Assembly: GCA_016213675.1 (NCBI GenBank) | Contig: JACQZW010000054.1 | Span: 62,001 to 126,000, forward strand | Direction of reading: 5' to 3' | DNA from: Acidobacteriota bacterium | Lineage (GTDB): Bacteria > Acidobacteriota > Thermoanaerobaculia > Thermoanaerobaculales > Thermoanaerobaculaceae | DNA length: 64,000 nt | In this document: positions 1-64,000 of the stretch, one piece after another | Numbering within the stretch: the stretch's first letter is position 1 | Layout of the letters: every line of letters starts with the position of its first letter | Made by a program: the position numbers and the translations under genes | The notes under the pieces: generated by a model | Database searches by the model: none | What the model was told of the DNA's origin: nothing | The model's input: only the letters and a program-made list of their open reading frames with translations

Positions 1-2997
1 CGGGAAGGCGCCGAGCGGGAGCGAGGGGCCCGGCGACTCGAGCTCGGTGACGTCGCCGCCGCGCCGCAGCATCGGCGGGCAGACGCCGGCGTTGGCGAGC
101 TCGACGATGCGCCGCGCGGGGTCGAGGGCGGCGAGGCAGAGCGCGGTGAACATGTGGCGCCCGACCTTGCGGTGGACCGAGCGGTTGACGCTGGTCATCG
201 CCGCGGCCGGCGGCGTGCCGGCGAGGAGACAGGCGTGGACCATGCCGCTCGACATCGCCGCCGCCATCGCGGACTCCATCCCCTTGCCGGAGACGTCGCC
301 GACCACGATGCCGAGCCGCCGCGCGGCGCCGTCGAGCCAGATGTAGTCGAAGAAGTCGCCGCCGACCTCGTTGGCGGGGACGCAGGCGCCGGAGACCTCG
401 AAGCCGTCGAGCACGGGGTCGCCGCGCGGCATGATCGCCATCTGCGCGTCGTGGGCGGCCCGCAGCTCGGCGCGCAGGCGGATCCCCCGGACGTGGCGCC
501 GCCAGACGAGCGCCACGGCGCCGAGGACGAGCGCGAGGGCGAGCGCCCGGAACCACCACGTCGCCCAGAACGGCGGGAGCACGCGGACGGCGAGGCGCGC
601 CCCGGCCTGGTTCCAGGCGCCGTCGGGGTTGGCGGCCTGGACGTGGAAGACGTAGTCGCCGGGCGACAGGCGGGTGAACGTCGCGGCCCGGCGGTCGGCG
701 CGGGCGTCGATCCACGCGTCGGCGAAGCCTTCGAGGCGGTAGCGGTAGCGGTTGCGCTCCGGCGCCGCGAAGTGGAGCGCGGCGAACTCCAGCGTCACGA
801 CGTCCTGCCCGGGCGCCAGCTCGATCGCGTCGGTGTACTCGATCGGGCGCGCGAGGATGGCCGGCCCGTGGAACGACTCGCCGGGCGCGAGCGAGTGGTT
901 GAAGAGCTGGAGGTCGGTGATGGCGACCGGCGGCGGATCCACGTTGAGGAGGATCCTCTGCGGGAAGAACGAGCTGAAGCCGTGGATGCCGCCGAAGAAC
1001 ATCTCGCCGGCCGGGCTCTCCCAGTACGCGCCGCCGTTGAACTCGTCGCCCTGCAGGCCGTCGCGGGCCCCGAAGACGTGGAAGGAGTCGAGGGCCGGGT
1101 CGAAGCGGGCGATCCCGCGGTTCGTGCTGATCCACAGGAGGCCGGCGGCGTCCTCGAGGATGCCGTAGACCGAGGCGCTGGGCAGGCCGTCGTCGACGGT
1201 GTAGCGGCGGAAGCGGCCGGTCGTCCGGTCGAGGCGGGCGATTCCGCCGCCGTAGGTGCCCGCCCACAGCGCGCCGTCGCGCGCCTCGAGCAGCGCGAAG
1301 ACGAAGTCGCTGCCGATCGTCGACGGGTCGCCGGGGTCGCTGCGGAACGTCGTGAACGTGCCCCGGTCGCGGTCGAGCCGGGCGAGGCCGCCGCCCTGGG
1401 TGCCGACCCACAGCTCGCCCCGGGAGTCCTCGAAGACGACGCGGATGAAGTCGCTCGGCAGGCTCGCCGGGTCGGCCGGGTCGTTGCGGTGGTGGACGAA
1501 CCGTCCGCTCTCCCGGTCGAGCCGGTCGAGGCCGCGGCCGTACGTCCCGATCCACAGGTTCCCGCGGCGGTCCTCGTAGACGGCGCGCAGCTCGTCGTGG
1601 GCCAGCGAGTCGGGGTCCGCGGGGTCGTGGCGGTGGTGGACGAAGCGCCCGGTCGCCCGGTCGAGGCGGTCGAGGCCGCCGCCGTGGGTGGCGACCCAGA
1701 GGTTCCGCTGGCGGTCCTGGTAGACGACGCGCACGGTGTCGTGGGCGAGGCTCGCCGGGTCGCGCGGGTCGTGCCGATAGTGGCGGATCGCGCCGGTCGC
1801 GCGGTCGATGCGGTCGAGCCCGCCGCTGTCGGTGCCGACCCACAGGGCGCCGGTCTCGTCCTCGAGCATCGACCAGACGATGTCGTGGGCGAGGGAGCCC
1901 GGGTCGCCGGGGTCGTGGCGGACCGTCGTGAACGCCTTGCGGCCGAGGTCGAGCCTGCTCAGGCCCCCGCCGTAGGTGCCGATCCACAGGACGTGCGAGC
2001 GGTCCTCGAACACCGAGAACAGCCGGTCGGCCGACAGGCTGCGCGGGTCCGCCGAGGCGTGGCGGTACGTGGCGAAGCGCCCGCGGTCGGCGTCGAGCCG
2101 GGCGAGGCCGCCGCCGTCGGTGGCGATCCACAGCCGCCCGACGTGATCCTCGGTGACCGCCATGATCCGGTCGCTCGGGAGCGCCCGCGAGTTGCGCGGG
2201 TCGGCGCGGTAGCTGGCGAAGCGCCCTTTGGCACGGTCGAGGCGCGCGAGCCCGCCGCCGAGCGTGCCGATCCAGAGGGTGCCGGCGCGATCCTCGAAGA
2301 TCGCCTGGACCCACTCGTGGGGGAGGGCCGTGGGGTTGCGCGGGTCGGCTGGGTAACGGACGAACGCCTGCCGCGCCGGATCCCAGCGGTGGAGGCCGCC
2401 GGCCGCGGTCCCGACCCAGAGCGTGCCGCCGCGGTCCTCGTAGAGGGCACGGACATCGCCGTCGGCGAGGGCGCCGGTGCTCGCCGGGTCGGGGCGCAGG
2501 TGCGCGAAACGGCCGGTGGCCCGGTCGAGACGGTCGAGCCCGCCGCCCTGGGTCCCGATCCACAGCGTCCCGTGGCGGTCCTCGAGGATGGCCCACACGG
2601 TGTTGGCCGCGAGGCTCGCCGGGTCGGCGGGGTCGTGCCGGTAGCGGGTGATGCGCCCGGTCCGCGGGTCGAAGCGATTGAGGCCGCCCTCGAACGTGCC
2701 GATCCACAGGATGCCCTCGCGGTCCTCGTGGATCGCCTTGATGTCGTTGTAGGAGAGGGTGTTCTGATCGTTCGCGTCGTTCCGGAGGACAGTGAACCGA
2801 TAGCCGTCGTAACGGTTGAGGCCGTCCTCGGTGGCGAACCACAGGAACCCGGCGCGGTCCTGGAGGATCCCCGCGATGATGCTCTGCGACAGCCCCTGCT
2901 CCGCCGACAGGCGCTCGAAGTCGAGCGGCTCACCCGGCGCGTGCACAGCGAACACGAGCCCGGCGGCGAGGGCCCCCAGGGCGGCGCGGATCGTCAT
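1..2997 (-). CDS. Reg_prop beta-propeller sensor with C-terminal SpoIIE-type phosphatase (partial, runs off left edge)
   Basis: Reading the minus strand from the ATG at 2997 gives an open frame of 999 codons to the window edge with no stop. A short hydrophobic N-terminus (starting MTIRAALGALAAG) is followed by about 13 two-component-regulator propeller repeats of the type 'EDRxGxLWIGTxGGGLxRLD', filling roughly residues 30-660. A Y_Y_Y domain comes next, then one transmembrane segment (about 2415-2475 from the gene start), then a PP2C/SpoIIE phosphatase domain with the motif VGDVSGKGMESAMAAA. In this family the periplasmic double propeller senses a ligand, often a polysaccharide, and the cytoplasmic phosphatase acts in a partner-switching pathway. 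The ligand cannot be inferred. The C-terminal end lies outside the window. It is divergent from the OmpA-type lipoprotein gene. Confidence 0.9.
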   Translation of the reverse strand, partial: MTIRAALGALAAGLVFAVHAPGEPLDFERLSAEQGLSQSIIAGILQDRAGFLWFATEDGLNRYDGYRFTVLRNDANDQNTLSYNDIKAIHEDREGILWIGTFEGGLNRFDPRTGRITRYRHDPADPASLAANTVWAILEDRHGTLWIGTQGGGLDRLDRATGRFAHLRPDPASTGALADGDVRALYEDRGGTLWVGTAAGGLHRWDPARQAFVRYPADPRNPTALPHEWVQAIFEDRAGTLWIGTLGGGLARLDRAKGRFASYRADPRNSRALPSDRIMAVTEDHVGRLWIATDGGGLARLDADRGRFATYRHASADPRSLSADRLFSVFEDRSHVLWIGTYGGGLSRLDLGRKAFTTVRHDPGDPGSLAHDIVWSMLEDETGALWVGTDSGGLDRIDRATGAIRHYRHDPRDPASLAHDTVRVVYQDRQRNLWVATHGGGLDRLDRATGRFVHHRHDPADPDSLAHDELRAVYEDRRGNLWIGTYGRGLDRLDRESGRFVHHRNDPADPASLPSDFIRVVFEDSRGELWVGTQGGGLARLDRDRGTFTTFRSDPGDPSTIGSDFVFALLEARDGALWAGTYGGGIARLDRTTGRFRRYTVDDGLPSASVYGILEDAAGLLWISTNRGIARFDPALDSFHVFGARDGLQGDEFNGGAYWESPAGEMFFGGIHGFSSFFPQRILLNVDPPPVAITDLQLFNHSLAPGESFHGPAILARPIEYTDAIELAPGQDVVTLEFAALHFAAPERNRYRYRLEGFADAWIDARADRRAATFTRLSPGDYVFHVQAANPDGAWNQAGARLAVRVLPPFWATWWFRALALALVLGAVALVWRRHVRGIRLRAELRAAHDAQMAIMPRGDPVLDGFEVSGACVPANEVGGDFFDYIWLDGAARRLGIVVGDVSGKGMESAMAAAMSSGMVHACLLAGTPPAAAMTSVNRSVHRKVGRHMFTALCLAALDPARRIVELANAGVCPPMLRRGGDVTELESPGPSLPLGAFP

Positions 2998-3058
2998 GAG
3001 ACTGATACGTCGGCGGCCGCCGGGAGTTCCCGCGGACGGCGGGATCACGCGCGTGTGC

Positions 3059-3081
3059 GACTGTCGCGTGTTTTGACAGTC
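3059..3081. promoter_or_regulatory. inverted repeat overlapping the -35 box of the lipoprotein promoter
   Basis: GACTGTC at 3059-3065 and GACAGTC at 3075-3081 form a perfect 7-bp inverted repeat with a 9-nt spacer. The right arm overlaps the TTGACA box at 3073-3078. It sits in the divergent spacer between the sensor gene and the lipoprotein gene, so it could be an operator for one or both. No regulator is identified. Confidence 0.4.
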
Positions 3082-3101
3082 ATGGCGGAGCCGACTAACC
3101 T
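3073..3101 (+). promoter_or_regulatory. sigma70-type promoter of the OmpA-type lipoprotein gene
   Basis: TTGACA at 3073-3078, a 17-nt spacer and TAACCT at 3096-3101. The start codon is at 3123, preceded by GGAAGGG, so the leader would be about 15 nt. Confidence 0.6.
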
Positions 3102-3122
3102 ATCTCAGGAAGGGACACAACC

Positions 3123-4055
3123 ATGCCGACGACCCCCTCGACCCGCCCCCTGCCGCACGTCCTTGGGCGCCTCCGCGGACTTGCCGCGCTGGCGGTGCTG
3201 GCGCTGCTGATCACCGGGTGCGCAGTTGGGCACTACCAGCCCGCGAAGTCGGTCAAGAACGACCCGGAGCTCGGCGGACGGCTCACCGAGGTCGCGCGTG
3301 CCTTCGAGACGCGGGACATCGCGAAGATCGCATCGCACTACGCCAGCAACGACTACGCGGTGTCGTTCGAGACGCCGTACCGGTTCGCGACCGGGGTGAC
3401 CGAGCACCGCCAGGTCCTCGCCGAGTTGCTCGCCAAGGTCGACACGCTGAAGGTCACCTTCGCGCCGGACTTCGGGGCGAAGATCGACGGCGACCGGGCG
3501 TGGACGATGCGCGACTTCAAGGTCGAGGGTACGACCAAGGCGGGCGAAGCGTTCAGCTACGCGGGCTGGCACAGCGCCGTGTGGTCGAAGCAAGACGGCA
3601 GGTGGGTCATCTGGTACGAGCACTTCGGCGGCAATCCGAAGATCGCGGCGCTCGCGCCGCCGCCGCCCCCACCGCCGGCGGCGACACCGGCCGCGACGCC
3701 TGCCCCCGCGCCGGAGCCCGAGCCGACATTCGGCGACGTCTTCTACGACTTCGACAAGTGGAACATCCGCGCCGACCAGGTCGCCACCCTCGAGGCCAAC
3801 GCCGAGGTGCTCAAGGCGAGGCCGGGCCTGCGGATCCTCATCGAGGGCCACTGCGACGAGCGCGGCGGCGAGAGCTACAACAACGGTCTCGGCGAACGGC
3901 GCGCTCAGGCGTCCAAGAACCACCTCGTCATGCTGGGGATCGACCCCTCGCGCATCGAGACGGTGTCGTACGGCAAGACCAAGCCGTTCGAGCTGGGCCG
4001 GGGCGAGAAGGTCTGGAAGCAGAACCGCCGCGCGCACTTCGTCGTGCTGAAGTGA
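3123..4055 (+). CDS. Pal/OmpA-type outer-membrane lipoprotein with NTF2-like domain
   Basis: A 310-residue lipoprotein. A signal sequence ends in the lipobox LLITGC, with Cys33 as the lipidation site. Residues about 45-175 resemble a SnoaL/NTF2-like fold (a DUF4440-type pattern with W-rich strands, e.g. WHSAVWSKQDGRWVIWYEHF). A proline/alanine linker (about 180-205) leads to an OmpA C-terminal peptidoglycan-binding domain (about 207-305) with the Pal-like pattern FYDFDKWNIR and IEGHCDERGGESYN. Known role of the fold: non-covalent tethering of the outer membrane to peptidoglycan. The NTF2-like insert is an unusual partner, and what it binds is unknown. No tol genes are adjacent. The start has a good ribosome binding site. 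Confidence 0.9.
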   Translation: MPTTPSTRPLPHVLGRLRGLAALAVLALLITGCAVGHYQPAKSVKNDPELGGRLTEVARAFETRDIAKIASHYASNDYAVSFETPYRFATGVTEHRQVLAELLAKVDTLKVTFAPDFGAKIDGDRAWTMRDFKVEGTTKAGEAFSYAGWHSAVWSKQDGRWVIWYEHFGGNPKIAALAPPPPPPPAATPAATPAPAPEPEPTFGDVFYDFDKWNIRADQVATLEANAEVLKARPGLRILIEGHCDERGGESYNNGLGERRAQASKNHLVMLGIDPSRIETVSYGKTKPFELGRGEKVWKQNRRAHFVVLK

Positions 4056-4140
4056 TCGGCGCCGGCTGACGACGGGCGTGCCGGCGCGGCACGCCGGTCG
4101 GACGCCGGTCGGCGTGCGGTGCGGAGTGGGATGTTTGGGG

Positions 4141-4175
4141 TGCAGGGTGCCCGGACGCCGGTCCGGGCACCTGCA
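4141..4175. terminator. bidirectional hairpin between convergent genes
   Basis: An 11-bp perfect stem (4146-4156 with 4161-4171, loop GCCG) is extended by four more pairs across a single bulged G (TGCA on both sides). It lies between the convergent lipoprotein (stop 4055) and PC4 (stop 4183) genes. There is no U-tract, so termination is inferred from position and stem strength. Confidence 0.6.
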
Positions 4176-4182
4176 TTAGGGG

Positions 4183-4437
4183 CTACTCGGTCGGCGGATG
4201 CCAGAGGTTCTTTTCCTGCAGCTCGGCCTCGGCGGCGGCGATCCCGGCGCGGAACTCGTCCCACAGCTCGGGCGTGACGGTGATCCCCTTCTTGGTCGGC
4301 GCCAGCTCCTCGTTCGCGTCGGTGTAGAAGAGGCGGATGTCGATGTACGTGCGGCCCTTGAAGTTGGACAGCGAGATCCGGACCGTCTCCTCGGCGTTGC
4401 GCTTGAACTCGTGAAGTACCTTACGATCGTCTGGCAT
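4183..4437 (-). CDS. transcriptional coactivator p15/PC4 family protein
   Basis: An 84-residue protein covering the whole PC4/YdbC fold. The pattern runs from FKRNAEETVRISLSNFKGRT through YIDIRLFY to KKGITVTPELWDEF. Bacterial members of this family bind single-stranded DNA through a curved beta-sheet, usually as dimers. The specific cellular role is not known. The start ATG at 4437 follows GGAGGTTTCG. It converges on the lipoprotein gene and is divergent from the cupin gene, with no obvious operon partner. Confidence 0.88.
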   Translation of the reverse strand: MPDDRKVLHEFKRNAEETVRISLSNFKGRTYIDIRLFYTDANEELAPTKKGITVTPELWDEFRAGIAAAEAELQEKNLWHPPTE

Positions 4438-4490
4438 CGAAACCTCCGTGCGGCGGGGAGTCTAGCAGGCGCCGGAGGCGGGGAGGGGTG

Positions 4491-4901
4491 ATGGACGAGA
4501 CACGGAAAGACGGCGCGGTCATCGCGCCCGACCGGGCGCCGCTGGTTCCGGTGGCACGCACGCGCGGCGCGCGCATGGCCGTGCTCGTCGGGCCGCAGCA
4601 GGGCGCACCGGGCTTCGTCACCCGGCGCTTCACGCTGGCGCCGGGAGGCCGCATCCCGGCGCACCGGCACCCGGCGATCGAGCACGAGCAGGTCGTGATC
4701 CGCGGCGAGATGGTGCTCACCATGGACGGGGCCGACCACGTGGTCCGGGCCGGGGACGCCGTGTTCCTCCCGGCCGGCTGCGCCCACGCCTACGCCAACC
4801 TGGGGGACGCGGAGGTCGAGTTCATCTGCGTCATCCCGCACACCCCCGGCTACGAGACCGAGTGGCTCGAGGACCCGCCCGAGGGCGCCCACACCGGGTA
4901 A
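4491..4901 (+). CDS. small cupin-domain protein
   Basis: A 136-residue single-domain cupin. Motif 1 is visible as HRHPAIEHEQVVIRGE (two His and a Glu spaced as metal ligands). Motif 2 is PAGCAHAYANLGDAEVEF, which supplies the third His. Members bind Fe, Mn or Zn and act as small enzymes or sensors, and nothing here identifies the substrate. The ATG at 4491 is preferred over GTG at 4488 because the GGAGG-rich run is then at a better distance. The next gene (start 4951) has its own -10 box, so they are probably separate units. Confidence 0.8.
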   Translation: MDETRKDGAVIAPDRAPLVPVARTRGARMAVLVGPQQGAPGFVTRRFTLAPGGRIPAHRHPAIEHEQVVIRGEMVLTMDGADHVVRAGDAVFLPAGCAHAYANLGDAEVEFICVIPHTPGYETEWLEDPPEGAHTG

Positions 4902-4935
4902 CCGGGCGCCCTTGCGGGCGGCGGCGGCAAGGCGG

Positions 4936-4941
4936 TAGCAT
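4936..4941 (+). promoter_or_regulatory. -10 box just upstream of the 4951 gene
   Basis: TAGCAT ends 9 nt before the ATG at 4951 and no Shine-Dalgarno lies between, so the mRNA would have at most about a 2-nt leader. It resembles the leaderless arrangement seen at 15511, 20545, 27187 and 32376. Confidence 0.4.
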
Positions 4942-4950
4942 CGCGGCACC

Positions 4951-5358
4951 ATGAACGCGCGAAACCTGCTCGGCTCCGGCCCATCGTCGTCTGCCCGCGG
5001 CGGCATTCGCGCCGTGCTGCTCCTCGGACTCGCGGTGGTCGTGCTCGTCCCCGTCATCTACATGGCGTTCGTCCTGACCTGGAGCTACTCCGAGGGCGAG
5101 CGGGCGGGGGTCCTGCAAAAGTTCTCCCGCAAGGGGTGGGTCTTCAAGACCTGGGAGGGCGAGCTCGCGATGACCACGGTCCCCGGCGTCGCGCCGGTGC
5201 TGTGGAACTTCACGGTGCGCGACGCGAAGGTCGCGGAGTCGCTCAGCCAGGCGATCGGCACGCACGTCGCGGTGCACTACGAGGAGCACCGCGGCATCCC
5301 CACCTCCGCGTTCGGCGAGACGACCTACTTCGTCAACAGCGTCCGAACCGTCAAGTGA
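4951..5358 (+). CDS. conserved single-pass membrane protein
   Basis: A 135-residue protein with one transmembrane helix at about residues 20-47 (VLLLGLAVVVLVPVIYMAFV) and a soluble C-terminal part. The segment SYSEGERAGVLQKFSRKGW followed by KTWEGELAM is characteristic of a small, widely conserved family that has no assigned function, often annotated only as hypothetical membrane protein. The C-terminal domain is predicted to be beta-rich and is probably extracytoplasmic. It converges on the DUF4410-like gene with a GC-palindrome repeat in the 24-bp spacer. I do not assign a function. Confidence 0.75.
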   Translation: MNARNLLGSGPSSSARGGIRAVLLLGLAVVVLVPVIYMAFVLTWSYSEGERAGVLQKFSRKGWVFKTWEGELAMTTVPGVAPVLWNFTVRDAKVAESLSQAIGTHVAVHYEEHRGIPTSAFGETTYFVNSVRTVK

Positions 5359-5363
5359 GGGTC

Positions 5364-5386
5364 GCGGGCGAGGGCGCCCGCGCTAC
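5364..5386 (+). repeat. GC-palindrome repeat, copy 1
   Basis: A 23-bp element with the core GCGGGCGAGGGCGCCCGC that folds into a 7-bp stem. It lies between convergent genes and overlaps the stop of the minus-strand gene. Related copies are at 8525-8547, 8562-8579, 9464-9481 and 12293-12315. It probably acts as a REP-like terminator hairpin. Confidence 0.7.
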
Positions 5387-6027
5387 TCCGCCGGGGCGAT
5401 GGCGCTCTCGACGAGGTGCTCGCGCAGCTCGGCGGCGAACACCTCCATCCACTTGATGAGCTTCCCCTCGATGTCGGAGAACTCGGTGCCGGAGATCACC
5501 CGGTGGTGCACGGCGACCAGCAGCTTGCCGCTCTTCGCCTCGCTGATCTTGACGTCGAACGTCACGCTGGAGGCGCCGGCGCCGAAGCCGATGAGCATCT
5601 TGGCCGTCTTCGAGCCGTAGTTGCAGTCGACGATCCGGCCGGTGACCAGGATGTTGCCGTCCTTGCGCGACACCTGGGCCAGCCCGTCGGTGGCCACCTG
5701 CAGCGCGCCGCGCAGGCGCGCCGGCATCAGCTCGGACAGCTCGTTGGCCTTGGCGAAGTCCTTGGCGTCGCGCTTGCTCTTCGCGAGCATGACGGGATCG
5801 TCCCAGACGTCGACGTGGAAGGTGACGCGTCCGGCGGGGAGCTTGAAGTCCTCGTGCATCCAGCCGAAGTCGGCCCACTCGTGCTCCTTGAACGACACGC
5901 CGTCACCGAAGTACTCCGGGTCGAGGAGCCCCTCGTCGTCGGCCGAGTCGTCGCCGGCCCACGCCGGCACGCAGAGCGCCACCGCCAGCCCGACCGCCGT
6001 CAGCCACCACGTCCGCTTTCCTCGCAT
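5383..6027 (-). CDS. secreted DUF4410-like protein
   Basis: A 214-residue protein with a Sec signal peptide cleaved after about residue 24 (VALCVPAWA). The mature part carries the pattern NILVTGRIVDCNYGSKTAKMLIGFGAG followed by a beta-strand ending in a SGKLLV-type turn. This matches DUF4410, a family of small periplasmic or outer-membrane lipoprotein-like proteins of unknown function, but no lipobox Cys is seen here. The acidic N-terminal stretch (DDSADDEGLLDPEYF) is unusual. It is divergent from the DUF5916 gene, with 142 bp between the starts. Function unknown. Confidence 0.75.
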   Translation of the reverse strand: MRGKRTWWLTAVGLAVALCVPAWAGDDSADDEGLLDPEYFGDGVSFKEHEWADFGWMHEDFKLPAGRVTFHVDVWDDPVMLAKSKRDAKDFAKANELSELMPARLRGALQVATDGLAQVSRKDGNILVTGRIVDCNYGSKTAKMLIGFGAGASSVTFDVKISEAKSGKLLVAVHHRVISGTEFSDIEGKLIKWMEVFAAELREHLVESAIAPAE

Positions 6028-6169
6028 CGCCGCCTCCTCGAGGCCCCGACCAGGCCGGGACCGGGACTCTCTGCGGGATTGTACCCGGCGATCGCGAAGC
6101 GGCGGGAGAACAACGCGACGCTCGTGCGTATACAGCGGAGGCGGGGGAGCGACCCTGCGGGGGGTTGAC

Positions 6170-8470
6170 GTGCCGGGAGCGGAGATCAGGGCGGGGCGTG
6201 GTCCGGTGGGGTGGAGTCTGGGGCTGCTCGGGGCGACGGTCTCGGCTGGGTGGCTCGCCGTCGCGGCGTGGGCCCAGGAGCCGGCACCACCGACTCCGAC
6301 GGGAACGCCGAAGCGGAGCTACGCGATCCAGCGCGCGGGCGGGGCGATCGCGGTCGACGGCAGCCTCGACGAGGCGGCGTGGCGGACGGCGCTCGTCGTG
6401 TCCGCGGCCTTCGAGACCTACCCCGGCAACAACCTGCCGGCCCGTGTCGCCACCGACTGTCTGCTGGCCTACGACGACGACAATCTCTACGTCGCCTTCC
6501 GCGCCCGCGACGGCGAGCCCGCAAAGGTCCGCGCCCACCTCACCGACCGCGACGCCGCCTACGACGACGACTTCGTCGGCGTCGTCCTCGACACCTTCAA
6601 CGACGAGCGGCGTGGCTACGAGTTCTTCGTCAACCCGCGCGGGGTGCAGATGGACCTCGTTCAGGACGACGTGAACAAGAACGAGGACCCGGCGTGGGAC
6701 GCGATCTGGGCCTCGGCCGGCCGCATCGACGCGGAGGGCTACACGGTCGAGATGGCGATCCCGTTCGCCCAGCTCCGCTTCGCCCGCGTGGACGGGCCGC
6801 AGTCGTGGGGCATCGACGTGATCCGCGTCTACCCGCGCGATCAGCGTTTCATCTTCCGTGCCCAGCCGCAGGACCGGGACCAGTCGTGCTACCTCTGCCA
6901 GGTCTCCAAGCTCACCGGGCTCGAGGGGATCCGGCGCGGCAAGAACCTGGAGCTCGACCCCACGCTGACCGGGGTGCGCAGCGAGGAGCGCGAGGACTTC
7001 CCGCACGGGCCGTGGAAGACCGTCGACAGCAAGGCGGACCCGGGGATCTCCGGCCGCTGGGGCTTCACTCCCAACCTCACGGCGCTGGCGGCGATCAACC
7101 CGGACTTCTCCCAGGTCGAGGCGGACGTCGCGCAGCTCGACGTCAACACCGACTTCGCCCTGTTCTACCCGGAGAAGCGGCCGTTCTTCCTCGAGGGCGC
7201 CGACTTCTTCGAGACGCCCGGCTCCGCGATCTACACGCGGACCGTGGCCGACCCCGCGTGGGGCGCCAAGGTCTCCGGCAAGGAGGGCAGGACGGCAATC
7301 GGCGCCTACGTCGCCCGCGACGAGGTCACCAACATCCTCCTTCCCGGCAAAGAGAGCTCGGACCTCACGACGCTGGGCGAGAGCTCGCTGGCCGGCGTCG
7401 TGCGGGTCCGTCAGGACGTCGGCACGAGCTCGACGCTCGGGGCCCTGGTCACCGCGCGCCAGGGCGATGGCTACAGCAACCGCGTGGTCGGCCTCGACGG
7501 CCTGCTCCGCCTGGCGAAGGCGGACAGCCTCACCTTCCAGGTCCTGCGCTCCGCCACCGAGTACCCCGATGAGATCCGCGCCGAGTTCGGCCAGCCCGAG
7601 GGCACGCTGGATGGAACCGGGGCAGTGCTGCGCTACGAGCACCAATCGCGAAACTGGTGGTGGAAGGGGGAGGCGAAGAGCGTGGCGCGGGAGTTCCGGG
7701 CCGACTCGGGATTCGTGCCGCAGGTGGACATCCGGCAGGAGACGGTCGGGCTGCAGCGCACCTGGTGGGGCGAGAAGGACGCCTGGCGCTCGCGCACCCA
7801 GTGGGGCGGCGATTGGGACTACTCGACCGACCAGGACGGGGAGCTCATCGAGAACGAGGTCGAGAGCTGGGCCAACTTCAACGGGCCGATGCAGTCGTAC
7901 GTCGAGATCGACGTCGGCTGGCGCGAGCGGGTCTACGAGGGCAAGCGCTTCGACATGGCGTTCCAGCACTTCTGGGGCGAGTTCCGGCCGAGCGGGGCGC
8001 TGTGGCTCGGGCTGGGGGCGAGCTTCGGCGACCAGCTCGACTTCGCCAACGCCCGCAACGGGCGGCGGATCCGCATCGCGCCGGAGCTCACCTGGCGCGC
8101 CGGCACCCACCTGCGCGTCGGGCTGACCTACCTGCACGAGAGCCTCGACGTCGACGGCGGGCGCCTGTTCACCGCCGACCTGCCGCAACTGCGCCTGGTC
8201 TACCAGTTCAACGTGCGGACGTTCGTCCGGCTGATCAGCCAGTACACCGACGTGGAGCGCGACCCGGCCCTGTACGCCGACGAGGTCGACGCCCGCAGCC
8301 GCGACCTGTTCAACCAGCTCCTCTTCTCCTACAAGATCAACCCGCAGACGGTCTTCTTCCTCGGCTACTCCGACACCTTCGAGGGCTTCGAGAACGAGGA
8401 GCAGCGCGTCGACCTCACCCGCGCCGGCCGCACGGTCTTCGTCAAGCTCGGCTACGCCTGGCTGCTGTGA
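6170..8470 (+). CDS. CBM9-like / DUF5916 outer-membrane beta-barrel protein
   Basis: About 766 residues. An N-terminal signal sequence ends near AWAQEPAPP. A carbohydrate-binding family 9-like domain follows (about residues 45-230, with GSLDEAAW and a Ca-site-like YDDDNLYVAFRARD). The rest (about 235-766) is the DUF5916 region, with VEADVAQLDVNTDFALFYPE and EKRPFFLEGADFFE. It ends in amphipathic strands with a terminal aromatic pattern typical of outer-membrane barrels. The family is common in Bacteroidota and Acidobacteriota, where it is thought to handle oligosaccharides. The GTG at 6170 was chosen as start because it gives a plausible signal peptide; GTG 6206 is an alternative. The longer upstream reading frame is excluded because it overlaps the divergent gene. 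Confidence 0.82.
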   Translation: MPGAEIRAGRGPVGWSLGLLGATVSAGWLAVAAWAQEPAPPTPTGTPKRSYAIQRAGGAIAVDGSLDEAAWRTALVVSAAFETYPGNNLPARVATDCLLAYDDDNLYVAFRARDGEPAKVRAHLTDRDAAYDDDFVGVVLDTFNDERRGYEFFVNPRGVQMDLVQDDVNKNEDPAWDAIWASAGRIDAEGYTVEMAIPFAQLRFARVDGPQSWGIDVIRVYPRDQRFIFRAQPQDRDQSCYLCQVSKLTGLEGIRRGKNLELDPTLTGVRSEEREDFPHGPWKTVDSKADPGISGRWGFTPNLTALAAINPDFSQVEADVAQLDVNTDFALFYPEKRPFFLEGADFFETPGSAIYTRTVADPAWGAKVSGKEGRTAIGAYVARDEVTNILLPGKESSDLTTLGESSLAGVVRVRQDVGTSSTLGALVTARQGDGYSNRVVGLDGLLRLAKADSLTFQVLRSATEYPDEIRAEFGQPEGTLDGTGAVLRYEHQSRNWWWKGEAKSVAREFRADSGFVPQVDIRQETVGLQRTWWGEKDAWRSRTQWGGDWDYSTDQDGELIENEVESWANFNGPMQSYVEIDVGWRERVYEGKRFDMAFQHFWGEFRPSGALWLGLGASFGDQLDFANARNGRRIRIAPELTWRAGTHLRVGLTYLHESLDVDGGRLFTADLPQLRLVYQFNVRTFVRLISQYTDVERDPALYADEVDARSRDLFNQLLFSYKINPQTVFFLGYSDTFEGFENEEQRVDLTRAGRTVFVKLGYAWLL

Positions 8471-8524
8471 ATCTGGCCGGGGTACCGAGCCCGGAGGGCA
8501 ACCGCAGTCGAGACGCCGAGGTGG

Positions 8525-8579
8525 GCGGGCGGGGGCGCCCGCGCCACCATGGCCGCGTAGGGCGGGCGCCCTCGCCCGC
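8525..8579. repeat. GC-palindrome repeat, copies 2 and 3 in inverted orientation
   Basis: Copy 2 at 8525-8547 is identical over 23 bp to the reverse complement of the copy at 12293-12315. Copy 3 (core 8562-8579) points the other way, so the pair forms a larger inverted structure between the DUF5916 and DUF169 genes. Confidence 0.7.
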
Positions 8580-8626
8580 CCGCTGCTGCCGAGCGTGTAC
8601 TCTTTCGCGGTGGTGAGGGCGAGGAG

Positions 8627-9448
8627 ATGGAGAGCGCGATCGCGACGGCCATCCGGACACCGCTGCAACCGGTGGCGATCCTCTTCGCGGACGACCGGCC
8701 GGAGGAGGCGCTCCAGTTCGCCGAGGGGCGGTGGGGCTGTGTCATGTGGCTGCTGGCGAGCGCCGCGAAGGGCCGGGCGGCCGCGGCCGACCGGGCGACG
8801 TTCGGCTGCATCGGCGGCGGCACCGGGCTCGGCTTCGGCAACCGGTACGTCGACTGGCCCGGCGGCACCGAGTGCTTCCACCGCTTCCTGTCGACCGGCA
8901 ACGACGACTGGGAGCACGGCCGCGCGGCCGCCGAGGAGCTCGTCGACTCCTGGCGCCGGCAGGCGGTCGAGCAGTTCGTCGAGGGCGAGCGCTACGTCAA
9001 GACGCCGGAGCTGACGGCGCGGTTCGTCGATGCGCTGCCCTTCCACGAGGTTCCGCGGAGCTACGTCGTGTTCAAGCCCCTCGCCGACGTCGCCGCCGGC
9101 GAGCGCCCGGAGGTCGTGGTGTTCCTCGTCGATCCCGACCGCCTCGCCGCGCTCGTCGTGCTCGCCAACTACGCACGCGGGGACAACGAGGGCGCCTTCA
9201 TCCCGTGGGCGGCCGGCTGCCAGTCGATCGGCATCTACGCCTACCGCGAGGCACGCTCGGAACACCCGCGCGCCGTGATCGGCCTCGTCGACCCGTCGGC
9301 CCGCGCCTACATCGCGAAGCAGGTCGGCCGCGACTTGATGACCGTCGCCCTGCCCTTCGCGCTGTTCGAGGAGATGGAGTCGAACGTCCCCGGCAGCTTC
9401 CTCGAGCGCGACACCTGGCGCTCGCTCCTCGCCGCCAACCCTCGGTAG
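8627..9448 (+). CDS. DUF169 family protein
   Basis: A 273-residue cytoplasmic protein matching DUF169 across its length. Visible family patterns are WGCVMWLLASAAKGR near the N-terminus, the glycine-rich CIGGGTGLGFGNRYV, and FIPWAAGCQSIGIYAYRE with the conserved Cys. DUF169 proteins are found in archaea and anaerobic or environmental bacteria, with no established reaction. The conserved cysteines suggest a metal or cofactor site, but this is inference. GAGGAG precedes the ATG closely, and TACTCT at 8598-8603 could be the -10 box. It converges on the LytTR regulator with a GC palindrome between. Confidence 0.85.
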   Translation: MESAIATAIRTPLQPVAILFADDRPEEALQFAEGRWGCVMWLLASAAKGRAAAADRATFGCIGGGTGLGFGNRYVDWPGGTECFHRFLSTGNDDWEHGRAAAEELVDSWRRQAVEQFVEGERYVKTPELTARFVDALPFHEVPRSYVVFKPLADVAAGERPEVVVFLVDPDRLAALVVLANYARGDNEGAFIPWAAGCQSIGIYAYREARSEHPRAVIGLVDPSARAYIAKQVGRDLMTVALPFALFEEMESNVPGSFLERDTWRSLLAANPR

Positions 9449-9463
9449 CCTCTCGACAGTGGT

Positions 9464-9481
9464 GCGGGCGCCCTCGCCCGC
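9464..9481 (-). repeat. GC-palindrome repeat, copy 4
   Basis: The 18-bp core GCGGGCGCCCTCGCCCGC is the reverse complement of the copy-1 core. It fills most of the 38-bp spacer between the convergent genes ending at 9448 and 9487, a position fitting a bidirectional terminator. Confidence 0.65.
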
Positions 9482-9486
9482 GCACC

Positions 9487-10233
9487 TCAGCGGTTCAGGC
9501 CACGCAGGCGCGCGTACCCGGCGCGCGACAGCGGCAGCCTGGTGCCGTCGGCGAGGATCGCGAGCCGGCTGTCCTTGGCGTACAGCTCGATGCGGGCGAG
9601 GCGGTCGAGGTTGAGCAGGAACGAGCGGTGGATGCGGACGAAGCGGGCCGGGTCGAGCGACGCCTCCAGCTCGGCCATGGTCTGCTGCTTGCGGTGGACC
9701 TTGCCGTCGGCGTGGAGGAGCAGGTAGTCGTCGCGGGCCTCGGCGTAGTCGAGCCGCTCGGCCGGGACGACGACGACGGCCGGGCCGCTCCTGACCAGGA
9801 TTCGCGCGGCGAGCGGGCCGCGCCGGGCGCGCGCCTCGGCGAGCAGGGCGCCGTGCCTCGTGGCCGCGTGCGACCGCGCCCGTTCGACGGCGGCGGCGAG
9901 GCGCTCGCGCGAGAACGGCTTGAGGAGATAGTCGACGGCATGGACCTCGAACGCCCGCACCGCGAACTCGTCGTGGGCGGTCGTGAAGATCACCGCGACG
10001 TTGCGCTCGAGGAGCTCGAGGACTTCGAAGCCGTCGAGGCCGGGCATCTGCACGTCGAGGAGGAGCAGGTCGGGCGCGGCCGCCTCGACCGCGCCGACCG
10101 CCTCGAAGCCGTTGGCGCACTCGCCGGCCACGGTGACGCCGGGGAGTCCCGAGAGGTATTCGCGAAGCAGGGTGCGGGCAGGCGCCTCGTCGTCGACGAT
10201 CAGGACCGAGAGCGGCCGGGCGCCCGCACTCAC
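9487..10233 (-). CDS. LytTR-family response regulator
   Basis: A 248-residue regulator. The N-terminal receiver domain (about 8-125) has the acidic pocket VDDE, phospho-acceptor Asp60 in LLLLDVQMPGLDGFE, and Lys in DYLLKPF. The C-terminal LytTR DNA-binding domain (about 150-245) has DYAEARDDYLLLH and the RIHRSFLLNLDRL signature. The start is a GTG at 10233 overlapping the kinase stop by 4 nt (GTGA), showing translational coupling. It is the output of the sensor operon 12082-9487. LytTR proteins bind tandem imperfect repeats near promoters. Targets are unknown, possibly its own operon. Confidence 0.92.
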   Translation of the reverse strand: MSAGARPLSVLIVDDEAPARTLLREYLSGLPGVTVAGECANGFEAVGAVEAAAPDLLLLDVQMPGLDGFEVLELLERNVAVIFTTAHDEFAVRAFEVHAVDYLLKPFSRERLAAAVERARSHAATRHGALLAEARARRGPLAARILVRSGPAVVVVPAERLDYAEARDDYLLLHADGKVHRKQQTMAELEASLDPARFVRIHRSFLLNLDRLARIELYAKDSRLAILADGTRLPLSRAGYARLRGLNR

Positions 10234-11300
10234 GGCGCGCTCGCCTGCAGGTCGGCGGGCGGCAGGCGCAGCTCGGCGCGGAACGTGCCTCCCGCCGCGT
10301 GGGCGACCAGCTCGCCGGCCGGACCGTAGGCGGCCGCCAGCCGCGCCCGGACGTTGGCCATCCCGAGCCCCTCGCCGCCCCGGCCGGCGGCCGCCGGGTC
10401 GTAGGGGTTGGTGACCGAGACCCGCAGGCCGGCGTCGTCGGCGTGGGCCTCGATGGTCACGGCGCCGCCCTCGACGAGGTGGGCGATGCCGCGCACCACC
10501 GCGTTCTCGACCAGCGGCTGGAGGATGAGCGGCGGCACCGGGACGGCGAGGACCGCGTCGGCGACGCGCCGCGCCACGGTCAGGCGCGCGCCGAAGCGGA
10601 TCTTCTCGATGTCGAGGTACGCCTCCACGAGGGCGAGTTCCTCGGCCAGGGTGATGGTCCGGCAGCGCGCCGCGCGCAGGCTGGCGCGCAGGAAGTCGGC
10701 GAGCGCCACGGTGGTCCGGCGGACCGTCTCCGGCTCGCTGGCAGCGAGGCCGGCGATGGAGTTCAGGGCGTTGAAGAGGAAGTGCGGGCTGACCTGCGCC
10801 TTGAGCGCGGACAGCTCGGCCTCCCGGGCGGCGAGCATCTGCTCGAGCGCACGAGCGTCGGCCTCGGCCGCGAGGCCGGCCGCCCGCACCGCGCAGTGCA
10901 GGGTCGCGGCGAGGGCGTAGAGGATCAGCCCGGCCGCGGCGAGCATCGCGGCGATGCGCGGGAAGCGCTGGTCGAGCCCGGCGAACGCCGGGAACGCCTC
11001 GAGCGCCGCCGACCAGGTGGCGGCGACGAAGAGCCAGACGAGGGTCGAGACCACGCCGGCGCCGGCGTGGACGAACACCGTGCGCGGGAGCTGGGCGGCC
11101 GTCATCGGCAGCGACCGGCACGGGTACCACGAGGCCAGGCAGATGAAGGCGTAGACGACGGCCAGCGGGGCGACCAGGACGGCGGCCTCCAGCCACGACG
11201 CGGCGCCGGCGAGGCGCACCAGGGCGGCGAGCAGCGCGCCGATCGGCAGCCACGCGGCGAAGTACGGTCCGAGGCGTCCCCTGGCCAGGAACGGGTGCAT
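10230..11300 (-). CDS. LytS/YehU-type sensor histidine kinase
   Basis: A 356-residue membrane kinase. About four hydrophobic segments lie within residues 15-135, with a short coiled coil at about 140-168. The His_kinase (pfam06580-type) phospho-acceptor motif KAQVSPHFLFNALNSIAG follows, with His173. A HATPase domain (about 255-350) has LQPLVENAVVRGI, then GLGMANVRARL and a glycine-rich end. This class partners LytTR regulators, and the regulator gene overlaps its stop codon. The gene starts 8 bp downstream of the LiaF-like gene, so all three form one operon sensing something at or in the membrane. The start ATG at 11300 matches the family N-terminus; longer upstream frames are not supported. 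Confidence 0.92.
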   Translation of the reverse strand: MHPFLARGRLGPYFAAWLPIGALLAALVRLAGAASWLEAAVLVAPLAVVYAFICLASWYPCRSLPMTAAQLPRTVFVHAGAGVVSTLVWLFVAATWSAALEAFPAFAGLDQRFPRIAAMLAAAGLILYALAATLHCAVRAAGLAAEADARALEQMLAAREAELSALKAQVSPHFLFNALNSIAGLAASEPETVRRTTVALADFLRASLRAARCRTITLAEELALVEAYLDIEKIRFGARLTVARRVADAVLAVPVPPLILQPLVENAVVRGIAHLVEGGAVTIEAHADDAGLRVSVTNPYDPAAAGRGGEGLGMANVRARLAAAYGPAGELVAHAAGGTFRAELRLPPADLQASAP

Positions 11301-11308
11301 CGCGGACC

Positions 11309-12082
11309 CTAGCTCTTGATCTCGACGCCGGCCATGATCGCGGCGCCGCGCACCACCAGGGTGGCTCGCGGCGGGACGCCGGTGGGCCGCCGGGAGTCCT
11401 CGATCGCCGCCATGATCGGTGTGCCCTCGATGATCACCGCCCAGTCCGGCGGGACGCGGATCTCGATCGCGCCCCACAGCGCGAAGACCGTGATCTCGGC
11501 CCGCCCGCCGGCGGGCTCGGCCTGCCGCAGGTCGAGCTCGCAGCCGCCCATCACCGCGGTGAGGTCGCCGCCGGCGAACGCCCGCGACGAGCACCGCCGC
11601 GTCATGCCGCCGAGGAGCGCGAACATGCTCACGGTCGGGTCCGCGGTGTAGCCGCCGACGCCGTGGAGCGGGGGCGTGACGCCGTCCTCGTCGGCCGGCG
11701 GCTCGCCGCCCGGCGGTGGGGGCGGCGGCATCGTCGGCTGCGCCGGCGCCTTCGACAGCGCCCGCCACAGCAGGTTGGCGCCGGCGAGGATCAGGAACAC
11801 CGGCCAGAGGTCCCACACCCCGTACGGCACGAGGTCGAGGTTGTCGAGCGTCCACCAGACGCCGACGATCACCAGGATGGCGCCGAACCCGCGGCCCTGG
11901 ACGGTCGCCGGCTGGAGGAGCTTGGAGAGCCCGACCGCCGCGAAGACGAGCGGCCAGTAGTCCCACAGGTGCCCGGGGTCGAAGACGTCCAGCCGGTCGA
12001 GGAGGAAGACCACTCCGAGGCCGAGGAGGATGACCCCGAACACCAGCCGCTGTGTCGTCTGAACCTGTTCGCCGCTGCCCAT
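11309..12082 (-). CDS. LiaF-like membrane protein with cell-wall-active antibiotic response domain
   Basis: A 257-residue protein. Two pairs of transmembrane helices fill about residues 8-90, with the LiaI/LiaF transmembrane-region pattern (LGLGVVFLLDRLDVFDPGHL and a second related copy). A proline-rich linker follows, then a C-terminal beta-helical domain of the type seen in LiaF, with MFALLGGMTRRCSS, AVMGGCELDLRQA and VFALWGAIEIRVPPDW. Known relatives repress or tune envelope-stress two-component systems. Here it heads an operon with a LytS-type kinase and a LytTR regulator, consistent with that role. The ATG at 12082 is chosen because GGAGGTG lies about 6 nt upstream; ATG 12115 lacks this. 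Confidence 0.85.
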   Translation of the reverse strand: MGSGEQVQTTQRLVFGVILLGLGVVFLLDRLDVFDPGHLWDYWPLVFAAVGLSKLLQPATVQGRGFGAILVIVGVWWTLDNLDLVPYGVWDLWPVFLILAGANLLWRALSKAPAQPTMPPPPPPGGEPPADEDGVTPPLHGVGGYTADPTVSMFALLGGMTRRCSSRAFAGGDLTAVMGGCELDLRQAEPAGGRAEITVFALWGAIEIRVPPDWAVIIEGTPIMAAIEDSRRPTGVPPRATLVVRGAAIMAGVEIKS

Positions 12083-12213
12083 CGCCGCACCTCCGTGTCC
12101 CGTCTCGACGAACACTACGTGCTGAGCCGCTCGAAGGATAGCCCTTTGCCGGCGAACGGAGGGCGCCGACCGGCCAGCGGAGGAAGAAGACGGGGAACGG
12201 TCCCCGAGTACCC

Positions 12214-12241
12214 GGTCAAGAGTCGAGCGTCGAGAGTCGAG
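12214..12241 (+). repeat. tandem heptamer island A (4 units)
   Basis: Four 7-bp units in register: GGTCAAG, AGTCGAG, CGTCGAG and AGTCGAG. The sequence 12221-12242 (22 bp) recurs exactly, inverted, at 25211-25232. It lies in the 246-bp spacer between the citF-like stop and the LiaF-like start. Confidence 0.75.
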
Positions 12242-12260
12242 GGGGCTGCTCGGGGAGTGT

Positions 12261-12291
12261 AGCGGCCGCCCGCCGGGCGGCCGGTATCTCC
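12261..12291 (+). repeat. GCGGCCGCCCG repeat, copy 1
   Basis: Starts AGCGGCCGCCCGCC and contains a second GGCGGCCGG block, giving an inverted structure. It shares the pattern with 21879-21914 and 32177-32210, each close to a heptamer island. Confidence 0.5.
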
Positions 12292-12292
12292 C

Positions 12293-12315
12293 GTGGCGCG
12301 GGCGCCCCCGCCCGC
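12293..12315 (-). repeat. GC-palindrome repeat, copy 5
   Basis: The reverse complement is identical over all 23 bp to the element at 8525-8547. It lies 13 bp beyond the stop codon of the citF-like gene, a terminator-like position. Confidence 0.7.
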
Positions 12316-12328
12316 GCTCCCTCCAGGG

Positions 12329-13939
12329 CTACGGCGCGATGCGGCGGATGACGTCGAGGAGGCTGCCGTCGTCGGCCTTGACGAGCTCGATGACGTCGTC
12401 GGTGAACGTCGGCTCGGGCATCAGCGGGCCGAGCTCCTTCGCCTTCGCCATCGCCTTGGCGGCCAGCTCGTCCATCGTGATCAACGGGATCCCGGCGGCG
12501 GCGGCGTTGGCGCGCAGCGCCTCGACGTGGGGCGAGCGCGACGCCGGGTTGATCACCGCGTCCGCCTCGGTGATGACGACGTCGACGAGCTCGCCGGGCA
12601 TCGTCACGGTGTTGACCCGCTCGCGGATCGACGGGTACGACTGCCCCTTGCGCTTGGAGAAGCCGGCCAGGGTGGTGAAGATCACGGTCAGCTTGGAGCG
12701 GCCGACGTTGGGGCCGCCGCCGATGCCGCCGACGAAGCGGCCGTCGTAGCCGGTCACGGTGTTGACGTTGAAGTCGCGGTCGATCTCGGCGCACGACAGC
12801 AGGGCGAAGTCGAGGAGCGGCGTGAGCGTGCCCTTGCCGGCGAGTGAAGCGTAGATCGAGGTGGTGACCTCCTGGTGGCCGCGGTCGTGGAGCAGCGAGT
12901 CGAAGACGAGGTCGGTGGGCTGGAAACACTGCCCGTGGAGGATGAGCTCGACGGCGCCGCGGCGCAGCATCTCGACGTGGATCTGGGTGATGCCGCCGAT
13001 CGTGAACGAGGCCCGCAGCCGGTTCTCGACGAAGTGATCGGACAGGCGCTGGAGGATCGCGAGCGAGGCGCCGGATCCCGACTGGAACGCCACGCCGTCG
13101 CGCAGCAGGCCGGCGGCGCCGAGCAGCCGCATGACGCGGTCGGCGACCGCGAGGTTGCCCGGGCTCATGACGCGGGCGAGGTCGAGGGTGCCGGCGCCGA
13201 TCCCGGCGGCGTCGCCGACCTTCTCGAACGGCACCACGAAGTCGACGTGCTCCATCGAGATCGAGCGGTGCGGCAGGAAGCGGTCGTAGACGGTACCGGC
13301 GCACACGCACGAGTAGTCGGCGTGGCGGACGTCGGCGTCGAAGAGGCCGAGCGGGCCGCACAGCTCGTCGCGGCGGCCGAGCACGCCCGAGGCGTTGCCC
13401 CACGGGTCGGCCGCCGGCGCCGGGAAGACGGCCAGGCGCACCGGCTCGATGCCGAGCGCGATGTCGCGCTGCCGGCCGCCGTGGGTGCAGCCCATGATCC
13501 GCACCGGCAGCAGGCGCCCGTCCATCGCGGCCTTCGCGAGGCCGCCGTACGGGTTGCCGTAGACGTACGCGATCGTCCCGTCGTTGACCGCCTCGACGAG
13601 ATAGTCGAGGTCGCCGAAGTAGGCGTTGCCGATCAGCCGGATGCCCCTCAGGCCGCGCCGCTTCAGCTCGCCGATCACCGCCCGGAGGAAGCGGTCGGCG
13701 CCGTTCCGGTAGTAGTGCGGGAACGACACGGCGTCGCCGTCGCGCACCACCTCGAACGCCGCCTCGAGCGTCGTCACCTTCGACGCGCCGGCGAACGGCC
13801 GCCGCGGCACCCGGGCGGGCGCCGTCGCCTCCTCGGGCATGTCGGCGTGGCTCCCGGCGAACGGCCTGAACGGCCGACCTTCGATGCGGGTGGGTACGTC
13901 ACGGCCCAGGGAGTTCTTCTGCCAGCTCTCGAGCAGCAT
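12329..13939 (-). CDS. citF: citrate lyase alpha subunit (citrate CoA-transferase) homologue
   Basis: A 536-residue protein aligning along its length with CitF. The visible signatures are VSFPHYYRNGADRF, IMGCTHGGRQRDIA, VDFVVPFEKVGDAAGIGAG, AFQSGSGASLAILQRLSD, FTIGGITQIHVEML, FNVNTVTGYDGRFVGGIGGG and DVVITEADAVINPASRSP. CitF transfers the acyl carrier protein thioester to citrate in anaerobic citrate cleavage. No citD, citE, citC or citG is adjacent, so it may work with distant partners or act as a general CoA-transferase. The ATG at 13939 gives better spacing to GGAGG than the GTG at 13942. It is divergent from the DUF1801 gene, with an inverted-repeat element between. Confidence 0.88.
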   Translation of the reverse strand: MLLESWQKNSLGRDVPTRIEGRPFRPFAGSHADMPEEATAPARVPRRPFAGASKVTTLEAAFEVVRDGDAVSFPHYYRNGADRFLRAVIGELKRRGLRGIRLIGNAYFGDLDYLVEAVNDGTIAYVYGNPYGGLAKAAMDGRLLPVRIMGCTHGGRQRDIALGIEPVRLAVFPAPAADPWGNASGVLGRRDELCGPLGLFDADVRHADYSCVCAGTVYDRFLPHRSISMEHVDFVVPFEKVGDAAGIGAGTLDLARVMSPGNLAVADRVMRLLGAAGLLRDGVAFQSGSGASLAILQRLSDHFVENRLRASFTIGGITQIHVEMLRRGAVELILHGQCFQPTDLVFDSLLHDRGHQEVTTSIYASLAGKGTLTPLLDFALLSCAEIDRDFNVNTVTGYDGRFVGGIGGGPNVGRSKLTVIFTTLAGFSKRKGQSYPSIRERVNTVTMPGELVDVVITEADAVINPASRSPHVEALRANAAAAGIPLITMDELAAKAMAKAKELGPLMPEPTFTDDVIELVKADDGSLLDVIRRIAP

Positions 13940-13974
13940 CACGACCTCCGGGCCGCCGAGCTTACCAGAACCCC

Positions 13975-14069
13975 GGGGTCAGGTCTTGTAGTATGTGAGT
14001 TGGAACAGGCAGCCCGGGCTTCTGTGTTGGCTGAAACAGGCTTGGTCACATAGTACAAGACCTGACCCC
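13975..14069. mobile_element. REP/MITE-like inverted-repeat element (95 bp)
   Basis: Two 24-bp arms (13975-13998 and 14046-14069) are inverted copies with 23 of 24 positions matching. Each begins from its outer end with GGGGTCAGGTCTTGTA. The 47-bp centre carries the palindrome AGCCCGGGCT at 14011-14020. It encodes nothing. GGGGTCAGGTCTTG ends resemble palindromes mobilised by REP-associated Y1 transposases (RAYT), from memory and not verified. It lies between the divergent citF-like and DUF1801 genes and probably carries or displaces their promoters. Confidence 0.65.
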
Positions 14070-14087
14070 GTACTGGAGGGAAGGGAG

Positions 14088-14537
14088 ATGGTGAGGAGTG
14101 CGGCGAGGACGGTGCAGGAGTATCTGGACGGGCTGCCGAGCGAGCGGCGGGCGGAGATCGAGGCGGTGCGCGAGGTGATCCTCGGCAACCTGCCGGACGG
14201 CTACCGCGAGTCGATCGGGTGGGGGATGATCACCTACTGCGTGCCGCTCGAGCGCTACCCGACGACCTACAACGGCCAGCCGCTCGGCTACGCGGCGCTG
14301 GCCGCCCAGAAGAGCTCCAACTCACTCTACCTCATGGGGGTGTACGCCGATCCCGGGCAGGAGGCGGAGCTCCGCGAGGGGTTTCGCGCCGCCGGCAAGA
14401 AGCTGGACATGGGCAAGTCCTGCGTGCGGTTCCGGCGCGCCACCGATCTCCCGCTCGAGACCATCGGCAGGCTGATCGCCTCGACCGGCGTCGAGCAGTA
14501 CATCGCCATCTACGAGGCGGCTCGGAAGAAGGCGTGA
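14088..14537 (+). CDS. DUF1801 (YdhG-like) domain protein
   Basis: A 149-residue cytoplasmic protein covering a DUF1801 domain. Visible features are TVQEYLDGLPSERRAEIEAVREVI at the N-terminus, ESIGWGMITYCVPLERYP, YAALAAQKSSNSLYLMG and the C-terminal KSCVRFRRATDLPLETIGRLI. The family has a small alpha/beta fold related to iron-chaperone frataxin-like proteins such as YdhG, but the function of most members is unknown. The ATG at 14088 is preceded by GGAGGGAAGGGAG; the in-frame start further upstream would lie inside the inverted-repeat element. No operon partner is evident. Confidence 0.85.
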   Translation: MVRSAARTVQEYLDGLPSERRAEIEAVREVILGNLPDGYRESIGWGMITYCVPLERYPTTYNGQPLGYAALAAQKSSNSLYLMGVYADPGQEAELREGFRAAGKKLDMGKSCVRFRRATDLPLETIGRLIASTGVEQYIAIYEAARKKA

Positions 14538-14589
14538 GTCCCGCTGCCGGGCGGCAAGATGCGACGAGCGCGGCTCACGTAGACTCACT

Positions 14590-15357
14590 ATGGGGGTCCG
14601 AATGCTGACAGCGCTCTCGCTCGTCCTCGCGGCCGTCGCGGCGCCGGCGCCGCTCTCCCACATCGGGGTCGCGCTCCCGAGCCGGGACACGGCCGTCCTC
14701 ACGCTCACAGCGCCCTGGAACGACCCGGCGCCGCGCGGCGTCGAATCGCAGCGCCTGCTTGCCGGGGAGGTGGGCATTCCGCTCGCCGGAGCGCTCGCCG
14801 TGACCGTCGCGGGCGGCGAGCTGCGCACCGAGGTGACGGTGCGGCTCAAGGACGTCCCGCAGGCGGTGCTCAACCTCGACCCGAACAGCCTGCCGCTGCG
14901 CTGGGAAGGCCTGGACCGCAAGGGCCGCGTCGTGGCCGCGCTCGCCGGGACGGTCGACCTCGGCGACCGCGAGAAGGTCGCCCTGCCGATCCGCACCCTG
15001 TACGACCAGTTCCTGCTGGTGCGCGACGTCTCCGCCTCGCCGGGCCTCTCCGCGGTCGGGGTGCGCGCGCTACTCGGCTTCTACAACCCCTTCGCCTTCG
15101 ACGTCGTCGCGACCCGCGTCGAGTACCGCCTGGCGGTCGCCGAGCAGCCCATCCTCGAGGGCAAGCGGCCGGGCTTCCGGCTGCGCGGCTCGCAGTGGAG
15201 CGACATCTTGATCGAGCAGGACGTGCCGCTCGCCGACGTGATGGGCGCGGTCGCGTCGTTCCTCGGCGGCGAGACGGTGACCCTGACCGGTGCGCTCACC
15301 GTCCGGACGCCGCAGGGCGAGAAGATCATCCCGCTCGTCGGCGGGTTCCGCCGCTGA
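14590..15357 (+). CDS. secreted LEA14-like (late-embryogenesis-type) protein
   Basis: A 255-residue protein with a short signal sequence (ALSLVLAAVAAPAP) and two repeated beta-sandwich-like halves. The second half reads FYNPFAFDVVATRVEYRLAV then GKRPGFRLRGSQWSDI, the layout of LEA type 2/WHy domains, in which an NP-F motif is followed by a strand and a 'basic element' term. Domain assignment is by pattern only. The role of bacterial WHy proteins is unclear; they are often periplasmic. TAGACT at 14580-14585 could be a -10 box, in which case ATG 14602 rather than 14590 would be the first usable start. Confidence 0.6.
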   Translation: MGVRMLTALSLVLAAVAAPAPLSHIGVALPSRDTAVLTLTAPWNDPAPRGVESQRLLAGEVGIPLAGALAVTVAGGELRTEVTVRLKDVPQAVLNLDPNSLPLRWEGLDRKGRVVAALAGTVDLGDREKVALPIRTLYDQFLLVRDVSASPGLSAVGVRALLGFYNPFAFDVVATRVEYRLAVAEQPILEGKRPGFRLRGSQWSDILIEQDVPLADVMGAVASFLGGETVTLTGALTVRTPQGEKIIPLVGGFRR

Positions 15358-15362
15358 GGGAA

Positions 15363-15404
15363 CGGGGAGAGGGAAGAGGGAAGAGGGAAGAGGGGAGAGG
15401 TGAG
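15363..15404 (+). repeat. tandem heptamer island B (6 units)
   Basis: Six 7-bp units in register: CGGGGAG, then AGGGAAG three times, AGGGGAG and AGGTGAG. It starts 6 bp after the stop of the LEA14-like gene. The strand is purely purine apart from the first C and one T. Confidence 0.75.
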
Positions 15405-15498
15405 CCCTCGCAGTCGCCCTGCGCGGGGCAAACTGCAGGTAGGCCATTCGCAGGCAGTGTCGGGCCGGGCGAGTGCGCGGTCACGTGGGGAGGGGTGG

Positions 15499-15504
15499 TA
15501 GATT
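15499..15504 (+). promoter_or_regulatory. -10 box of a leaderless transcript
   Basis: TAGATT ends exactly 6 nt before the ATG at 15511, so transcription should start at or next to the start codon. No clear -35 box is visible at 17 nt. Confidence 0.55.
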
Positions 15505-15510
15505 CGGTCC

Positions 15511-16215
15511 ATGACCGACCTTGAAGGAGCGCCGCCCAACCCTCGCCCCGCCGTCGACGGGAGCGCGTTCCACACCGCGATGGCGCACCTCTACCGCGGC
15601 GAGATGCACCGCATGACGGTGTGGCGTCAGCGCCTCGACGTCACCACCAACTGGGCGATCCTGCTCACCGGCGGCATGACCACCTTCACGCTCGGGTCGC
15701 CCTCCGTGCCGCACTTCATCCTGCTCCTCGGCCTCGCGCTCATCGCCGTGTCGATGATCATCGAGGCGCGCCGCTACCGTCACCTCCACCACAGCAACTG
15801 GCGCATCCACCTGCTCGAGGCCCGCTACTTCGCGGCGCTGCTCGAAGGCCGCGGCGAGACCGAGGGATGGCGCGAGCTCCTCGCCCACGAGCTGCGCCGG
15901 CCGCGCCGGCTGATCGGCTGGTTCACCGCGATCAAGGTGCGGCTGCGGAGGAACTACCTCCTGCTGCTCTACTTCATCACGGCCGTGTGGGTCACGAAAG
16001 TGTTCATCCACCCGGCCGACGCGGTCGACTTCCAGGAGTTCTGGGCCCGACTCGCCGTCGAGAAGATGGTGCCGAGCTGGCTCGTCGCCGCCACCGCGAC
16101 GGCGTTCGTCGTGGTGAGCACCTTCCTGGCGCTGACCGCGAAGAGCGCCGAGGCGCTCGAGGAGCAGGCCACCGGCGAGATCCTGCGCGACGAGGTTGAG
16201 CGCAGCATTTCGTGA
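15511..16215 (+). CDS. DUF2270 membrane protein
   Basis: A 234-residue integral membrane protein. A soluble N-terminus with FHTAMAHLYRGEMHRMTVWRQRLDVTTNW leads into two transmembrane helices (about 50-90), then a cytoplasmic segment RRYRHLHHSNWRIHLLEARYF, and two more helices (about 152-205). This is the DUF2270 pattern, including the conserved HLYRGE and LLEARYF elements. Function is unknown. The DxTTNW region resembles that of small membrane proteins linked to metal or redox stress, but nothing firm can be said. It appears to have its own leaderless promoter. The start is fixed by the -10 box at 15499-15504. Confidence 0.82.
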   Translation: MTDLEGAPPNPRPAVDGSAFHTAMAHLYRGEMHRMTVWRQRLDVTTNWAILLTGGMTTFTLGSPSVPHFILLLGLALIAVSMIIEARRYRHLHHSNWRIHLLEARYFAALLEGRGETEGWRELLAHELRRPRRLIGWFTAIKVRLRRNYLLLLYFITAVWVTKVFIHPADAVDFQEFWARLAVEKMVPSWLVAATATAFVVVSTFLALTAKSAEALEEQATGEILRDEVERSIS

Positions 16216-16279
16216 CGCGGTCGGCAGGGCGCCGTTTTCGAGGCGCGCGGGGTGCTACGCTCGTGCCCCGGAGGTGAGC

Positions 16280-18271
16280 ATGCGCGGTGGTGTTGCATCG
16301 TTCATCGTGGCGGCGCTCCTGAACGCAGCCGCGACGGCCGCGCTCGCCGCGGCGGGCTGGGTGTCGATCCCGCCCGACGGCGCCGACACCAGCGCGATCG
16401 CCTTCAGCCGTTCGGAGCCCGGCGTCGTCTGGGCGGGGACCGCCGATGGGCTGGTCCGGAGCGAGGACGGCGGCGTGAGTTGGGCCGCCGCGGGGCTTGC
16501 CGGGTTCGCGATCGGGCCCGTCGCGGTCCACCCCGACGACGGACGCCAGGTGTGGGCCGCCTCCTCGGGCCCGGCGGTCTGGCACAGCGACGACGGCGGC
16601 GCGACCTTCGCCCGGACCGACCTGGAACCGGCGGTCGGGAGCGTGCAGGATCTCGCGCTCGACGTCTCCGATCCCGGCACCGCGTACCTGGTCGGCGACA
16701 GCCGCATGCGGATCACGCACGACGGCGGCGTGACCTGGACGAATGTCGGCGCGCCGCAGAACCAAGTCTGGTACGGGACCGTCCTCGCCACACCGGGTGG
16801 CGTCTTCGCCGCGAACCGCACCGGACTGTACCGGAGCACGGACCACGGGGGGTCGTGGACGATGGCCGGCCTGGCGCCCGCGAACCAGGCCGGTTCGTTC
16901 GCCGCGGACGCCTCCGGCCTCCGGCTCTGGATGGTCAGCTACTCGCTCACCAATCCGCTGCTCTACACCTCTTCGGACGGTGGTCACGTCTGGTCGCAAG
17001 CGATCGGCGTCCTGCCCGATTCCACCCACCCGACCGGCCCCGTCGCCGTGAGCCCTGACGGAGGCACCGTCTTCGTGAACGCAGGAGGTCGGTGGTTCGC
17101 GAGCAGCGATGGCGGGACGGTCTGGGCCGAGCGCGGCACCCCGCCCTCCGCTTGCGCCGGCGCGTCCCGGCTTGTCTTCGACCCGCTCGGGCAGGAGCGG
17201 TTGCTCGCGTTGGTCGGGGGCGGAATCGCGCGGTCCACGGACGGTGGCTGGACCTGGGCGTGCGCCTGCCGCGGGATGCGCAACGTCACGGTCACCGCAC
17301 TCCTTCCGGCTGCCGACGGGTCGCTGTGGACGGCCACGCGCGACCAGGGAATCTTCCGGAGCGCCGACGGCGGGGCGAGCTGGGCCTACGCCGGCGGTTC
17401 GGTGCCCCACGGGTACATCGTCGGGCCGGAGTACTCGTACTACTTCACCGTCGGCGCGCTCGCGGCGATCGGCGGGAGGACCCTTGCCGGTACCATCGAC
17501 GGCGCCTACGCATCAATGGATGCGGGCATAAGCTGGCAGCTTCTCGAAGACGTGCACGGCGATGTCGGCGCGTTCCTCCTCGATCCCGGTCGACCGGGGA
17601 CCGTGGTCGCCACGGCGCTCGTCAGCGGAATGATGCCGGGTGGCCTGTTCGTCTCGCACGACGAGGGGGCGACCTGGCACCAGCAGATCCGGAACGGCAC
17701 GGTGGCCGGAATCGCGGCGGATCCCGTCCGAGGCGCCCTGCTGGCCAGTGTCCGGCTCCCAGCCGACGGCGGACTCCAGGCGTTCAGTGGGATCATGCGG
17801 TCCACCGACCACGGCGACACCTGGACCCAGGCGAGCATCACAGCCGAGCTGGCGATGCTCGTCGCCGACCCTCGCGTGCCTGGCCGGGTGTGGGCTGCAA
17901 ACGGTCGCATCCAGTTCAGCGACGACGGCGGCACGAGCTGGCAGGAGACCGCGAGCCCGACGCCCTGCGGTCCGGGCTCGAGCCTGTGCGGGGCCTTCTT
18001 TTTGCTCGTCGATGTCGCGAACGACCGGCTCCTGGCCGTCGCCTACACGTGGGTCTACGAGAGCCTGGACGACGCCTCGACCTGGCAGCCCCTGGCGCCG
18101 GCCGTGCCCTTCCTGAGTCCCCAGGGCGCGCGGTGGCCGGATCTCCACCTGACGTCGGTGCTCGCCCTCGGCATCGACGCCTCGGGGCGGCTGCTCGCCG
18201 GCACCGGCGGCCGCGGTCTCTTCGTCCTCGAGCCGGACGTCCGCGTGCCGCGCCGCCGCCTCTCCCGCTGA
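16280..18271 (+). CDS. secreted BNR/sortilin-type beta-propeller protein
   Basis: A 663-residue protein with a signal peptide (VAALLNAAATAALAAAG) and about ten Asp-box/BNR repeats of the type 'SxDGGxSW' (e.g. RSEDGGVSW, HSDDGGATF, ITHDGGVTW, RSTDHGGSW, SSDGGTVW, FSDDGGTSW). The pattern indicates a VPS10/sialidase-like beta-propeller of the kind often labelled 'glycosyl hydrolase BNR repeat'. No catalytic residues for sialidase are visible, so a binding role is more likely. The ATG at 16280 is preceded by GGAGGTGA; upstream starts overlap the DUF2270 gene. No transmembrane anchor or sorting signal is seen. The substrate is unknown. Confidence 0.82.
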   Translation: MRGGVASFIVAALLNAAATAALAAAGWVSIPPDGADTSAIAFSRSEPGVVWAGTADGLVRSEDGGVSWAAAGLAGFAIGPVAVHPDDGRQVWAASSGPAVWHSDDGGATFARTDLEPAVGSVQDLALDVSDPGTAYLVGDSRMRITHDGGVTWTNVGAPQNQVWYGTVLATPGGVFAANRTGLYRSTDHGGSWTMAGLAPANQAGSFAADASGLRLWMVSYSLTNPLLYTSSDGGHVWSQAIGVLPDSTHPTGPVAVSPDGGTVFVNAGGRWFASSDGGTVWAERGTPPSACAGASRLVFDPLGQERLLALVGGGIARSTDGGWTWACACRGMRNVTVTALLPAADGSLWTATRDQGIFRSADGGASWAYAGGSVPHGYIVGPEYSYYFTVGALAAIGGRTLAGTIDGAYASMDAGISWQLLEDVHGDVGAFLLDPGRPGTVVATALVSGMMPGGLFVSHDEGATWHQQIRNGTVAGIAADPVRGALLASVRLPADGGLQAFSGIMRSTDHGDTWTQASITAELAMLVADPRVPGRVWAANGRIQFSDDGGTSWQETASPTPCGPGSSLCGAFFLLVDVANDRLLAVAYTWVYESLDDASTWQPLAPAVPFLSPQGARWPDLHLTSVLALGIDASGRLLAGTGGRGLFVLEPDVRVPRRRLSR

Positions 18272-18319
18272 CTCGGCGCGCGCTCGGTGGGTCGTCCGGA
18301 CCCCGGACCCCTCTTCTTA

Positions 18320-20545
18320 CTAATCGTCCGCGGGGCGCCACGACACCGCGATGCGGCCCGTCCCCGGCCCGGTGACGCGGCCGATCACGGCGGCGTCGGC
18401 GCGCTCGCCGATCCACGCGGCGTGGAACGCCTGGACGGCGTCGGCCGGGAGCGCGGCGAGCAGGCCGCCAGAGGTCTGGGCGTCGGCGAGGATCGCCCGC
18501 ACGTCTCCGTGGATCTCCGGGCCGAACGTCGTGAACGCCGCGGCGTGCTCGAGGTTGGCGCGGGTGCCGCCGGGGACCTCGCCGAGCTCGACGAGGCGCC
18601 GCGTCCCGTCGATCACCGGCACCGCCTCGGCCCACAGCTCCGCGTCGCATGAGGACGCGGCGAGCAGCTCGTGGAGGTGGCCGAGGAGGCCGAAGCCGGT
18701 CACGTCGGTGACGGCGTGGGGGGTGGCGGCGCGCACCGCTTCGGCGGCCTTGGCGTTGAGGCGCCGCATGCCCGCCCGCGCGGCCTCCCAGCCGGCGGCC
18801 GGCGCCACGCCGTGCTTGGCCGCGGTCGCCCAGATCCCGGCACCGACCGGCTTGGTGAGGACGAGCGCGTCGCCGGGCCTCGCCCCGGCATTGCGCCACA
18901 GGCCGTCGCGCGTCGTCGTCCCGGTCACGACCCAGCCGAACAGCGGCTCGGTGGACTCGACGGTGTGGCCGCCGAGGACGGCGATGCCCGCCTCCGCGGC
19001 GACCTCCTGGGCGCCGGCGAGGATCGCCTCGAGGACCTCGGGGGGCAGCGCGGCGACCGGGAAGCCGGCGACGTTCAGCGCGAACAACGGTGTCGCGCCC
19101 ATGGCGTAGACGTCCGACAGGGCGTTGGCGGCGGCGATCGCGCCGAACTCGCGCGAGTCGTCGACGACGGGCGTGAAGAAGTCGACGGTCTGGACGAGCA
19201 CGGTGCCGTCTGGCAGCAGCCAGGCGCAGGCGTCGTCGGAGGTCTCGGTGCCGACGAGCACCTCGGCGCGCTCGGAACGCGGCAGCCCGGCGAGGACGCG
19301 CTGGAGCAGGGCGGGCTGGAGCTTGCAGGCGCAGCCGAGGCCGTGGGTGAAGCGGGTGAGCGCGACCTCGCCGCGGGCGGCCGCCGGCGAGGCGGCGGCA
19401 CCTTCGCCGGCCAGCTCTCGGGCGACGGCGAGGACGCGCCGGGCGCCCTCCTCGACCTCGCGGGCGCCGGTGAAGCGGCCGACCGAGAAACGGACCGTGC
19501 TCATTGCGGTGGCCACGTCGACGCCCATGGCGGCGAGGACGTGCGACGGGATCACCGCGTCGGTGTGGCAGGCGGCGCCGGCGGAGGCACCGACGTCGTC
19601 GGCGAGGCGCGTGAGGAGGAGATTGGCGTCGACGCCCGGGAACGCGACGCTCGCGGTGTTGGGCAGGCGCATGTCCGGATGGCCGTGGCGGACCAGGCCG
19701 GGGAAGCCCGCCGCGAGCCGCGTCTCGAGGAGGTCGCGGAGCGCCCGCAGCCGCGGACCCTCGGCGGCGAGCTCGGCCGCGACCAGGTCGCAGGCGGCGC
19801 CGAGGCCGACGAGGGAGGCGACGTTCTCGGTGCCGGCGCGCAGGCCGCGCTCGTGGGCGGCGCCGCGGATCAGCGGCTCGAGCTCGACCCCGCGGCGGAC
19901 GAACAGCGCACCGACGCCCTTCGGCGCGTAGAGCTTGTGCCCGGCGACCGTGAGCAGGTCGACGCCGTACGCGCCGACATCGACCGGCACCTTGCCGACC
20001 GCCTGCGCCGCGTCGGTGTGGAGGAGCACCCCGTGCCGGCGGCAGGCGGCGGCAATCTCGCCGATCGGTTGCAGCGTGCCGACCTCGTTGTTGGCCAGCA
20101 TGACCGAGACGAGCACGGTATCGCCGGCGAAAGCCGCCTCGACCTCGCCGGCATCGACGCGACCAAAGCGGTCGACGCCGACCACGGTGAGGCGGATCCG
20201 TCCCTCGCGCTCGAGCGCCCGCACGCACTCGAGCACCGCCGGGTGCTCGACGGCGGAGACGATCACGTGGCCGCCGCCGCGAGCGCCGACGAGGCCGCGA
20301 ATCGCCCAGTTGTCGGACTCCGAGCCGCCGGAGGTGAACACGATCTCGCCGGACTCGCAGCCGAGGCAGGCGGCGACCTGCTCGCGGGCGTGCTCGACGG
20401 CGGCGCGGGCCTCGCGGCCGAGCCGGTGCCCCGACGACGGGTTACCGAACACGCCCGACAGCACCGGGCGCATCGCCTCGACGACCCGCGGATCGATGGG
20501 AGTCGTGGCGTTGATGTCCAGGTAGATGAACTCCCTGTTGGTCAT
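18320..20545 (-). CDS. selD: fusion of NifS-like cysteine desulfurase/selenocysteine lyase with selenophosphate synthase SelD
   Basis: 741 residues in two parts. Residues 1-385 are a class-V PLP enzyme, with TSGGSESDNWAI, HTDAAQAVGK, PLP Lys204 in VAGHKLYAPKG and active-site Cys326 in SAGAACHTD. Residues about 393-741 are SelD: RFTHGLGCACKLQP places Cys405 and Lys408 at the catalytic positions (Cys rather than selenocysteine), followed by VQTVDFFTPVVDD, GGHTVESTEPLFG and DVTGFGLLGHLHE. The fusion would release selenium from selenocysteine or sulfur-pathway donors and pass it directly to ATP-dependent selenophosphate formation. selA, selB and selC are not in the window. A -10 box 6 nt before the ATG suggests a leaderless mRNA. 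Confidence 0.93.
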   Translation of the reverse strand: MTNREFIYLDINATTPIDPRVVEAMRPVLSGVFGNPSSGHRLGREARAAVEHAREQVAACLGCESGEIVFTSGGSESDNWAIRGLVGARGGGHVIVSAVEHPAVLECVRALEREGRIRLTVVGVDRFGRVDAGEVEAAFAGDTVLVSVMLANNEVGTLQPIGEIAAACRRHGVLLHTDAAQAVGKVPVDVGAYGVDLLTVAGHKLYAPKGVGALFVRRGVELEPLIRGAAHERGLRAGTENVASLVGLGAACDLVAAELAAEGPRLRALRDLLETRLAAGFPGLVRHGHPDMRLPNTASVAFPGVDANLLLTRLADDVGASAGAACHTDAVIPSHVLAAMGVDVATAMSTVRFSVGRFTGAREVEEGARRVLAVARELAGEGAAASPAAARGEVALTRFTHGLGCACKLQPALLQRVLAGLPRSERAEVLVGTETSDDACAWLLPDGTVLVQTVDFFTPVVDDSREFGAIAAANALSDVYAMGATPLFALNVAGFPVAALPPEVLEAILAGAQEVAAEAGIAVLGGHTVESTEPLFGWVVTGTTTRDGLWRNAGARPGDALVLTKPVGAGIWATAAKHGVAPAAGWEAARAGMRRLNAKAAEAVRAATPHAVTDVTGFGLLGHLHELLAASSCDAELWAEAVPVIDGTRRLVELGEVPGGTRANLEHAAAFTTFGPEIHGDVRAILADAQTSGGLLAALPADAVQAFHAAWIGERADAAVIGRVTGPGTGRIAVSWRPADD

Positions 20546-20551
20546 AATGCC

Positions 20552-20557
20552 AGTCTA
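20552..20557 (-). promoter_or_regulatory. -10 box of the leaderless nifS-selD transcript
   Basis: TAGACT on the minus strand ends 6 nt before the ATG at 20545, with no Shine-Dalgarno sequence between them. Confidence 0.5.
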
Positions 20558-20573
20558 GCGCCGGTCCGGAGGG

Positions 20574-20579
20574 TAGAAT
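20574..20579 (+). promoter_or_regulatory. -10 box of the OmpA-family gene
   Basis: TAGAAT lies in the 65-bp divergent spacer. A start about 7 nt downstream would give a leader of roughly 25 nt containing GGGAGGA before the ATG at 20611. Confidence 0.5.
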
Positions 20580-20610
20580 CAGACGTCGGATGCAGCACCA
20601 GGGAGGAAAC

Positions 20611-21816
20611 ATGAGAAGACTCGTTGGCGTCGCTCTCGTTGCGCTCGTGGCTGGAGTGGCCACGGCACAGAAGCCAGCCGCAACCAGGCTCGACCTGCTC
20701 GACCTGGCGAGCGGCGCGATGGTCGTTTCGGCGACCAGCGAGTACGGGGGCGTCTGGAAGGCCACGCGGCTCGTCGACGGGGGGACCGAGGCGGGCTGGT
20801 GCAGCGGGCAGGGCAAGGTGTCACCGAACGAGTTCGTCGTCGAGCTGGCGCAGCCGTTCGCGATCAAGGCCCTGGCCGTGGACAACACCGGAGCGCAGGA
20901 GAGCGGCTATGCGGGGATCTCGGCGCGCCAGGTCGTCGTGTCGGGCTCGACGACCTCGGCCACGGCGGGGTTCGCGGAGATCGCGACGATCGAGGCGGCG
21001 AAGGGTGGCCGCAAGGAGGTCGCGCTCGCCAAGCCGGCGACGGCGCAGTGGCTCCGCTTCGAGGTCCGCACGAACTGGGGGAACGCCGAGTACACCGAGC
21101 TGATGGAGCTCGAGGCGTACGGCGATCCGGTCGGCCCGGCGCCGAAGGTGATCGTCGCCGGCGTGTTCGAGACCAACTACGGGCTGCTGCGGCTCGAGCA
21201 GGACGGCGTCACGGTCCGGGGGTGCTACGACTGCTGCCAGGTCGGCCAGCTCACCGGCAACCTCGACGGTCGCGTGCTCCGCTTCGAGTGGCGCGAGGAC
21301 GAGGGCGCGGATGTCGGTACCGCGATGATGATCGTCTCGTCCGCCGGCGACGCCCTCAACGGCGTCTACTTCCGCGGCGGGCAGCTCAACGGGGAGTGGA
21401 GCGGCCACCGCGTGACCGGGCGCGAGGCGAAGTGCACCGTCGCGCGCGGCTCCGGCCTCGCGGAGAAGCTCGAGAAGACCGGCAAGGCGGTGCTCTACGG
21501 CATCTACTTCGACCCCGACTCGGCGGTGCTCAAGCCGGAGTCGGAGCACGCGCTCGCCGATGTGCTGGCGGTCCTGAAGGCCAAGGAGACACTGCGGCTG
21601 CAGATCGCCGGGCACACCGACTCGACCAACACCGACGAGTACAACCTGAAGCTCTCGCAGCAGCGCGCGGACGCAGTCGTGACGTGGCTCGTCGGACATG
21701 GCGTGCCCGCCGCGCGGCTCACGGCGAAGGGGTTCGGGGAGGCGCAGCCGGTCGCCGACAACAAGACCGCGTCGGGGCGCGCCCTCAACCGCCGCGTCGA
21801 GGTCAGCAAGCTGTAA
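20611..21816 (+). CDS. OmpA-family protein with N-terminal discoidin-like domain
   Basis: A 401-residue exported protein. The signal peptide is MRRLVGVALVALVAGVATAQ. Residues about 25-170 look like a discoidin/NADase-type glycan-binding sandwich (DLASGAMVVSATSEYGG, VDGGTEAGWCSGQG, WLRFEVRTNWG). A central Cys-containing domain (GCYDCCQVGQLTG, about 190-280) is followed by an OmpA peptidoglycan-binding domain (about 290-400, with YFDPDSAVLKPESEHAL, IAGHTDSTNTDEYN and LSQQRADAVVTWL). It probably anchors to peptidoglycan while presenting a binding domain. The second ATG was chosen because it carries the ribosome binding site GGGAGGA and the signal peptide. Confidence 0.85.
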   Translation: MRRLVGVALVALVAGVATAQKPAATRLDLLDLASGAMVVSATSEYGGVWKATRLVDGGTEAGWCSGQGKVSPNEFVVELAQPFAIKALAVDNTGAQESGYAGISARQVVVSGSTTSATAGFAEIATIEAAKGGRKEVALAKPATAQWLRFEVRTNWGNAEYTELMELEAYGDPVGPAPKVIVAGVFETNYGLLRLEQDGVTVRGCYDCCQVGQLTGNLDGRVLRFEWREDEGADVGTAMMIVSSAGDALNGVYFRGGQLNGEWSGHRVTGREAKCTVARGSGLAEKLEKTGKAVLYGIYFDPDSAVLKPESEHALADVLAVLKAKETLRLQIAGHTDSTNTDEYNLKLSQQRADAVVTWLVGHGVPAARLTAKGFGEAQPVADNKTASGRALNRRVEVSKL

Positions 21817-21839
21817 CGGCCGGTGGTGAAGGCGGCCCC

Positions 21840-21867
21840 GGGTCCCGGGTCCAGGGTCCCGGGTCAC
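21840..21867 (+). repeat. tandem heptamer island C (4 units)
   Basis: Units GGGTCCC, GGGTCCA, GGGTCCC and GGGTCAC in perfect 7-bp register, 23 bp after the OmpA-family stop. Confidence 0.75.
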
Positions 21868-21878
21868 GTGGAGAGCCC

Positions 21879-21914
21879 GTGGCGCGGCCGCCCGTGAGCG
21901 GCCGGCTTCTTGCC
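21879..21914 (+). repeat. GCGGCCGCCCG repeat, copy 2
   Basis: Pattern GTGGCGCGGCCGCCCGTGAG followed by CGGCCGGCTTCTTG. A partial third occurrence (GTGCGGCCGCCCGCTACGG) begins near 21987. It shares this pattern with 32177-32210. It fills the spacer between two convergent genes. Confidence 0.5.
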
Positions 21915-21999
21915 CAAGGTGCCTGTCTGTCCGACCACGCCGGGCCGGCGACCGGGCGCCACGAAAGACGAACCGTGCAGGGCGTGGTGCGGCCGCCCG

Positions 22000-23196
22000 C
22001 TACGGTTGACGAGGGCCGCGGCGGCGCGGGCGGTCGAAGCGGTCGACCCGGCCGCGCTCGGTGGTCCGCGCCGGGTAGCTGCCGAGCACCTTGAGGTACG
22101 GGCAGTCGGCGCGCAACGCCGCGACGGCGGCGGCCACCGGGGCCTCGGCCAGCGACCCCTCGACGTCGACGTAGAACATGTACTCCCACGGCCGCCGCGG
22201 CACCGGCCGCGACTCGAGCTTGGTGAGGTTCAACCCGTGCTCTGCGACGACGTTGAGGCAGTGGGCGAGGGCGCCGTGGCGGTGCGGCGTGGTCAGGACC
22301 AGCGAGGTCTTGGCCGGGATGCGCGGGTCGGGCACGCGCTCGACTGCCGAGACGACGACGAAGCGGGTCCAGTTCTCCGGCTGGTCGGCGATCTCGCGGG
22401 CAATGACGTGGAGGCCGTAGAGCCGTGCCGCCTCCTCGCTGGCGATGGCGCCGACGGCCGGATTACCGTCGTCGCGCACCTGGCGCGCCGCGTCGGCGGT
22501 GTCGCCGAACGGGACCGGTTCGACGCCGGGCAGCGACGCCAGGAAGCTGCGGCACTGGGTGAGCGCCTGCGGGTGCGACAGCACGCGAGCGAGCGACGTC
22601 GGCTCGCAGGGCCGGAGGGCGAGCAGGCAGTGGCGGACGTCCCACACCTCCTCGCCGACGATCGACAGGTCGGTGTGGCGGAGCAGGTCGTAGGTCTCGT
22701 TGATCGACCCGGCGGTGGTGTTCTCGACGGGCAGGAAGGCGAAGCCGGCGTCGCCCCGCTCGACCTCGCGCAGCGCCGCGGCGAACGTCGGGAAGCCGAC
22801 CAGCTCCAGCTCGCCGGCCGGGTTGGCGAAGTACTTCTGCGCGGCGAGGTGGCTGTACGCCCCCGGCACGCCCTGGTAGGCGACGCGGTGGGCGTTGGCC
22901 GCCGAGCGCTCGGCGCTGGATCGGCGCAGCATCGCCTCCTCCTGCACCTTGAGCGACATCGCCAGCACCTCGCGGTAGATCTCGACGGCCCGGAAGGTGT
23001 CGAGCCCGAGCTCGCGGGCGTGTCGCTCGATCCTGTCGAGCAGCTCCCGCTCGCGCTCGTGGTCGCGCAGGAACGGCAGCCCGGCGGCCTTGAGCCGCGC
23101 GACCTCGCCGACCAGGGCGAGCCGCTCGCGCAGCTTCTCGAGGATCTCGCGATCCGTCCGATCGAGCGCCTCGCGCAACTCCTTCAACGGGTCCAT
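22000..23196 (-). CDS. pheA: bifunctional chorismate mutase / prephenate dehydratase
   Basis: A 398-residue P-protein. Residues 1-90 are an AroQ chorismate mutase (LREALDRTDREILEKLRERL, EVARLKAAG, ERELLDRI). Residues about 107-285 are prephenate dehydratase, with GVPGAYSHLAAQKYF, FLPVENTTAGSINETYDLL, HPQALTQCRSFL, and NWTRFVV carrying the catalytic T-R-F motif. Residues about 298-380 form the ACT regulatory domain, with KLESRPVPRRPWEYMFYVDV, so feedback inhibition by phenylalanine is expected. It makes phenylpyruvate from chorismate. GGAGGGACG precedes the ATG. The C-terminal tail (RGRVDRFDRPRRRGPRQP) is extra and basic. No other aromatic genes are adjacent. Confidence 0.95.
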   Translation of the reverse strand: MDPLKELREALDRTDREILEKLRERLALVGEVARLKAAGLPFLRDHERERELLDRIERHARELGLDTFRAVEIYREVLAMSLKVQEEAMLRRSSAERSAANAHRVAYQGVPGAYSHLAAQKYFANPAGELELVGFPTFAAALREVERGDAGFAFLPVENTTAGSINETYDLLRHTDLSIVGEEVWDVRHCLLALRPCEPTSLARVLSHPQALTQCRSFLASLPGVEPVPFGDTADAARQVRDDGNPAVGAIASEEAARLYGLHVIAREIADQPENWTRFVVVSAVERVPDPRIPAKTSLVLTTPHRHGALAHCLNVVAEHGLNLTKLESRPVPRRPWEYMFYVDVEGSLAEAPVAAAVAALRADCPYLKVLGSYPARTTERGRVDRFDRPRRRGPRQP

Positions 23197-23284
23197 CGTC
23201 CCTCCGCGTCGTGGGTCGGGGCGATTCTAGTCCTGCCCGCCTTCCGGCTCGCGGGGGGCCGGGGTCGCCGCTGGTGGTGGTATT

Positions 23285-23323
23285 CATCGATCATACAGCC
23301 GTGCTACGATAGGTTGATCGATG
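23285..23323. promoter_or_regulatory. vapBC promoter/operator
   Basis: CATCGATCA (23285-23293) and TGATCGATG (23315-23323) are a perfect 9-bp inverted repeat flanking the -10 box TACGAT at 23305-23310. This layout fits autorepression by the AbrB-type antitoxin encoded at 23334. GGAGGG follows directly. Confidence 0.65.
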
Positions 23324-23333
23324 GAGGGCAGCC

Positions 23334-23540
23334 ATGTCCACGGTGACGGTTTCCCCCAAGTACCAGGTCGTGATCCCGCGCCAGGTGCGGGAGGAGTTCG
23401 ACATCCGGCCGGGCGAGAAGGTCCAGGTGTTCGTCTACGAGGGGCGCATCGAGCTGGTGCCGGTGCGTCCGCTGCGCCGCCTGCGCGGGTTCGTCCGCGG
23501 CATCGACACGTCGGTCGAGCGCGAGGAGGACCGGGCATGA
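23334..23540 (+). CDS. vapB: AbrB/MazE-fold antitoxin (VapB type)
   Basis: A 68-residue SpoVT/AbrB-type swapped-hairpin protein. The DNA-binding N-terminus reads TVTVSPKYQVVIPRQVREEF then DIRPGEKVQVFVYEGRIELVP, the canonical pattern. The C-terminal tail (LRRLRGFVRGIDTSVEREE) would wrap the toxin. It neutralises the PIN-domain toxin encoded by the overlapping next gene and presumably represses its own promoter through the inverted repeat just upstream. The stop codon overlaps the toxin start by 4 nt (ATGA), so the two are translated together. Confidence 0.92.
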   Translation: MSTVTVSPKYQVVIPRQVREEFDIRPGEKVQVFVYEGRIELVPVRPLRRLRGFVRGIDTSVEREEDRA

Positions 23541-23905
23541 ACTGCGTCGACTCGTGCGGCTGGCTCGAGTACTTCGCCGACGGGAAGAAGGCGTCGTTCT
23601 ACGCCAAGGCGATCCAGGACGTCGAGTCGCTCGTCGTGCCGACCATGGTCCTGCTCGAGGTGTTCAAGCGGATCGCCCAGCAGCGCGACGAGGCCACCGC
23701 GCTCCAGGCCGCGGCGGCCATGCAGCAGGGCAGAGTCGTCGATCTGGACGCCGGGATCGCTCTCGCCGCTGCGGCGCTCGGCCTGCGTCACGGCCTGCCG
23801 CTCGCCGACAGCGTGATCCTCGCCACCGCTCGCGCCGCCGACGCCGTCGTGTGGACCCAGGACGCCCACTTCCGCGACCTCCCCGGCGTCCGCTTCTGCG
23901 CATGA
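23537..23905 (+). CDS. vapC: PIN-domain ribonuclease toxin (VapC type)
   Basis: A 122-residue PIN domain with the acidic residues expected for a Mg-dependent ribonuclease: Asp5 in VDSCGWLEYF, Glu41 in LLEVFKRI, Asp91 in GLPLADSVILATA and Asp109 in TQDAHFRDL. Known VapC toxins cleave tRNA or rRNA loops and stop translation until the antitoxin is restored. It overlaps vapB by 4 nt. All catalytic residues are intact, so it is probably functional. The target cannot be predicted. Confidence 0.92.
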   Translation: MNCVDSCGWLEYFADGKKASFYAKAIQDVESLVVPTMVLLEVFKRIAQQRDEATALQAAAAMQQGRVVDLDAGIALAAAALGLRHGLPLADSVILATARAADAVVWTQDAHFRDLPGVRFCA

Positions 23906-23975
23906 CAAGCGCCCGGCGCCGTCGGCCCCGTGCCCCGACGGCGGGTATTGCCCAACCCGGTCTTGGAATCGTCCC

Positions 23976-25175
23976 ATGAGACTCGGGAAAGGAACGGGTG
24001 TCCTGCTGACGGTGATTTCCCTGCTCGCCGGGGCGACGGCGTTCGCCGGGTCGCTCCGCTTCGTCGTGCCGGTCCGATGGCACACCGACGTCCCCGCCCG
24101 CGCCGATCCCCACGTCGCACTGTGGATCGAGGAGGGGGCGCCAGAGGGGCTGCTAGAGGCGGCCACCGAGTTTCCCCTCGTCGTCGATGTCCGCGTTCCG
24201 CGAGACGGCATCGTGCCGTCGCGGACGCTCGACTTGCTCAGGGGTCGGCGCAACATCGAGGCGGTGGTCCTTGTCGTGGACCTCTGCATGATCCAATCGA
24301 GTGACGCGGTCCTCGAAGTCGGAGCGGCCCTCGGCCGAGTCGCCCGCACGCTCGAGGCCGTTCGACCGGAGATCGAGGTCGGCGTTGCCCCACGACGGCA
24401 TCCGAGGGACTGTCCTTCGATGCATCCGAAGGGCCCTCCTGGTCTATGTGACTCGCGATTGTTGGGAATCGGCCCAGTCGTTGAGGAGGCGGCTCGGCGT
24501 GCCAATGGTCGGTTGCCGTTCGACGCGATCCTGTCGTCCTGCGCGGAGGACTGGCCTTCAGGTGCGACCGGCCTCGCAAGTATGGGAACAAACTGGCGTG
24601 GTGATCCGAGAAACCCGGACAGATGGTCCTCGTTCTCCTTCGCCTTCGCCCTCCCACGTCTCCTGAACCCAGACCCCGGGGGATACCCGTGCTCCGGCGT
24701 CGTTCTCCTGCGTCGCGACTACAAGAGCCTGCTTCCGCCGCTGCCGCCGTCGACCAGTGCGCCCGCTCCAAAGAAGAGGCCCTTCGGAGGGCGGGTCTTC
24801 GTCGACGTTGGCTCCCCGCGGTCGTTCTACCCAGCGGCCGCCTGGTTCTCACGCCTCCTCGACACGACCGATGTGACCTTCGGCGAGGAGCCCTGGGTCC
24901 AGTGGGTCTTCGTCGGTGGCCTCACGATCCAGGAGCCGATGATCCGAGTGCTGCGGATCGCCGAGGGCGTGCCGTTGCTTGCTCTGTGGCCGCGCCACGC
25001 AGACGCACCCGAGTTCGAGATTACCTACGAGACCGGAGAGCGATTTAGGGCAGCACTGCTCGTGGAGCTGGAGACCGGCAGAGAGGCGATGATCGAGGTC
25101 CCAACGACCCCCAACTGCCTCTCCCTATCTGTGCCGGCGGGCATCAGGCCCGATCTCGCCGTTCTGCTACCCTGA
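23976..25175 (+). CDS. secreted protein of unknown function
   Basis: A 399-residue protein with a Sec signal peptide (LLTVISLLAGATAFAGS). I do not recognise a family. The mature part alternates hydrophobic strands and polar loops, e.g. FPLVVDVRVPRDGIVPSRTL, IEAVVLVVDLCMIQSSDAV and FGEEPWVQWVFVGGLTIQ. This suggests an alpha/beta barrel-like or polysaccharide-deacetylase-like fold, but no catalytic motif is clear. Four cysteines lie between residues about 103 and 190, so disulphides are possible. It follows vapBC by 70 bp on the same strand. Local base composition looks slightly less GC-rich than its neighbours, a possible sign of transfer. Confidence 0.6.
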   Translation: MRLGKGTGVLLTVISLLAGATAFAGSLRFVVPVRWHTDVPARADPHVALWIEEGAPEGLLEAATEFPLVVDVRVPRDGIVPSRTLDLLRGRRNIEAVVLVVDLCMIQSSDAVLEVGAALGRVARTLEAVRPEIEVGVAPRRHPRDCPSMHPKGPPGLCDSRLLGIGPVVEEAARRANGRLPFDAILSSCAEDWPSGATGLASMGTNWRGDPRNPDRWSSFSFAFALPRLLNPDPGGYPCSGVVLLRRDYKSLLPPLPPSTSAPAPKKRPFGGRVFVDVGSPRSFYPAAAWFSRLLDTTDVTFGEEPWVQWVFVGGLTIQEPMIRVLRIAEGVPLLALWPRHADAPEFEITYETGERFRAALLVELETGREAMIEVPTTPNCLSLSVPAGIRPDLAVLLP

Positions 25176-25211
25176 GCCCGTCCCTGCGTCCATCTGGCGG
25201 TAGCGGCGGTC

Positions 25212-25232
25212 CTCGACTCTCGACGCTCGACT
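25212..25232 (-). repeat. tandem heptamer island D (3 units)
   Basis: On the plus strand CTCGACT, CTCGACG and CTCGACT. The 22 bp 25211-25232 is an exact inverted copy of 12221-12242. It is followed by a partial GC-palindrome (GGGCGGGCGGGGGCGC, 25234-25249). Confidence 0.75.
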
Positions 25233-25246
25233 GGGCGGGCGGGGGC

Positions 25247-25274
25247 GCTGTGAGCTGTCGGCTGTGGGCTGTCT
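25247..25274 (+). repeat. tandem heptamer island E (4 units)
   Basis: Units GCTGTGA, GCTGTCG, GCTGTGG and GCTGTCT in register, ending 3 bp before the stop of the glmS-like gene. Confidence 0.75.
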
Positions 25275-25277
25275 TCC

Positions 25278-27068
<1,791 letters not shown>

Positions 27069-27174
27069 GAGTGACTCCTCGTGTCAGAAATGCCCCGCGG
27101 GGCGGACGGCCCGAACGCGGGGTGGTCATTGTAGTCCGGGACGCCGGCGCCGGGCCGTGCGGCCGCGAGTACCG

Positions 27175-27180
27175 TAGAGT
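27175..27180 (+). promoter_or_regulatory. -10 box of the leaderless ribonuclease transcript
   Basis: TAGAGT ends exactly 6 nt before the ATG at 27187, with no Shine-Dalgarno sequence between. Confidence 0.5.
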
Positions 27181-27186
27181 GTCGGC

Positions 27187-28650
27187 ATGGACACGAACGA
27201 CGGACGCCAGCGCGCCACCCTCCAGCGGATCGCGCACCGGGTCATGCTCGAGCGCGGGCTCGAGCCCGACTTCTCCCCAGCGGCGATCGCCGAGGTCGCG
27301 CGCCTCGCCGCGGCGCCGGCCCCGGGCGACGGGGCGCGGGACCTGCGCGGCCTCCCGTGGTGCTCGATCGACAACGACGACTCGATGGACCTCGACCAGC
27401 TCTCGGTCGCGAGCCGGCTCGACGGCGGGACGATCCGGGTGCTGGTCGCCGTCGCCGACGTGGCCGCCCTGGTCGCGAAGGGCTCGGCGGTCGACGCCCA
27501 CGCCCGGACCAACACGACCTCGGTGTACACGGCGGCGGAGATCTTCCCGATGCTGCCGGAGCGGCTGTCGACCGACCTCACCTCGCTCGCGGACCGCCAG
27601 GACCGTCTCGCGGTCGTCGTCGAGCTCACGGTCGGCGCCGACGGGTCGCTCGCCGGCTCCGACGTCTACCGGGCGGCGGTCACGAACCACGCCAAGCTCG
27701 CGTACGACGCGACGGCGGCGTGGCTGGAGGGGACCGGCCCGGTCCCGCCGGCGCTCGCCGCGGTGGCGGGCCTCGACGCCAGCCTGCGGCTGCAGGACGA
27801 GGTCGCCCGGCTGCTGCGCGCGTCGCGCCACGAGCACGGCGCCCTCGATCTGGAGACGATCGAGGCGCGGCCGGTCTTCGCCGCCGGCGAGATCACCGAC
27901 CTCAAGCCGCAGGAGCGCAACCGGGCCAAGGACCTCATCGAGGACCTCATGGTCGCCGCCAACGGGGTGACGGCCCGCTTCCTGGAGGCGAAGGGGTTCC
28001 CGTCGTTGCGCCGGGTCGTGCGCACCCCCAAGCGTTGGGAGCGCATCGTCGAGGTGGCGGCCCAGGCCGGCGAGGCACTGCCTGCCCAGCCCGACGCCAG
28101 GGCGCTCGGGGCGTTCCTCGCCCGCCGGCGGGCCGCCGACCCGCTGCGCTTCCCCGACCTCTCGCTCACCGTGGTCAAGCTGCTCGGTGCCGGCGAGTAC
28201 GTCCTCGAGCGGCCGGACCGCGAGACGCCCGGCCACTTCGGCCTCGCGGTGAGGGACTACACGCACGCCACGGCGCCCAACCGCCGCTTCCCGGACCTGC
28301 TGACGCAGCGCCTCGTCAAGGCCGCGCTGGCCGGCTCGCCGCCGCCCTACTCGCACGAGGAGCTCGGGGAGCTGGCGTCCCACTGCACGGCGCAGGAGGA
28401 CGCCGCCAACAAGGTCGAGCGCCAGGTCGCGAAGTCGGCCGCCGCGATGCTGCTGGCCGGAAGAATCGGGCAACGTTTCGACGGGATCGTCACCGGCGCC
28501 TCGAGCAAGGGAACCTGGGTGCGCGTGTTCCACCCCCCGGTCGAGGGGCGCCTGATGCGGGGTTTCGAGGGTGCCGACGTCGGCGAGCGGATCCGCGTCC
28601 GCCTCGTCCACACCGACGTCGACCGCGGGTTCATCGACTTCGAGCGGTAG
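27187..28650 (+). CDS. RNB-domain exoribonuclease (RNase II family)
   Basis: A 487-residue protein. The RNB catalytic domain (about 45-400) contains SIDNDDSMDLDQLSV, which supplies the metal-binding aspartates. It also has VLVAVADVAALVAKGS, RLSTDLTSLADRQDRLAVVVE, KDLIEDLMVAANGV and YTHATAPNRRFPDLLTQRL, all classical RNase II/R blocks. A short C-terminal S1-like barrel (about 420-487) contains FDGIVTGASSKGTWVRVF. The N-terminal cold-shock domains of RNase R/II are absent, so it is a short form. It degrades RNA 3'-5' processively. It is divergent from glmS and upstream of gatE, which has its own promoter. Confidence 0.9.
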   Translation: MDTNDGRQRATLQRIAHRVMLERGLEPDFSPAAIAEVARLAAAPAPGDGARDLRGLPWCSIDNDDSMDLDQLSVASRLDGGTIRVLVAVADVAALVAKGSAVDAHARTNTTSVYTAAEIFPMLPERLSTDLTSLADRQDRLAVVVELTVGADGSLAGSDVYRAAVTNHAKLAYDATAAWLEGTGPVPPALAAVAGLDASLRLQDEVARLLRASRHEHGALDLETIEARPVFAAGEITDLKPQERNRAKDLIEDLMVAANGVTARFLEAKGFPSLRRVVRTPKRWERIVEVAAQAGEALPAQPDARALGAFLARRRAADPLRFPDLSLTVVKLLGAGEYVLERPDRETPGHFGLAVRDYTHATAPNRRFPDLLTQRLVKAALAGSPPPYSHEELGELASHCTAQEDAANKVERQVAKSAAAMLLAGRIGQRFDGIVTGASSKGTWVRVFHPPVEGRLMRGFEGADVGERIRVRLVHTDVDRGFIDFER

Positions 28651-28730
28651 GCGGCGGGCGGGCAGGTCGCCGCGACGCCGGGCCGTTCCGGGGCAGGCGA
28701 ATCGCAGGCCGGGACGCGCCGTCGCAATGC

Positions 28731-28736
28731 TATGAT
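28731..28736 (+). promoter_or_regulatory. -10 box of the gatE-gatD operon
   Basis: TATGAT lies 44 nt before the GTG start at 28781. A leader of about 38 nt would include the AAGGGGGG ribosome binding region. Confidence 0.5.
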
Positions 28737-28780
28737 CCCGGGGCTCGTGCGATGTTTCACACGGGCAAGGGGGGCGCGGC

Positions 28781-30745
28781 GTGGCGCACGAGATCGACTA
28801 CGCCGAGGTCGGGATGATCGCCGGCCTCGAGGTCCACCAGCAACTCCTCACCGACACCAAGATGTTCTGCCGCTGCCCGGCGCGGCGCTACACCTCGACC
28901 CACGACGGCGAGATGCTGCGCCACATGCGGCCGACGCTGTCGGAGCTCGGCGAGTACGACGGCACCGCGCTGATGGAGTTCAAGACCAAGAAGAACATCA
29001 TCTACCTGCTCCACGAGGACAACGTCTGCACCTACGAGATGGACGACACGCCGCCGTTTTTGGTCAACCAGCAGGCGGTGGACGTCGCCATCGAGCAGTG
29101 CCTGATGCTCGGCTGCGACATCGTCGACGAGGTCCACATCGCCCGCAAGCAGTACCTCGACGGCTCGATCCCGACCGGCTTCCAGCGCACCGCGATCGTC
29201 GGCGTCAACGGCCGACTGCCGTTCCGGGGCCGGGAGCTGTCGATCACCCAGGTCAGCGTCGAGGAGGACTCCTGCCGCGAGGTGTCGGACGACGGGCACC
29301 TCATCGTCTGGCGGACCGACCGGCTCGGCATGCCGCTCATCGAGACGGTGACCGGGCCCGACCTGCGCACCCCGGACGAGGTCGCGGAGGCGATCCTGCT
29401 GGTCGGCCGGGTGTGCCGCTCGACCGGCCACGTCCGGGTCGGCATCGGCGCCTCGCGCCAGGACGTCAACGTCTCGGTGCGCGGCGGCCGCCGCGTCGAG
29501 ATCAAGGGCGTGCCGCAGGCCGGCTGGGCGCCGCGCCTGGTCCACGGCGAGGCGGTCCGCCAGGTCAACCTGCTCCGCCTGCGCGACGTGCTGCACCGCC
29601 GCGGCTTCACGTCCGCCGCCTCGATCGAGGTGACGAGCGCCGACGTGACCGACGTGTTCGCCGCCTCGGAGCTCGGTTTTCTGCGCGCCGAGAAGTGGGA
29701 GCGGTTCGTCAAGGAGCGCGGGCGCCGGCCGGGGTTCGAGCTCGGCGCCGGGCCGTTCACGGTGCGGGCCGCCCGCCTCAAGGGCCTGGCGGAGACGCTT
29801 TCCCACCCGGGCCAGCCTGAGCTCACCTTCGCCCACGAGCTGGCCGGCCGGGTGCGGGTCATCGCCGGGCTCGACCAGCGGCCGATCCTGCTCCACTCGG
29901 AGAAGTGGCCGGACTACCGCGGCGGGTTGCCGGAGCTGCGCAAGGTCCGCCAGCGGTTGCACTGCGAGGCCGACGACGCGCTGGTCGTCGTCTGGGGGCC
30001 CGCCGAGGACACCCTCACCGCGGTCGACGAGGTGCGCCTGCGTTACGTCGACGCGACGCAGGGGGTGCCGAACGAGACGCGGCAGCCGTTCCGCGACGGC
30101 TCGACCGACTTCGAGCGCATCCTGCCCGGGCCCGACCGGATGTACCCGGACACCGACTCGCCGCCGACGCCGGTGACGCGCGAGCGCGTCGCGACGCTCT
30201 CCGCGGCGCTGCCGCCGCCGCCGTGGGAACGCGAGGCGCGCTACGGCGCCGCCGGCGTGCCGGCGCCGGTCGGCCACTACCTGATCCGCCGCGGCGGAGC
30301 GGCGCTCGTCGATCGCCTCGTCGCCGAGGCCGGGGCCGAACTCAGGCTCGCCTGCTTCTTCGTCGGCGAGCGGCTCAAGGGGCTGCGCCGGAAAGGCGTC
30401 GCGGTCGGCGCGGTGCCGCCCGGGCGCTGGGTCGAGCTGTTCCGCCTGGCCGCCGAGCGGCCAGCGCTGCTCGATGCCTGTGACGCGCTGGTTCGGCTGA
30501 TGGCCGGCCGGCCGGACGAGGGCGTCGCGGCGCTGGTCGCCGAGGCCTCGCTCGGTGAGGCGCCCGCGGGCTGGCGGGCGGCGCTCCACGCGGTCGTCGA
30601 CGACGCGCGAGCGGGTGCCCGGAGCCGGTCGCCGGAGGCGCGCGAGCGGCTCGCCGCGGGCCGGGCGATGGCCGGCCTGCGCGGCAAGGTCCCCGCGACC
30701 GAGGTGGTCGCGGCTGTCCGCGCGGAGCTCGGGGGTGGGCGATGA
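28781..30745 (+). CDS. gatE: archaeal-type glutamyl-tRNA(Gln) amidotransferase subunit E
   Basis: 654 residues with a GTG start. It has the GatB/GatE kinase fold (GLEVHQQLLTDTKMFCRC, RKQYLDGSIPTGFQRT, ITQVSVEEDSCREV, DRLGMPLIETVTGPDLRTP, VRVGIGASRQDVNVSVRGG and EIKGVPQAGWAPRLVHGE). An AspRS-like insertion (GAD domain, about 290-400) marks GatE rather than GatB. A C-terminal helical/YqeY-like tail follows. The Cys-x-Cys near residue 30 fits the zinc site of this family. With GatD it converts Glu-tRNA(Gln) to Gln-tRNA(Gln). GatDE is regarded as the archaeal system, whereas bacteria use GatCAB. The next gene overlaps by 4 nt. Confidence 0.93.
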   Translation: MAHEIDYAEVGMIAGLEVHQQLLTDTKMFCRCPARRYTSTHDGEMLRHMRPTLSELGEYDGTALMEFKTKKNIIYLLHEDNVCTYEMDDTPPFLVNQQAVDVAIEQCLMLGCDIVDEVHIARKQYLDGSIPTGFQRTAIVGVNGRLPFRGRELSITQVSVEEDSCREVSDDGHLIVWRTDRLGMPLIETVTGPDLRTPDEVAEAILLVGRVCRSTGHVRVGIGASRQDVNVSVRGGRRVEIKGVPQAGWAPRLVHGEAVRQVNLLRLRDVLHRRGFTSAASIEVTSADVTDVFAASELGFLRAEKWERFVKERGRRPGFELGAGPFTVRAARLKGLAETLSHPGQPELTFAHELAGRVRVIAGLDQRPILLHSEKWPDYRGGLPELRKVRQRLHCEADDALVVVWGPAEDTLTAVDEVRLRYVDATQGVPNETRQPFRDGSTDFERILPGPDRMYPDTDSPPTPVTRERVATLSAALPPPPWEREARYGAAGVPAPVGHYLIRRGGAALVDRLVAEAGAELRLACFFVGERLKGLRRKGVAVGAVPPGRWVELFRLAAERPALLDACDALVRLMAGRPDEGVAALVAEASLGEAPAGWRAALHAVVDDARAGARSRSPEARERLAAGRAMAGLRGKVPATEVVAAVRAELGGGR

Positions 30746-32136
30746 GCGAGACGCGCGACGAGCTGAAGGGCTACAAGGGCCGCGCCCGCGCCGCCCTCGT
30801 CGCCCACGGCGTGCGGGTGTGGAGCCAGGTGCGGTTGACCAACGACGCCGGCAGCGTCTTCGAAGGGGTGATCCTGCCGCGCTCCGAGACGCTCGACGGC
30901 GAGCACGTCGTCCTCAAGCTGATCAACGGCTACAACGTCGGCATCAACGTCGACCGCATCGCCCGGATCGAGGAGCTGGGCTGGAAGGAAGCGATCTACA
31001 AGATCCCGGAGAAGGAGTTCCCGGCCCGGCCGAACCTGCCCAAGGTGACGCTGCTCGGCACCGGCGGGACGATCGCCTCGCGCCTCGACTACCGCACCGG
31101 CGCGGTGATCCCGGCGTTCACCCCGGGCGAGCTGTACGGCGCGGTGCCGGAGCTCGCCGACATCTGCAACCTGACGACCAAGAAGCTGTTCGGCGTCTTC
31201 TCCGAGAACATGGCGAAGGAGAACTACATCGCGCTGGCCGAGGCGATCGGCGAGGAGATCGAGGCGGGGGCGGCCGGGATCGTCATCGGCCACGGCACCG
31301 ACACGATGGGCCACACCGCCGCGATCCTGTCGTTCATGGTCCAGGACTCGCCGGTGCCGATCGTCCTGGTCGGCTCGCAGCGCTCGTCGGACCGGCCGTC
31401 GTCGGACGCCGCGCTCAACCTCATCCACGCCGTCCGCACCGCGGCGTACGGCGACATCGCCGAGGTGATGATCGCGATGTTCGGGCCGACCTCGGACCGC
31501 TACGGCCTGCTCCACCGCGGCACCCGCTGCCGCAAGATGCACTCCTCGTACCGCTCGACGTTCCGGACCGTCGGCGACATCCCGCTCGCCACCGTCAGCC
31601 GCGACGCCTTCACCTATCTGACCAAGGACTTCCGCCGCCGCGACCCCTCCCGCCACGTCAAGATCGACGCGGTCTACGACGACCGCACGACGATCCTCTA
31701 CTACTACCCCGGGATGAAGCCCGACCTCGTCGACGCCCTGATCGAGAAGGGCTACCGCGGCATCGTCATCGCCGGCACCGGGCTGGGCCACGTCAACAAG
31801 CCGCTCTACCCGGCGCTGCGCCGGGCCGCCGAGGCCGGCGTGCACGTGGTCATGACGGTGCAGACGCTGTGGGGGTTCGCGCAGATGTACGTCTACGACA
31901 CCGGGCGCGACCTCATGGAGCTCGGCGTCGTCCCGCTCGACAACATGATCCCGGAGACCGCCCTCATGAAACTGTCGTGGGTGCTCGCGCACACCGACGA
32001 CCACACCGAGGTGATGCGCATGATGCGGGACTCCCTGGCCCACGAGATCACCCTCCGCGAGCCGCACAACGGCTACCTCATCATGCAGGGCGGCCTCCCA
32101 GAAATTGAAGAGTGGATCAAGGCCCACTGGAAGTAG
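30742..32136 (+). CDS. gatD: archaeal-type glutamyl-tRNA(Gln) amidotransferase subunit D
   Basis: 464 residues. An N-terminal Tudor-like domain (about 20-78), specific to GatD, precedes an L-asparaginase-type domain. The catalytic motifs are TLLGTGGTIASRLDYRTGAV (nucleophile Thr near 110) and GIVIGHGTDTMGHTAAIL (second Thr-Asp pair, 186-187). GTGLGHVNKPLYPALRRA and ETALMKLSWVL follow as in asparaginases. It releases ammonia from glutamine or asparagine for GatE. The ATG overlaps the gatE stop (ATGA), so the subunits are co-translated. The presence of the Tudor-like domain and of gatE argues against a plain asparaginase. Confidence 0.94.
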   Translation: MSETRDELKGYKGRARAALVAHGVRVWSQVRLTNDAGSVFEGVILPRSETLDGEHVVLKLINGYNVGINVDRIARIEELGWKEAIYKIPEKEFPARPNLPKVTLLGTGGTIASRLDYRTGAVIPAFTPGELYGAVPELADICNLTTKKLFGVFSENMAKENYIALAEAIGEEIEAGAAGIVIGHGTDTMGHTAAILSFMVQDSPVPIVLVGSQRSSDRPSSDAALNLIHAVRTAAYGDIAEVMIAMFGPTSDRYGLLHRGTRCRKMHSSYRSTFRTVGDIPLATVSRDAFTYLTKDFRRRDPSRHVKIDAVYDDRTTILYYYPGMKPDLVDALIEKGYRGIVIAGTGLGHVNKPLYPALRRAAEAGVHVVMTVQTLWGFAQMYVYDTGRDLMELGVVPLDNMIPETALMKLSWVLAHTDDHTEVMRMMRDSLAHEITLREPHNGYLIMQGGLPEIEEWIKAHWK

Positions 32137-32151
32137 ACGCCCCGCCCGGTC

Positions 32152-32172
32152 GGTCGAGGGTCGAGGGTCGAA
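32152..32172 (+). repeat. tandem heptamer island F (3 units)
   Basis: Units GGTCGAG, GGTCGAG and GGTCGAA in register, 16 bp after the gatD stop. The unit is related to that of islands A and D. Confidence 0.65.
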
Positions 32173-32176
32173 GAAC

Positions 32177-32210
32177 GTGGCGGCCGCCCGTTGGCGGCCG
32201 GCCTCTTCGC
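32177..32210 (+). repeat. GCGGCCGCCCG repeat, copy 3
   Basis: GTGGCGGCCGCCCGTTGGCG then GCCGGCCTCTTCGC, closely matching 21879-21914. Confidence 0.5.
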
Positions 32211-32226
32211 CGCGCCAGTCGGGTCT

Positions 32227-32304
32227 CGTAGGGGCGGCCCTTGCGGCTGCCCGTCGCCGCGCCTGGAGGCTCGGCGGCGGGCGGGGGCAAGCCCCGCCCC
32301 TACG
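32227..32304. repeat. 78-bp MITE-like inverted-repeat element
   Basis: Perfect 11-bp terminal inverted repeats CGTAGGGGCGG (32227-32237) and CCGCCCCTACG (32294-32304) enclose a GC-rich non-coding centre. It lies in the 239-bp spacer after gatD. There is no ORF, and target-site duplications are not clear. Confidence 0.5.
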
Positions 32305-32363
32305 ATGTTATGCCGAGGCTGGGTAGGCCCTACATAACGGGGCTCGACTCGGTGTGGTGCCCG

Positions 32364-32369
32364 TACAAT
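32364..32369 (+). promoter_or_regulatory. -10 box of a leaderless transcript
   Basis: TACAAT ends exactly 6 nt before the GTG at 32376. This fixes the start of the following gene. Confidence 0.55.
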
Positions 32370-32375
32370 CGGGAC

Positions 32376-33167
32376 GTGCGCGACGTGCTCCGCCCCAGGG
32401 CCGTGCGGGGGCAGTTCCCCCCGGAGCTCGAGGTCCGCGTCGGCGGCCTCACGATGCGCGGCACGTCGATCGCTGCCCGGGCCACCGCGTTCGCCGTCCC
32501 CGAGCTCGGCGTGGCGCTCGACGTCGGGCGGCTGACCCCGACGATCGCGGCGCAGGGCACGGTGCTGCTCTCCCACGCCCACCTCGACCACCTGTCGGGG
32601 GTGCTGGCGTACCTCAACCTGCGGGCCCGCTTCCATCGGGACGAGCCGACCCGCCTCGTGGTCCCGGCGGACGTCGCGCCGCCGCTCGGCGAGGCGCTGG
32701 CGGTGATGCCGGGCATGGAGTCGGTGCGGAAGCGGATGCGCCTCGACGAGGTGATCGTGCCCGCGAGCCCCGGGAGCGAGGTCGTGCTCGCCGGCGGCCT
32801 GGCGCGGGCCTTCGCCGTGGACCACTCGGTGCAGACGCTCGGCTGGTCGCTCCGCCTCGAGTCGGCCGTACGCCCGGCGCTGGTCTTCGCTGCCGATTCG
32901 TCGCTGGAGCCGTTCCGCGCCGACCCGGGCCTGCTCGACGCCCGGGTCGCCGTCGTCGAGTGCACCTTCGTCGAGCGCGGGCGGCGCCTGGCGGCGCGGC
33001 TGTCGCGCCACGCCCACCTCGCCGACTGGGTCGAGCTCGTGCCGCGGCTGGCCTGCGACGTCCTCGTGCTCGCGCATCTGCCGCTGATGGCGCTCCCTGA
33101 CCTGGAGTCGCTGGCCGAGCCGTTGCGCCGCGCCTTCGCCGGGACGCTCGTGCTGTGGGCGCGCTGA
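32376..33167 (+). CDS. metallo-beta-lactamase-fold hydrolase (RNase Z-like)
   Basis: About 263 residues. The metal-binding motif is LLSHAHLDHLSGVLAY (HxHxDH). Further ligands are likely in FAVDHSVQTLGWSLRL, FAADSSLEPF (Asp) and the terminal LAHLP region. The core resembles the RNase Z / cyclic-nucleotide phosphodiesterase branch of the family, including the bound-Asp 'AADSS' strand. It may hydrolyse a cyclic nucleotide or a phosphodiester; the substrate is unknown. The GTG at 32376 is chosen because the -10 box TACAAT ends 6 nt before it and earlier in-frame starts lie inside the repeat region. It converges tightly on the GT87 gene. Confidence 0.8.
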   Translation: MRDVLRPRAVRGQFPPELEVRVGGLTMRGTSIAARATAFAVPELGVALDVGRLTPTIAAQGTVLLSHAHLDHLSGVLAYLNLRARFHRDEPTRLVVPADVAPPLGEALAVMPGMESVRKRMRLDEVIVPASPGSEVVLAGGLARAFAVDHSVQTLGWSLRLESAVRPALVFAADSSLEPFRADPGLLDARVAVVECTFVERGRRLAARLSRHAHLADWVELVPRLACDVLVLAHLPLMALPDLESLAEPLRRAFAGTLVLWAR

Positions 33168-33177
33168 GGCGCCTCAG
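33164..33177. terminator. palindrome spanning both stop codons of a convergent pair
   Basis: CTGAGGCGCCTCAG is a perfect 14-bp palindrome. It contains the TGA of the plus-strand gene (33165-33167) and the TGA of the minus-strand gene (33174-33176). A short hairpin is possible, but a terminator role is weakly supported. Confidence 0.35.
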
Positions 33178-34397
33178 CCGAGCGCCCGGCGGGCGGCCGC
33201 ACCGTGTCGCAGGCTCAGCACCAGGAGGCCGACCAGCGCGACGAGGACGAGCGGCGTGCGCCAGTGCTCGAGCAGCGGGACGCCGGCCAGGTGCACGAGC
33301 CGCTGGGGCACGCAGAGCAGCGCGGTGACCAGCATCGCGGGCGCCCGGAGGTCGCGCCGGTCGGCGATGTGCAGCCAGGTCGCGGCGGCGAGGGGGACGA
33401 GGAAGACGACGTCGTTGGTGTGCCCGTAGACCAGCGCGCACTGGATCCCGGCGAGCAACCCGAGGTGGTCGTCCGGACACAGGCGCCGCCGCGCCAGGAA
33501 CAGCGCCACGACGAGCGGGACCGCGGCCGCGAGGACGACGAACGGCGCCGGGACCGGGATTCCGCAGGCGGCCGCAAGGCTGGGGAGGCCGACGACCCAG
33601 GGGTGCCCCGGCTGGTTCGCGTCGTACTGCGTGTAGGTCAGGAGCGACGTGGTCCAACCCCGCAGCGCCGGACCGACGCCGATCGAGGCGAACCCTGGCA
33701 TGGCGAGTGCGAGCGAGACCGACGCCGCGACGGAGAGCATGCGCCAGCGACGCTCGAGGAGGAGCCACAGCAGCGGGAGCAGGAGGAACTGCGGCTTGAG
33801 CGTCGCGAGCCCGAGCAACAGCCCGGCGGCCACGTCGTGCCGCCGGCGGGCGAGGAGCCACGACCAGGCGAGGAGCGCGGCGACCGGCAGCGTCGGCTGG
33901 GCGAGCCACGTGAGGTGCGAGGTGAACGGGTTGCCGACGACCAGCACGGCGAGGACCCAGGGGGTGGCCGGGTGCGTGCCCGCTGGGCGCGGGACCTCGG
34001 CGTCGCGCACCCAGCGGACGGCAGCGAGGCCGAGCAGCGCCACGGCGGTGAGGCTCAAGGCCGCCGCGACGGCCCTCGCCGCCGACAGCCCGAGCCAGGC
34101 GGCCGGGATGGCGAACGGCGCCGACTGCGGCGGGTACGGGAACGGCACGATCGGGTCGTAGCCGGCCTCGGCCTCGAAGCGGGCGCGCCAGGCGGTGCGG
34201 TCGTACGGCGTCTCGCCGCGCAGCCAGAATCCCCCGCTCGCGACGAACTGGTCGAGGTCCGAGAACGGTCGGCTCGCGCCCCGACCGACGCCGAAGAGCC
34301 CGGTCGCGATCAGTGCGAAGGAAGCAACCGCGAGGAGGAGGGGGCCCGAGAAGCGGGCGAAAGTGGATCGGGCGCCGGGCACGGCGAACTCTAGCAT
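33174..34397 (-). CDS. GT87-type (DUF2029) polytopic glycosyltransferase
   Basis: A 407-residue integral membrane protein with about ten transmembrane helices. The extracytoplasmic loop after helix 1 carries SDLDQFVASGGFWLRGETPYD, typical of the acidic catalytic loop of GT-C enzymes. FPYPPQSAPFAIPAAWLG and ATLKPQFLLLPLLWLLLERRW match the GT87/DUF2029 (mannosyltransferase) pattern. It probably transfers a sugar from a polyprenyl-phosphate donor on the outer face of the membrane. The acceptor is unknown. It lies 33 bp after napB on the same strand but is unlikely to be functionally linked to nitrate reduction. Confidence 0.8.
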   Translation of the reverse strand: MLEFAVPGARSTFARFSGPLLLAVASFALIATGLFGVGRGASRPFSDLDQFVASGGFWLRGETPYDRTAWRARFEAEAGYDPIVPFPYPPQSAPFAIPAAWLGLSAARAVAAALSLTAVALLGLAAVRWVRDAEVPRPAGTHPATPWVLAVLVVGNPFTSHLTWLAQPTLPVAALLAWSWLLARRRHDVAAGLLLGLATLKPQFLLLPLLWLLLERRWRMLSVAASVSLALAMPGFASIGVGPALRGWTTSLLTYTQYDANQPGHPWVVGLPSLAAACGIPVPAPFVVLAAAVPLVVALFLARRRLCPDDHLGLLAGIQCALVYGHTNDVVFLVPLAAATWLHIADRRDLRAPAMLVTALLCVPQRLVHLAGVPLLEHWRTPLVLVALVGLLVLSLRHGAAARRALG

Positions 34398-34430
34398 CGC
34401 CCGAGTCGGCCCCGGGCGCCGGCCCGGCGA

Positions 34431-34907
34431 TCAGCCGGCGGGATCGTTGCCGACCAGCGGCTGGACCGCGGCCTGCGGGGCGTGGCACGCCGTGCAGACG
34501 TAACGCGCACCGGCCACGGTGTCGCGCCTGGCCCCTGGAGCGTTGCGCAGGTCGACGTAGTGACTGGCAGGGAGCGGCACCGGGCCGCCGGGCTCCTGCG
34601 CCTCGACGGCGTGACAGTCGACGCAGGCGTTGGCGTCGCGGGTGATCGGCAGGAACTCGGCGACCTCGTGGGGGATCATCGGCGGCGCCTCGGCCGTCAT
34701 GCGCGGCAGCAGGCGGTTCTCGCCCGGCTCGTGCGCCGCGTAGACGAACGGCGCCGCCGCCGGCACCTCGAACACCGAGGTCTTCGACAACCCGAGCTGG
34801 CTGTCCGGCACGCCGGCGACCTCCGCGGGGGGCGCAACGGCCTTCTCGGTGCTGCTCGTGCATCCCATCACGGCCGCAACGGCGACGATCGCGATGACGG
34901 CTCTCAT
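34431..34907 (-). CDS. napB: periplasmic nitrate reductase diheme cytochrome c subunit
   Basis: 158 residues from the ATG at 34907. A lipoprotein-like signal ends in AVMGC (Cys16), unusual for NapB, which is normally a soluble periplasmic protein. Two c-heme motifs are present: CVDCH (95-99) and CTACH (138-142). NapB context patterns are MIPHEVAEFLPITRDANAC, PLPASHYVDLR and ARYVCTACHAPQ. It passes electrons to the molybdenum subunit NapA, encoded immediately upstream with a 37-bp spacer that carries heptamer repeats. GAAAGGAACGAG precedes the start. Confidence 0.9.
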   Translation of the reverse strand: MRAVIAIVAVAAVMGCTSSTEKAVAPPAEVAGVPDSQLGLSKTSVFEVPAAAPFVYAAHEPGENRLLPRMTAEAPPMIPHEVAEFLPITRDANACVDCHAVEAQEPGGPVPLPASHYVDLRNAPGARRDTVAGARYVCTACHAPQAAVQPLVGNDPAG

Positions 34908-34922
34908 GGTCTCGTTCCTTTC

Positions 34923-34950
34923 CTCAAGCCTCAAGCCCCAAGTCTCAAGC
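34923..34950 (-). repeat. tandem heptamer island G (4 units) in the napA-napB junction
   Basis: On the minus strand GCTTGAG, ACTTGGG, GCTTGAG and GCTTGAG. It begins in the last codons of napA and runs almost to the napB ribosome binding site, so the island is transcribed and could affect napB translation. Confidence 0.75.
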
Positions 34951-37689
34951 CTTCACGATCCGCACCGCGCACTTCTTGAAGTCGGTCTGCCGCGAGATCG
35001 GGCACGTCGCATCGAGGGCGACCTTGTTGATGAACACGCCCTCGTCGAACCACGGGACGTAGACCGTGCCGCGCGGCAGCGAGTAGCGGCCGATGGTCTC
35101 CACGACCGCCTTGATCGCGCCGCGCCGCGACTCGATGGTCGCGAGATCGCCGCGCTTGAGGCCACGGGCGTCGGCGTCCCGCGGGTTCATGTAGAGCAAG
35201 GCAGCCGGCACCGCGGCGTGCAGCTCCGGCACGCGGCGGGTCATGGTGCCGGAGTGCCAGTGCTCGAGGACGCGGCCGGTGCACAGCCAGAGGTCCCACG
35301 TCGCGTCCGGCGACTCCGGCGGCGCCTGGTACGGCCGGTAGAAGATCTTCGCCTTCCCGGCCAGGCGGGTCTTGTCCTGGCTGGTGATCCCGTCGAGGTC
35401 GCCGGACGGGAGCGCCTTGGCGAACGAGCCGTAGAAGTCGAAGGAGGTGCCCTTGCCGGCGTACGGGTCGAACTCCTCGTTGAACCGCCACGGCGTCTCC
35501 TTGCCGTCGACCACGGGCCAGCGCAGGCCACGCACGTCGTTGCGGTGGTAGACGTCGAAGGGGGCGAGGTCGTGGCCATGGCCGAGGCCGAAGATGCGGT
35601 ACTCCTCGAACAACGCCTTCTCGGGGAACCACGCGATCTTCGCGTGCTCGACCGTCGAGTTCGGATGACCCTTGGCGACCGGGTCGGGCCACGCGAAGGC
35701 CGTGCTCGCGGGGGTCGCGAAGAGGACCTCGTAGAGCGTGGAGGTGGGCTTGTAGCCGTGCGTGCCGGCCTCGGCGAGCACGCTCGGGAGCCGGCCGTCG
35801 GCGAAACCTTCGGCCTTCAACCCCGGCACCTTCGACTCGCCCCACACCTCGGCCAGGGTGAAGCGCTTGGAGAACTCCAGCATCTGCCAGACGTCGCTGC
35901 GCGCCTCGCCGGGTGGCAGGACCTGCTGGCGCCACTGCTGCGTCCGCCGCTCGGAGTTGCCGTAGCCGCCCCACTTCTCGAAGATCATCGCCGCCGGCAG
36001 GATGAGGTCGGCGACCTTGGCGGAGATCCCGGGGTAGCCGTCGGAGACGACGATGAAGTTGTCCATCTCGCGCGCCGCGGTGATCCAGTGGTTGGCGTTG
36101 GCGGTGGACTGGAACGGGTTCGTCACCTGGATCCACAGCCACTTGACCTTGCCGTCCTCGAGGTCGCGCATCATCTGGGTGATGTGGCTGCCGACCTTCG
36201 GGTTGAGCGTCCCGGCCGGGAGCTTCCAGATCTCCTCGGCGTGGGTGCGGTGCTCGGCGACGTCGACCTGCATGTCGGCGGGCAGGCGGTGGCAGAACGT
36301 CCCCACCTCGCGGGCGGTGCCGCACGCCGACGGTTGGCCGGTCAGGGAGAAGGCGCCGTTGCCCGGCTTCGCCTGCTTGCCCATCAGCAGGTGCACCATG
36401 TACGCCTGCTCGTTGACCCAGGTGCCGCGGGTGTGCTGGTTGAAGCCCATCGTCCAGTACGACACCACCTTGCGGGCGCGGTCGGCGTAGGCGTCGGCGA
36501 GCGTCACCAGCTTGGCCTTGAACGACTCGATGGACTCGTCGGGGTCGCCCTTGGCGAGGCCAGCCACGAAGTCCAGTGTGTAGGGCTCGACGGCTTTCCG
36601 GAACTCCTCGAGGCCGATGAGCCAGTGCGCGCCGCCGGCGTCGGCGTGGGCCTGCGCGACGACGGCGCCGGGCGCCCGGCGCTGGGCCGTGGCCTCGGCG
36701 GGGGTGAGCGCGACGCTCGACTCCCGGGCGTGCGTGTCGGCCTCGGCGGGGAACATCTTCGCGCCGTCGCGGCGCAGTCCGAAGCCGATGTCGCTCCAGC
36801 CGGTGGCGAAGACGCAGTGCTTGGAGACGAACTCGCGGTCCCAGGCGTCGCGGGCGAGGATCTCGCGGGCGATGTAGTTCCAGATCGCGAGGTCGGTGTT
36901 GGGCGCGAAGACGATCTCGGTGTCGGCGAGCGCGGACGTCGGCGTCCCGAACGTCGTGAGGTTGATGATCCGGTAGCCGGGCCGGGACAGGCGGGTGTCG
37001 GCGATGCGCGCCCACAGCATCGGGTGCATCTCCGCCATGTTCGCGCCCCAGGTGACGATCGTGTCGGTGAGCTCGATGTCGTCGTAGCAGCCGGCCGGCT
37101 CGTCGATGCCGAACGTCTGCATGAAGGCGGCGACCGCCGAGGCCATGCAGTGGCGTGCGTTGGGCTCGAGGTTGTTGGAGCGGAAGCCCGCCTTGACCAG
37201 CTTGACGGCCGCGTACCCCTCTTGGATGGTGTACTGGCCCGAGCCCATCACCGCGATCCCGGTCGGCCCGAGCTCCGAGAGCGCCCGCTTGCACTGCGCC
37301 GCCATCTCGTCGAAGGCGCGCTCCCAGCTCACCGGCACGAAGTCGCCCCGCTTGTCGAAGGCGCCGTCCTTCATCCGCAGCAGGGGGCGGGTCAGCCGGT
37401 CCGCGCCGTACATGATCTTCGCGTTGGCGTACCCCTTCATGCACAGCAAGCCGCGGTTGACCGGCGAGTCGGGGTCGCCCTTCACGGCCACGACCCGGCC
37501 GCCCTCGGTGGCGATCTGGATGCCGCAGCCGACGCCGCAGAACCGGCACACGCCCTTGTCCCAGCTCCAGCCCTTCTCCTCCACCGTGCCCGCCCCGGCC
37601 CGGGCCGACGCGGTAAAGCCCACCGAGGCGACCGTCGCGGTCGCGGCGCCGGCCTTGAGGAACGTCCTCCGTGTGGTCGTGTCGCTCAT
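34945..37689 (-). CDS. napA: periplasmic nitrate reductase catalytic subunit
   Basis: 914 residues. The Tat signal is RRTFLKAG. The [4Fe-4S] ligands are Cys48, Cys51, Cys55 and Cys83 (CRFCGVGCG and GLLCMKG). NARHCMAS supplies Cys181, the molybdenum ligand of nitrate reductases. [37 protein letters not shown] and the terminal [27 protein letters not shown] are typical of NapA. It reduces nitrate to nitrite in the periplasm using Mo-bis-MGD. napB follows; napC, napD, napE, napF, napG and napH are not nearby. A CRP/FNR-type site lies 67-80 bp upstream of the start. Confidence 0.95.
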
Positions 37690-37755
37690 CTGGAGCCTCC
37701 TGGAGACGGATCGGTGCTGCCGGGGTCAGTCTCGAGTTCGCGTGGTGCCCGTGCC

Positions 37756-37769
37756 TTGATGCTAGTCAA
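37756..37769. promoter_or_regulatory. CRP/FNR-family binding site upstream of napA
   Basis: TTGATGCTAGTCAA, i.e. TTGAT-N4-GTCAA, close to the FNR/DNR consensus TTGAT-N4-ATCAA. Its centre is about 73 bp upstream of the napA start. This would place a class II promoter start near 37721. It indicates anaerobic or nitric-oxide-responsive control. Confidence 0.6.
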
Positions 37770-37853
37770 GGATGGGCTCTGTCGCAAACGCGTCATGTCA
37801 TACGGAATCGTGCAGAGTGACGCATTTCGTAGTGTCAGACCGACATCATTCAC

Positions 37854-37882
37854 TTGACATCGCGCGTGGTGCAGTGCAGAAT
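37854..37882 (+). promoter_or_regulatory. sigma70-type promoter of glnA
   Basis: TTGACA (37854-37859), a 17-nt spacer and CAGAAT (37877-37882), 30 nt before the ATG at 37912. Upstream, GCGTCA near 37789 and TGACGC near 37818 form an inverted pair about 24 nt apart, a possible operator. Confidence 0.6.
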
Positions 37883-37911
37883 CCGCCAACGCGACCGCCT
37901 GGGGAGGGCAA

Positions 37912-39237
37912 ATGGACAAACTCGAGATCCGCGAAAGGTGCAAGGCCGAAGGTGTACGCTTCCTGCGACTCACCTTTACCGACATCGACGGCATCATCAA
38001 GAACGTGGAGGTCCCGGCCTCGCAGTTCGACAAGGCGCTGGACGGCGAGATCATGTTCGACGGATCCTCGATCGAGGGGTTCACCCGCATCGAGGAGTCG
38101 GACATGCTCCTCAAGCCGGACCTCGACACGTTCTGCATCTACCCGTGGCCGACGCCGTACGGCAAGGTTGGCAGGCTGATCTGCGACGTCTACAACCCCG
38201 ACGAGACGCCGTTCGTCGGCTGCCCGCGCCTCACCCTCAAGCGGATCGTCGCCCAGGCCGCGAAGCATGGCTGGACGATGATGGCCGGGCCGGAGGCCGA
38301 GTTCTTCCTGTTCCGGAAGGACGCCAACGGCAAGCCGCACGCCGAGGTCCACGACGTCGGCGGCTACTTCGACCTGACCCCGGTCGACCTCGGCGAGGAG
38401 GCGCGCCGCGACATCGTCGAGGTCCTCGAGTCGATGGGGTTCGAGGTCGAGGCGGCGCACCACGAGGTCGCCCCGAGCCAGCACGAGATCGACTTCCGGT
38501 ACGCCGACGCCATCACGACGGCCGACAACATCGTCACCTTCCGCTTCGTGGTCAAGAAGGTCGCGCAGGACCACGGGCTCCACGCGACGTTCATGCCCAA
38601 GCCGATCTTCGGCGTCAACGGCTCCGGGATGCACTGCCACCAGAGCCTGTTCGACGACAAGGGCAAGAACGTGTTCTTCGACGCCAAGGGCCCGAACCAG
38701 CTCTCCAAGGTCGCCCGCGGCTACATCGCCGGCATCCTCGACCACTCTCGCTCGTTCGTCGCGGTCACCAACCCGCTGGTCAACTCGTACAAGCGCCTGG
38801 TCCCCGGGTACGAGGCGCCGGTCAACGTCGCCTGGTCGGAGAAGAACCGCTCGCCGCTCGTCCGGGTGCCGGCGCGGCGCGGCCTCGGGACCCGCTGCGA
38901 GGTGCGCATGCCCGACCCGTCGTGCAACCCCTACCTGGCGCTGGCCGTCATGCTCGCGGCCGGCCTCGACGGGGTCGAGCGGAAGCTCGACTGCGGCGCA
39001 CCGGTCGACCGCAACATCTTCGAGATGTCGGAGCGCGAGAAGCGCCGGCTGAAGATCCGCCAGCTCCCCGGCAGCCTGGCGGAGGCGCTCGACAACCTGG
39101 AGCGCGACAAGGTCGTCCGCGCCGCGCTCGGCGAGCACATCTTCACCAATTTCCTGCGCAACAAGCGCGAGGAGTGGCATCGCTACATTTCGGTCGTGCA
39201 CGGCTGGGAGCGCGATCAGTACCTCGAAAGCTATTAA
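37912..39237 (+). CDS. glnA: type I glutamine synthetase
   Basis: 441 residues, the length of the GSI-alpha class. Visible motifs are [48 protein letters not shown] (metal ligands), [63 protein letters not shown] and the C-terminal [20 protein letters not shown]. The adenylylation motif NLYDLP of the GSI-beta class is not seen, so control by GlnE is unlikely and feedback inhibition is expected. It condenses glutamate and ammonia. It has its own promoter and a strong downstream hairpin, so it is monocistronic, divergent from napA. GGGGAGGG precedes the ATG. Confidence 0.95.
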
Positions 39238-39290
39238 GACAGGGGACAGGGAACCACGAAGACGAAGAGGCAAGGGAAGAGGCAAGGGGA

Positions 39291-39322
39291 GAAGCGGGCG
39301 GGGAGTGATCCCCGCCCGCTTC
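39291..39322 (+). terminator. terminator hairpin of glnA
   Basis: A 14-bp perfect stem (39291-39304 with 39309-39322, loop GTGA), 53 nt after the glnA stop. Only a pyrimidine-rich tail follows, not a pure U-tract. Confidence 0.65.
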
Positions 39323-39341
39323 GTGTCTCGTCTCGTCCCCT

Positions 39342-39369
39342 CTGTCCCCTGTACCCTGTTCCCTGTCCC
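39342..39369 (+). repeat. tandem heptamer island H (4 units)
   Basis: Units CTGTCCC, CTGTACC, CTGTTCC and CTGTCCC in register. A shorter complementary stretch (GGGACAGGGAA) at about 39243 allows a long-range hairpin around the glnA terminator. Confidence 0.7.
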
Positions 39370-39405
39370 CCTCCCGTCTTCACGCGTGAGCTTGGTCACT
39401 GGCAC

Positions 39406-39422
39406 GTGCGACGCCGTCGCAC
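39406..39422. promoter_or_regulatory. 17-bp perfect palindrome, operator candidate
   Basis: GTGCGACG-C-CGTCGCAC, followed immediately by TATGTT, a possible -10 box. It is about 185 bp upstream of the nucleotidyltransferase gene at 39608. The regulator is unknown. Confidence 0.45.
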
Positions 39423-39607
39423 TATGTTGTTCCTGTAGCACCTTCATCGGCCGCGCCGGGCGGCCGCGCATCGACCGGGTTGGGGGGAGCCACCGGTCAA
39501 GGCGTCGAATCGGAGGAGTGGTGGGGCGAACGCGGCCCTGCCGCCGCATCGTGTGGCCAGACAGGCGGGCACCGCTCTTGGGGCCGGCCATGCCGACAGG
39601 GGGGAAC

Positions 39608-40618
39608 ATGCATGGTCACCACGACATCTGGGCCATCATTCTTGCTGCCGGGGACGGTACGAGGTTGTCCGGCCTGACCACCGACGACCGCGGGACGGTG
39701 GTCCCCAAGCAGTACTGCTCGTTCGCCGGCGGACCGTCGTTGCTCGCCAGGGCGCTGGCCCGGGCCGACGCCGTGACGGAGCGCGAGCGGATCGCGGTGG
39801 TGGTCGCCGCCGGTCACCGCCGGTGGTGGGGGCCCGAGCTCGCCGAGCTGCCGCCCGCCAACGTGCTCGTCCAGCCGTGCAACCGGGGGACGGCGTGCGG
39901 GCTGCTCCTGCCGCTCATCCACGTGCGGTTGCGCCAGCCCGATGCGACGGTCGTCGTGTTCCCGTCGGACCATTACATCGCCGACGAGCCGACGTTCCGG
40001 AGGGCGCTCGACGAGGCCGTGCGGCGCGCCGGTGAGCTCGACGGCCGCCTGCTGCTACTCGGCATCAACCCGGACCGTGCCGACGCCGAGTACGGCTGGA
40101 TCAGGCCGGCCAGCACCGTGGGCGGGATCCCGAGCCGGGTCGTCTCGTTCGTCGAGAAGCCCGACCGCGCGCTGGCCGAGCGGTTGATGGCGACCGGCGC
40201 GCTGTGGAACAGCTTCACCTTCGTGACCTCTGCCGCCACGCTCTGGGAGCTCTTCCAGCGCCGGTTGCCGTGGCTCGTGGAGCGGTTCGCGATGGCGTTC
40301 GCTGCTGGCCACGGGGCGTGGTGGCAGGCGCCGCTGTCCGAGGTCTACAACGAGCTCCCGACGCTGGACTTCTCGCGCGCCGTGCTCGAGCGCACGGACG
40401 ACGAGCTGCGGGTCCTCGCCGTGCCTCCGTGCGGGTGGACCGACCTCGGGACGCCGGCGCGCGTGGCGGACTGCCTGCGCCGCGTCGAGTCGTGCGAGAT
40501 AGACGAGCTCGGGGTGGCCCCGAGGCCGGCGCCACTCGACCTGGCCGACGCCGCGAGGACGGTGAGCGAGCGGCACCTCGCGCGGGCCCAGGGACGCCCG
40601 GAGAAGTCGCTGAGCTGA
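39608..40618 (+). CDS. mannose-1-phosphate guanylyltransferase-like nucleotidyltransferase
   Basis: 336 residues. The nucleotide-binding start is IWAIILAAGDGTRLSGL, followed by KQYCSFAGGPSLLARALARA, QPCNRGTACGLLLPLIH, VVFPSDHYIADE, YGWIRP, VSFVEKPD and LWNSFTFVTSAATLWELFQR. The order matches the GDP-mannose pyrophosphorylase (ManC) family. The usual GGxGxRLWPLSR reads AAGDGTRLSGLT, and the C-terminal mannose-6-phosphate isomerase domain is missing, so it is a short single-function form. The expected product is GDP-mannose for polysaccharide or glycoprotein synthesis. The ATG at 39608 follows AGGGGGG. Confidence 0.82.
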   Translation: MHGHHDIWAIILAAGDGTRLSGLTTDDRGTVVPKQYCSFAGGPSLLARALARADAVTERERIAVVVAAGHRRWWGPELAELPPANVLVQPCNRGTACGLLLPLIHVRLRQPDATVVVFPSDHYIADEPTFRRALDEAVRRAGELDGRLLLLGINPDRADAEYGWIRPASTVGGIPSRVVSFVEKPDRALAERLMATGALWNSFTFVTSAATLWELFQRRLPWLVERFAMAFAAGHGAWWQAPLSEVYNELPTLDFSRAVLERTDDELRVLAVPPCGWTDLGTPARVADCLRRVESCEIDELGVAPRPAPLDLADAARTVSERHLARAQGRPEKSLS

Positions 40619-40626
40619 CGCGGTCA

Positions 40627-40662
40627 CGACTGGAGCGGCGGCACCGGCCGCCGCTCCAGTCG
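40627..40662. terminator. bidirectional terminator hairpin
   Basis: A 16-bp perfect stem (40627-40642 with 40647-40662, loop ACCG) fills most of the 58-bp spacer between convergent genes ending at 40618 and 40677. Confidence 0.7.
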
Positions 40663-40676
40663 CCGTGGACGGCTCG

Positions 40677-42347
40677 CTACGGAACGATCCAGTCGGACGC
40701 AGTCACCAGTTGCGCCGGCTCGGACTCGTCGAAGCGGAGGATGAAGCACCCCTGCGAGGCGAACCGCGCCCCAGGCGCCAGCGTCAGGCGTGGGTACATC
40801 GAGGACGTCAGCATGCCGTCGACCATGTGCTCGATGCGCTCGACGAAGTAGTCGCGCGAGAAGTAGCCGCGCAACTCCATCATCGCCTCGACGGTGAGGG
40901 CGAGGACGTAGAACGTGCCGATCTGCACGCGGTCGTCGCCCGGGGCAACCTTTCGGCTCCGCAGCCATCCCCGGGTCCTCGTCAGCCGACCGTCCAGCAG
41001 GTCGGGTCGCTCGAAGGGCGAGGTGAGGAGCGCCTTCGCGCGAACTGCCGGTGGGACGGCGCCGACGCCGTCAGCCAGCACCGAGACGGAGAGGACGACG
41101 TGCTCGACGCCGGCGAGTTCCTGTTGGCTCTGGCCGAGGCCCTCGAGGTCGGCGGACCGCAACCACGCGACCAGGACGTCGGGCCGCTCGCGTTGGAGCA
41201 GGCTCGTCCAGTCCGCGGCGGTGATTGGGCCGGACGTCGGGAACGCGTGGTCGTGGAGCGCGAGTGCAGTGTTGCCCTCCAGCGCCTTGCGCAGCGCCGG
41301 CGACGCACCCAGGTCATGGCCTTCGCGGTACGCCTGGAGCACGCGACGCTGCCGGCCTTTCGCGGTGCGCTCGAGGTGCCTGGCGAGCGCCGCGGCCTCG
41401 AGCGGGAGCCCGCGGGTGAAGTACACGGTGTAGAACTCGTCCTCGGCATCGACGGGCTCGTCGGTGATTGGGAACAGGCACGGCACCTGCAACCTCTCGC
41501 AGGCGTCGTGAATCGGCTGCCAGGAACCGGGCGCGATGCCACCCAGTACGGCGAAGACGGGCTGCCGGCGGTAGTGGTCGTCGAGCTGCGAGCCCCAGGT
41601 GGCCGGGGCGCCGTGGAGCTCCCAGACGTGCAGCTTCCACGTCCGGTACGCGCCGTACTCGCGTTTCATCTCGGCGGGTCCGCGCGCCTTGCGGCCGGCC
41701 TCGTTGCGGGTGCCGGCGTTCTTGTCGCGGAAGAACGCGTTCATCACGTCGAGGAGTCCCTGCCGGCCCCGTGGGTCGACGCCGTCGGCGATGATCGTGG
41801 CGAAGTGAAGGGTGCTCCCGTCGACCCCGGGCGACGAGAACGCCGACAGCGTCTTGAGGTAGGCGATGAGGGCCGCGACGTTCTCGTCGTCGAGGTCGTA
41901 GCGGGGCATCAGCGGATCGAGCTCTCGGCCGGACGAGTCGCGGCCGGTGCGCAGCGCCCGGGCGAGCGTCTCGTCGGTGTACCCGGGCCTGGTGCCCTCT
42001 CCCTCGGAGCGCCACAGGTTGGCGGTCCCGACCAATCCGAGGGTCACCGGCTTGTACAGCGCGTCCCCGGTCACCGGTCGGACGATCGCCCGGCCCTCGC
42101 TGGACCCGAAGCCGCTGCGCCGGTGGCAGGTGATGCACGCGGCCTGGTCGCCGGAAAGTGGAACGTCGCCCTGGACGGTGGCCCGAACGGGCCCTCCAGT
42201 GGCGAGGATGCCGCTGCGGTAGATCGTCTGGCCGGCAGCGCGGCGCTGTGCCTCGACCGCCGAAGGTGAGTCGGCGCCCGGGGCCGAGACAGCCGCCCCC
42301 ACGCCGACCAGCAGGGTCGCCAACGCGATTGCGGATCGCATGCGCAT
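40677..42347 (-). CDS. cytochrome c fused to a periplasmic-binding-protein (branched-chain type) domain
   Basis: A 556-residue secreted protein. The signal sequence is followed by a monoheme cytochrome c domain (about 30-170): heme motif CITCH at 71-75, likely distal Met147 in LMPRYDLDDENVAAL. Residues about 180-520 form a type I periplasmic binding fold: HFATIIADGVDPRGR, VFAVLGGIAPGSWQPIHDACERLQVPCLFPITDEPVDAEDEFYTV and HVVLSVSVLADG. This two-domain layout is known as a cytochrome c/ABC-transporter-substrate-binding fusion. It suggests ligand-dependent electron transfer or a redox-controlled receptor, but no function is established. It starts 8 bp after the Sco gene, so they are co-transcribed at the end of the copper/cytochrome cluster. 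Confidence 0.85.
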   Translation of the reverse strand: MRMRSAIALATLLVGVGAAVSAPGADSPSAVEAQRRAAGQTIYRSGILATGGPVRATVQGDVPLSGDQAACITCHRRSGFGSSEGRAIVRPVTGDALYKPVTLGLVGTANLWRSEGEGTRPGYTDETLARALRTGRDSSGRELDPLMPRYDLDDENVAALIAYLKTLSAFSSPGVDGSTLHFATIIADGVDPRGRQGLLDVMNAFFRDKNAGTRNEAGRKARGPAEMKREYGAYRTWKLHVWELHGAPATWGSQLDDHYRRQPVFAVLGGIAPGSWQPIHDACERLQVPCLFPITDEPVDAEDEFYTVYFTRGLPLEAAALARHLERTAKGRQRRVLQAYREGHDLGASPALRKALEGNTALALHDHAFPTSGPITAADWTSLLQRERPDVLVAWLRSADLEGLGQSQQELAGVEHVVLSVSVLADGVGAVPPAVRAKALLTSPFERPDLLDGRLTRTRGWLRSRKVAPGDDRVQIGTFYVLALTVEAMMELRGYFSRDYFVERIEHMVDGMLTSSMYPRLTLAPGARFASQGCFILRFDESEPAQLVTASDWIVP

Positions 42348-42355
42348 GGCGCGCC

Positions 42356-43069
42356 TCAGAACTTCTCGAGCGAAGCGGTGCGTGAGCCCTTGGGGACGAT
42401 GCGCCGATACTCGGCGACGATCACCTCGGCGCCGCCCAGGCCCTCCAGCCGCACCCAGCGCGACGAGTCAGGGGCTCGCAGGAAGGTGAGCGGCGCATGG
42501 TTGAACTTGCTGGCGGAGGCCGCTCCGAAGGCTCGCTGGGTGGCCTCGCTCTGGGCCTGCGTCCCGGTGAGGAAGAGCCAGTCCGGGCCGGCGTCGAAGC
42601 GCCGGGCGTACTCCCGCAGGCGGGCGGGGTTGTCGCGCTCGGGGTCGATCGAAATCGAGACGAGGACGGCGTCCTCGTTCGCCTCGTGGAGGGTGTCCTC
42701 GACCGTGGCGAACGTCGCCGTCATCACCGGGCAGATCGTGGTGCAGGTGGTGAAGATGAAGTTGAGCAGCACCGGCCGGTTCGTGGGCAGCATCTCGTCC
42801 AAGGCGACCTCGCGGCCGTCCATGTCGACGAGGGTGAGGCCCTCGAGAGACAGGTCCTCGACGGTCCGCTTGACGGCGGACTTGGCCGGCGCACTGCCGG
42901 TCGGCGCGCAGCACGAGGATCCGCTCGCGCCTGCGGCCGGCTTCGCCTTGTTCGTGGCCGGCGCATCGGCGGAGGATCCGGCGAACGCAGCCGTCGCGAG
43001 GGCGATCGCGAGTAGCGAGGCGAAGCCGAGGGTGCCGAGTCGGTGAGGTGCACGGGGGGGTGTGGTCAT
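42356..43069 (-). CDS. SCO1/SenC/PrrC-type copper chaperone
   Basis: A 237-residue protein with an N-terminal signal or anchor (GFASLLAIALATAAFAG) and a thioredoxin-like Sco domain (about 70-235). Copper ligands are Cys109 and Cys113 in FTTCTTICPVM and His191 in FNHAPLTFL. An extra SSCCAPTG motif near residue 51 may bind another metal ion. Sco proteins deliver copper to cytochrome oxidase or other periplasmic copper enzymes. Here no oxidase genes are nearby, but three multicopper-oxidase-fold proteins are, so these are the likely clients. The ATG at 43069 follows AAAGGA. Longer upstream frames have no supporting ribosome binding site. Confidence 0.9.
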   Translation of the reverse strand: MTTPPRAPHRLGTLGFASLLAIALATAAFAGSSADAPATNKAKPAAGASGSSCCAPTGSAPAKSAVKRTVEDLSLEGLTLVDMDGREVALDEMLPTNRPVLLNFIFTTCTTICPVMTATFATVEDTLHEANEDAVLVSISIDPERDNPARLREYARRFDAGPDWLFLTGTQAQSEATQRAFGAASASKFNHAPLTFLRAPDSSRWVRLEGLGGAEVIVAEYRRIVPKGSRTASLEKF

Positions 43070-43131
43070 GGTCGATTGTTCCTTTCGCGCGCTCGTGGTG
43101 CCGTTGGACGTCGGATTCGCGTACATCGAGC

Positions 43132-45252
43132 TCATGTTCCGGGTGCCGCGACGGTTTCGGTTGCGAGCAGCCGGCCGTCGTTGGTGCCTGGGATCGAGTT
43201 TCCGTTGACTTCGGATACGTATGCAGCAACGCCGCCTGTGGCCCAGGTAATCCCGTCGTCGGCGAGCGTGACGCGGAGGCTCCCGCCGTCTATCGAGGCG
43301 ACACCGAGGCTTTCCGCGAACTGATCGACCTGTAGGTACTCGCCGGGCCGCAACTGGTAGGTCCGGCCGGCCAGCGCCGTGCCTTCGGACTCGAGGAGTT
43401 CGACGGTCACCGCCGCCGGGAGGAGCGAGCCGCCCGCGGACCCGCGGGTGTTCTGCAGGATCAGGTTGCTGCGCGCGACGTCTCCCTGGGAGAAGCCGTA
43501 GATCCGCCCCTCGATGCCGGGGACGACCTCGCCGGCCCCGGAGAGCGGCGATATGGCTTGGCCGTACGTCATTCCGGCGCTCGCCGGACCCGCCTCGGTC
43601 GAGTACGTGCGCATCCAGCCGAGGAGCGCGCCGGATTCGGTCGCGTCGACGCGGATCGATCCCTTCGTCGGCGGGGTCAGGAGCAGGGCGCCGAGCAGGG
43701 CGTTCTCGCTGGCGATGGCGTTCGCGGCCGGGAGCTGCAGCGTCAGGCTCGGCTGCACGTCGGCGTTGTCCCGCCCGCTCGGGAAGTACGCCAGGGCCGG
43801 CGCCAGGTGGCGCTCGCTGACGTTGAACAGGATCAGATCGCTCTGCCAGTGGCTGTTGTTCAGCCCGTCGATCAGGGCGGCCGACGGCAGCCAGAGGATC
43901 CGCTCGGCCGCGGGCCCCCACTGGGCGGGGAACTGGCAGCCGTCGTTGCTGGTGTTGTCGATCACGCTCGTCGAGGCGACCACCCGCCCGTCGATCCCGG
44001 TGACCTCGAAGCGGTGGAGGCTTTCCTCGAAGCTCGCCGTGCCGGGGTCGGGAAGGAGGCCGGGGAAGGCGAGGCGGAAGAGGTCGTCGAGCTGCCAGAA
44101 GGTCAGGGGCGGCACGTCAATAGACCGCTCGGCCTTGAGGTTGCCCGCCCGGTCGAGCCCGCGGATCAGGACTCTCGTGCACCTCCGGTCGGTGGCGAAG
44201 CCGAGGTTGGTCCGATAGCGGCCGGCGACAGCGGGCACCACCTGCGGCGTACCGGCAGGCGCCGCCGGGTTCCAGCGCTGGCCCGCGACCTGCTGGCCGT
44301 ACCGGCGGCTCGCGTCGATGCGGTTGTACGTGTTGGCGGAGACCAGGAGGCGCGTGGAGTCTCCGGCCGTGACCCGCCAGTGGATCGCCCCGCTGCCGGT
44401 GGTCCCGAACAGGGAGGCGACGACGTCGGGCACGGTCAGCGTCTGTCCCGGCGCGACGGTCCGGGTGCGGACCTGGCCTGGATCGACGGTGCCGCCGCGC
44501 GGGCTGAAGTACAGGTCGACGGCGAGGTCCTGCGCCGAGGCGTTGTGCAGGAAGAGGTCGGAGTGCCAGTCGCTTCCGGAAAAGCCGCCGACCGCGGCGA
44601 CTCCAGGGACCACGCCGGTCATCACGGGCGTGCCGGCGCCGACGCCGCGGGCGAAGGTGAAGTCGTCGCAGAACCAGTGGCGCGGACCCTGGGGGCTCGC
44701 CTCCGAGTCGAAGATCTCGAAGCTCGTGAACCCGTCGGGGTCGATGACGCCGAGGAAGGCGTAGGTCGAGCCGAGGGCGAGACTGCCGCTGTCCACCGGC
44801 GCGCCGTCGACGCGGATCCGGAGGGTGGTGGTGCCGGTCGACGTCTTGAACCAGCCGCCGAGCGCCACGAGCGTGCTTTCGCTCCACCCCCGCAGGACGT
44901 CGGGGTCGCCGCCAGGCTCGTCGTACAGCGCCCAGCCGGAGCGCGCGGCCCAGTTGTTGGTCGTGATGCCGTCCGAGCCGGACCAGGCGATGCCCTGGCT
45001 GGTCACGGAAGCTGCGGTCACGGGGCTGATCGGGTTGGCGGTGCGGACGCCGGCCCACGCGGCGCCCTCGAACCCCTCGGTGAACTGGTCGTACCCCGCG
45101 GCCGTGAGGGCGGCCAGGTAGGTTGCCTCGTCGGTGTAGGCGGTGGCCTCCGCGCCGGCCGGTGCGGCGGGGAGCAGGACGGCGAGGATCACGGCGCTCG
45201 CCAGCAGCGGCCCGCGGAGCTTCCTCGGAGCTCGTGAGCGTGTGTGCGTCAT
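43132..45252 (-). CDS. large secreted protein of unknown function
   Basis: A 706-residue protein with a signal peptide (LASAVILAVLLPAAPAGAEA). The N-terminal part (about 40-225) resembles a carbohydrate-binding or PEP-CTERM-type sandwich, with EGFEGAAWAGVRTANP and GTTTLRIRVDGAPVDSG, ending RHWFCDDFTFARG. The rest contains two related blocks, each with HSDLFLHN / HWQSDLILFN and a following strand-rich region (about 240-420 and 470-640), so it has an internal duplication. I cannot name a family with confidence. No transmembrane anchor or CxxCH is present. It lies inside the copper/cytochrome cluster, 62 bp before the Sco gene, and is probably exported with the other cluster proteins. Confidence 0.65.
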   Translation of the reverse strand: MTHTRSRAPRKLRGPLLASAVILAVLLPAAPAGAEATAYTDEATYLAALTAAGYDQFTEGFEGAAWAGVRTANPISPVTAASVTSQGIAWSGSDGITTNNWAARSGWALYDEPGGDPDVLRGWSESTLVALGGWFKTSTGTTTLRIRVDGAPVDSGSLALGSTYAFLGVIDPDGFTSFEIFDSEASPQGPRHWFCDDFTFARGVGAGTPVMTGVVPGVAAVGGFSGSDWHSDLFLHNASAQDLAVDLYFSPRGGTVDPGQVRTRTVAPGQTLTVPDVVASLFGTTGSGAIHWRVTAGDSTRLLVSANTYNRIDASRRYGQQVAGQRWNPAAPAGTPQVVPAVAGRYRTNLGFATDRRCTRVLIRGLDRAGNLKAERSIDVPPLTFWQLDDLFRLAFPGLLPDPGTASFEESLHRFEVTGIDGRVVASTSVIDNTSNDGCQFPAQWGPAAERILWLPSAALIDGLNNSHWQSDLILFNVSERHLAPALAYFPSGRDNADVQPSLTLQLPAANAIASENALLGALLLTPPTKGSIRVDATESGALLGWMRTYSTEAGPASAGMTYGQAISPLSGAGEVVPGIEGRIYGFSQGDVARSNLILQNTRGSAGGSLLPAAVTVELLESEGTALAGRTYQLRPGEYLQVDQFAESLGVASIDGGSLRVTLADDGITWATGGVAAYVSEVNGNSIPGTNDGRLLATETVAAPGT

Positions 45253-45262
45253 CGTCCCCTCC

Positions 45263-45730
45263 TCACTCCACGATCAGCCCGTCGGCGCGGAAGTCGCCGA
45301 CGACCACGGTCACGCGGCTGCCAGGCTTGATGTACTTGCCCGGGTTGGCGAAGAACATGAAGTACGTCCTTCCGGCCTTCGGCGGGTAGGTGGTGCGGAG
45401 CGCCCCCGTCTTCGGAGGCACCGGGACCTGGAACTTGGCGCCGGTCGCCTCGTCGATCAGGTACGGCTTGATCTTCCGCTCGAACAGCGGCGCCGCCTTT
45501 GCCGGGTCGAGCACCTTGTAACGGAAGTCCAGCATGTACCCGGCCGCGCTCTCGCGAAGCGCGACGATCTCGATGCCCCACCGCTCGCGCATGGACTCCG
45601 CGGCGGTCGGCGAGGCGGCGAGAGTGGGCTGTGGTGCGGTGACCGAGGCCGAGCCGGTTGACGGCACCGCGACCACGAGGGTCGCGAGGAGGAGGAACCT
45701 GGTTGCGGTCGTGCTCAGTCGGTGCGTCAT
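45263..45730 (-). CDS. small secreted protein of unknown function
   Basis: A 155-residue protein with a signal peptide (FLLLATLVVAVPSTGSAS). The mature part begins with SMRERWGIEIVALRESAAGY then MLDFRYKVLDPAKAAPLFER and KPYLIDEATGAKFQVP, and ends GSRVTVVVGDFRADGLIVE. This looks like a compact beta-sandwich. I associate the pattern with a conserved family often near copper or Sco genes, from memory and not verified. No metal-binding motif is evident. It sits 10 bp before the large secreted protein gene and after a hairpin that follows the third oxidase-fold gene. Confidence 0.7.
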   Translation of the reverse strand: MTHRLSTTATRFLLLATLVVAVPSTGSASVTAPQPTLAASPTAAESMRERWGIEIVALRESAAGYMLDFRYKVLDPAKAAPLFERKIKPYLIDEATGAKFQVPVPPKTGALRTTYPPKAGRTYFMFFANPGKYIKPGSRVTVVVGDFRADGLIVE

Positions 45731-45795
45731 GCTCGGCCTCGTTTCGGCGGTTCGTGCGGCATGCAGCCGCGGGCCCTCGGAAACTGCGACCCCGG

Positions 45796-45825
45796 GCGGG
45801 CGCCTCCCGGGTGGAAGGCGCCCGC
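45796..45825 (-). terminator. intercistronic hairpin after the third oxidase-fold gene
   Basis: A 10-bp perfect stem (45796-45805 with 45816-45825) with a 10-nt loop, about 14 nt past the stop at 45839 and before the 45730 gene. It may terminate, attenuate or mark a processing site. Confidence 0.5.
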
Positions 45826-45838
45826 CGGGGCACTCGCT

Positions 45839-47758
45839 CTACTGGATTCGCCTGACGATGTTGATGCGCATGGTCGCCACGTTGGAGATGGCGCCGTCGT
45901 TATCCCTGACGGTGTAGGTGAACGTGTCGGTACCCCTGACGTTGATGGCCGATGCGTAGTCGATCGTGCCGTTACCGTTGTTGTAGGCGGTACCGCCCAG
46001 GCTCGTCGTGATCCGGGGACGCGGGTCGCCCGGCAGCACGGCCTGGCCGGTCAGCACGACGCTGGCCGGGTTGATGGTGCCGTCCTCGTCCGTGTCGTTG
46101 GCGACGAGGCTGAAGCCGGTGATCGTGCCGTTGCGGGCCCGGACGGCGAAGTCGTCGACGGCCACCGGCGGGTGGTTCGGGTCGACGGTGATGGTGACCG
46201 TGACGGTGTTGCTGTCGAGGCCGCCGTCATTGGCCTTGTAGGTGAAGGTGTCGACGACCTGGGTCGCCCCGCCGTTCTCGCGGTTGTAGGTGAACGAGCC
46301 GTCGTTGGCCCCCCACGTCAGGGTGCCGCCGTTGGTCGTCCCCGAAACCAGAAGTGCGGTCAGGGGGTCGCCGTCCGCGTCGGAATCGTTGGCGAGGACG
46401 CCGGGCGCCGGGACGACGAGGTCGGTCCCGGAGAGAGCGGTGTAGCCGTCGGCGGTCGCGACAGGGGCGTCGGCCGTCGGCGCGACGACGATCTGGACCG
46501 TCGCCGGGGCGCTGGTCTGGACCCCGTCGGATGCCTGGTACGTGAAGCTGTCCGTGCCGTAGAAGTTCGGGTTCGGGTTGTAGGTGAAGGAGCCATTGGA
46601 CGCCAGCGCCACGACGCCGGCGGTGGTGGGCGAGGCGAGGACGGCCGTCAGGCCGGTCGCCGGGGTGTCGTTGCCCAGGACGCCCGGGGCAGCCACCGCG
46701 AGGAGCGTGTCCTCAGTGGCGTTGTAGCCGTCGTTGGCCGCAGTCGGGCCGCCGGTCGGCGACAGGACTTCGAGGTGGGCAAGCAGCCCGCCGCCGCCGG
46801 CGCCGTCCGTGGTGAGGTGGAGACGACGGTCGTAGACCGGGTAGGTGCCGGCCGTCGACGGCTGGAAGATGGCGTCGCTGGTCTTGCCGGGGGCGAGGTA
46901 AACGTTGTACTGCGCCCGCGGGTAGGGGTACTTGGAACCGTCCTCGGCGACCACCGACCAGTAGGCGTTCTGGACGACGGGCACGTGAGCCTTCAGCCCG
47001 GCGTTGAGGAAGCGGATGAGGGTCTTCTCGTTCGCATCGCCGGCCGGGATCGCCGGGTCGCCGGCCTGGTAGGGCTGGCCGTTGACCAGGAAGTAGCGCG
47101 GGTCGTAGTTGATGGCGTTGGCGGGCGTCGCCGTGGCGTGCAGCGCCGCGTCGACCTCGCTGTAGAACATGATGACCTCGTTGTCGTACTCGACGCCGGC
47201 GTACGCCTGCGCCTTGGCGGGCGGGGCAGCCTCGACGGCGTTCTTGGTGACCGCACCGTAGAGGCCCATGTGCGCCTGCAGCGTGACGTGGCTCCCGCTC
47301 TGGTAGAGGAAGGTGCCCGCCCGCAGGCCTGTCCAAGTGAACGTCGCGCTACCGCCGGCCGGGGCCTGGGCGATGAACGACGTGGCCCGGGTTCGTCCCT
47401 GCGGGTCTGTCATCGTGCCGGCCGGGACCGAACCCCCAGTGACGGCTGGGAGCGCCTCGCCCGGCAGGACGATCGACACGCCCTCGGGCAGGTTGTTGGT
47501 GAGGTTGACGATCAGGTCCTCCCCGGCGGGTACGACGAGCCTCGGCCCCGGGACCGTGACCGTGCCGAGGCTCGGGCAGGTGCCGGCCACGGTGGTCGCG
47601 GTGCAGGCGAAGCCCCACACCGGCACGTTCTGGCCGGCGATGACGACCGTCGCTGCCCCGGCGGTCAGGCTGTATTCCGCCGCGAAGGAGGCGCTTGCCG
47701 CCGTGGCGGCGACCGCCAGCACGAGTGCAAGCCTTCCGAGTGTCCGTTTGCAGTTCAT
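45839..47758 (-). CDS. multicopper-oxidase-fold protein lacking copper ligands, fused to tandem Ig-like/cadherin domains
   Basis: 639 residues. The signal peptide is followed by two cupredoxin-like domains (about 25-330) with the oxidase spacing: GPRLVVPAGEDLIVNLTNNL, FLYQSGSHVTLQAHMGLYGAV and KTSDAIFQPSTAGTYPVYDRR. The HWHG, HxH, HPxHxH and HCH copper motifs are all replaced, so it should not bind a trinuclear cluster. Residues about 335-639 form three Ig-like/cadherin (VCBS-type) repeats with AxDGYxAxxGTxL, GVLANDSDADGDPL and TDSFTYQASDG patterns. Such repeats usually mediate calcium-dependent adhesion. It is the third cupredoxin protein in a row and may be a structural partner of the two upstream oxidases. 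Confidence 0.8.
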   Translation of the reverse strand: MNCKRTLGRLALVLAVAATAASASFAAEYSLTAGAATVVIAGQNVPVWGFACTATTVAGTCPSLGTVTVPGPRLVVPAGEDLIVNLTNNLPEGVSIVLPGEALPAVTGGSVPAGTMTDPQGRTRATSFIAQAPAGGSATFTWTGLRAGTFLYQSGSHVTLQAHMGLYGAVTKNAVEAAPPAKAQAYAGVEYDNEVIMFYSEVDAALHATATPANAINYDPRYFLVNGQPYQAGDPAIPAGDANEKTLIRFLNAGLKAHVPVVQNAYWSVVAEDGSKYPYPRAQYNVYLAPGKTSDAIFQPSTAGTYPVYDRRLHLTTDGAGGGGLLAHLEVLSPTGGPTAANDGYNATEDTLLAVAAPGVLGNDTPATGLTAVLASPTTAGVVALASNGSFTYNPNPNFYGTDSFTYQASDGVQTSAPATVQIVVAPTADAPVATADGYTALSGTDLVVPAPGVLANDSDADGDPLTALLVSGTTNGGTLTWGANDGSFTYNRENGGATQVVDTFTYKANDGGLDSNTVTVTITVDPNHPPVAVDDFAVRARNGTITGFSLVANDTDEDGTINPASVVLTGQAVLPGDPRPRITTSLGGTAYNNGNGTIDYASAINVRGTDTFTYTVRDNDGAISNVATMRINIVRRIQ

Positions 47759-47773
47759 CTCATCCTCCTCCGT

Positions 47774-49177
47774 CTATGGAATCGGGGTCCCGGGCGGTTC
47801 GACGATCAGCATGGTCATCATGCCGCCGGGGAAGATATCGAAGTTGGTAAGTTCCTTCTCGGTGTGGCTGTGCCACATGAAGGTGAAGCCGGCGTTCGGG
47901 TTCAGACCGCCCTGCCCGGGGGGCAGGGAGCCGAGGGTCCCGAGGTAGGGCGAGCCGCTGTAGAAGCCGCCGAACGTCAGGTCGAGCGGTTCCGGCAGGA
48001 CCACCGGGAACAGCTTGCCGTGATCGCCGCAGTCCTCCTTCGTCACCGGGTCGGTGACGCCGGGCTGGGTGGCGCCGGGGTCGTTGACGGAGATGCCGTT
48101 GCAGGTGTGCTCGTACTTCTCGCCGGTGCCGTAGAGATCCCAGCCCATGCCCTTGCCGGTCCAGGAGAAGATGGCGTCGACGGTCTCGCCGGGGATCGCC
48201 TGGATGGTGAAAACCTCGTAGCCCAGGTCGGGGCCGACGTTGGCCACGCCCTGGCCCGGCGCGCTCTCGAGGAGCCGGGCGTCCTTGGCGATGACCCGGG
48301 CGTGGTTGCCGTGGTGGTGGAACGGGTGCAGGTCGCGCCCGCCGGAGACCACTCGCATCAGCACGCTCTCGCCGGGACGCGTGCGGACCATGGAGCCGTA
48401 GGGCTGCGTCGGCATCCACGGGACGTGCGGGGCGAGCATCGAGTCCGGCGCGGTCCGGCCATTGAGGAACCAGTAGCCCGAGAAGTACTCGGACAACCAA
48501 TTGCTGGCCTCGATGGTCGCCAGGCCGGCGGGGATTCCGAACTCAAGCGCCTGGTGGATCCGCGGGTCCATCTCGGAGAGGACGAAGAGGTACTCGTGGT
48601 CGAACGCCGAGCGGGCGTCACCGTACGCGGTGCCGGCGACGGGGTTGAAGCCGGTCGGCCGCACGACGATGGCGCCGAGGACGCCCATCTCGACCTGCAG
48701 CTCCGGCCGGGTGCCCGAGTTGTAGAGGAAGGTCCCGGGGCGGGACGCGGTGAAGGTGTAGACGACGGCGGACTCGTCGACGCCCACTGTTCCCGGGTCG
48801 TCGGCCTGCGCGGCCTCTCGCGTCAGGAGCCCGGGCACGCCGCCGGTCGCGGAGACCTCCATGCCGGGGAAGACGAGCGACACGCGGCCGGCCGCCACCG
48901 GCAACGCGTTCCTCAGGGTGACGGTGATCGTGTCACCCTGGTTGAGGATCAGGGTCGGCGCCGGGTACTGGGGGCCGGCCGCGGGATCCGGGGAGAGGCC
49001 CCAGAAGTACAGGCTGATGCCGTCTCCCGAGGTCACGTACCCCTCCTTCACCGTGAAGGCGAAGTTGGTCCCGGTCAGGCCCTCGATCAGCGAGTGGGCG
49101 CCAGCCACCGTCGGCAGCAGGAGCAAGGCCGCGAGGACGATGGGGACCGGTGCGAGTCGAAGCAGTTGCCGTTTCAT
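47774..49177 (-). CDS. multicopper-oxidase-fold protein B with C-terminal copper ligands only
   Basis: A 467-residue secreted protein (signal LLLLPTVAGA). The first cupredoxin domain (about 45-175) follows the oxidase pattern (APTLILNQGDTITVTLRNAL, GTFLYNSGTRPELQVEMGVLGAI) but its two His motifs are lost. The last domain keeps them: LHPFHHHGNHARV (His284, 287, 288, 289 and 292) and FMWHSHTEKELTN (His436 and His438), ending FPGGMMTMLIV. These match motifs 3 and 4 of multicopper oxidases, without the type 1 Cys. The missing domain-1 set is found in the gene 23 bp upstream. GGAGGAATGAG precedes the ATG at 49177; longer frames have no support. Confidence 0.85.
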   Translation of the reverse strand: MKRQLLRLAPVPIVLAALLLLPTVAGAHSLIEGLTGTNFAFTVKEGYVTSGDGISLYFWGLSPDPAAGPQYPAPTLILNQGDTITVTLRNALPVAAGRVSLVFPGMEVSATGGVPGLLTREAAQADDPGTVGVDESAVVYTFTASRPGTFLYNSGTRPELQVEMGVLGAIVVRPTGFNPVAGTAYGDARSAFDHEYLFVLSEMDPRIHQALEFGIPAGLATIEASNWLSEYFSGYWFLNGRTAPDSMLAPHVPWMPTQPYGSMVRTRPGESVLMRVVSGGRDLHPFHHHGNHARVIAKDARLLESAPGQGVANVGPDLGYEVFTIQAIPGETVDAIFSWTGKGMGWDLYGTGEKYEHTCNGISVNDPGATQPGVTDPVTKEDCGDHGKLFPVVLPEPLDLTFGGFYSGSPYLGTLGSLPPGQGGLNPNAGFTFMWHSHTEKELTNFDIFPGGMMTMLIVEPPGTPIP

Positions 49178-49200
49178 CTCATTCCTCCTCATCGTCGCGC

Positions 49201-50460
49201 TCAGTTGATGACGATCTCGGTCATCATTCCGCCGAAATCGTCCTCCCGGTTGCTCAGGTAGTTGAGGTCCATGGCGTACAGGAAGTACTTGCCGGGCGCC
49301 ACGCCGGCGGTGTCGACGATGACGTCGGCCGACTCGCCGCCGCCCAGGGTCACCGACACCGTGTCGTAGGTGAGGTCCTTGCCCAGTAGCGGGCCAGCCC
49401 CGTCGGGATCCGGTCCGCGCAGGATCCGGGCGTTCCAGCCGACCACCTTGAACGGAAGCCCGAGCGCGCCGATCGAGAAGAAGCGGGTCACGGAGAGGTT
49501 CGACAGGCGCAGGAGCACCTTCTGACCCGCCGTGGCCGTGATGATCGAGTCGATCTTCTGGGACTGCGTGCCGGCCGGGTTGTAGGCCGTGGCGTTGGCC
49601 GGGTCGCCGTTCTCGTCGAGCGGCGGCGGCAGCGCCCCGGCGACGACCGTGTCCGGGTAGCCGCGACCGTTGAGCATCGCGTAGTCGTCCTTCATGGCGT
49701 AGAAGGGGAGCGGCTGCACCGCGAGGTGCTCGTCGTGGTAGTAGGAGTCGAACGATGCGAGCTGGATGGGGAACTCCACGTCGTAGCCGGTGGAGCCGTT
49801 CACGTCGTTGTAGGCGAACGTGGTGCACGGCGAGCCGCCGGCACAGGTGCCCGCGGAGGTCCCGTTCTGCTGGGGCCGCACGTAAAGGTTGCCGAGCATG
49901 CCCATCTGCATGTGCTCGGTCGCCTCGACGTGGCAGTGATACATGTAGGTCCCCGGCTCGACGACGTTGTAGAAGTAGGTGAAGGTCGATCCCATGTTGA
50001 TGGTCGCCGAGGAGTCCGGCACGCCGTCGAAGATCGCCGAGGCGTCCGGGAAGCCGTGCCAGTGCACGCTGTGCGGGTCGAACAGGTCGGGGCGGAAGAC
50101 CATTCCGACGTTGGAGAGCGACAGGTAGAGGGTGTCCCCTTCGTCGACGGCGATCGTCGGCGCCGGGAAGTTGGCGGCGACCAGGCCCTTGTTCGCGACC
50201 TGGTTCTCCGCGATGCCGGTCATGTCCGAAAAGCCGAAGGTGTACTGCAGGTGCCCGTCGGCCATGCTGATGAAGCCGTCGCCGGCCGACAGGTGCATGC
50301 ACTTCTGGTTCGCCGGCCAGATCTCGCCGGGGTCGAGCTGGGCGTTGTGGTTGGTGTCGCCGGGGCACTGGACGAAGATGGCTGCGAACGACGGCAGCGA
50401 CCCCATGACGAGCCCGGCAACCAAGAGGAGCATTGCCTTGTGAATCCCGCGTCCTTGCAT
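49201..50460 (-). CDS. multicopper-oxidase-fold protein A with N-terminal copper ligands and type 1 site
   Basis: A 419-residue secreted protein. Near the N-terminus DTNHNAQLDPGE looks like a calcium-binding EF-hand loop. Domain 1 has SVHWHGFP (His133, His135) and MYHCHVEATEHMQMGM (His175, Cys176, His177, His183, Met186 or Met188), giving a type 1 copper site and half of a trinuclear cluster. The loop between Cys and His is two residues longer than the usual HCHxxxHxxxGM. Domain 2 (about 280-419) keeps the fold and the ending DFGGMMTEIVIN but has no copper ligands. The complementary ligands are in the next gene, 23 bp away, suggesting a hetero-oligomeric oxidase. A hairpin and AAAGGAG precede it. 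Confidence 0.87.
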   Translation of the reverse strand: MQGRGIHKAMLLLVAGLVMGSLPSFAAIFVQCPGDTNHNAQLDPGEIWPANQKCMHLSAGDGFISMADGHLQYTFGFSDMTGIAENQVANKGLVAANFPAPTIAVDEGDTLYLSLSNVGMVFRPDLFDPHSVHWHGFPDASAIFDGVPDSSATINMGSTFTYFYNVVEPGTYMYHCHVEATEHMQMGMLGNLYVRPQQNGTSAGTCAGGSPCTTFAYNDVNGSTGYDVEFPIQLASFDSYYHDEHLAVQPLPFYAMKDDYAMLNGRGYPDTVVAGALPPPLDENGDPANATAYNPAGTQSQKIDSIITATAGQKVLLRLSNLSVTRFFSIGALGLPFKVVGWNARILRGPDPDGAGPLLGKDLTYDTVSVTLGGGESADVIVDTAGVAPGKYFLYAMDLNYLSNREDDFGGMMTEIVIN

Positions 50461-50484
50461 GGTCTCTGACTCCTTTCTTCCCGC

Positions 50485-50513
50485 GCCCCCGCCGGAGGTC
50501 GTCCGGCGGGGGC
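50485..50513 (-). other. intercistronic hairpin before oxidase A
   Basis: A 12-bp perfect stem (50485-50496 with 50502-50513, loop GGTCG), directly upstream of the AAAGGAG ribosome binding site of the 50460 gene and after the 1796-residue protein. Partial termination or mRNA stabilisation is likely. Confidence 0.55.
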
Positions 50514-50527
50514 CGTGGGACGGTTGA

Positions 50528-53500
50528 CTACGGGCGGTCCTGCGTCTCGTCTGAGGTGCCCTGGTCGAAGTTCATCGGATCGAGCCCGAACAGCCGGATC
50601 ACTGCCGTGCCCGGGACGTAGTACTCGTCGGCGCCGATGTCCGGCAGCGAGCCCGGCGGGACCGGGTTGGGACGGGTCTGGAGGTCGAAGTCCTTCCGCA
50701 GGTCGATCGGGGTCGAACGGGTCGCGAGCGGCAGGCCCGCGCCGATCGCCGGCGAGGTCGAGGTGAGGTGGTAGTTGCCGTACGCCTGCCCTGCGTTGGG
50801 TCCGGTGATCTGGTTGAGTGTGAGCGGGCCGAACCGCAGCTTGATGAAGTTGCCGCCCTCGTCGAAGGCCACCGGCGCCTGGATCGCGGTCGTCGTCTCG
50901 GGCTGCTGAAGCGTGGCGCCGCGGTTGCCGTTGTAGTAGGCCCGGACGACGGCCGGGTCGCTCGTCAGGTTGCTGACGTGATACGAAGCCCCGTCCTCGG
51001 TCAGGGAGTCGAGGATGCAGTTGCGCGGGCTCATGTAGAAGCGCGGGACGTTAACCACGAGCACGCCGAGGTCCCAGAACACCGGGGCGTCCGGAGTGCG
51101 TGGCGTGCCGTCGCAGTTGACGTTCGAGAGGTCGGGGAAGAGCTTGTAGCACGGCGGATCGAAGGTGCCGTCGGCCGCGAAATAGAACGACCGGTTCTCG
51201 CGGATGATGGTGGTGTCGAGCGTTGGGTCGACGAAACGCCGCCGCTGCGACCGGTTGCCGACCGCGTTGTACAGCGCGTCGCTGTTGGCGCGCGACACGA
51301 TGCCGGCCGGTTGCGGCGTCGAACTCTGGTAGGGCGTGCCGCCCGGGTTTGGCTGGAACGCCTGTCCCGCCGTCGCGGTGCTGTCGTTGCGGGACACGGT
51401 GTTGTGACGGATGCTCACCCGGACCGCCTCTTCGAGCGAGATGCCGCCGCCGGCCAACCCCGAGATGTTGTCGACGATCATGTTGTTGAAGATGTCGATG
51501 GCGTACCAGGCGTTGGACAGGAACCGGTTCGCCTGGACGTCGAGGCCGTTGGCCCGGAGGATCCGGATGCCGCCGCCGTCGCCGACACCGGCCAGGTTGC
51601 CCTGGATGAGGTTGCCGACGATCTGCACCGAGCCCGAGCCCTCTGAGAGGCCACCGGCCGGGTTGGGCGCCGCGCCGGCGATGAAGATCCCGCCGCCGCT
51701 GACCGTCGTGCCCTGGTTGAAGTTCTCGTTGAAGAGGATGTTGTTGTGGGCGATGCGGCCGCCGTGGCTCAGGCCCAGGTGGCCGACGCCGCCGCCGTCA
51801 CCGAGCGAGAAGTTGCCGCAAATCCAGTTCTGCGACACCTCGTAGCCGGTGGACCCGGTGCACAGCGAGACGCCGCCGCCGGCGCCGCCCTGCCCGCCGT
51901 TCTCGTGGATGTGGTTGTTGAGGATGCGGATGCCGTCGTTCTGCGCGTTGACGTAGCGGATGCCGTCGGGGGTCTCCTGAGTCAGGGTCGGATGGCCCAG
52001 CCGGATGCCGCCGTCGTAGAAGCCGGCGTTGGCGTAGATCCGGTTGTTGGAGATCTGCAGGAAGTGCGCGTACCCGTTGACGAAGATGCCGCCCGCGTGG
52101 TCCGCACCGGTGATCGCGAGTCCGTCGATGCGGGCGTTGGGGGCCGAACCGACCAGGCCGAAGCCGCCGGTGCCAACGGTCGTGTTCTGGGCGAGCACGG
52201 CGATCGCCGGCCCTTCCTCGGTGAAGAGGATGTCAGGCTCGATCGGCGAGCCGGGGTTGATGGTCTGGCCCGGGAGCAGCGACACGGCGCCGCTGGTGAT
52301 CAGGCCGGCGACCTTGTCGCGCCACGCCTGCAGCTTCTCGGCGGGGGTCTTGACCGCGTTGATGGTGACGGAGCCGGCGCCCCAGCCCTGGAGCCTCAGG
52401 GGTCGCCACAGCACCACGAGCTCGTCGTAGATTCCCGGGCCGATGGTGAGCAGGCTACCGTTCGGCACGCTGGCCGTGTCGTCGATGGCGGCCTGAATGG
52501 TCGAGTAGTCGCCGCCGGACTTCTTCACGGTCCTCGGTGTCGGACCGCCGACCGTCACGGTGACGGTGTTGATCGAGTTCTTACCGCTGTCGTTGCGGGT
52601 CACCACGAGCTGACCGGTGGTGACGCCCGCCGGGACGGTGGCGGTGATCGAGGCGTTCGTCCAGGTGCCGATGGTCAGCGCCACGCCGCCGATCGTCACC
52701 TTGCTGCCGGGGCCCTGAGCCCCGAAGCCGTAGTCACGGACGATGTTCTTGGGCTCCGTGCCGCCGACCCCGTCGTAGGCGGGGTTGAGGACCTGGACGT
52801 CGCCCAGTGAGGTGATGATCAACTGCTGCGTGCCGTTTGCGGCGGAGACCCACGGTCCGTGCTGACCGCTGTCGGTCACGGACGAGATCTTCGGGGTCTG
52901 GGTCGGGAACTGGCAGTCGAGCGGAAGCTGGCCCGGACCCGCCATCGCCGCGATCGGGACCACCGGCGTATCGAGGTAGGTCGTGGTGCCCGGCATGTAC
53001 TGGAACGTGTAACAGAACTGGCTGTACTGCGGGTTGTGGAATTCGTCGGGGATGAAGCTCCCGGGGTTGTTGGGGTCGGGCTTGGTCGGCGTGTTGAGGC
53101 AGACCGTGATCATGCTCGGCGCCCATCCCGAGGGCTTCGGCTGGTTTGCGGTGTAGGTCGAGGGAACGAGGACGTTGTAGACGCCGTACTCGTCGGAGTA
53201 GGTGCGGGCGATCTCGCGCCCGGTCCAGTCCTGGATCGAGATCGGCAGCCACGGTGGCGCGTACTTCTCGCCGAAGTTCGGCGCGCTCGGGTCGAACTCG
53301 TTGGTCACGTCGTCGAGGATGAAGCCGTAGATGTGGCCGGCGACCGGGGCCTTGGTGAACAGGAAGAAGTCGGCCGCGGCGTTCTGACCGTTGGAGAGCT
53401 TGACCTGCTTGCGGTCGCACAGCGGAACGTGCTGACCCGCAGCCACCGCCGGAACACCGGGGAAGAGGTCGAGCTCGGCCGGGACCTTCTGGCCGGGGAA

Positions 53501-55918
53501 GCCGTCGTTGTCGACGTCGTCCCAGTTGACGCACGGCATCGGCAGCGCCAGCGGGCTCGGGTTGTAGTTCTCGCCGAAGTCGACGTTCTTGTCCTGCTCC
53601 TTGACGATCTCGTAGCCGGGAGGCTGGACCGTCTCGACGATGTAGATCCCTGCCGCCAGGTTGCCGCCGGCGGCGGAGCCGAAGGCGTAGCCACCGTCGA
53701 ACACCGCGGGGCGGACCTGGTTGAAGTTGCGCAGACCGTCGTAGCAATCCTTCGGGCTGCCGCGGAAGGTGAAGAGCTCGCCCTGGCAGCCGGTCGGAGG
53801 GTTGTCGTCCCACGAGTCGGTGTGGGCGGACTCGAGCGCATCGCCGAGGTCGAAGGTCCCGTTGGTGTTCCGGTCGACGTCCTCGGTACCCATGGCGCCG
53901 CCCTCGGACCAGCCGATCGGGTCGTTGTCGATGTCCGCGAGCTGGACGCCGGCGGGCGGGTTGATGTCGTCGATGTTCCCGTCGTCGTTGGCGTCCGCGT
54001 ACAGGTTGACCTGGATGCGCGGGATGCCGGGGGAGAACGGCTCGCCGAAGTTGTAGCGCGGGTCGTTCTCGGCGCGGGTCGTGTCATAGAACACAATTCC
54101 CGTGATGCCACCGTTCTCGCCGAACGGGTAGGCCTGCTTGCCCCACTCGAAGACGCTGGTCTGGCCGATGAACCCCTGGAAGCCCTCGAGAAGGACGGGG
54201 CCCGTCTCCGTTCGCTGCAGGTTGTGGCCGGTGTTCGGGTTGATCTCCTCCTGGCCGACCGGGCAGACGCCGGTGAGCGGGTCGAAGAAGACGCCGGGGA
54301 GACACTGCGGCTGCGGGTTGAGCTGGCCGCCCCAGCTCAGGGGGTCGGTGGGGTCGATAGGTCCACCGTTGTCGATGGTAATCGTGACGCCGGTCGCCTT
54401 GAAGCGCAGGTAGTCGACTTCGGCGACCTGCCAGGCAAAGAACGGGAACGTCTCGTCGAACCCGTAGTAACCGTCCATGTCGGTCGTGGACGACTGGTAC
54501 ATCGTGCCGTCGCGCCAGCGGATGTTGACCGCCTGGTCGGGGATCGGTACCTCGCCGGGGTCGCGGTAGCCGTCGCCGTCGGTGTCGTAGAAGACGTAGT
54601 GCTCGATGCGCGTGAACCACTGGAAGACCGGGACGTCGCCGAGGTTCATGGCTCCTGGACCGGCGGTGACGGTGATCGCCTGGAACGCGAAGATCATGTC
54701 GAGGGCGTCGTCCCAGACCACGAGCTGATAATCGCCGGCCGGAACGTTGGCGATCGAGAACGTGCCATCGCCGTTGCAGCGCTGCAGGGCAACGGCGCGG
54801 CCGGTGCCGGCCGGGCCAAGGTTGAGGCCGACCCACGCGGTCGAGTGGCCGATCGTCTCCCCGTCGTAGAAGGCGTAGTCCGGAGGCCGCGAGAGGTGGA
54901 GGTTCGTGACCTTGCCGCTGACGGTCTTGCCGCCGGTGAGGACGGTGGGATCGCTGTAGCTGCCGCCCGGCGCCCTGACGAAGCCGAACGCGGCGTGCGG
55001 CCCGGGCGGGCCGAACTCCATGAAGTACGTGGGCTCGTTGGCCTTCACCCAGGCGTCGATGACCTTCGTGCCTTCGATCGTGGAGGTCTGCACCCAGCCC
55101 AGGCCGGCCGGCGGCGTCACCTTGGTGCCGTACTTGCCGGGGGAGACGTTCTTGATGGTCGCGATGCCGTTGGCGTCGGTGAGGATGACGCCGTTGCCCA
55201 GCACGTCGACACACGGCTCCGGGTCACCGGGGTTCGGGCAGGAGGGCAGGTAGGTCGTGCCGAGCGGGTTGCCGAACGCGTCGGCCATCATCACGCCGGA
55301 CGAGATGCCGTAACGGCCGCCGGCATCCTCGAGGATGATGCTGAAGCCGGCCATGCAGCTCGGGCCGGGGCAGTCGGCGGGGTTGGGTTCCTCCTCGGGG
55401 TAGTCCGGCGCGTTGTTGACCGGCTGGTCGTCCTCGAAGACCATGATGCGAATCTGTGCGGTGGGGAGCGGGAGCTCGTGCATGTACACGGGGACCGCGG
55501 CTCCGCCGGCGATGTCGGCCGGAGTGATCTGCGCGCCACCGATCGCCCAGCTCCCCGCGACCTTCGGGATGACCGAGATGTAGTAGTGCTTGGTGGCGTC
55601 GAGTGCCGCGAGCGCAGCGGCGAGATCGGTCTCGTCACCGGCCGCTCGGACCGGCATGTAACTCGGGTGCATGATCACCGACAACGTGTTCGGGTCAGGC
55701 ACCCCCGGCTGCACGTGGTAGGTCTGATCCTCCTCGATGGTCCAGCGGTAGCCGCCGGCGATTGGGCTCGGCGTGCCGACCTTCGGGACGCCAAGCACGT
55801 CGACCGTGACGGCGCTCGCCGCGCCGGCCACGAGGAGGCCGACGACCAGGGCTGCTGTCACCAGCGACAGTCCGGCCCTGCCGTCTCGTAGCGTCGTGGA
55901 TCTGGGGTTGGTCCTCAT
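50528..55918 (-). CDS. giant secreted protein: SdrD-B-like repeats, IPT/TIG and parallel beta-helix
   Basis: About 1796 residues from the ATG at 55918 (AAGGAGGACACC upstream). The signal peptide ends near VAGAASAVT. Residues about 150-980 hold several SdrD B-like/carboxypeptidase-regulatory domains (GTFSIANVPAGDYQLVVWDD, FYDTDGDGYRDPGEVPIP, YADANDDGNIDDINPPAG, GGNLAAGIYIVETVQPPGY) with calcium-binding DxDxDG loops. An IPT/TIG-like domain follows (about 1050-1150), then a right-handed parallel beta-helix (about 1160-1600, many ISNNRIYANAGFYDGG-type turns). The C-terminus PDIGADEYYVPG is the choice-of-anchor-Q pattern. It is likely an outer-surface scaffold for the oxidases and cytochromes encoded beside it. 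No enzyme activity is evident. Confidence 0.85.
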   Translation of the reverse strand: MRTNPRSTTLRDGRAGLSLVTAALVVGLLVAGAASAVTVDVLGVPKVGTPSPIAGGYRWTIEEDQTYHVQPGVPDPNTLSVIMHPSYMPVRAAGDETDLAAALAALDATKHYYISVIPKVAGSWAIGGAQITPADIAGGAAVPVYMHELPLPTAQIRIMVFEDDQPVNNAPDYPEEEPNPADCPGPSCMAGFSIILEDAGGRYGISSGVMMADAFGNPLGTTYLPSCPNPGDPEPCVDVLGNGVILTDANGIATIKNVSPGKYGTKVTPPAGLGWVQTSTIEGTKVIDAWVKANEPTYFMEFGPPGPHAAFGFVRAPGGSYSDPTVLTGGKTVSGKVTNLHLSRPPDYAFYDGETIGHSTAWVGLNLGPAGTGRAVALQRCNGDGTFSIANVPAGDYQLVVWDDALDMIFAFQAITVTAGPGAMNLGDVPVFQWFTRIEHYVFYDTDGDGYRDPGEVPIPDQAVNIRWRDGTMYQSSTTDMDGYYGFDETFPFFAWQVAEVDYLRFKATGVTITIDNGGPIDPTDPLSWGGQLNPQPQCLPGVFFDPLTGVCPVGQEEINPNTGHNLQRTETGPVLLEGFQGFIGQTSVFEWGKQAYPFGENGGITGIVFYDTTRAENDPRYNFGEPFSPGIPRIQVNLYADANDDGNIDDINPPAGVQLADIDNDPIGWSEGGAMGTEDVDRNTNGTFDLGDALESAHTDSWDDNPPTGCQGELFTFRGSPKDCYDGLRNFNQVRPAVFDGGYAFGSAAGGNLAAGIYIVETVQPPGYEIVKEQDKNVDFGENYNPSPLALPMPCVNWDDVDNDGFPGQKVPAELDLFPGVPAVAAGQHVPLCDRKQVKLSNGQNAAADFFLFTKAPVAGHIYGFILDDVTNEFDPSAPNFGEKYAPPWLPISIQDWTGREIARTYSDEYGVYNVLVPSTYTANQPKPSGWAPSMITVCLNTPTKPDPNNPGSFIPDEFHNPQYSQFCYTFQYMPGTTTYLDTPVVPIAAMAGPGQLPLDCQFPTQTPKISSVTDSGQHGPWVSAANGTQQLIITSLGDVQVLNPAYDGVGGTEPKNIVRDYGFGAQGPGSKVTIGGVALTIGTWTNASITATVPAGVTTGQLVVTRNDSGKNSINTVTVTVGGPTPRTVKKSGGDYSTIQAAIDDTASVPNGSLLTIGPGIYDELVVLWRPLRLQGWGAGSVTINAVKTPAEKLQAWRDKVAGLITSGAVSLLPGQTINPGSPIEPDILFTEEGPAIAVLAQNTTVGTGGFGLVGSAPNARIDGLAITGADHAGGIFVNGYAHFLQISNNRIYANAGFYDGGIRLGHPTLTQETPDGIRYVNAQNDGIRILNNHIHENGGQGGAGGGVSLCTGSTGYEVSQNWICGNFSLGDGGGVGHLGLSHGGRIAHNNILFNENFNQGTTVSGGGIFIAGAAPNPAGGLSEGSGSVQIVGNLIQGNLAGVGDGGGIRILRANGLDVQANRFLSNAWYAIDIFNNMIVDNISGLAGGGISLEEAVRVSIRHNTVSRNDSTATAGQAFQPNPGGTPYQSSTPQPAGIVSRANSDALYNAVGNRSQRRRFVDPTLDTTIIRENRSFYFAADGTFDPPCYKLFPDLSNVNCDGTPRTPDAPVFWDLGVLVVNVPRFYMSPRNCILDSLTEDGASYHVSNLTSDPAVVRAYYNGNRGATLQQPETTTAIQAPVAFDEGGNFIKLRFGPLTLNQITGPNAGQAYGNYHLTSTSPAIGAGLPLATRSTPIDLRKDFDLQTRPNPVPPGSLPDIGADEYYVPGTAVIRLFGLDPMNFDQGTSDETQDRP

Positions 55919-55932
55919 CGGTGTCCTCCTTC

Positions 55933-56100
55933 TCAGTTCTTGCATGCGTGTTGGCCCCGCCGCGGGATCACCCGCTCGGCGAGCCGAAGGTGTTGAGTTG
56001 CCTGTGTGAGTTCGTATGAGGCGCGAGGTCGGCCGTGGAGTCGGATGAACCTCCGCAAGGCCGCCTTCCAGCGCAACACCTGAGTGCCGAAGTCGCTCAC
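55933..56100 (-). CDS. 55-residue basic protein encoded just before the giant secreted protein
   Basis: The frame starts at GTG 56100, preceded by AAGGAGGATCG, a strong ribosome binding site at ideal spacing. It ends at TGA 55933-55935, which abuts the AAGGAGGA that serves the next gene (14 nt between stop and next ATG), so translation is probably coupled. The product has 11 Arg, 2 Lys and 3 His, one Trp and a C-terminal Cys (ending ACKN), e.g. RWKAALRRFIRLHGRPRASY. I recognise no family. It could be a nucleic-acid-binding or regulatory peptide or a translational leader. Confidence 0.55.
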   Translation of the reverse strand: MSDFGTQVLRWKAALRRFIRLHGRPRASYELTQATQHLRLAERVIPRRGQHACKN

Positions 56101-56447
56101 CGATCCTCCTTACTTTCCGTCCTCGGGCGGCCTCCGAAACAGGGCCAGCCGGTCTTGAGTGCTTGTCGCAGGTGAGTGTGGTCCCGCGGACCGGGGCTGT
56201 ACAGCGTAGAAGTCACGGAATGTTTGATTTACGTTCGCATGGGTAGGCTACGGAGGCAGGCGCCTTTCGGGCTCCGTGGTTACTACTGACGCGGCCCGCG
56301 CCGCGTCCGGGCGGGGTGCGCCGGCGAGTGTTCCGCCCGGCGTCGCGGGGACGCCTTCGTCGCCTCCGGAGGTCGTGGGCGAGCCGCCTCACCGGGTCCG
56401 GTCAGAGTTCGAGTCCGGACTCGGGCGACAGTCGGGAGGCTGCACGA
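56101..56447. other. 347-bp regulatory spacer
   Basis: Between the small protein gene and the cytochrome gene (stop 56448). It contains conserved element 1 (56214-56289) and the short palindrome GGTCC-CGC-GGACC at about 56180. I see no other gene and no clear -35/-10 pair. Confidence 0.5.
56214..56289 (-). promoter_or_regulatory. conserved 76-bp element, copy 1
   Basis: Shares four blocks at identical spacing with 59039-59114: CACGGA, ATGGGTRGGYTACGGA, TCCGTG and ACTACTGA (plus-strand reading). In total 44 of 76 positions match. CACGGA/TACGGA and TCCGTG are inverted. The minus strand contains TACCCAT, a NarL-type heptamer. It lies 114-189 bp upstream of the 55-residue protein gene. Confidence 0.5.
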
Positions 56448-56846
56448 TCACGGTTGGGCGCCGGTCTCGATCCAGGTCCGGACGAGGTCGAGCTGTTCGC
56501 GGGGGAGCCTGCGGGCGCCGAACAGCGTGCGGGGCATCCCCTTACCGATCTCGGTGGTGCCGAGGAGCTTGGCCCACAGGTAGGAGCCTTCGACGTCGCC
56601 CGGGACCACCAGCCGGACCCCGGTGACCTGGGTGCTGCCCTGCTCGGTGAGCGCGCGGAAGCCGGTGCCGGGATCGAGGATGAGGTCGGCCTTCGGCGTG
56701 TCGAGCGTGTGGCAGCTCTGGCACTCCTTGAGGAAGAGGGGCTCGATGTCGGCGGCATACGACGGGGGCTGCGCGGAGGGGGTCGGCAGGGCGACGATCA
56801 GCGCCACGACGGCGAGTGCGACGGCGAGATAGCGGGTTCTACCCAC
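56448..56846 (-). CDS. planctomycete-type (PSCyt1-like) monoheme cytochrome c
   Basis: A 132-residue exported protein starting with GTG after ATAAGGAGACCC. The signal sequence ends near LPTPSAQ. The cytochrome pattern is PSYAADIEPLFLKECQSCHTLDTPKADL, with heme motif CQSCH at 42-46. It continues GSYLWAKLLGTTEIGKGMPRTLFGAR, where Met in GKGMP is the likely distal ligand, and ends LVRTWIETGAQP. This matches the PSCyt1/cytochrome-c-like domain of Planctomycetes. It is a small electron carrier and, between the Cyc2-like gene and the copper oxidases, is well placed to shuttle electrons between them. Confidence 0.88.
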   Translation of the reverse strand: MGRTRYLAVALAVVALIVALPTPSAQPPSYAADIEPLFLKECQSCHTLDTPKADLILDPGTGFRALTEQGSTQVTGVRLVVPGDVEGSYLWAKLLGTTEIGKGMPRTLFGARRLPREQLDLVRTWIETGAQP

Positions 56847-56984
56847 GGCGGGTCTCCTTATGTCGTCCTGGCCGGCCGCGGGAGGGGAGCCGGCTGGCGG
56901 TGCGCCCGCCAGTCGGCTCGCGGTCGGGTCGTTTTCTTCAACCTACCGGGGACGCGACGCCTTTCGGGCTGACCCCGGTGCGAC

Positions 56985-57014
56985 CGGGGCGGCGAGCGGA
57001 TTCTCGCCGCCCCG
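56985..57014 (-). terminator. hairpin after the Cyc2-like gene
   Basis: A 12-bp perfect stem (56985-56996 with 57003-57014, loop of 6), 54 nt beyond the stop at 57068. It is followed on the minus strand by another GC-rich stretch without a U-tract. Confidence 0.55.
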
Positions 57015-57067
57015 CTCGGGTTCCGGGGTCGCCGTGAATGAGGCCGGAGTCGACGTTCCGCGGCATC

Positions 57068-58240
57068 CTAGAAGTTCACGTCGGCCATCAACACGATCCT
57101 GTCCGACTTTTCCCGGGTGCCGGGCACATCGATCTCCTTCGAGTACTCGAGGGCGAGCCGGGCGTTCTGGATCGGGTACGTGTTGACCTGCGCGGTGACG
57201 ACGCTGGTCGTGTCCCGGCCGTCGTTGGACTCGGTCCAGTCGTAGCGGACCAGCGGGACCACCAGCGGTCGCTCGCCTCTTCGTGAGGTGAAGTAGAGCT
57301 CGACGAACGCCGAGTCGTTGGTCTGCGACGCCACGCCCGGGGGCTCCTCCTTCGACGTCAGGTACATGCCGCTGGCGAAGAAGTTGCCCAGGTCGAGGTT
57401 GAAGTCGAGGCCGGTCCGCGTGACGTCGAGGTCGCCGGCCGAGCGGTCACGGGTGGCCACGTAATAGAGCCCGCCGATCATGATGTCGGGCGTGAAGTCG
57501 AAGGCCAGCCGCCCGAGGTAGTCACGCGGGTTGTCGCCCTCGGGGTTGCCGTTGCCGCCGCTGTAGCTCGCCTCGTAGAAGAACGAGCCGACGCGGCCGT
57601 AGAAGTTGGCGAACTCGGCATCGGCCCGGAAGCGGGCTGCCTGGCTGTTGCCGTAGTTGAGCGGGGCCTTGTGGGTGGCGGTGGTCCGCCGATGGTTGCT
57701 GACCGAGTTGTACGGGTCCGTGTGGAGGATGGAGCCGTAGCCCATCACGAGGTTGGCCTGGCGGCTGGGGTGCCAGCCGAAGCTGCCGACGGCGCCGGTG
57801 ACGAAGTCCCCTTCGTCCTCGCCCTCGAGCTCGAGGAAGAACGACGCGGTGTCCCACAGGCTGCCGGCGGCGAAGATCTCGATCTCGTGCGCGGGCCGGA
57901 GCTGACCGTCCTCGCTCTTGACCTTGTTGTAAACGTAGCCCTTGAAGCGTCCGCCGATCGGGAAGTACTTCTCCATGGCCTGCGAATCGGAGACCTTCTC
58001 GGTCGTGTCCATGGTCTTGTCGACGTTGCCGTGCGAGTCGACCAGGCGATAGCCGGCCTCCTTGAAGGCTCGGCCGTTGGCGTTCAGGTACGGCATGGCC
58101 GAGTGGCAGTTGGAGCATTCGACCTTGTACTTGCGGGCGAATGCCGAGATGGCCGAGGCCGGTTCGGCGGTCAGGCCGGCCACGATCACGCCGGCGAGGA
58201 GCGCCGGACAGAAAAGGCTCATGCGGTGGATCGACTTCAT
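57068..58240 (-). CDS. Cyc2-like monoheme cytochrome fused to an outer-membrane beta-barrel
   Basis: 390 residues. After a signal peptide (VAGLTAEPASA) comes the heme segment AFARKYKVECSNCHSAMPYL (Cys42, Cys45, His46), continuing NANGRAFKEAGYRL. This closely follows the FARQTG-CxxCH-FPxLNxFGRxFKxxGY pattern of Cyc2, the iron-oxidising cytochrome-porin. The remainder (about 100-390) is about 16 alternating amphipathic strands of a porin, ending in a typical outer-membrane terminus (KSDRIVLMADVNF). Such fusions carry electrons across the outer membrane without a separate multiheme conduit. Whether it oxidises iron, manganese or another donor cannot be told. It is preceded by DUF2231 and followed by a small cytochrome c. 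Confidence 0.8.
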   Translation of the reverse strand: MKSIHRMSLFCPALLAGVIVAGLTAEPASAISAFARKYKVECSNCHSAMPYLNANGRAFKEAGYRLVDSHGNVDKTMDTTEKVSDSQAMEKYFPIGGRFKGYVYNKVKSEDGQLRPAHEIEIFAAGSLWDTASFFLELEGEDEGDFVTGAVGSFGWHPSRQANLVMGYGSILHTDPYNSVSNHRRTTATHKAPLNYGNSQAARFRADAEFANFYGRVGSFFYEASYSGGNGNPEGDNPRDYLGRLAFDFTPDIMIGGLYYVATRDRSAGDLDVTRTGLDFNLDLGNFFASGMYLTSKEEPPGVASQTNDSAFVELYFTSRRGERPLVVPLVRYDWTESNDGRDTTSVVTAQVNTYPIQNARLALEYSKEIDVPGTREKSDRIVLMADVNF

Positions 58241-58315
58241 CTGGGTCCTCCTTACCCTCGAACGGGTCCCTCTGAGCTGCAGTGGTGGTGTCGTCGGACC
58301 CGGCGGTCGCCGGGA

Positions 58316-58834
58316 TCAACGGCTGGATACGTGCTGGGTCGTGTCACCTCCCGTGTTCGTGGTCACGGCGATCGAATGCCGGAAGACCAGGGCTCCGCCG
58401 CGGTCCGCCGTTTCGAAGACGAGCCCCTGGCCGAGGAGGGCGGCGATCAGCACGATCGCCCGGAGGGGCCCGATTCGGATCCTGTCGGATTTCGACTCCC
58501 GCCACGCGACGACGCCGCGCAGAACCGCGATGACGACGAAGGCGGCGGTGGTGTAGAGCGCCCAGTCGCCGTGATCCCACATGGCCGCCTGGGCCGGCCC
58601 GGACAGGCCGCGCATCGAGTCGGCCGCGGACCGTCCGGAGAAGTAGGCAGCCAGGCTCCCGATCGCGCCGAGCACATAGAGCAGCGCCGCGGTCCGGTCG
58701 AGCCAGGTCAGTCGCCGGAACAGGACCACGACGAGGTCGAGCGCGACGGCGGTGATCAGCAACGCCACTGGGAAGTGAATGAACGCGGGGTGGAGATTCG
58801 GCAGCGCCGTCGAGGACATCAGTTGGTCGAACAT
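58316..58834 (-). CDS. DUF2231 membrane protein
   Basis: A 172-residue protein with about four transmembrane helices. The DUF2231 signature is visible at the N-terminus: LPNLHPAFIHFPVALLITAV, with two conserved His. The helices continue with LTWLDRTAALLYVLGAIGS, WALYTTAAFVVIAVLRGV and IVLIAALLGQGLVF. Family members occur with cytochromes and are thought to be membrane redox or heme-associated proteins, but this is not established. The ATG at 58834 is preceded by GGAGGCGAG; a longer in-frame start at 59041 has no such site. It is 75 bp upstream of the Cyc2-like gene and probably begins the operon. Confidence 0.82.
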   Translation of the reverse strand: MFDQLMSSTALPNLHPAFIHFPVALLITAVALDLVVVLFRRLTWLDRTAALLYVLGAIGSLAAYFSGRSAADSMRGLSGPAQAAMWDHGDWALYTTAAFVVIAVLRGVVAWRESKSDRIRIGPLRAIVLIAALLGQGLVFETADRGGALVFRHSIAVTTNTGGDTTQHVSSR

Positions 58835-59235
58835 CTCGCCTCCGCTTCGGACCGGTCCCCAGGGGCGGAGCCGGCCGTCGTTGAGCGCTGCCCCGGCCCC
58901 CTGGCCGCGAGTCGTCCGGCCGCGGAATTCGTCATCCTGCCCATTCGCCCGCGGAACGCCGGTCGAGGTCGGTCTGTGGTCCTGATACTCACTCTCGAAA
59001 TCCTGATGGCCGCGAGATGGGCTGTGAAGCGTGGATTGCACGGAGGCGATCCTCCGCGAGTGGATGGGTGGGTTACGGAACGTGCGGCGGGGAGGTATCC
59101 GTGTCGACTACTGAAGCGACCGGCCTTCGGCACTGCGGAGCGGTCGTCGGCCGGGGCGCGGCCGGAGGGCTTCATGGAGGAACGGTCGGTGAAGGCGAGT
59201 CGAACGCGGCGCGGGATCCGCACCCGGTACGGCCG
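58835..59235. other. 401-bp upstream region of the cytochrome operon
   Basis: Contains conserved element 2 (59039-59114). The rest is GC-rich sequence in which I see no gene, only weak promoter-like sequences. Confidence 0.5.
59039..59114 (-). promoter_or_regulatory. conserved 76-bp element, copy 2
   Basis: Same blocks and spacing as 56214-56289 (CACGGA, ATGGGTGGGTTACGGA, TCCGTG, ACTACTGA). It lies 205-280 bp upstream of the DUF2231 start, before the first gene of the Cyc2-like operon. Confidence 0.5.
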
Positions 59236-60126
59236 CTAGCCGGCGGCGCGCTGATCGGCCGCCGCGAACTCCTCGACCCGCCGGAGCAGGGAGTCCAGGG
59301 TGCATCCGGGGACCGCGAGGGCTGCGCCGGCGGTGACTCCGAGCCGATGATCGTCGCGTGTGGGCGGGCAGGAGGCGGCGCCGACGAGGGCCCGGAAGGT
59401 GTCTGCGAGCTCCTCGAGCTGCTCCCGGGTGATTCTCCGGCACAGCGCGAGGAAGGCATCGTTGCGCCAGCGACCCAGGATGTCCTGGGGGTCCATGCGG
59501 TTCGCCAGTGTCCTCGCGACCGCGACGAGCGCCTGGTCGGCGGAGGCCGGGCCGTGGTTCGCGGCCAGCTCCTGGAGCCCCCTCACCCAAACCAGGATCA
59601 CGCCGAACCCCCAGCCGTGCCGGTACATCTCGCTCAGGCGCAACCTTACGTGCATCTCGATGAGCTTCCGGTTGGCGACGCCGGTGAGCGGATCGAGCCT
59701 CGCCTCTCCCACCTCCTCGGGGCCCTGGCGGGCGAGGGGTCCCAGGGCGAGCTCCCGGCTGAAGATGTACGCCGCCACCTGGTGCCGACCGGAGGCGTCG
59801 CGGAAGGGCGCGATCCGCACCCGGGCCGGGACGTAGGAGCCGTCCTTGTGACGGAGGTAGGCGTCGATCTCGCGGTGGCCGGAGTCGCGCAGCGTCTCGG
59901 CGAGCAGGTTCGTGACTGAACGCACCGACGCAGTGGCCGGGTCGACCGCGAGCAGGAGGTCGTCACGGCACCGCTCGCCCACGACCTCGGCGCTGCTGTA
60001 GCCGGTGATGGCCTCCGCGGCATGGTTCCATTGCAGCAGCGTCAAGCCCTGGTCGACGATGCAGGCCCCTTCGAAGAGGTCCTCGAGCCCGCCGGGCTGG
60101 ATGTCTGGCCGTGTCGTCGCGTTCAT
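59236..60126 (-). CDS. PAS-domain protein with degenerate GGDEF domain
   Basis: 296 residues. The PAS/PAC domain (about 10-125) includes GACIVDQGLTLLQWNHAAEAITGYSSAEVVG and VPARVRIAPFRDASGRH. The diguanylate cyclase-like domain (about 140-293) starts LDPLTGVANRKLIEM, but the active-site signature reads GRWRNDAFLAL instead of GGDEF/GGEEF, so it should not make cyclic di-GMP. It may bind GTP or act as an allosteric partner. An AAAGGAGG sequence 55 bp upstream of the ATG (60182-60190) has no correctly spaced start codon after it. It lies between the cytochrome operon and the NarL-type two-component pair on the same strand. Confidence 0.78.
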   Translation of the reverse strand: MNATTRPDIQPGGLEDLFEGACIVDQGLTLLQWNHAAEAITGYSSAEVVGERCRDDLLLAVDPATASVRSVTNLLAETLRDSGHREIDAYLRHKDGSYVPARVRIAPFRDASGRHQVAAYIFSRELALGPLARQGPEEVGEARLDPLTGVANRKLIEMHVRLRLSEMYRHGWGFGVILVWVRGLQELAANHGPASADQALVAVARTLANRMDPQDILGRWRNDAFLALCRRITREQLEELADTFRALVGAASCPPTRDDHRLGVTAGAALAVPGCTLDSLLRRVEEFAAADQRAAG

Positions 60127-60324
60127 TACCGCCGCGTATCCCTGGGGAAGACCCGCGTCCTCGACTCGCGCGTGTCGCAGGTCCTCCTTTCACCTAACAG
60201 AGGTTATCGTCGGCCGGAGTGGGGGCGCTGGGGAAGCGCATAAACCCCGGAGTGCGGGCATGGCCGGCTTCCGGGTTTTTCCCTCAGTGGCGCCGGCGGC
60301 CTTCCGTGGAGACTGCGGATCGGG

Positions 60325-60966
60325 TCAGGTGAGCAGCTTCTGCTCCATCGCCCACCGAACCAGCTCGACCCGGTTCTGTAACCCGAGCTTTCCCATGAGG
60401 TTGGCGCGATGACTCTCGACGGTCCGGACGCTCAGGCCGAACTCCGTGGCGATCTGGCTGTTCGTGTAACCCTTGACGATGAGCCGGAGGACCTCGATCT
60501 CGCGCGGCGAGAGGGACTCCGGCTCGCGCTTCTTCGTGGGTGGCGGAGTCACCGGCGGGGCGAGAAGGGCACGGGTCATCGCCGGGTGGACGTAGAGCTC
60601 GCCGCGGGCGACGGACCGGATGGCGTTGATCAGCTCGGACTCCACGGCCCGCTTGATGATGTAACCCGACGCCCCGGCCTGCAACGCCTCGCGGAGCAGG
60701 TTGTCGTCCTCGTGAACCGTGAGGATCAACACTCGCGCCTCCGGCAACGTCTCGTGCAGCCGGCGCGTCACTTCGACCCCGCCCGGGCCGGGCATGCTGA
60801 AGTCGAGCAGCACGACGTCGGGACGCAGCTTGGCGGCGAGCAGGAGCGCGCTGTCGCCGTCGGTCGCCTCGTCCACGACCGTGAGGTCCTCCTCGGAGTT
60901 GAGCAGGGCACGCAGCCCGGCCCGCAGGACGCCATGGTCATCGGCTATCAGGATGCGAATCGGCAT
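60325..60966 (-). CDS. NarL/FixJ-family response regulator
   Basis: A 213-residue regulator. The receiver domain (about 4-120) begins RILIADDHGVLRAGLRALL and has phospho-acceptor Asp in DVVLLDFSMPGPGGVEV. Lys is in SGYIIKRAVESE. The LuxR-type helix-turn-helix (about 148-205) reads ESLSPREIEVLRLIVKGYTNSQIATEFGLSVRTVESHRANLM. It overlaps the 3' end of the kinase gene by 29 bp, so the two are co-translated partners. NarL-type regulators bind TACYYMT-like heptamers; one (TACCCAT) lies in conserved element 1. Likely targets are the adjacent cytochrome/copper operons, by position only. Confidence 0.93.
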   Translation of the reverse strand: MPIRILIADDHGVLRAGLRALLNSEEDLTVVDEATDGDSALLLAAKLRPDVVLLDFSMPGPGGVEVTRRLHETLPEARVLILTVHEDDNLLREALQAGASGYIIKRAVESELINAIRSVARGELYVHPAMTRALLAPPVTPPPTKKREPESLSPREIEVLRLIVKGYTNSQIATEFGLSVRTVESHRANLMGKLGLQNRVELVRWAMEQKLLT

Positions 60967-63900
60967 TGGGGACCTCCACGATCACTGCTGTTCCCGAGCC
61001 TGGGGCGGTCCGAAGGTGGAGCTTGCCGCCCAGCATCTCGACGCGCTCCCTCATCCCGACCAGGCCGAGGCGGCGTCCACGCGCTGCAACCTCGGGATCG
61101 AAACCGGTTCCGTCATCTTCGATCGCGATGATAATCCCATCGTCGCGGCGGTCGAGGAGGACCTCGACCCGGGATGCCTTCGCGTGCCTGATCGCGTTGG
61201 TCATGGCCTCCTGCGCGATCCGGTAGAGCGCGGTTTCCACGGCCGGAGGCAGGCGCGGCAAGTCGAAGCCCCTGGCCTCGAACCGCACGGTCAGGCCGCT
61301 CGCCGAGTTGAGCGTCTGGGCGTCTTGGCGAAGCGTCGCGACGAGGCCCAGGTGGTCGAGGCTGGCCGGCCTGAGGTTCGACGCGAGGCGGTGCAGGTTC
61401 TCGAGCACGCCGTCGGCAGTTCGCTTGAGCTCCGCGACGCGAGCGGTGACGGCCAGCGGGTCGCCGGCCTCGCGCTCCAGGAGGCGCAGCCCCACCATGA
61501 GCGCGGTGAGCGTCTGGCCGGCGTCGTCGTGAAGCTCGCGCGCCACCACCCTGCGCTCGGTCTCCTGGACCTCGACGAGCTGACGCGACAGGACCTGCAG
61601 TCGCTCGCGCTCGGTCCGCGCCTGCTTGAACAGCCTGGCGTTCTCGACCGCGACTGCCGCGGCGGCGGCCGCGGACTCGAGCAACTGGGCGTCGGCCTCG
61701 GTGAAGACCCCTCCCCGCTTGTTGCACAGCTCGACGATTCCCACGACCCGGTCCCGCGCCAGGAGCGGGGCAACGACCATCCCGGTCAGGGCGAGACCGG
61801 CGTGGGAGCCGATCTCCGCCTCGAACCGACCGCCCCGGTCTCCCGCGTTGGCGACCGCGGCCTGCCGGTTCGTCACCACCCACTTGGCGATCCCTTCGCC
61901 CGGGTGGACCTTCAGGCCCCGCAGGTCACCGTCCGAGACGCCGACCACGTGGCGATAGACGAGGTCGCCGGTGTCCTCGTCGGCGAGCGCGACGAAGCCC
62001 GCCTGGGCGCCGGTCGCCTGCCGGACCTCCTCGGTCAAGGTGACGAGGACCTGGTCGACGTCGAGGCTCGAGCTGATGGCCTGACCGATGCCGTTGAGCG
62101 TCGCGAGGTGGCGGGCGCGGTCGTGGGCCGTCTTGAAGAGGCGGGCGTTGGCGAGGGCGACCCCCACCAGGTCGCCGACGGCACGCAGCATCGCGCGTTC
62201 CTCGGGCGTGTAGCGGTGCGGCTCGCGCCACGCGACGTTGAGGATCCCGAGGAGGTCGCCGCCGGCGTTCAGCGGCACGCTGACGTGGCTGTGAAGGCCC
62301 GACGCCTCGAGCACGTCAGGCGACAGGCGGGGGCAGGTGGCCACCAACTGCGGGGAGTCCGCGATGGCGCCCCCGCACAGCAGGGGGCCGCAAGTCGGGC
62401 ACGTGGAAAACCGGGACGACTCCTCGGCCGCGAGGAATTCGCTCGGGACCCCGTAAGACACGGCGATGTGCGGCAGGTCCTCCTCGGTCGGGCCCGGCAG
62501 CGAGACCCAACCAGCGTCGGTGTCGAGGGCCGGGAGCACGACCTCCAGGACGGCGTCGAGCAGGCTCGTCGGGTCGAGGAACGAGGTCGCCGCGGTCGCC
62601 ACCGCGTAGAGCACCGACTGCTCCTTGGCGAACCTCCGGAGCTCCTCCTCCAGGTTGAAGCGCTGCACCGCCTCGCCGATCAGCGGCACGATGGACTCGA
62701 TGAAGGCGAGCGCGACGGGAGAGACGGCGTCGGTGCGCCGGTCGGCGAGCTGGACCGCGCCGAGGATGTGTCCCCGGTAGCGGATCGGGATGATCGCGAC
62801 GCTGCCGAACTGTGGGCTCAGGCAGGACCCGGCATACTGCGGTCGCTCGTCTGGAGTCAGCGAGTCCCTGAACTCCGCGATGTCGGCGCAGTGGAACGAG
62901 CCCGCGGCCGTCATGACCAGCAGGTCGCGCGAATCCGGGGCGCCGAGGATCACGCGACTGCACGGGCAGCCCGGTTGCTCGGGGGGTCGGCACGAGGAAT
63001 CCAGGAACCCCTGCTCGAAGCCGACGTGCGCCTCGAACGAGATCCCGCCCCGGGCGTCGCGCAGCCGGACGCCAACGCATCGGACCGCCGTCCACTCGCG
63101 GACCAGCTCGACGACGGCGTCGAGGTACTCCTGGCGCGAGGTCTTCAGGGCGAAGAGCTCGAGGAGCGCGCGCGTGACCGCCTTGTGGCGCTCGCTCTCC
63201 ATGCGGTCGGTGATGTCGTAGAGAGCGCCCTGGACGAGGGTCGGCCTGCCGGACTCGTCGCAGGAGTTCTGGAGGTACTCGCGGAGCCAGCGCACCTCGC
63301 CGTCCTTGCGGATGATGCGGTACTCGCGCTCGCTCGAGAAATCGGGCGAGGACCTGGCCAGCTCCATGCCGTGGACGGCCTCGGCCAGGTCGTCGGGATG
63401 GATGATCTCCTGCCAGTGCGGCGTACCGGCCAGGAAGTCGGCCTCCGAGTACCCGGTGATCGCCTGGACTGCGCCGTGGAAGAAGAGCGGCGCGACCCCC
63501 AGGTTGGCCCGAAACGCGATGCCCTGGAAGTTCTGCAGGAACGTCCGGTAGCGATCCTCGCTGTCGCGCAGGGCGAGCTCGACCCGCGAGCGGTCGGCGA
63601 TCTCGTCCCGCAGCTCGGCATTGGCTTTCGCGAGCTCCCGGGTCCTCTCGAGAACGCGGGCCTCGAGCGCGTCGTGGGCGGCCCGCAGCTCGACCTCGGC
63701 CTTGACCCGTTCGGTGATGTCGTGCCAGACCGTGACGGCACCCGAGACCAGGCCCGAGGTGCGGAGCGGCGACGCCGTCGCGACGATGACGGCGTCCTCG
63801 CCGGACGCGGCGGTGAACCGGATGCGCTGACCGACGACCGTCTCGCCCGCGAGGGCACGGGCGATGGGGAGCTCGCCGGACTCCAACTCGTCACCCTCAT

Positions 63901-64000
63901 GGCGGCGGGCCGACAGCCGCTCCAGCGCCTCGGGCAGTTGCCTGCCGGTCGGGTCGAGGCCGAGCGCCGCGACGGCGGCGGGGTTCGCCCGCTGCAGCGT
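60938..64000 (-). CDS. PAS/GAF multi-sensor histidine kinase (partial, runs off right edge)
   Basis: 1020 residues are visible; the N-terminus is outside the window. In order: a PAS domain (about 1-120, incl. VTVWHDITERVKAEVELR), a coiled coil, a second PAS (about 160-280, DGEVRWLREYLQNSC), then three GAF domains (about 300-450, 455-620 and 640-790). A HisKA_3 dimerisation region has ERRVVARELHDDAGQTLTALM (phospho-His) and a HATPase domain reads EAMTNAIRHAKAS, DDGTGFD and GLVGMRERVEMLGG. The first two GAFs contain Cys-rich inserts (CRPPEQPGCPCSRV and STCPTCGPLLCGG) that may bind a redox cofactor or metal. It pairs with the overlapping NarL-type regulator. Confidence 0.92.
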   Translation of the reverse strand, partial: TLQRANPAAVAALGLDPTGRQLPEALERLSARRHEGDELESGELPIARALAGETVVGQRIRFTAASGEDAVIVATASPLRTSGLVSGAVTVWHDITERVKAEVELRAAHDALEARVLERTRELAKANAELRDEIADRSRVELALRDSEDRYRTFLQNFQGIAFRANLGVAPLFFHGAVQAITGYSEADFLAGTPHWQEIIHPDDLAEAVHGMELARSSPDFSSEREYRIIRKDGEVRWLREYLQNSCDESGRPTLVQGALYDITDRMESERHKAVTRALLELFALKTSRQEYLDAVVELVREWTAVRCVGVRLRDARGGISFEAHVGFEQGFLDSSCRPPEQPGCPCSRVILGAPDSRDLLVMTAAGSFHCADIAEFRDSLTPDERPQYAGSCLSPQFGSVAIIPIRYRGHILGAVQLADRRTDAVSPVALAFIESIVPLIGEAVQRFNLEEELRRFAKEQSVLYAVATAATSFLDPTSLLDAVLEVVLPALDTDAGWVSLPGPTEEDLPHIAVSYGVPSEFLAAEESSRFSTCPTCGPLLCGGAIADSPQLVATCPRLSPDVLEASGLHSHVSVPLNAGGDLLGILNVAWREPHRYTPEERAMLRAVGDLVGVALANARLFKTAHDRARHLATLNGIGQAISSSLDVDQVLVTLTEEVRQATGAQAGFVALADEDTGDLVYRHVVGVSDGDLRGLKVHPGEGIAKWVVTNRQAAVANAGDRGGRFEAEIGSHAGLALTGMVVAPLLARDRVVGIVELCNKRGGVFTEADAQLLESAAAAAAVAVENARLFKQARTERERLQVLSRQLVEVQETERRVVARELHDDAGQTLTALMVGLRLLEREAGDPLAVTARVAELKRTADGVLENLHRLASNLRPASLDHLGLVATLRQDAQTLNSASGLTVRFEARGFDLPRLPPAVETALYRIAQEAMTNAIRHAKASRVEVLLDRRDDGIIIAIEDDGTGFDPEVAARGRRLGLVGMRERVEMLGGKLHLRTAPGSGTAVIVEVPNADSHPDSR

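Follow-up and report, generated by a model that had tools for sequence, protein, structure and literature searches.

Complementary halves of a multicopper oxidase site in two adjacent cupredoxin genes suggest an enzyme assembled from three paralogous subunits

The window, by which we mean the whole 64,000-nucleotide stretch of DNA analysed here, carries all eight genes of an operon whose usual order, in the loci that we collected from GTDB genomes, is X, A, B, C, D (~155 aa) and E (~700 aa), with genes for SCO1 and a MofC-like monohaem cytochrome after E in a subset of these loci. In operon order, the genes of the window are the following:

50528..55945, minus strand: gene X, 1805 aa, SdrD-B-like surface protein, beta-helix plus IPT
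49201..50460, minus strand: gene A, 419 aa, exported two-domain cupredoxin protein; domain 1 (D1) has a complete type 1 (T1) copper site and half of the cluster ligands, domain 2 (D2) has none
47774..49177, minus strand: gene B, 467 aa, exported two-domain cupredoxin protein; D1 is ligand-free, D2 has the other half of the cluster ligands
45839..47758, minus strand: gene C, 639 aa, two-domain cupredoxin core without a copper ligand, then three Big_9/cadherin-like repeats; proposed third subunit of a ring
45263..45730, minus strand: gene D, 155 aa, small exported protein of the operon, conserved
43132..45252, minus strand: gene E, 706 aa, exported protein of the operon
42356..43069, minus strand: SCO1/SenC copper chaperone gene, assigned from a Pfam match (8.6e-23), its start codon and operon conservation
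40677..42347, minus strand: MofC-like protein gene, a monohaem cytochrome c domain followed by an apparent periplasmic binding domain (compared with PMC5566968)

A and B are separated by 23 bases, as an earlier sequence-only reading of this DNA had it, and B and C by 15 bases. Pfam places multicopper-oxidase domains in A, B and C alike, and gene E gave no family match. C, the third two-domain homologue, directly follows B and was absent from the sequence-only reading. Elsewhere in the window, an exported 390-aa protein (57068-58240, minus strand) has one CxxCH (CSNCH) at its mature N-terminus and a long beta-barrel-like remainder; it resembles a Cyc2-like fused cytochrome-porin, and Pfam and NCBIfam gave no match for it. 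Its gene adjoins that of a small monohaem protein (56448-56846, minus strand) matching PSCyt1 (PF07635), and a PAS-GGDEF diguanylate cyclase gene (59239-60189, minus strand) lies outside the operon.

Among proteins of solved structure, the profiles of A, B and C come closest to two type C two-domain multicopper oxidases, 3g5w (the blue copper oxidase of Nitrosomonas europaea) and 2zwn (a laccase from a metagenome), with E-values of 2e-21 for A, 4e-17 for B and 3e-13 for C. What each ligand residue of 3g5w does is well established for this family, and alignment with 3g5w gives A a full T1 site (H130, C176, H183 and M188) together with four cluster histidines (H133, H135, H175 and H177), the four cluster ligands of its domain 2 being lost. 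B is the mirror image of A: its domain 1 is without ligands, with YNSGTRPELQVEMG at the place of YHCHVNVNEHVTM in 3g5w, and the motifs of its domain 2 align with the T1-less half in domain 2 of 3g5w/2zwn, the second motif (H436-S-H438) weakly and to 2zwn. The ligand motifs are located as follows:

50056..50073, minus strand: A motif H130-S-V-H133-W-H135, with the T1 histidine H130 and the cluster histidines H133 and H135; invariant in 77/77
49897..49938, minus strand: A motif H175-C176-H177-VEATE-H183-MQMG-M188, with the cluster histidines H175 and H177 and the T1 ligands C176, H183 and M188; invariant in 77/77, M188 in 77/78
48311..48328, minus strand: B motif H284-P-F-H287-H-H289, with the cluster histidines H287 and H289; invariant in 81/81
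47819..47872, minus strand: B motif H436-S-H438...PGGM453, with the cluster histidines H436 and H438, both invariant in 81/81

In B, H284 occupies the position of a lost T1 histidine, and in the second motif a serine replaces the T1 cysteine. C aligns over both domains of 3g5w, and every ligand column is replaced. A and B sum to one T1 site and 4 + 4 = 8 cluster histidines, and, as judged from the alignments, the eight cluster positions of type C two-domain oxidases correspond exactly to the four histidines in A plus the four in B. Either protein alone would resemble a dead or atypical oxidase. The motifs quoted in the sequence-only reading (H133-W-H135, H175-C176-H177 and H183 in A; H284-P-F-H-H-H289 and H436-S-H438 in B) are all in place, and the ligand set that it gave for A is real and can be extended, since H130-S-V-H133-W-H135 gives a complete T1 site and four cluster histidines. 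Its assignment of A to the domain-1 side and B to the domain-3 side of a three-domain parent has to be reversed and the parent replaced: A is the T1-bearing half, i.e. domain 3 of a three-domain oxidase, B is the T1-less half, and both are two-domain proteins of the type C kind, with the T1 site in domain 1 of A.

To describe conservation, we gathered B-like loci from GTDB genomes with two search patterns, which found 137 loci, of which 80 were kept; A played no part in the selection. Among 77-81 homologues, the only His or Cys columns conserved in at least 97% are H130, H133, H135, H175, C176, H177, H183 and H242 in A and H208, H284, H287, H289, H436 and H438 in B, and no such column of C reaches 97%. 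The invariance of H436 is partly circular, as this residue lies within one of the search patterns; the other positions are unaffected. Invariant columns of any kind number 49 of 376 in A and 44 of 411 in B, and with so few overall, the full conservation of the ligands is not a by-product of general conservation. The complementarity pointed out in the sequence-only reading is borne out by these alignments, each protein holding what the other has lost, and the adjacent homologues with the same split pattern for which it proposed a search were found in ~80 loci from many phyla. Two acidic residues beside the T1 ligand H183 of A, E179 and E182, are invariant in 25 A sequences.

Some features outside the ligand motifs are also conserved. 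A histidine at the start of domain 2 is common to the three paralogues (A H242 in 78/78, B H208 in 79/81 and C H210 in 64/80), at a position that is not known as a copper ligand. Residues 32-61 of A form a QCPGDTNxxAxxD...C segment that looks like a Ca-binding loop with a disulfide, and its cysteines C32 and C54 are kept in 71 of 75-76 sequences. B has a specific insertion of ~100 aa between its ligand motifs (window 47888-48115, B residues ~355-430), containing a partly conserved Cys pair (C359, C383) and H386, which is present in 77/81.

The carriers include Acidobacteria, Desulfobacterota, Thiobacillus, Sideroxydans, Rhodoferax, Nitrospirae, Myxococcota, Planctomycetes and others, and many of them are anaerobic (Desulfobulbaceae, Desulfuromonadales); the cluster is present in many soil and sediment bacteria living on metals and sulfur. 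The gene order A-B-C is held in the loci, except on contigs that end within the cluster, and in every locus examined B is followed by C, which is often no more than a two-domain protein of ~340 aa. In the window's class, 149 genomes were searched; the 7 that have A are also the 7 that have a strong B, and each of them shows a second, weaker B-profile match at the position of C. In most loci X has a gene of its own, upstream of A; it forms the front part of a fused X-A protein in three (L042, L075, L089) and the rear part of a fused C-X protein in nine (L049, L060, L070, L074, L081, L082, L086, L095, L096), of which L095 is Cupriavidus metallidurans CH34 and L096 is Paraburkholderia. Since the fusion partner of X is A in one set of lineages and C in another, we argue that the three proteins A, C and X are parts of a single assembly. 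No natural A-B fusion was found, and in all loci A, B and C have a gene each. In L006/L058 an open frame of 893 aa was considered as an A-B fusion and rejected, since it spans a stretch of N (XXXX in the translation). The additional oxidase genes of L035, L041 and L046 were likewise rejected as family members, being CopA-like proteins, and those of L035 and L041 carry all four motifs.

In a tree of 43 sequences, the deep branches of which are weak, A, B and C each form one clade, and B and C are sisters (98/91). A two-gene form with the same split, in which a B-like gene (B') comes first, then an A-like gene (A'), and no C is nearby, occurs in two genomes of the window's class (L092, L093) and on two Indioceanicola profundi plasmids (L097, L100):

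L092, 3360-5617: divergent two-gene split oxidase, B-like gene then A-like gene
L093, 3840-5881: divergent two-gene split oxidase, B-like gene then A-like gene
L097, 3584-5921: divergent two-gene split oxidase, B-like gene then A-like gene
L100, 2173-4412: divergent two-gene split oxidase, B-like gene then A-like gene

B' of L092 and L093 clusters with B and C (99/96), whereas the Indioceanicola B' falls outside this group, implying that the split may have arisen more than once. The Indioceanicola B-like protein keeps HCH and has no second T1 histidine nearby, an apparent intermediate. When 396 genomes of the phylum were searched for the two-gene variant, only its source genome (G111) was returned, and a search of plasmids returned further pairs in Indioceanicola as well as complete one-gene type C enzymes, with both ligand halves in one chain, in Deinococcus (D. 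ficus) and Halomarina. The existence of two-gene variants without C implies that C is not required by every split enzyme.

Two-domain oxidases are trimers whose cluster is coordinated by residues of two protomers, and in type C the T1 copper is in the N-terminal domain (PMC13151041). The proteins of the operon are like type C enzymes in fold, domain number, N-terminal T1 site and the D1/D2 cluster ligands, but type C enzymes are homotrimers with three equal sites, whereas A, B and C are three gene products with complementary halves in two and none in the third. Examined singly, all three have two cupredoxin domains and similarity to 3g5w/2zwn; A has the T1 site in its N-terminal domain, B and C do not, and no polypeptide of the three holds both cluster halves. 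None is therefore a complete type C member by itself, and the set would appear to work like one. An active site common to A and B is our best reading of the sequences, because the ligands are complementary, invariant and always co-encoded, and because the nearest relatives build their cluster between subunits. On these grounds, the sequence-only reading's proposal of an active site at the A/B interface is supported, while its picture of the pair as the whole complex has to be widened, as a third subunit, C, is very probably part of the complex, together with the surface protein X.

For structure modelling we used the sequence of L046 (Desulfobulbus sp.), in which A, B and C lie in one frame, parted by stop codons and short spacers; the read-through product was modelled as a tethered complex with the stops as Gly and an alignment with paired rows, in one run for each combination. 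The A+B+C model has a mean pLDDT of 80.5 and a pTM of 0.84, with low confidence chiefly in the linkers, and is predicted to be a compact particle. The A+B model has a pTM of 0.63, and residues 762-819, the B segment holding HSH, are disordered; adding C thus raised the pTM from 0.63 to 0.84 and ordered this segment, with a similar number of B rows in the two alignments. When the A+B+C model was compared with ceruloplasmin, factors V/VIII and MnxG, six domains were matched by 3Di/sequence at E-values of 1e-40 or better, at a TM of ~0.2 and an rmsd of ~34 A, the low TM implying that the domains of the model are not in chain order around a ring. The Thermus thermophilus laccase gave a TM of 0.67-0.73 (by target) over ~750 columns with A+B+C and of 0.48-0.51 over ~565 columns with A+B. 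On the assumption that three two-domain units close into a ring in the model, only two cyclic orders are possible; since A-B-C would match ceruloplasmin spatially, A-C-B is left, and this inferred order would place B-D2 beside A-D1.

We consider it likely that A, B and C are specialised paralogues of a homotrimeric type C oxidase that now form an A:B:C heterotrimer with one active site. In the mechanism that we propose, the three paralogues would have divided the work of the homotrimeric two-domain enzyme, and a single A:B:C heterotrimer, a ring of six cupredoxin domains, would have replaced the homotrimer with its three equal sites. The T1 copper would be seated in domain 1 of A (H130, C176, H183, M188), the trinuclear cluster would lie between A-D1 (H133, H135, H175, H177) and B-D2 (H287, H289, H436, H438), with eight histidines, and C would complete the ring without copper. 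The repeats of C, or X, which is fused to C or A in some species, may tether the ring to the surface. Electrons from an extracellular donor, for which Fe(II), Mn(II) or a mineral are our leading guesses, would enter at the T1 copper of A and exit at the cluster, normally to O2, with SCO1 delivering the copper and the MofC-like cytochrome perhaps connecting the enzyme to the electron chain of the cell. A metal or mineral donor is favoured, short of proof, by the Sideroxydans proteome described below, by E179/E182 next to H183 of A and by the neighbouring Cyc2-like gene. The assembly would probably be one ring-shaped copper oxidase at the cell surface. On balance, and with less assurance than for the heterotrimer itself, we also favour a widespread enzyme with one ring and one cluster that would be a multi-gene counterpart of ceruloplasmin, mounted on the surface for extracellular (mineral) electron transfer. 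The use of an O2-reducing cluster in anaerobic carriers is not obvious, which counts against the proposed mechanism.

The best-placed competitor, which we nevertheless regard as unlikely, is that A and B share the cluster in a complex of their own (e.g. A2B, AB2 or A3B3), and that C is a separate adhesin sharing the fold and the operon. It would account for the divergent pairs L092/L093 and L097/L100, which have the split and no C gene nearby, but C comes after B in all the A-B-C loci examined, often with the two domains and nothing more, C is the sister of B in the tree, X is fused to A or C, and in the tethered models the addition of C raises the overall confidence and orders the HSH segment of B. 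The A:B:C heterotrimer is also to be weighed against a rather improbable scheme, offered as an alternative in the sequence-only reading, in which A is a T1 electron-transfer cupredoxin only; B would then bind a separate mononuclear metal (type 2 Cu or Zn), with no trinuclear cluster. The complete T1 site of A, the putative status of the oxidase reaction and the many anaerobic hosts all agree with such a scheme, but H133, H135, H175 and H177 would be superfluous in a T1-only protein, and the invariance of all eight type C cluster positions, four His each in A and B, would be left unexplained. That A and B are decaying duplicates, each half-inactivated and without joint function, is scarcely credible, for although duplicates in metagenome bins can be degraded (a general point, not one from these data), the two halves are preserved across many phyla with no exception, against a background of mostly variable columns, the divergent pairs show this split again, and the Sideroxydans proteins are expressed and regulated (PMC12016527).

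Six-domain oxidases are one polypeptide with the cluster between domains 1/6 or 2/3 (PMC3600357). Ceruloplasmin, MnxG and their bacterial relatives are like the proposed ring in that they have six cupredoxin domains and, two clusters having been lost, retain a single one, but they are single chains, whereas A, B and C are three chains, none with six domains, in a spatial domain order that is predicted to differ. Three-domain laccases have the T1 site in domain 3, and here there are two domains per protein and the T1 site is in domain 1 of A. The two-domain oxidases known so far form homotrimers, and those with six domains consist of one chain; an evolutionary route from two-domain to ceruloplasmin-like enzymes has been proposed, and a heterotrimer made of specialised paralogues, if true, would represent a living intermediate on it.

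The gene cluster was known before, from the work of He et al. and of Keffer et al. 2025 (PMC12016527). Slit_1812-1818 of Sideroxydans lithotrophicus ES-1, comprising three tandem multicopper oxidase (MCO) genes with a mofC-like gene and SCO1, agrees in gene content with the window's operon to the extent that it has been described, and relatives in Sideroxydans (L055), Paraburkholderia (L096) and Cupriavidus (L095) have A-B-C; from the matching gene set and these three loci we assign Slit_1812-1818 to the family of the window's operon. Its products reach higher levels on magnetite than with Fe(II)-citrate, the three cupredoxins rising together; of these three proteins, Keffer et al. 2025 described two as having canonical MCO motifs and the third, a larger one, as lacking them, pointed to Paraburkholderia and Ralstonia relatives and stated that the roles were unknown (PMC12016527). 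The ES-1 triple was published as uncharacterised, without a statement that its motifs are complementary halves, and the literature searched, which covered few subscription journals, contained no prior statement of a two-half site or of a heteromeric or split multicopper oxidase. With a shared site, the magnetite-induced cupredoxin cluster of iron oxidisers would gain a concrete, testable mechanism. OmpB/MofA of Geobacter and Leptothrix, also a multicopper oxidase of the cell surface, is alike in that its gene is accompanied by one for a MofC-like cytochrome and sometimes by one for an SCO1-type chaperone, but it is a single large chain, and the Sideroxydans triple has been reported to be non-homologous to it (PMC5566968). 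In C. metallidurans CH34 (L095), a laboratory model organism, at 1336097-1355515 of the megaplasmid, where the plasmid collection lists no gene, lies an A-B-(C-X fused) cluster.
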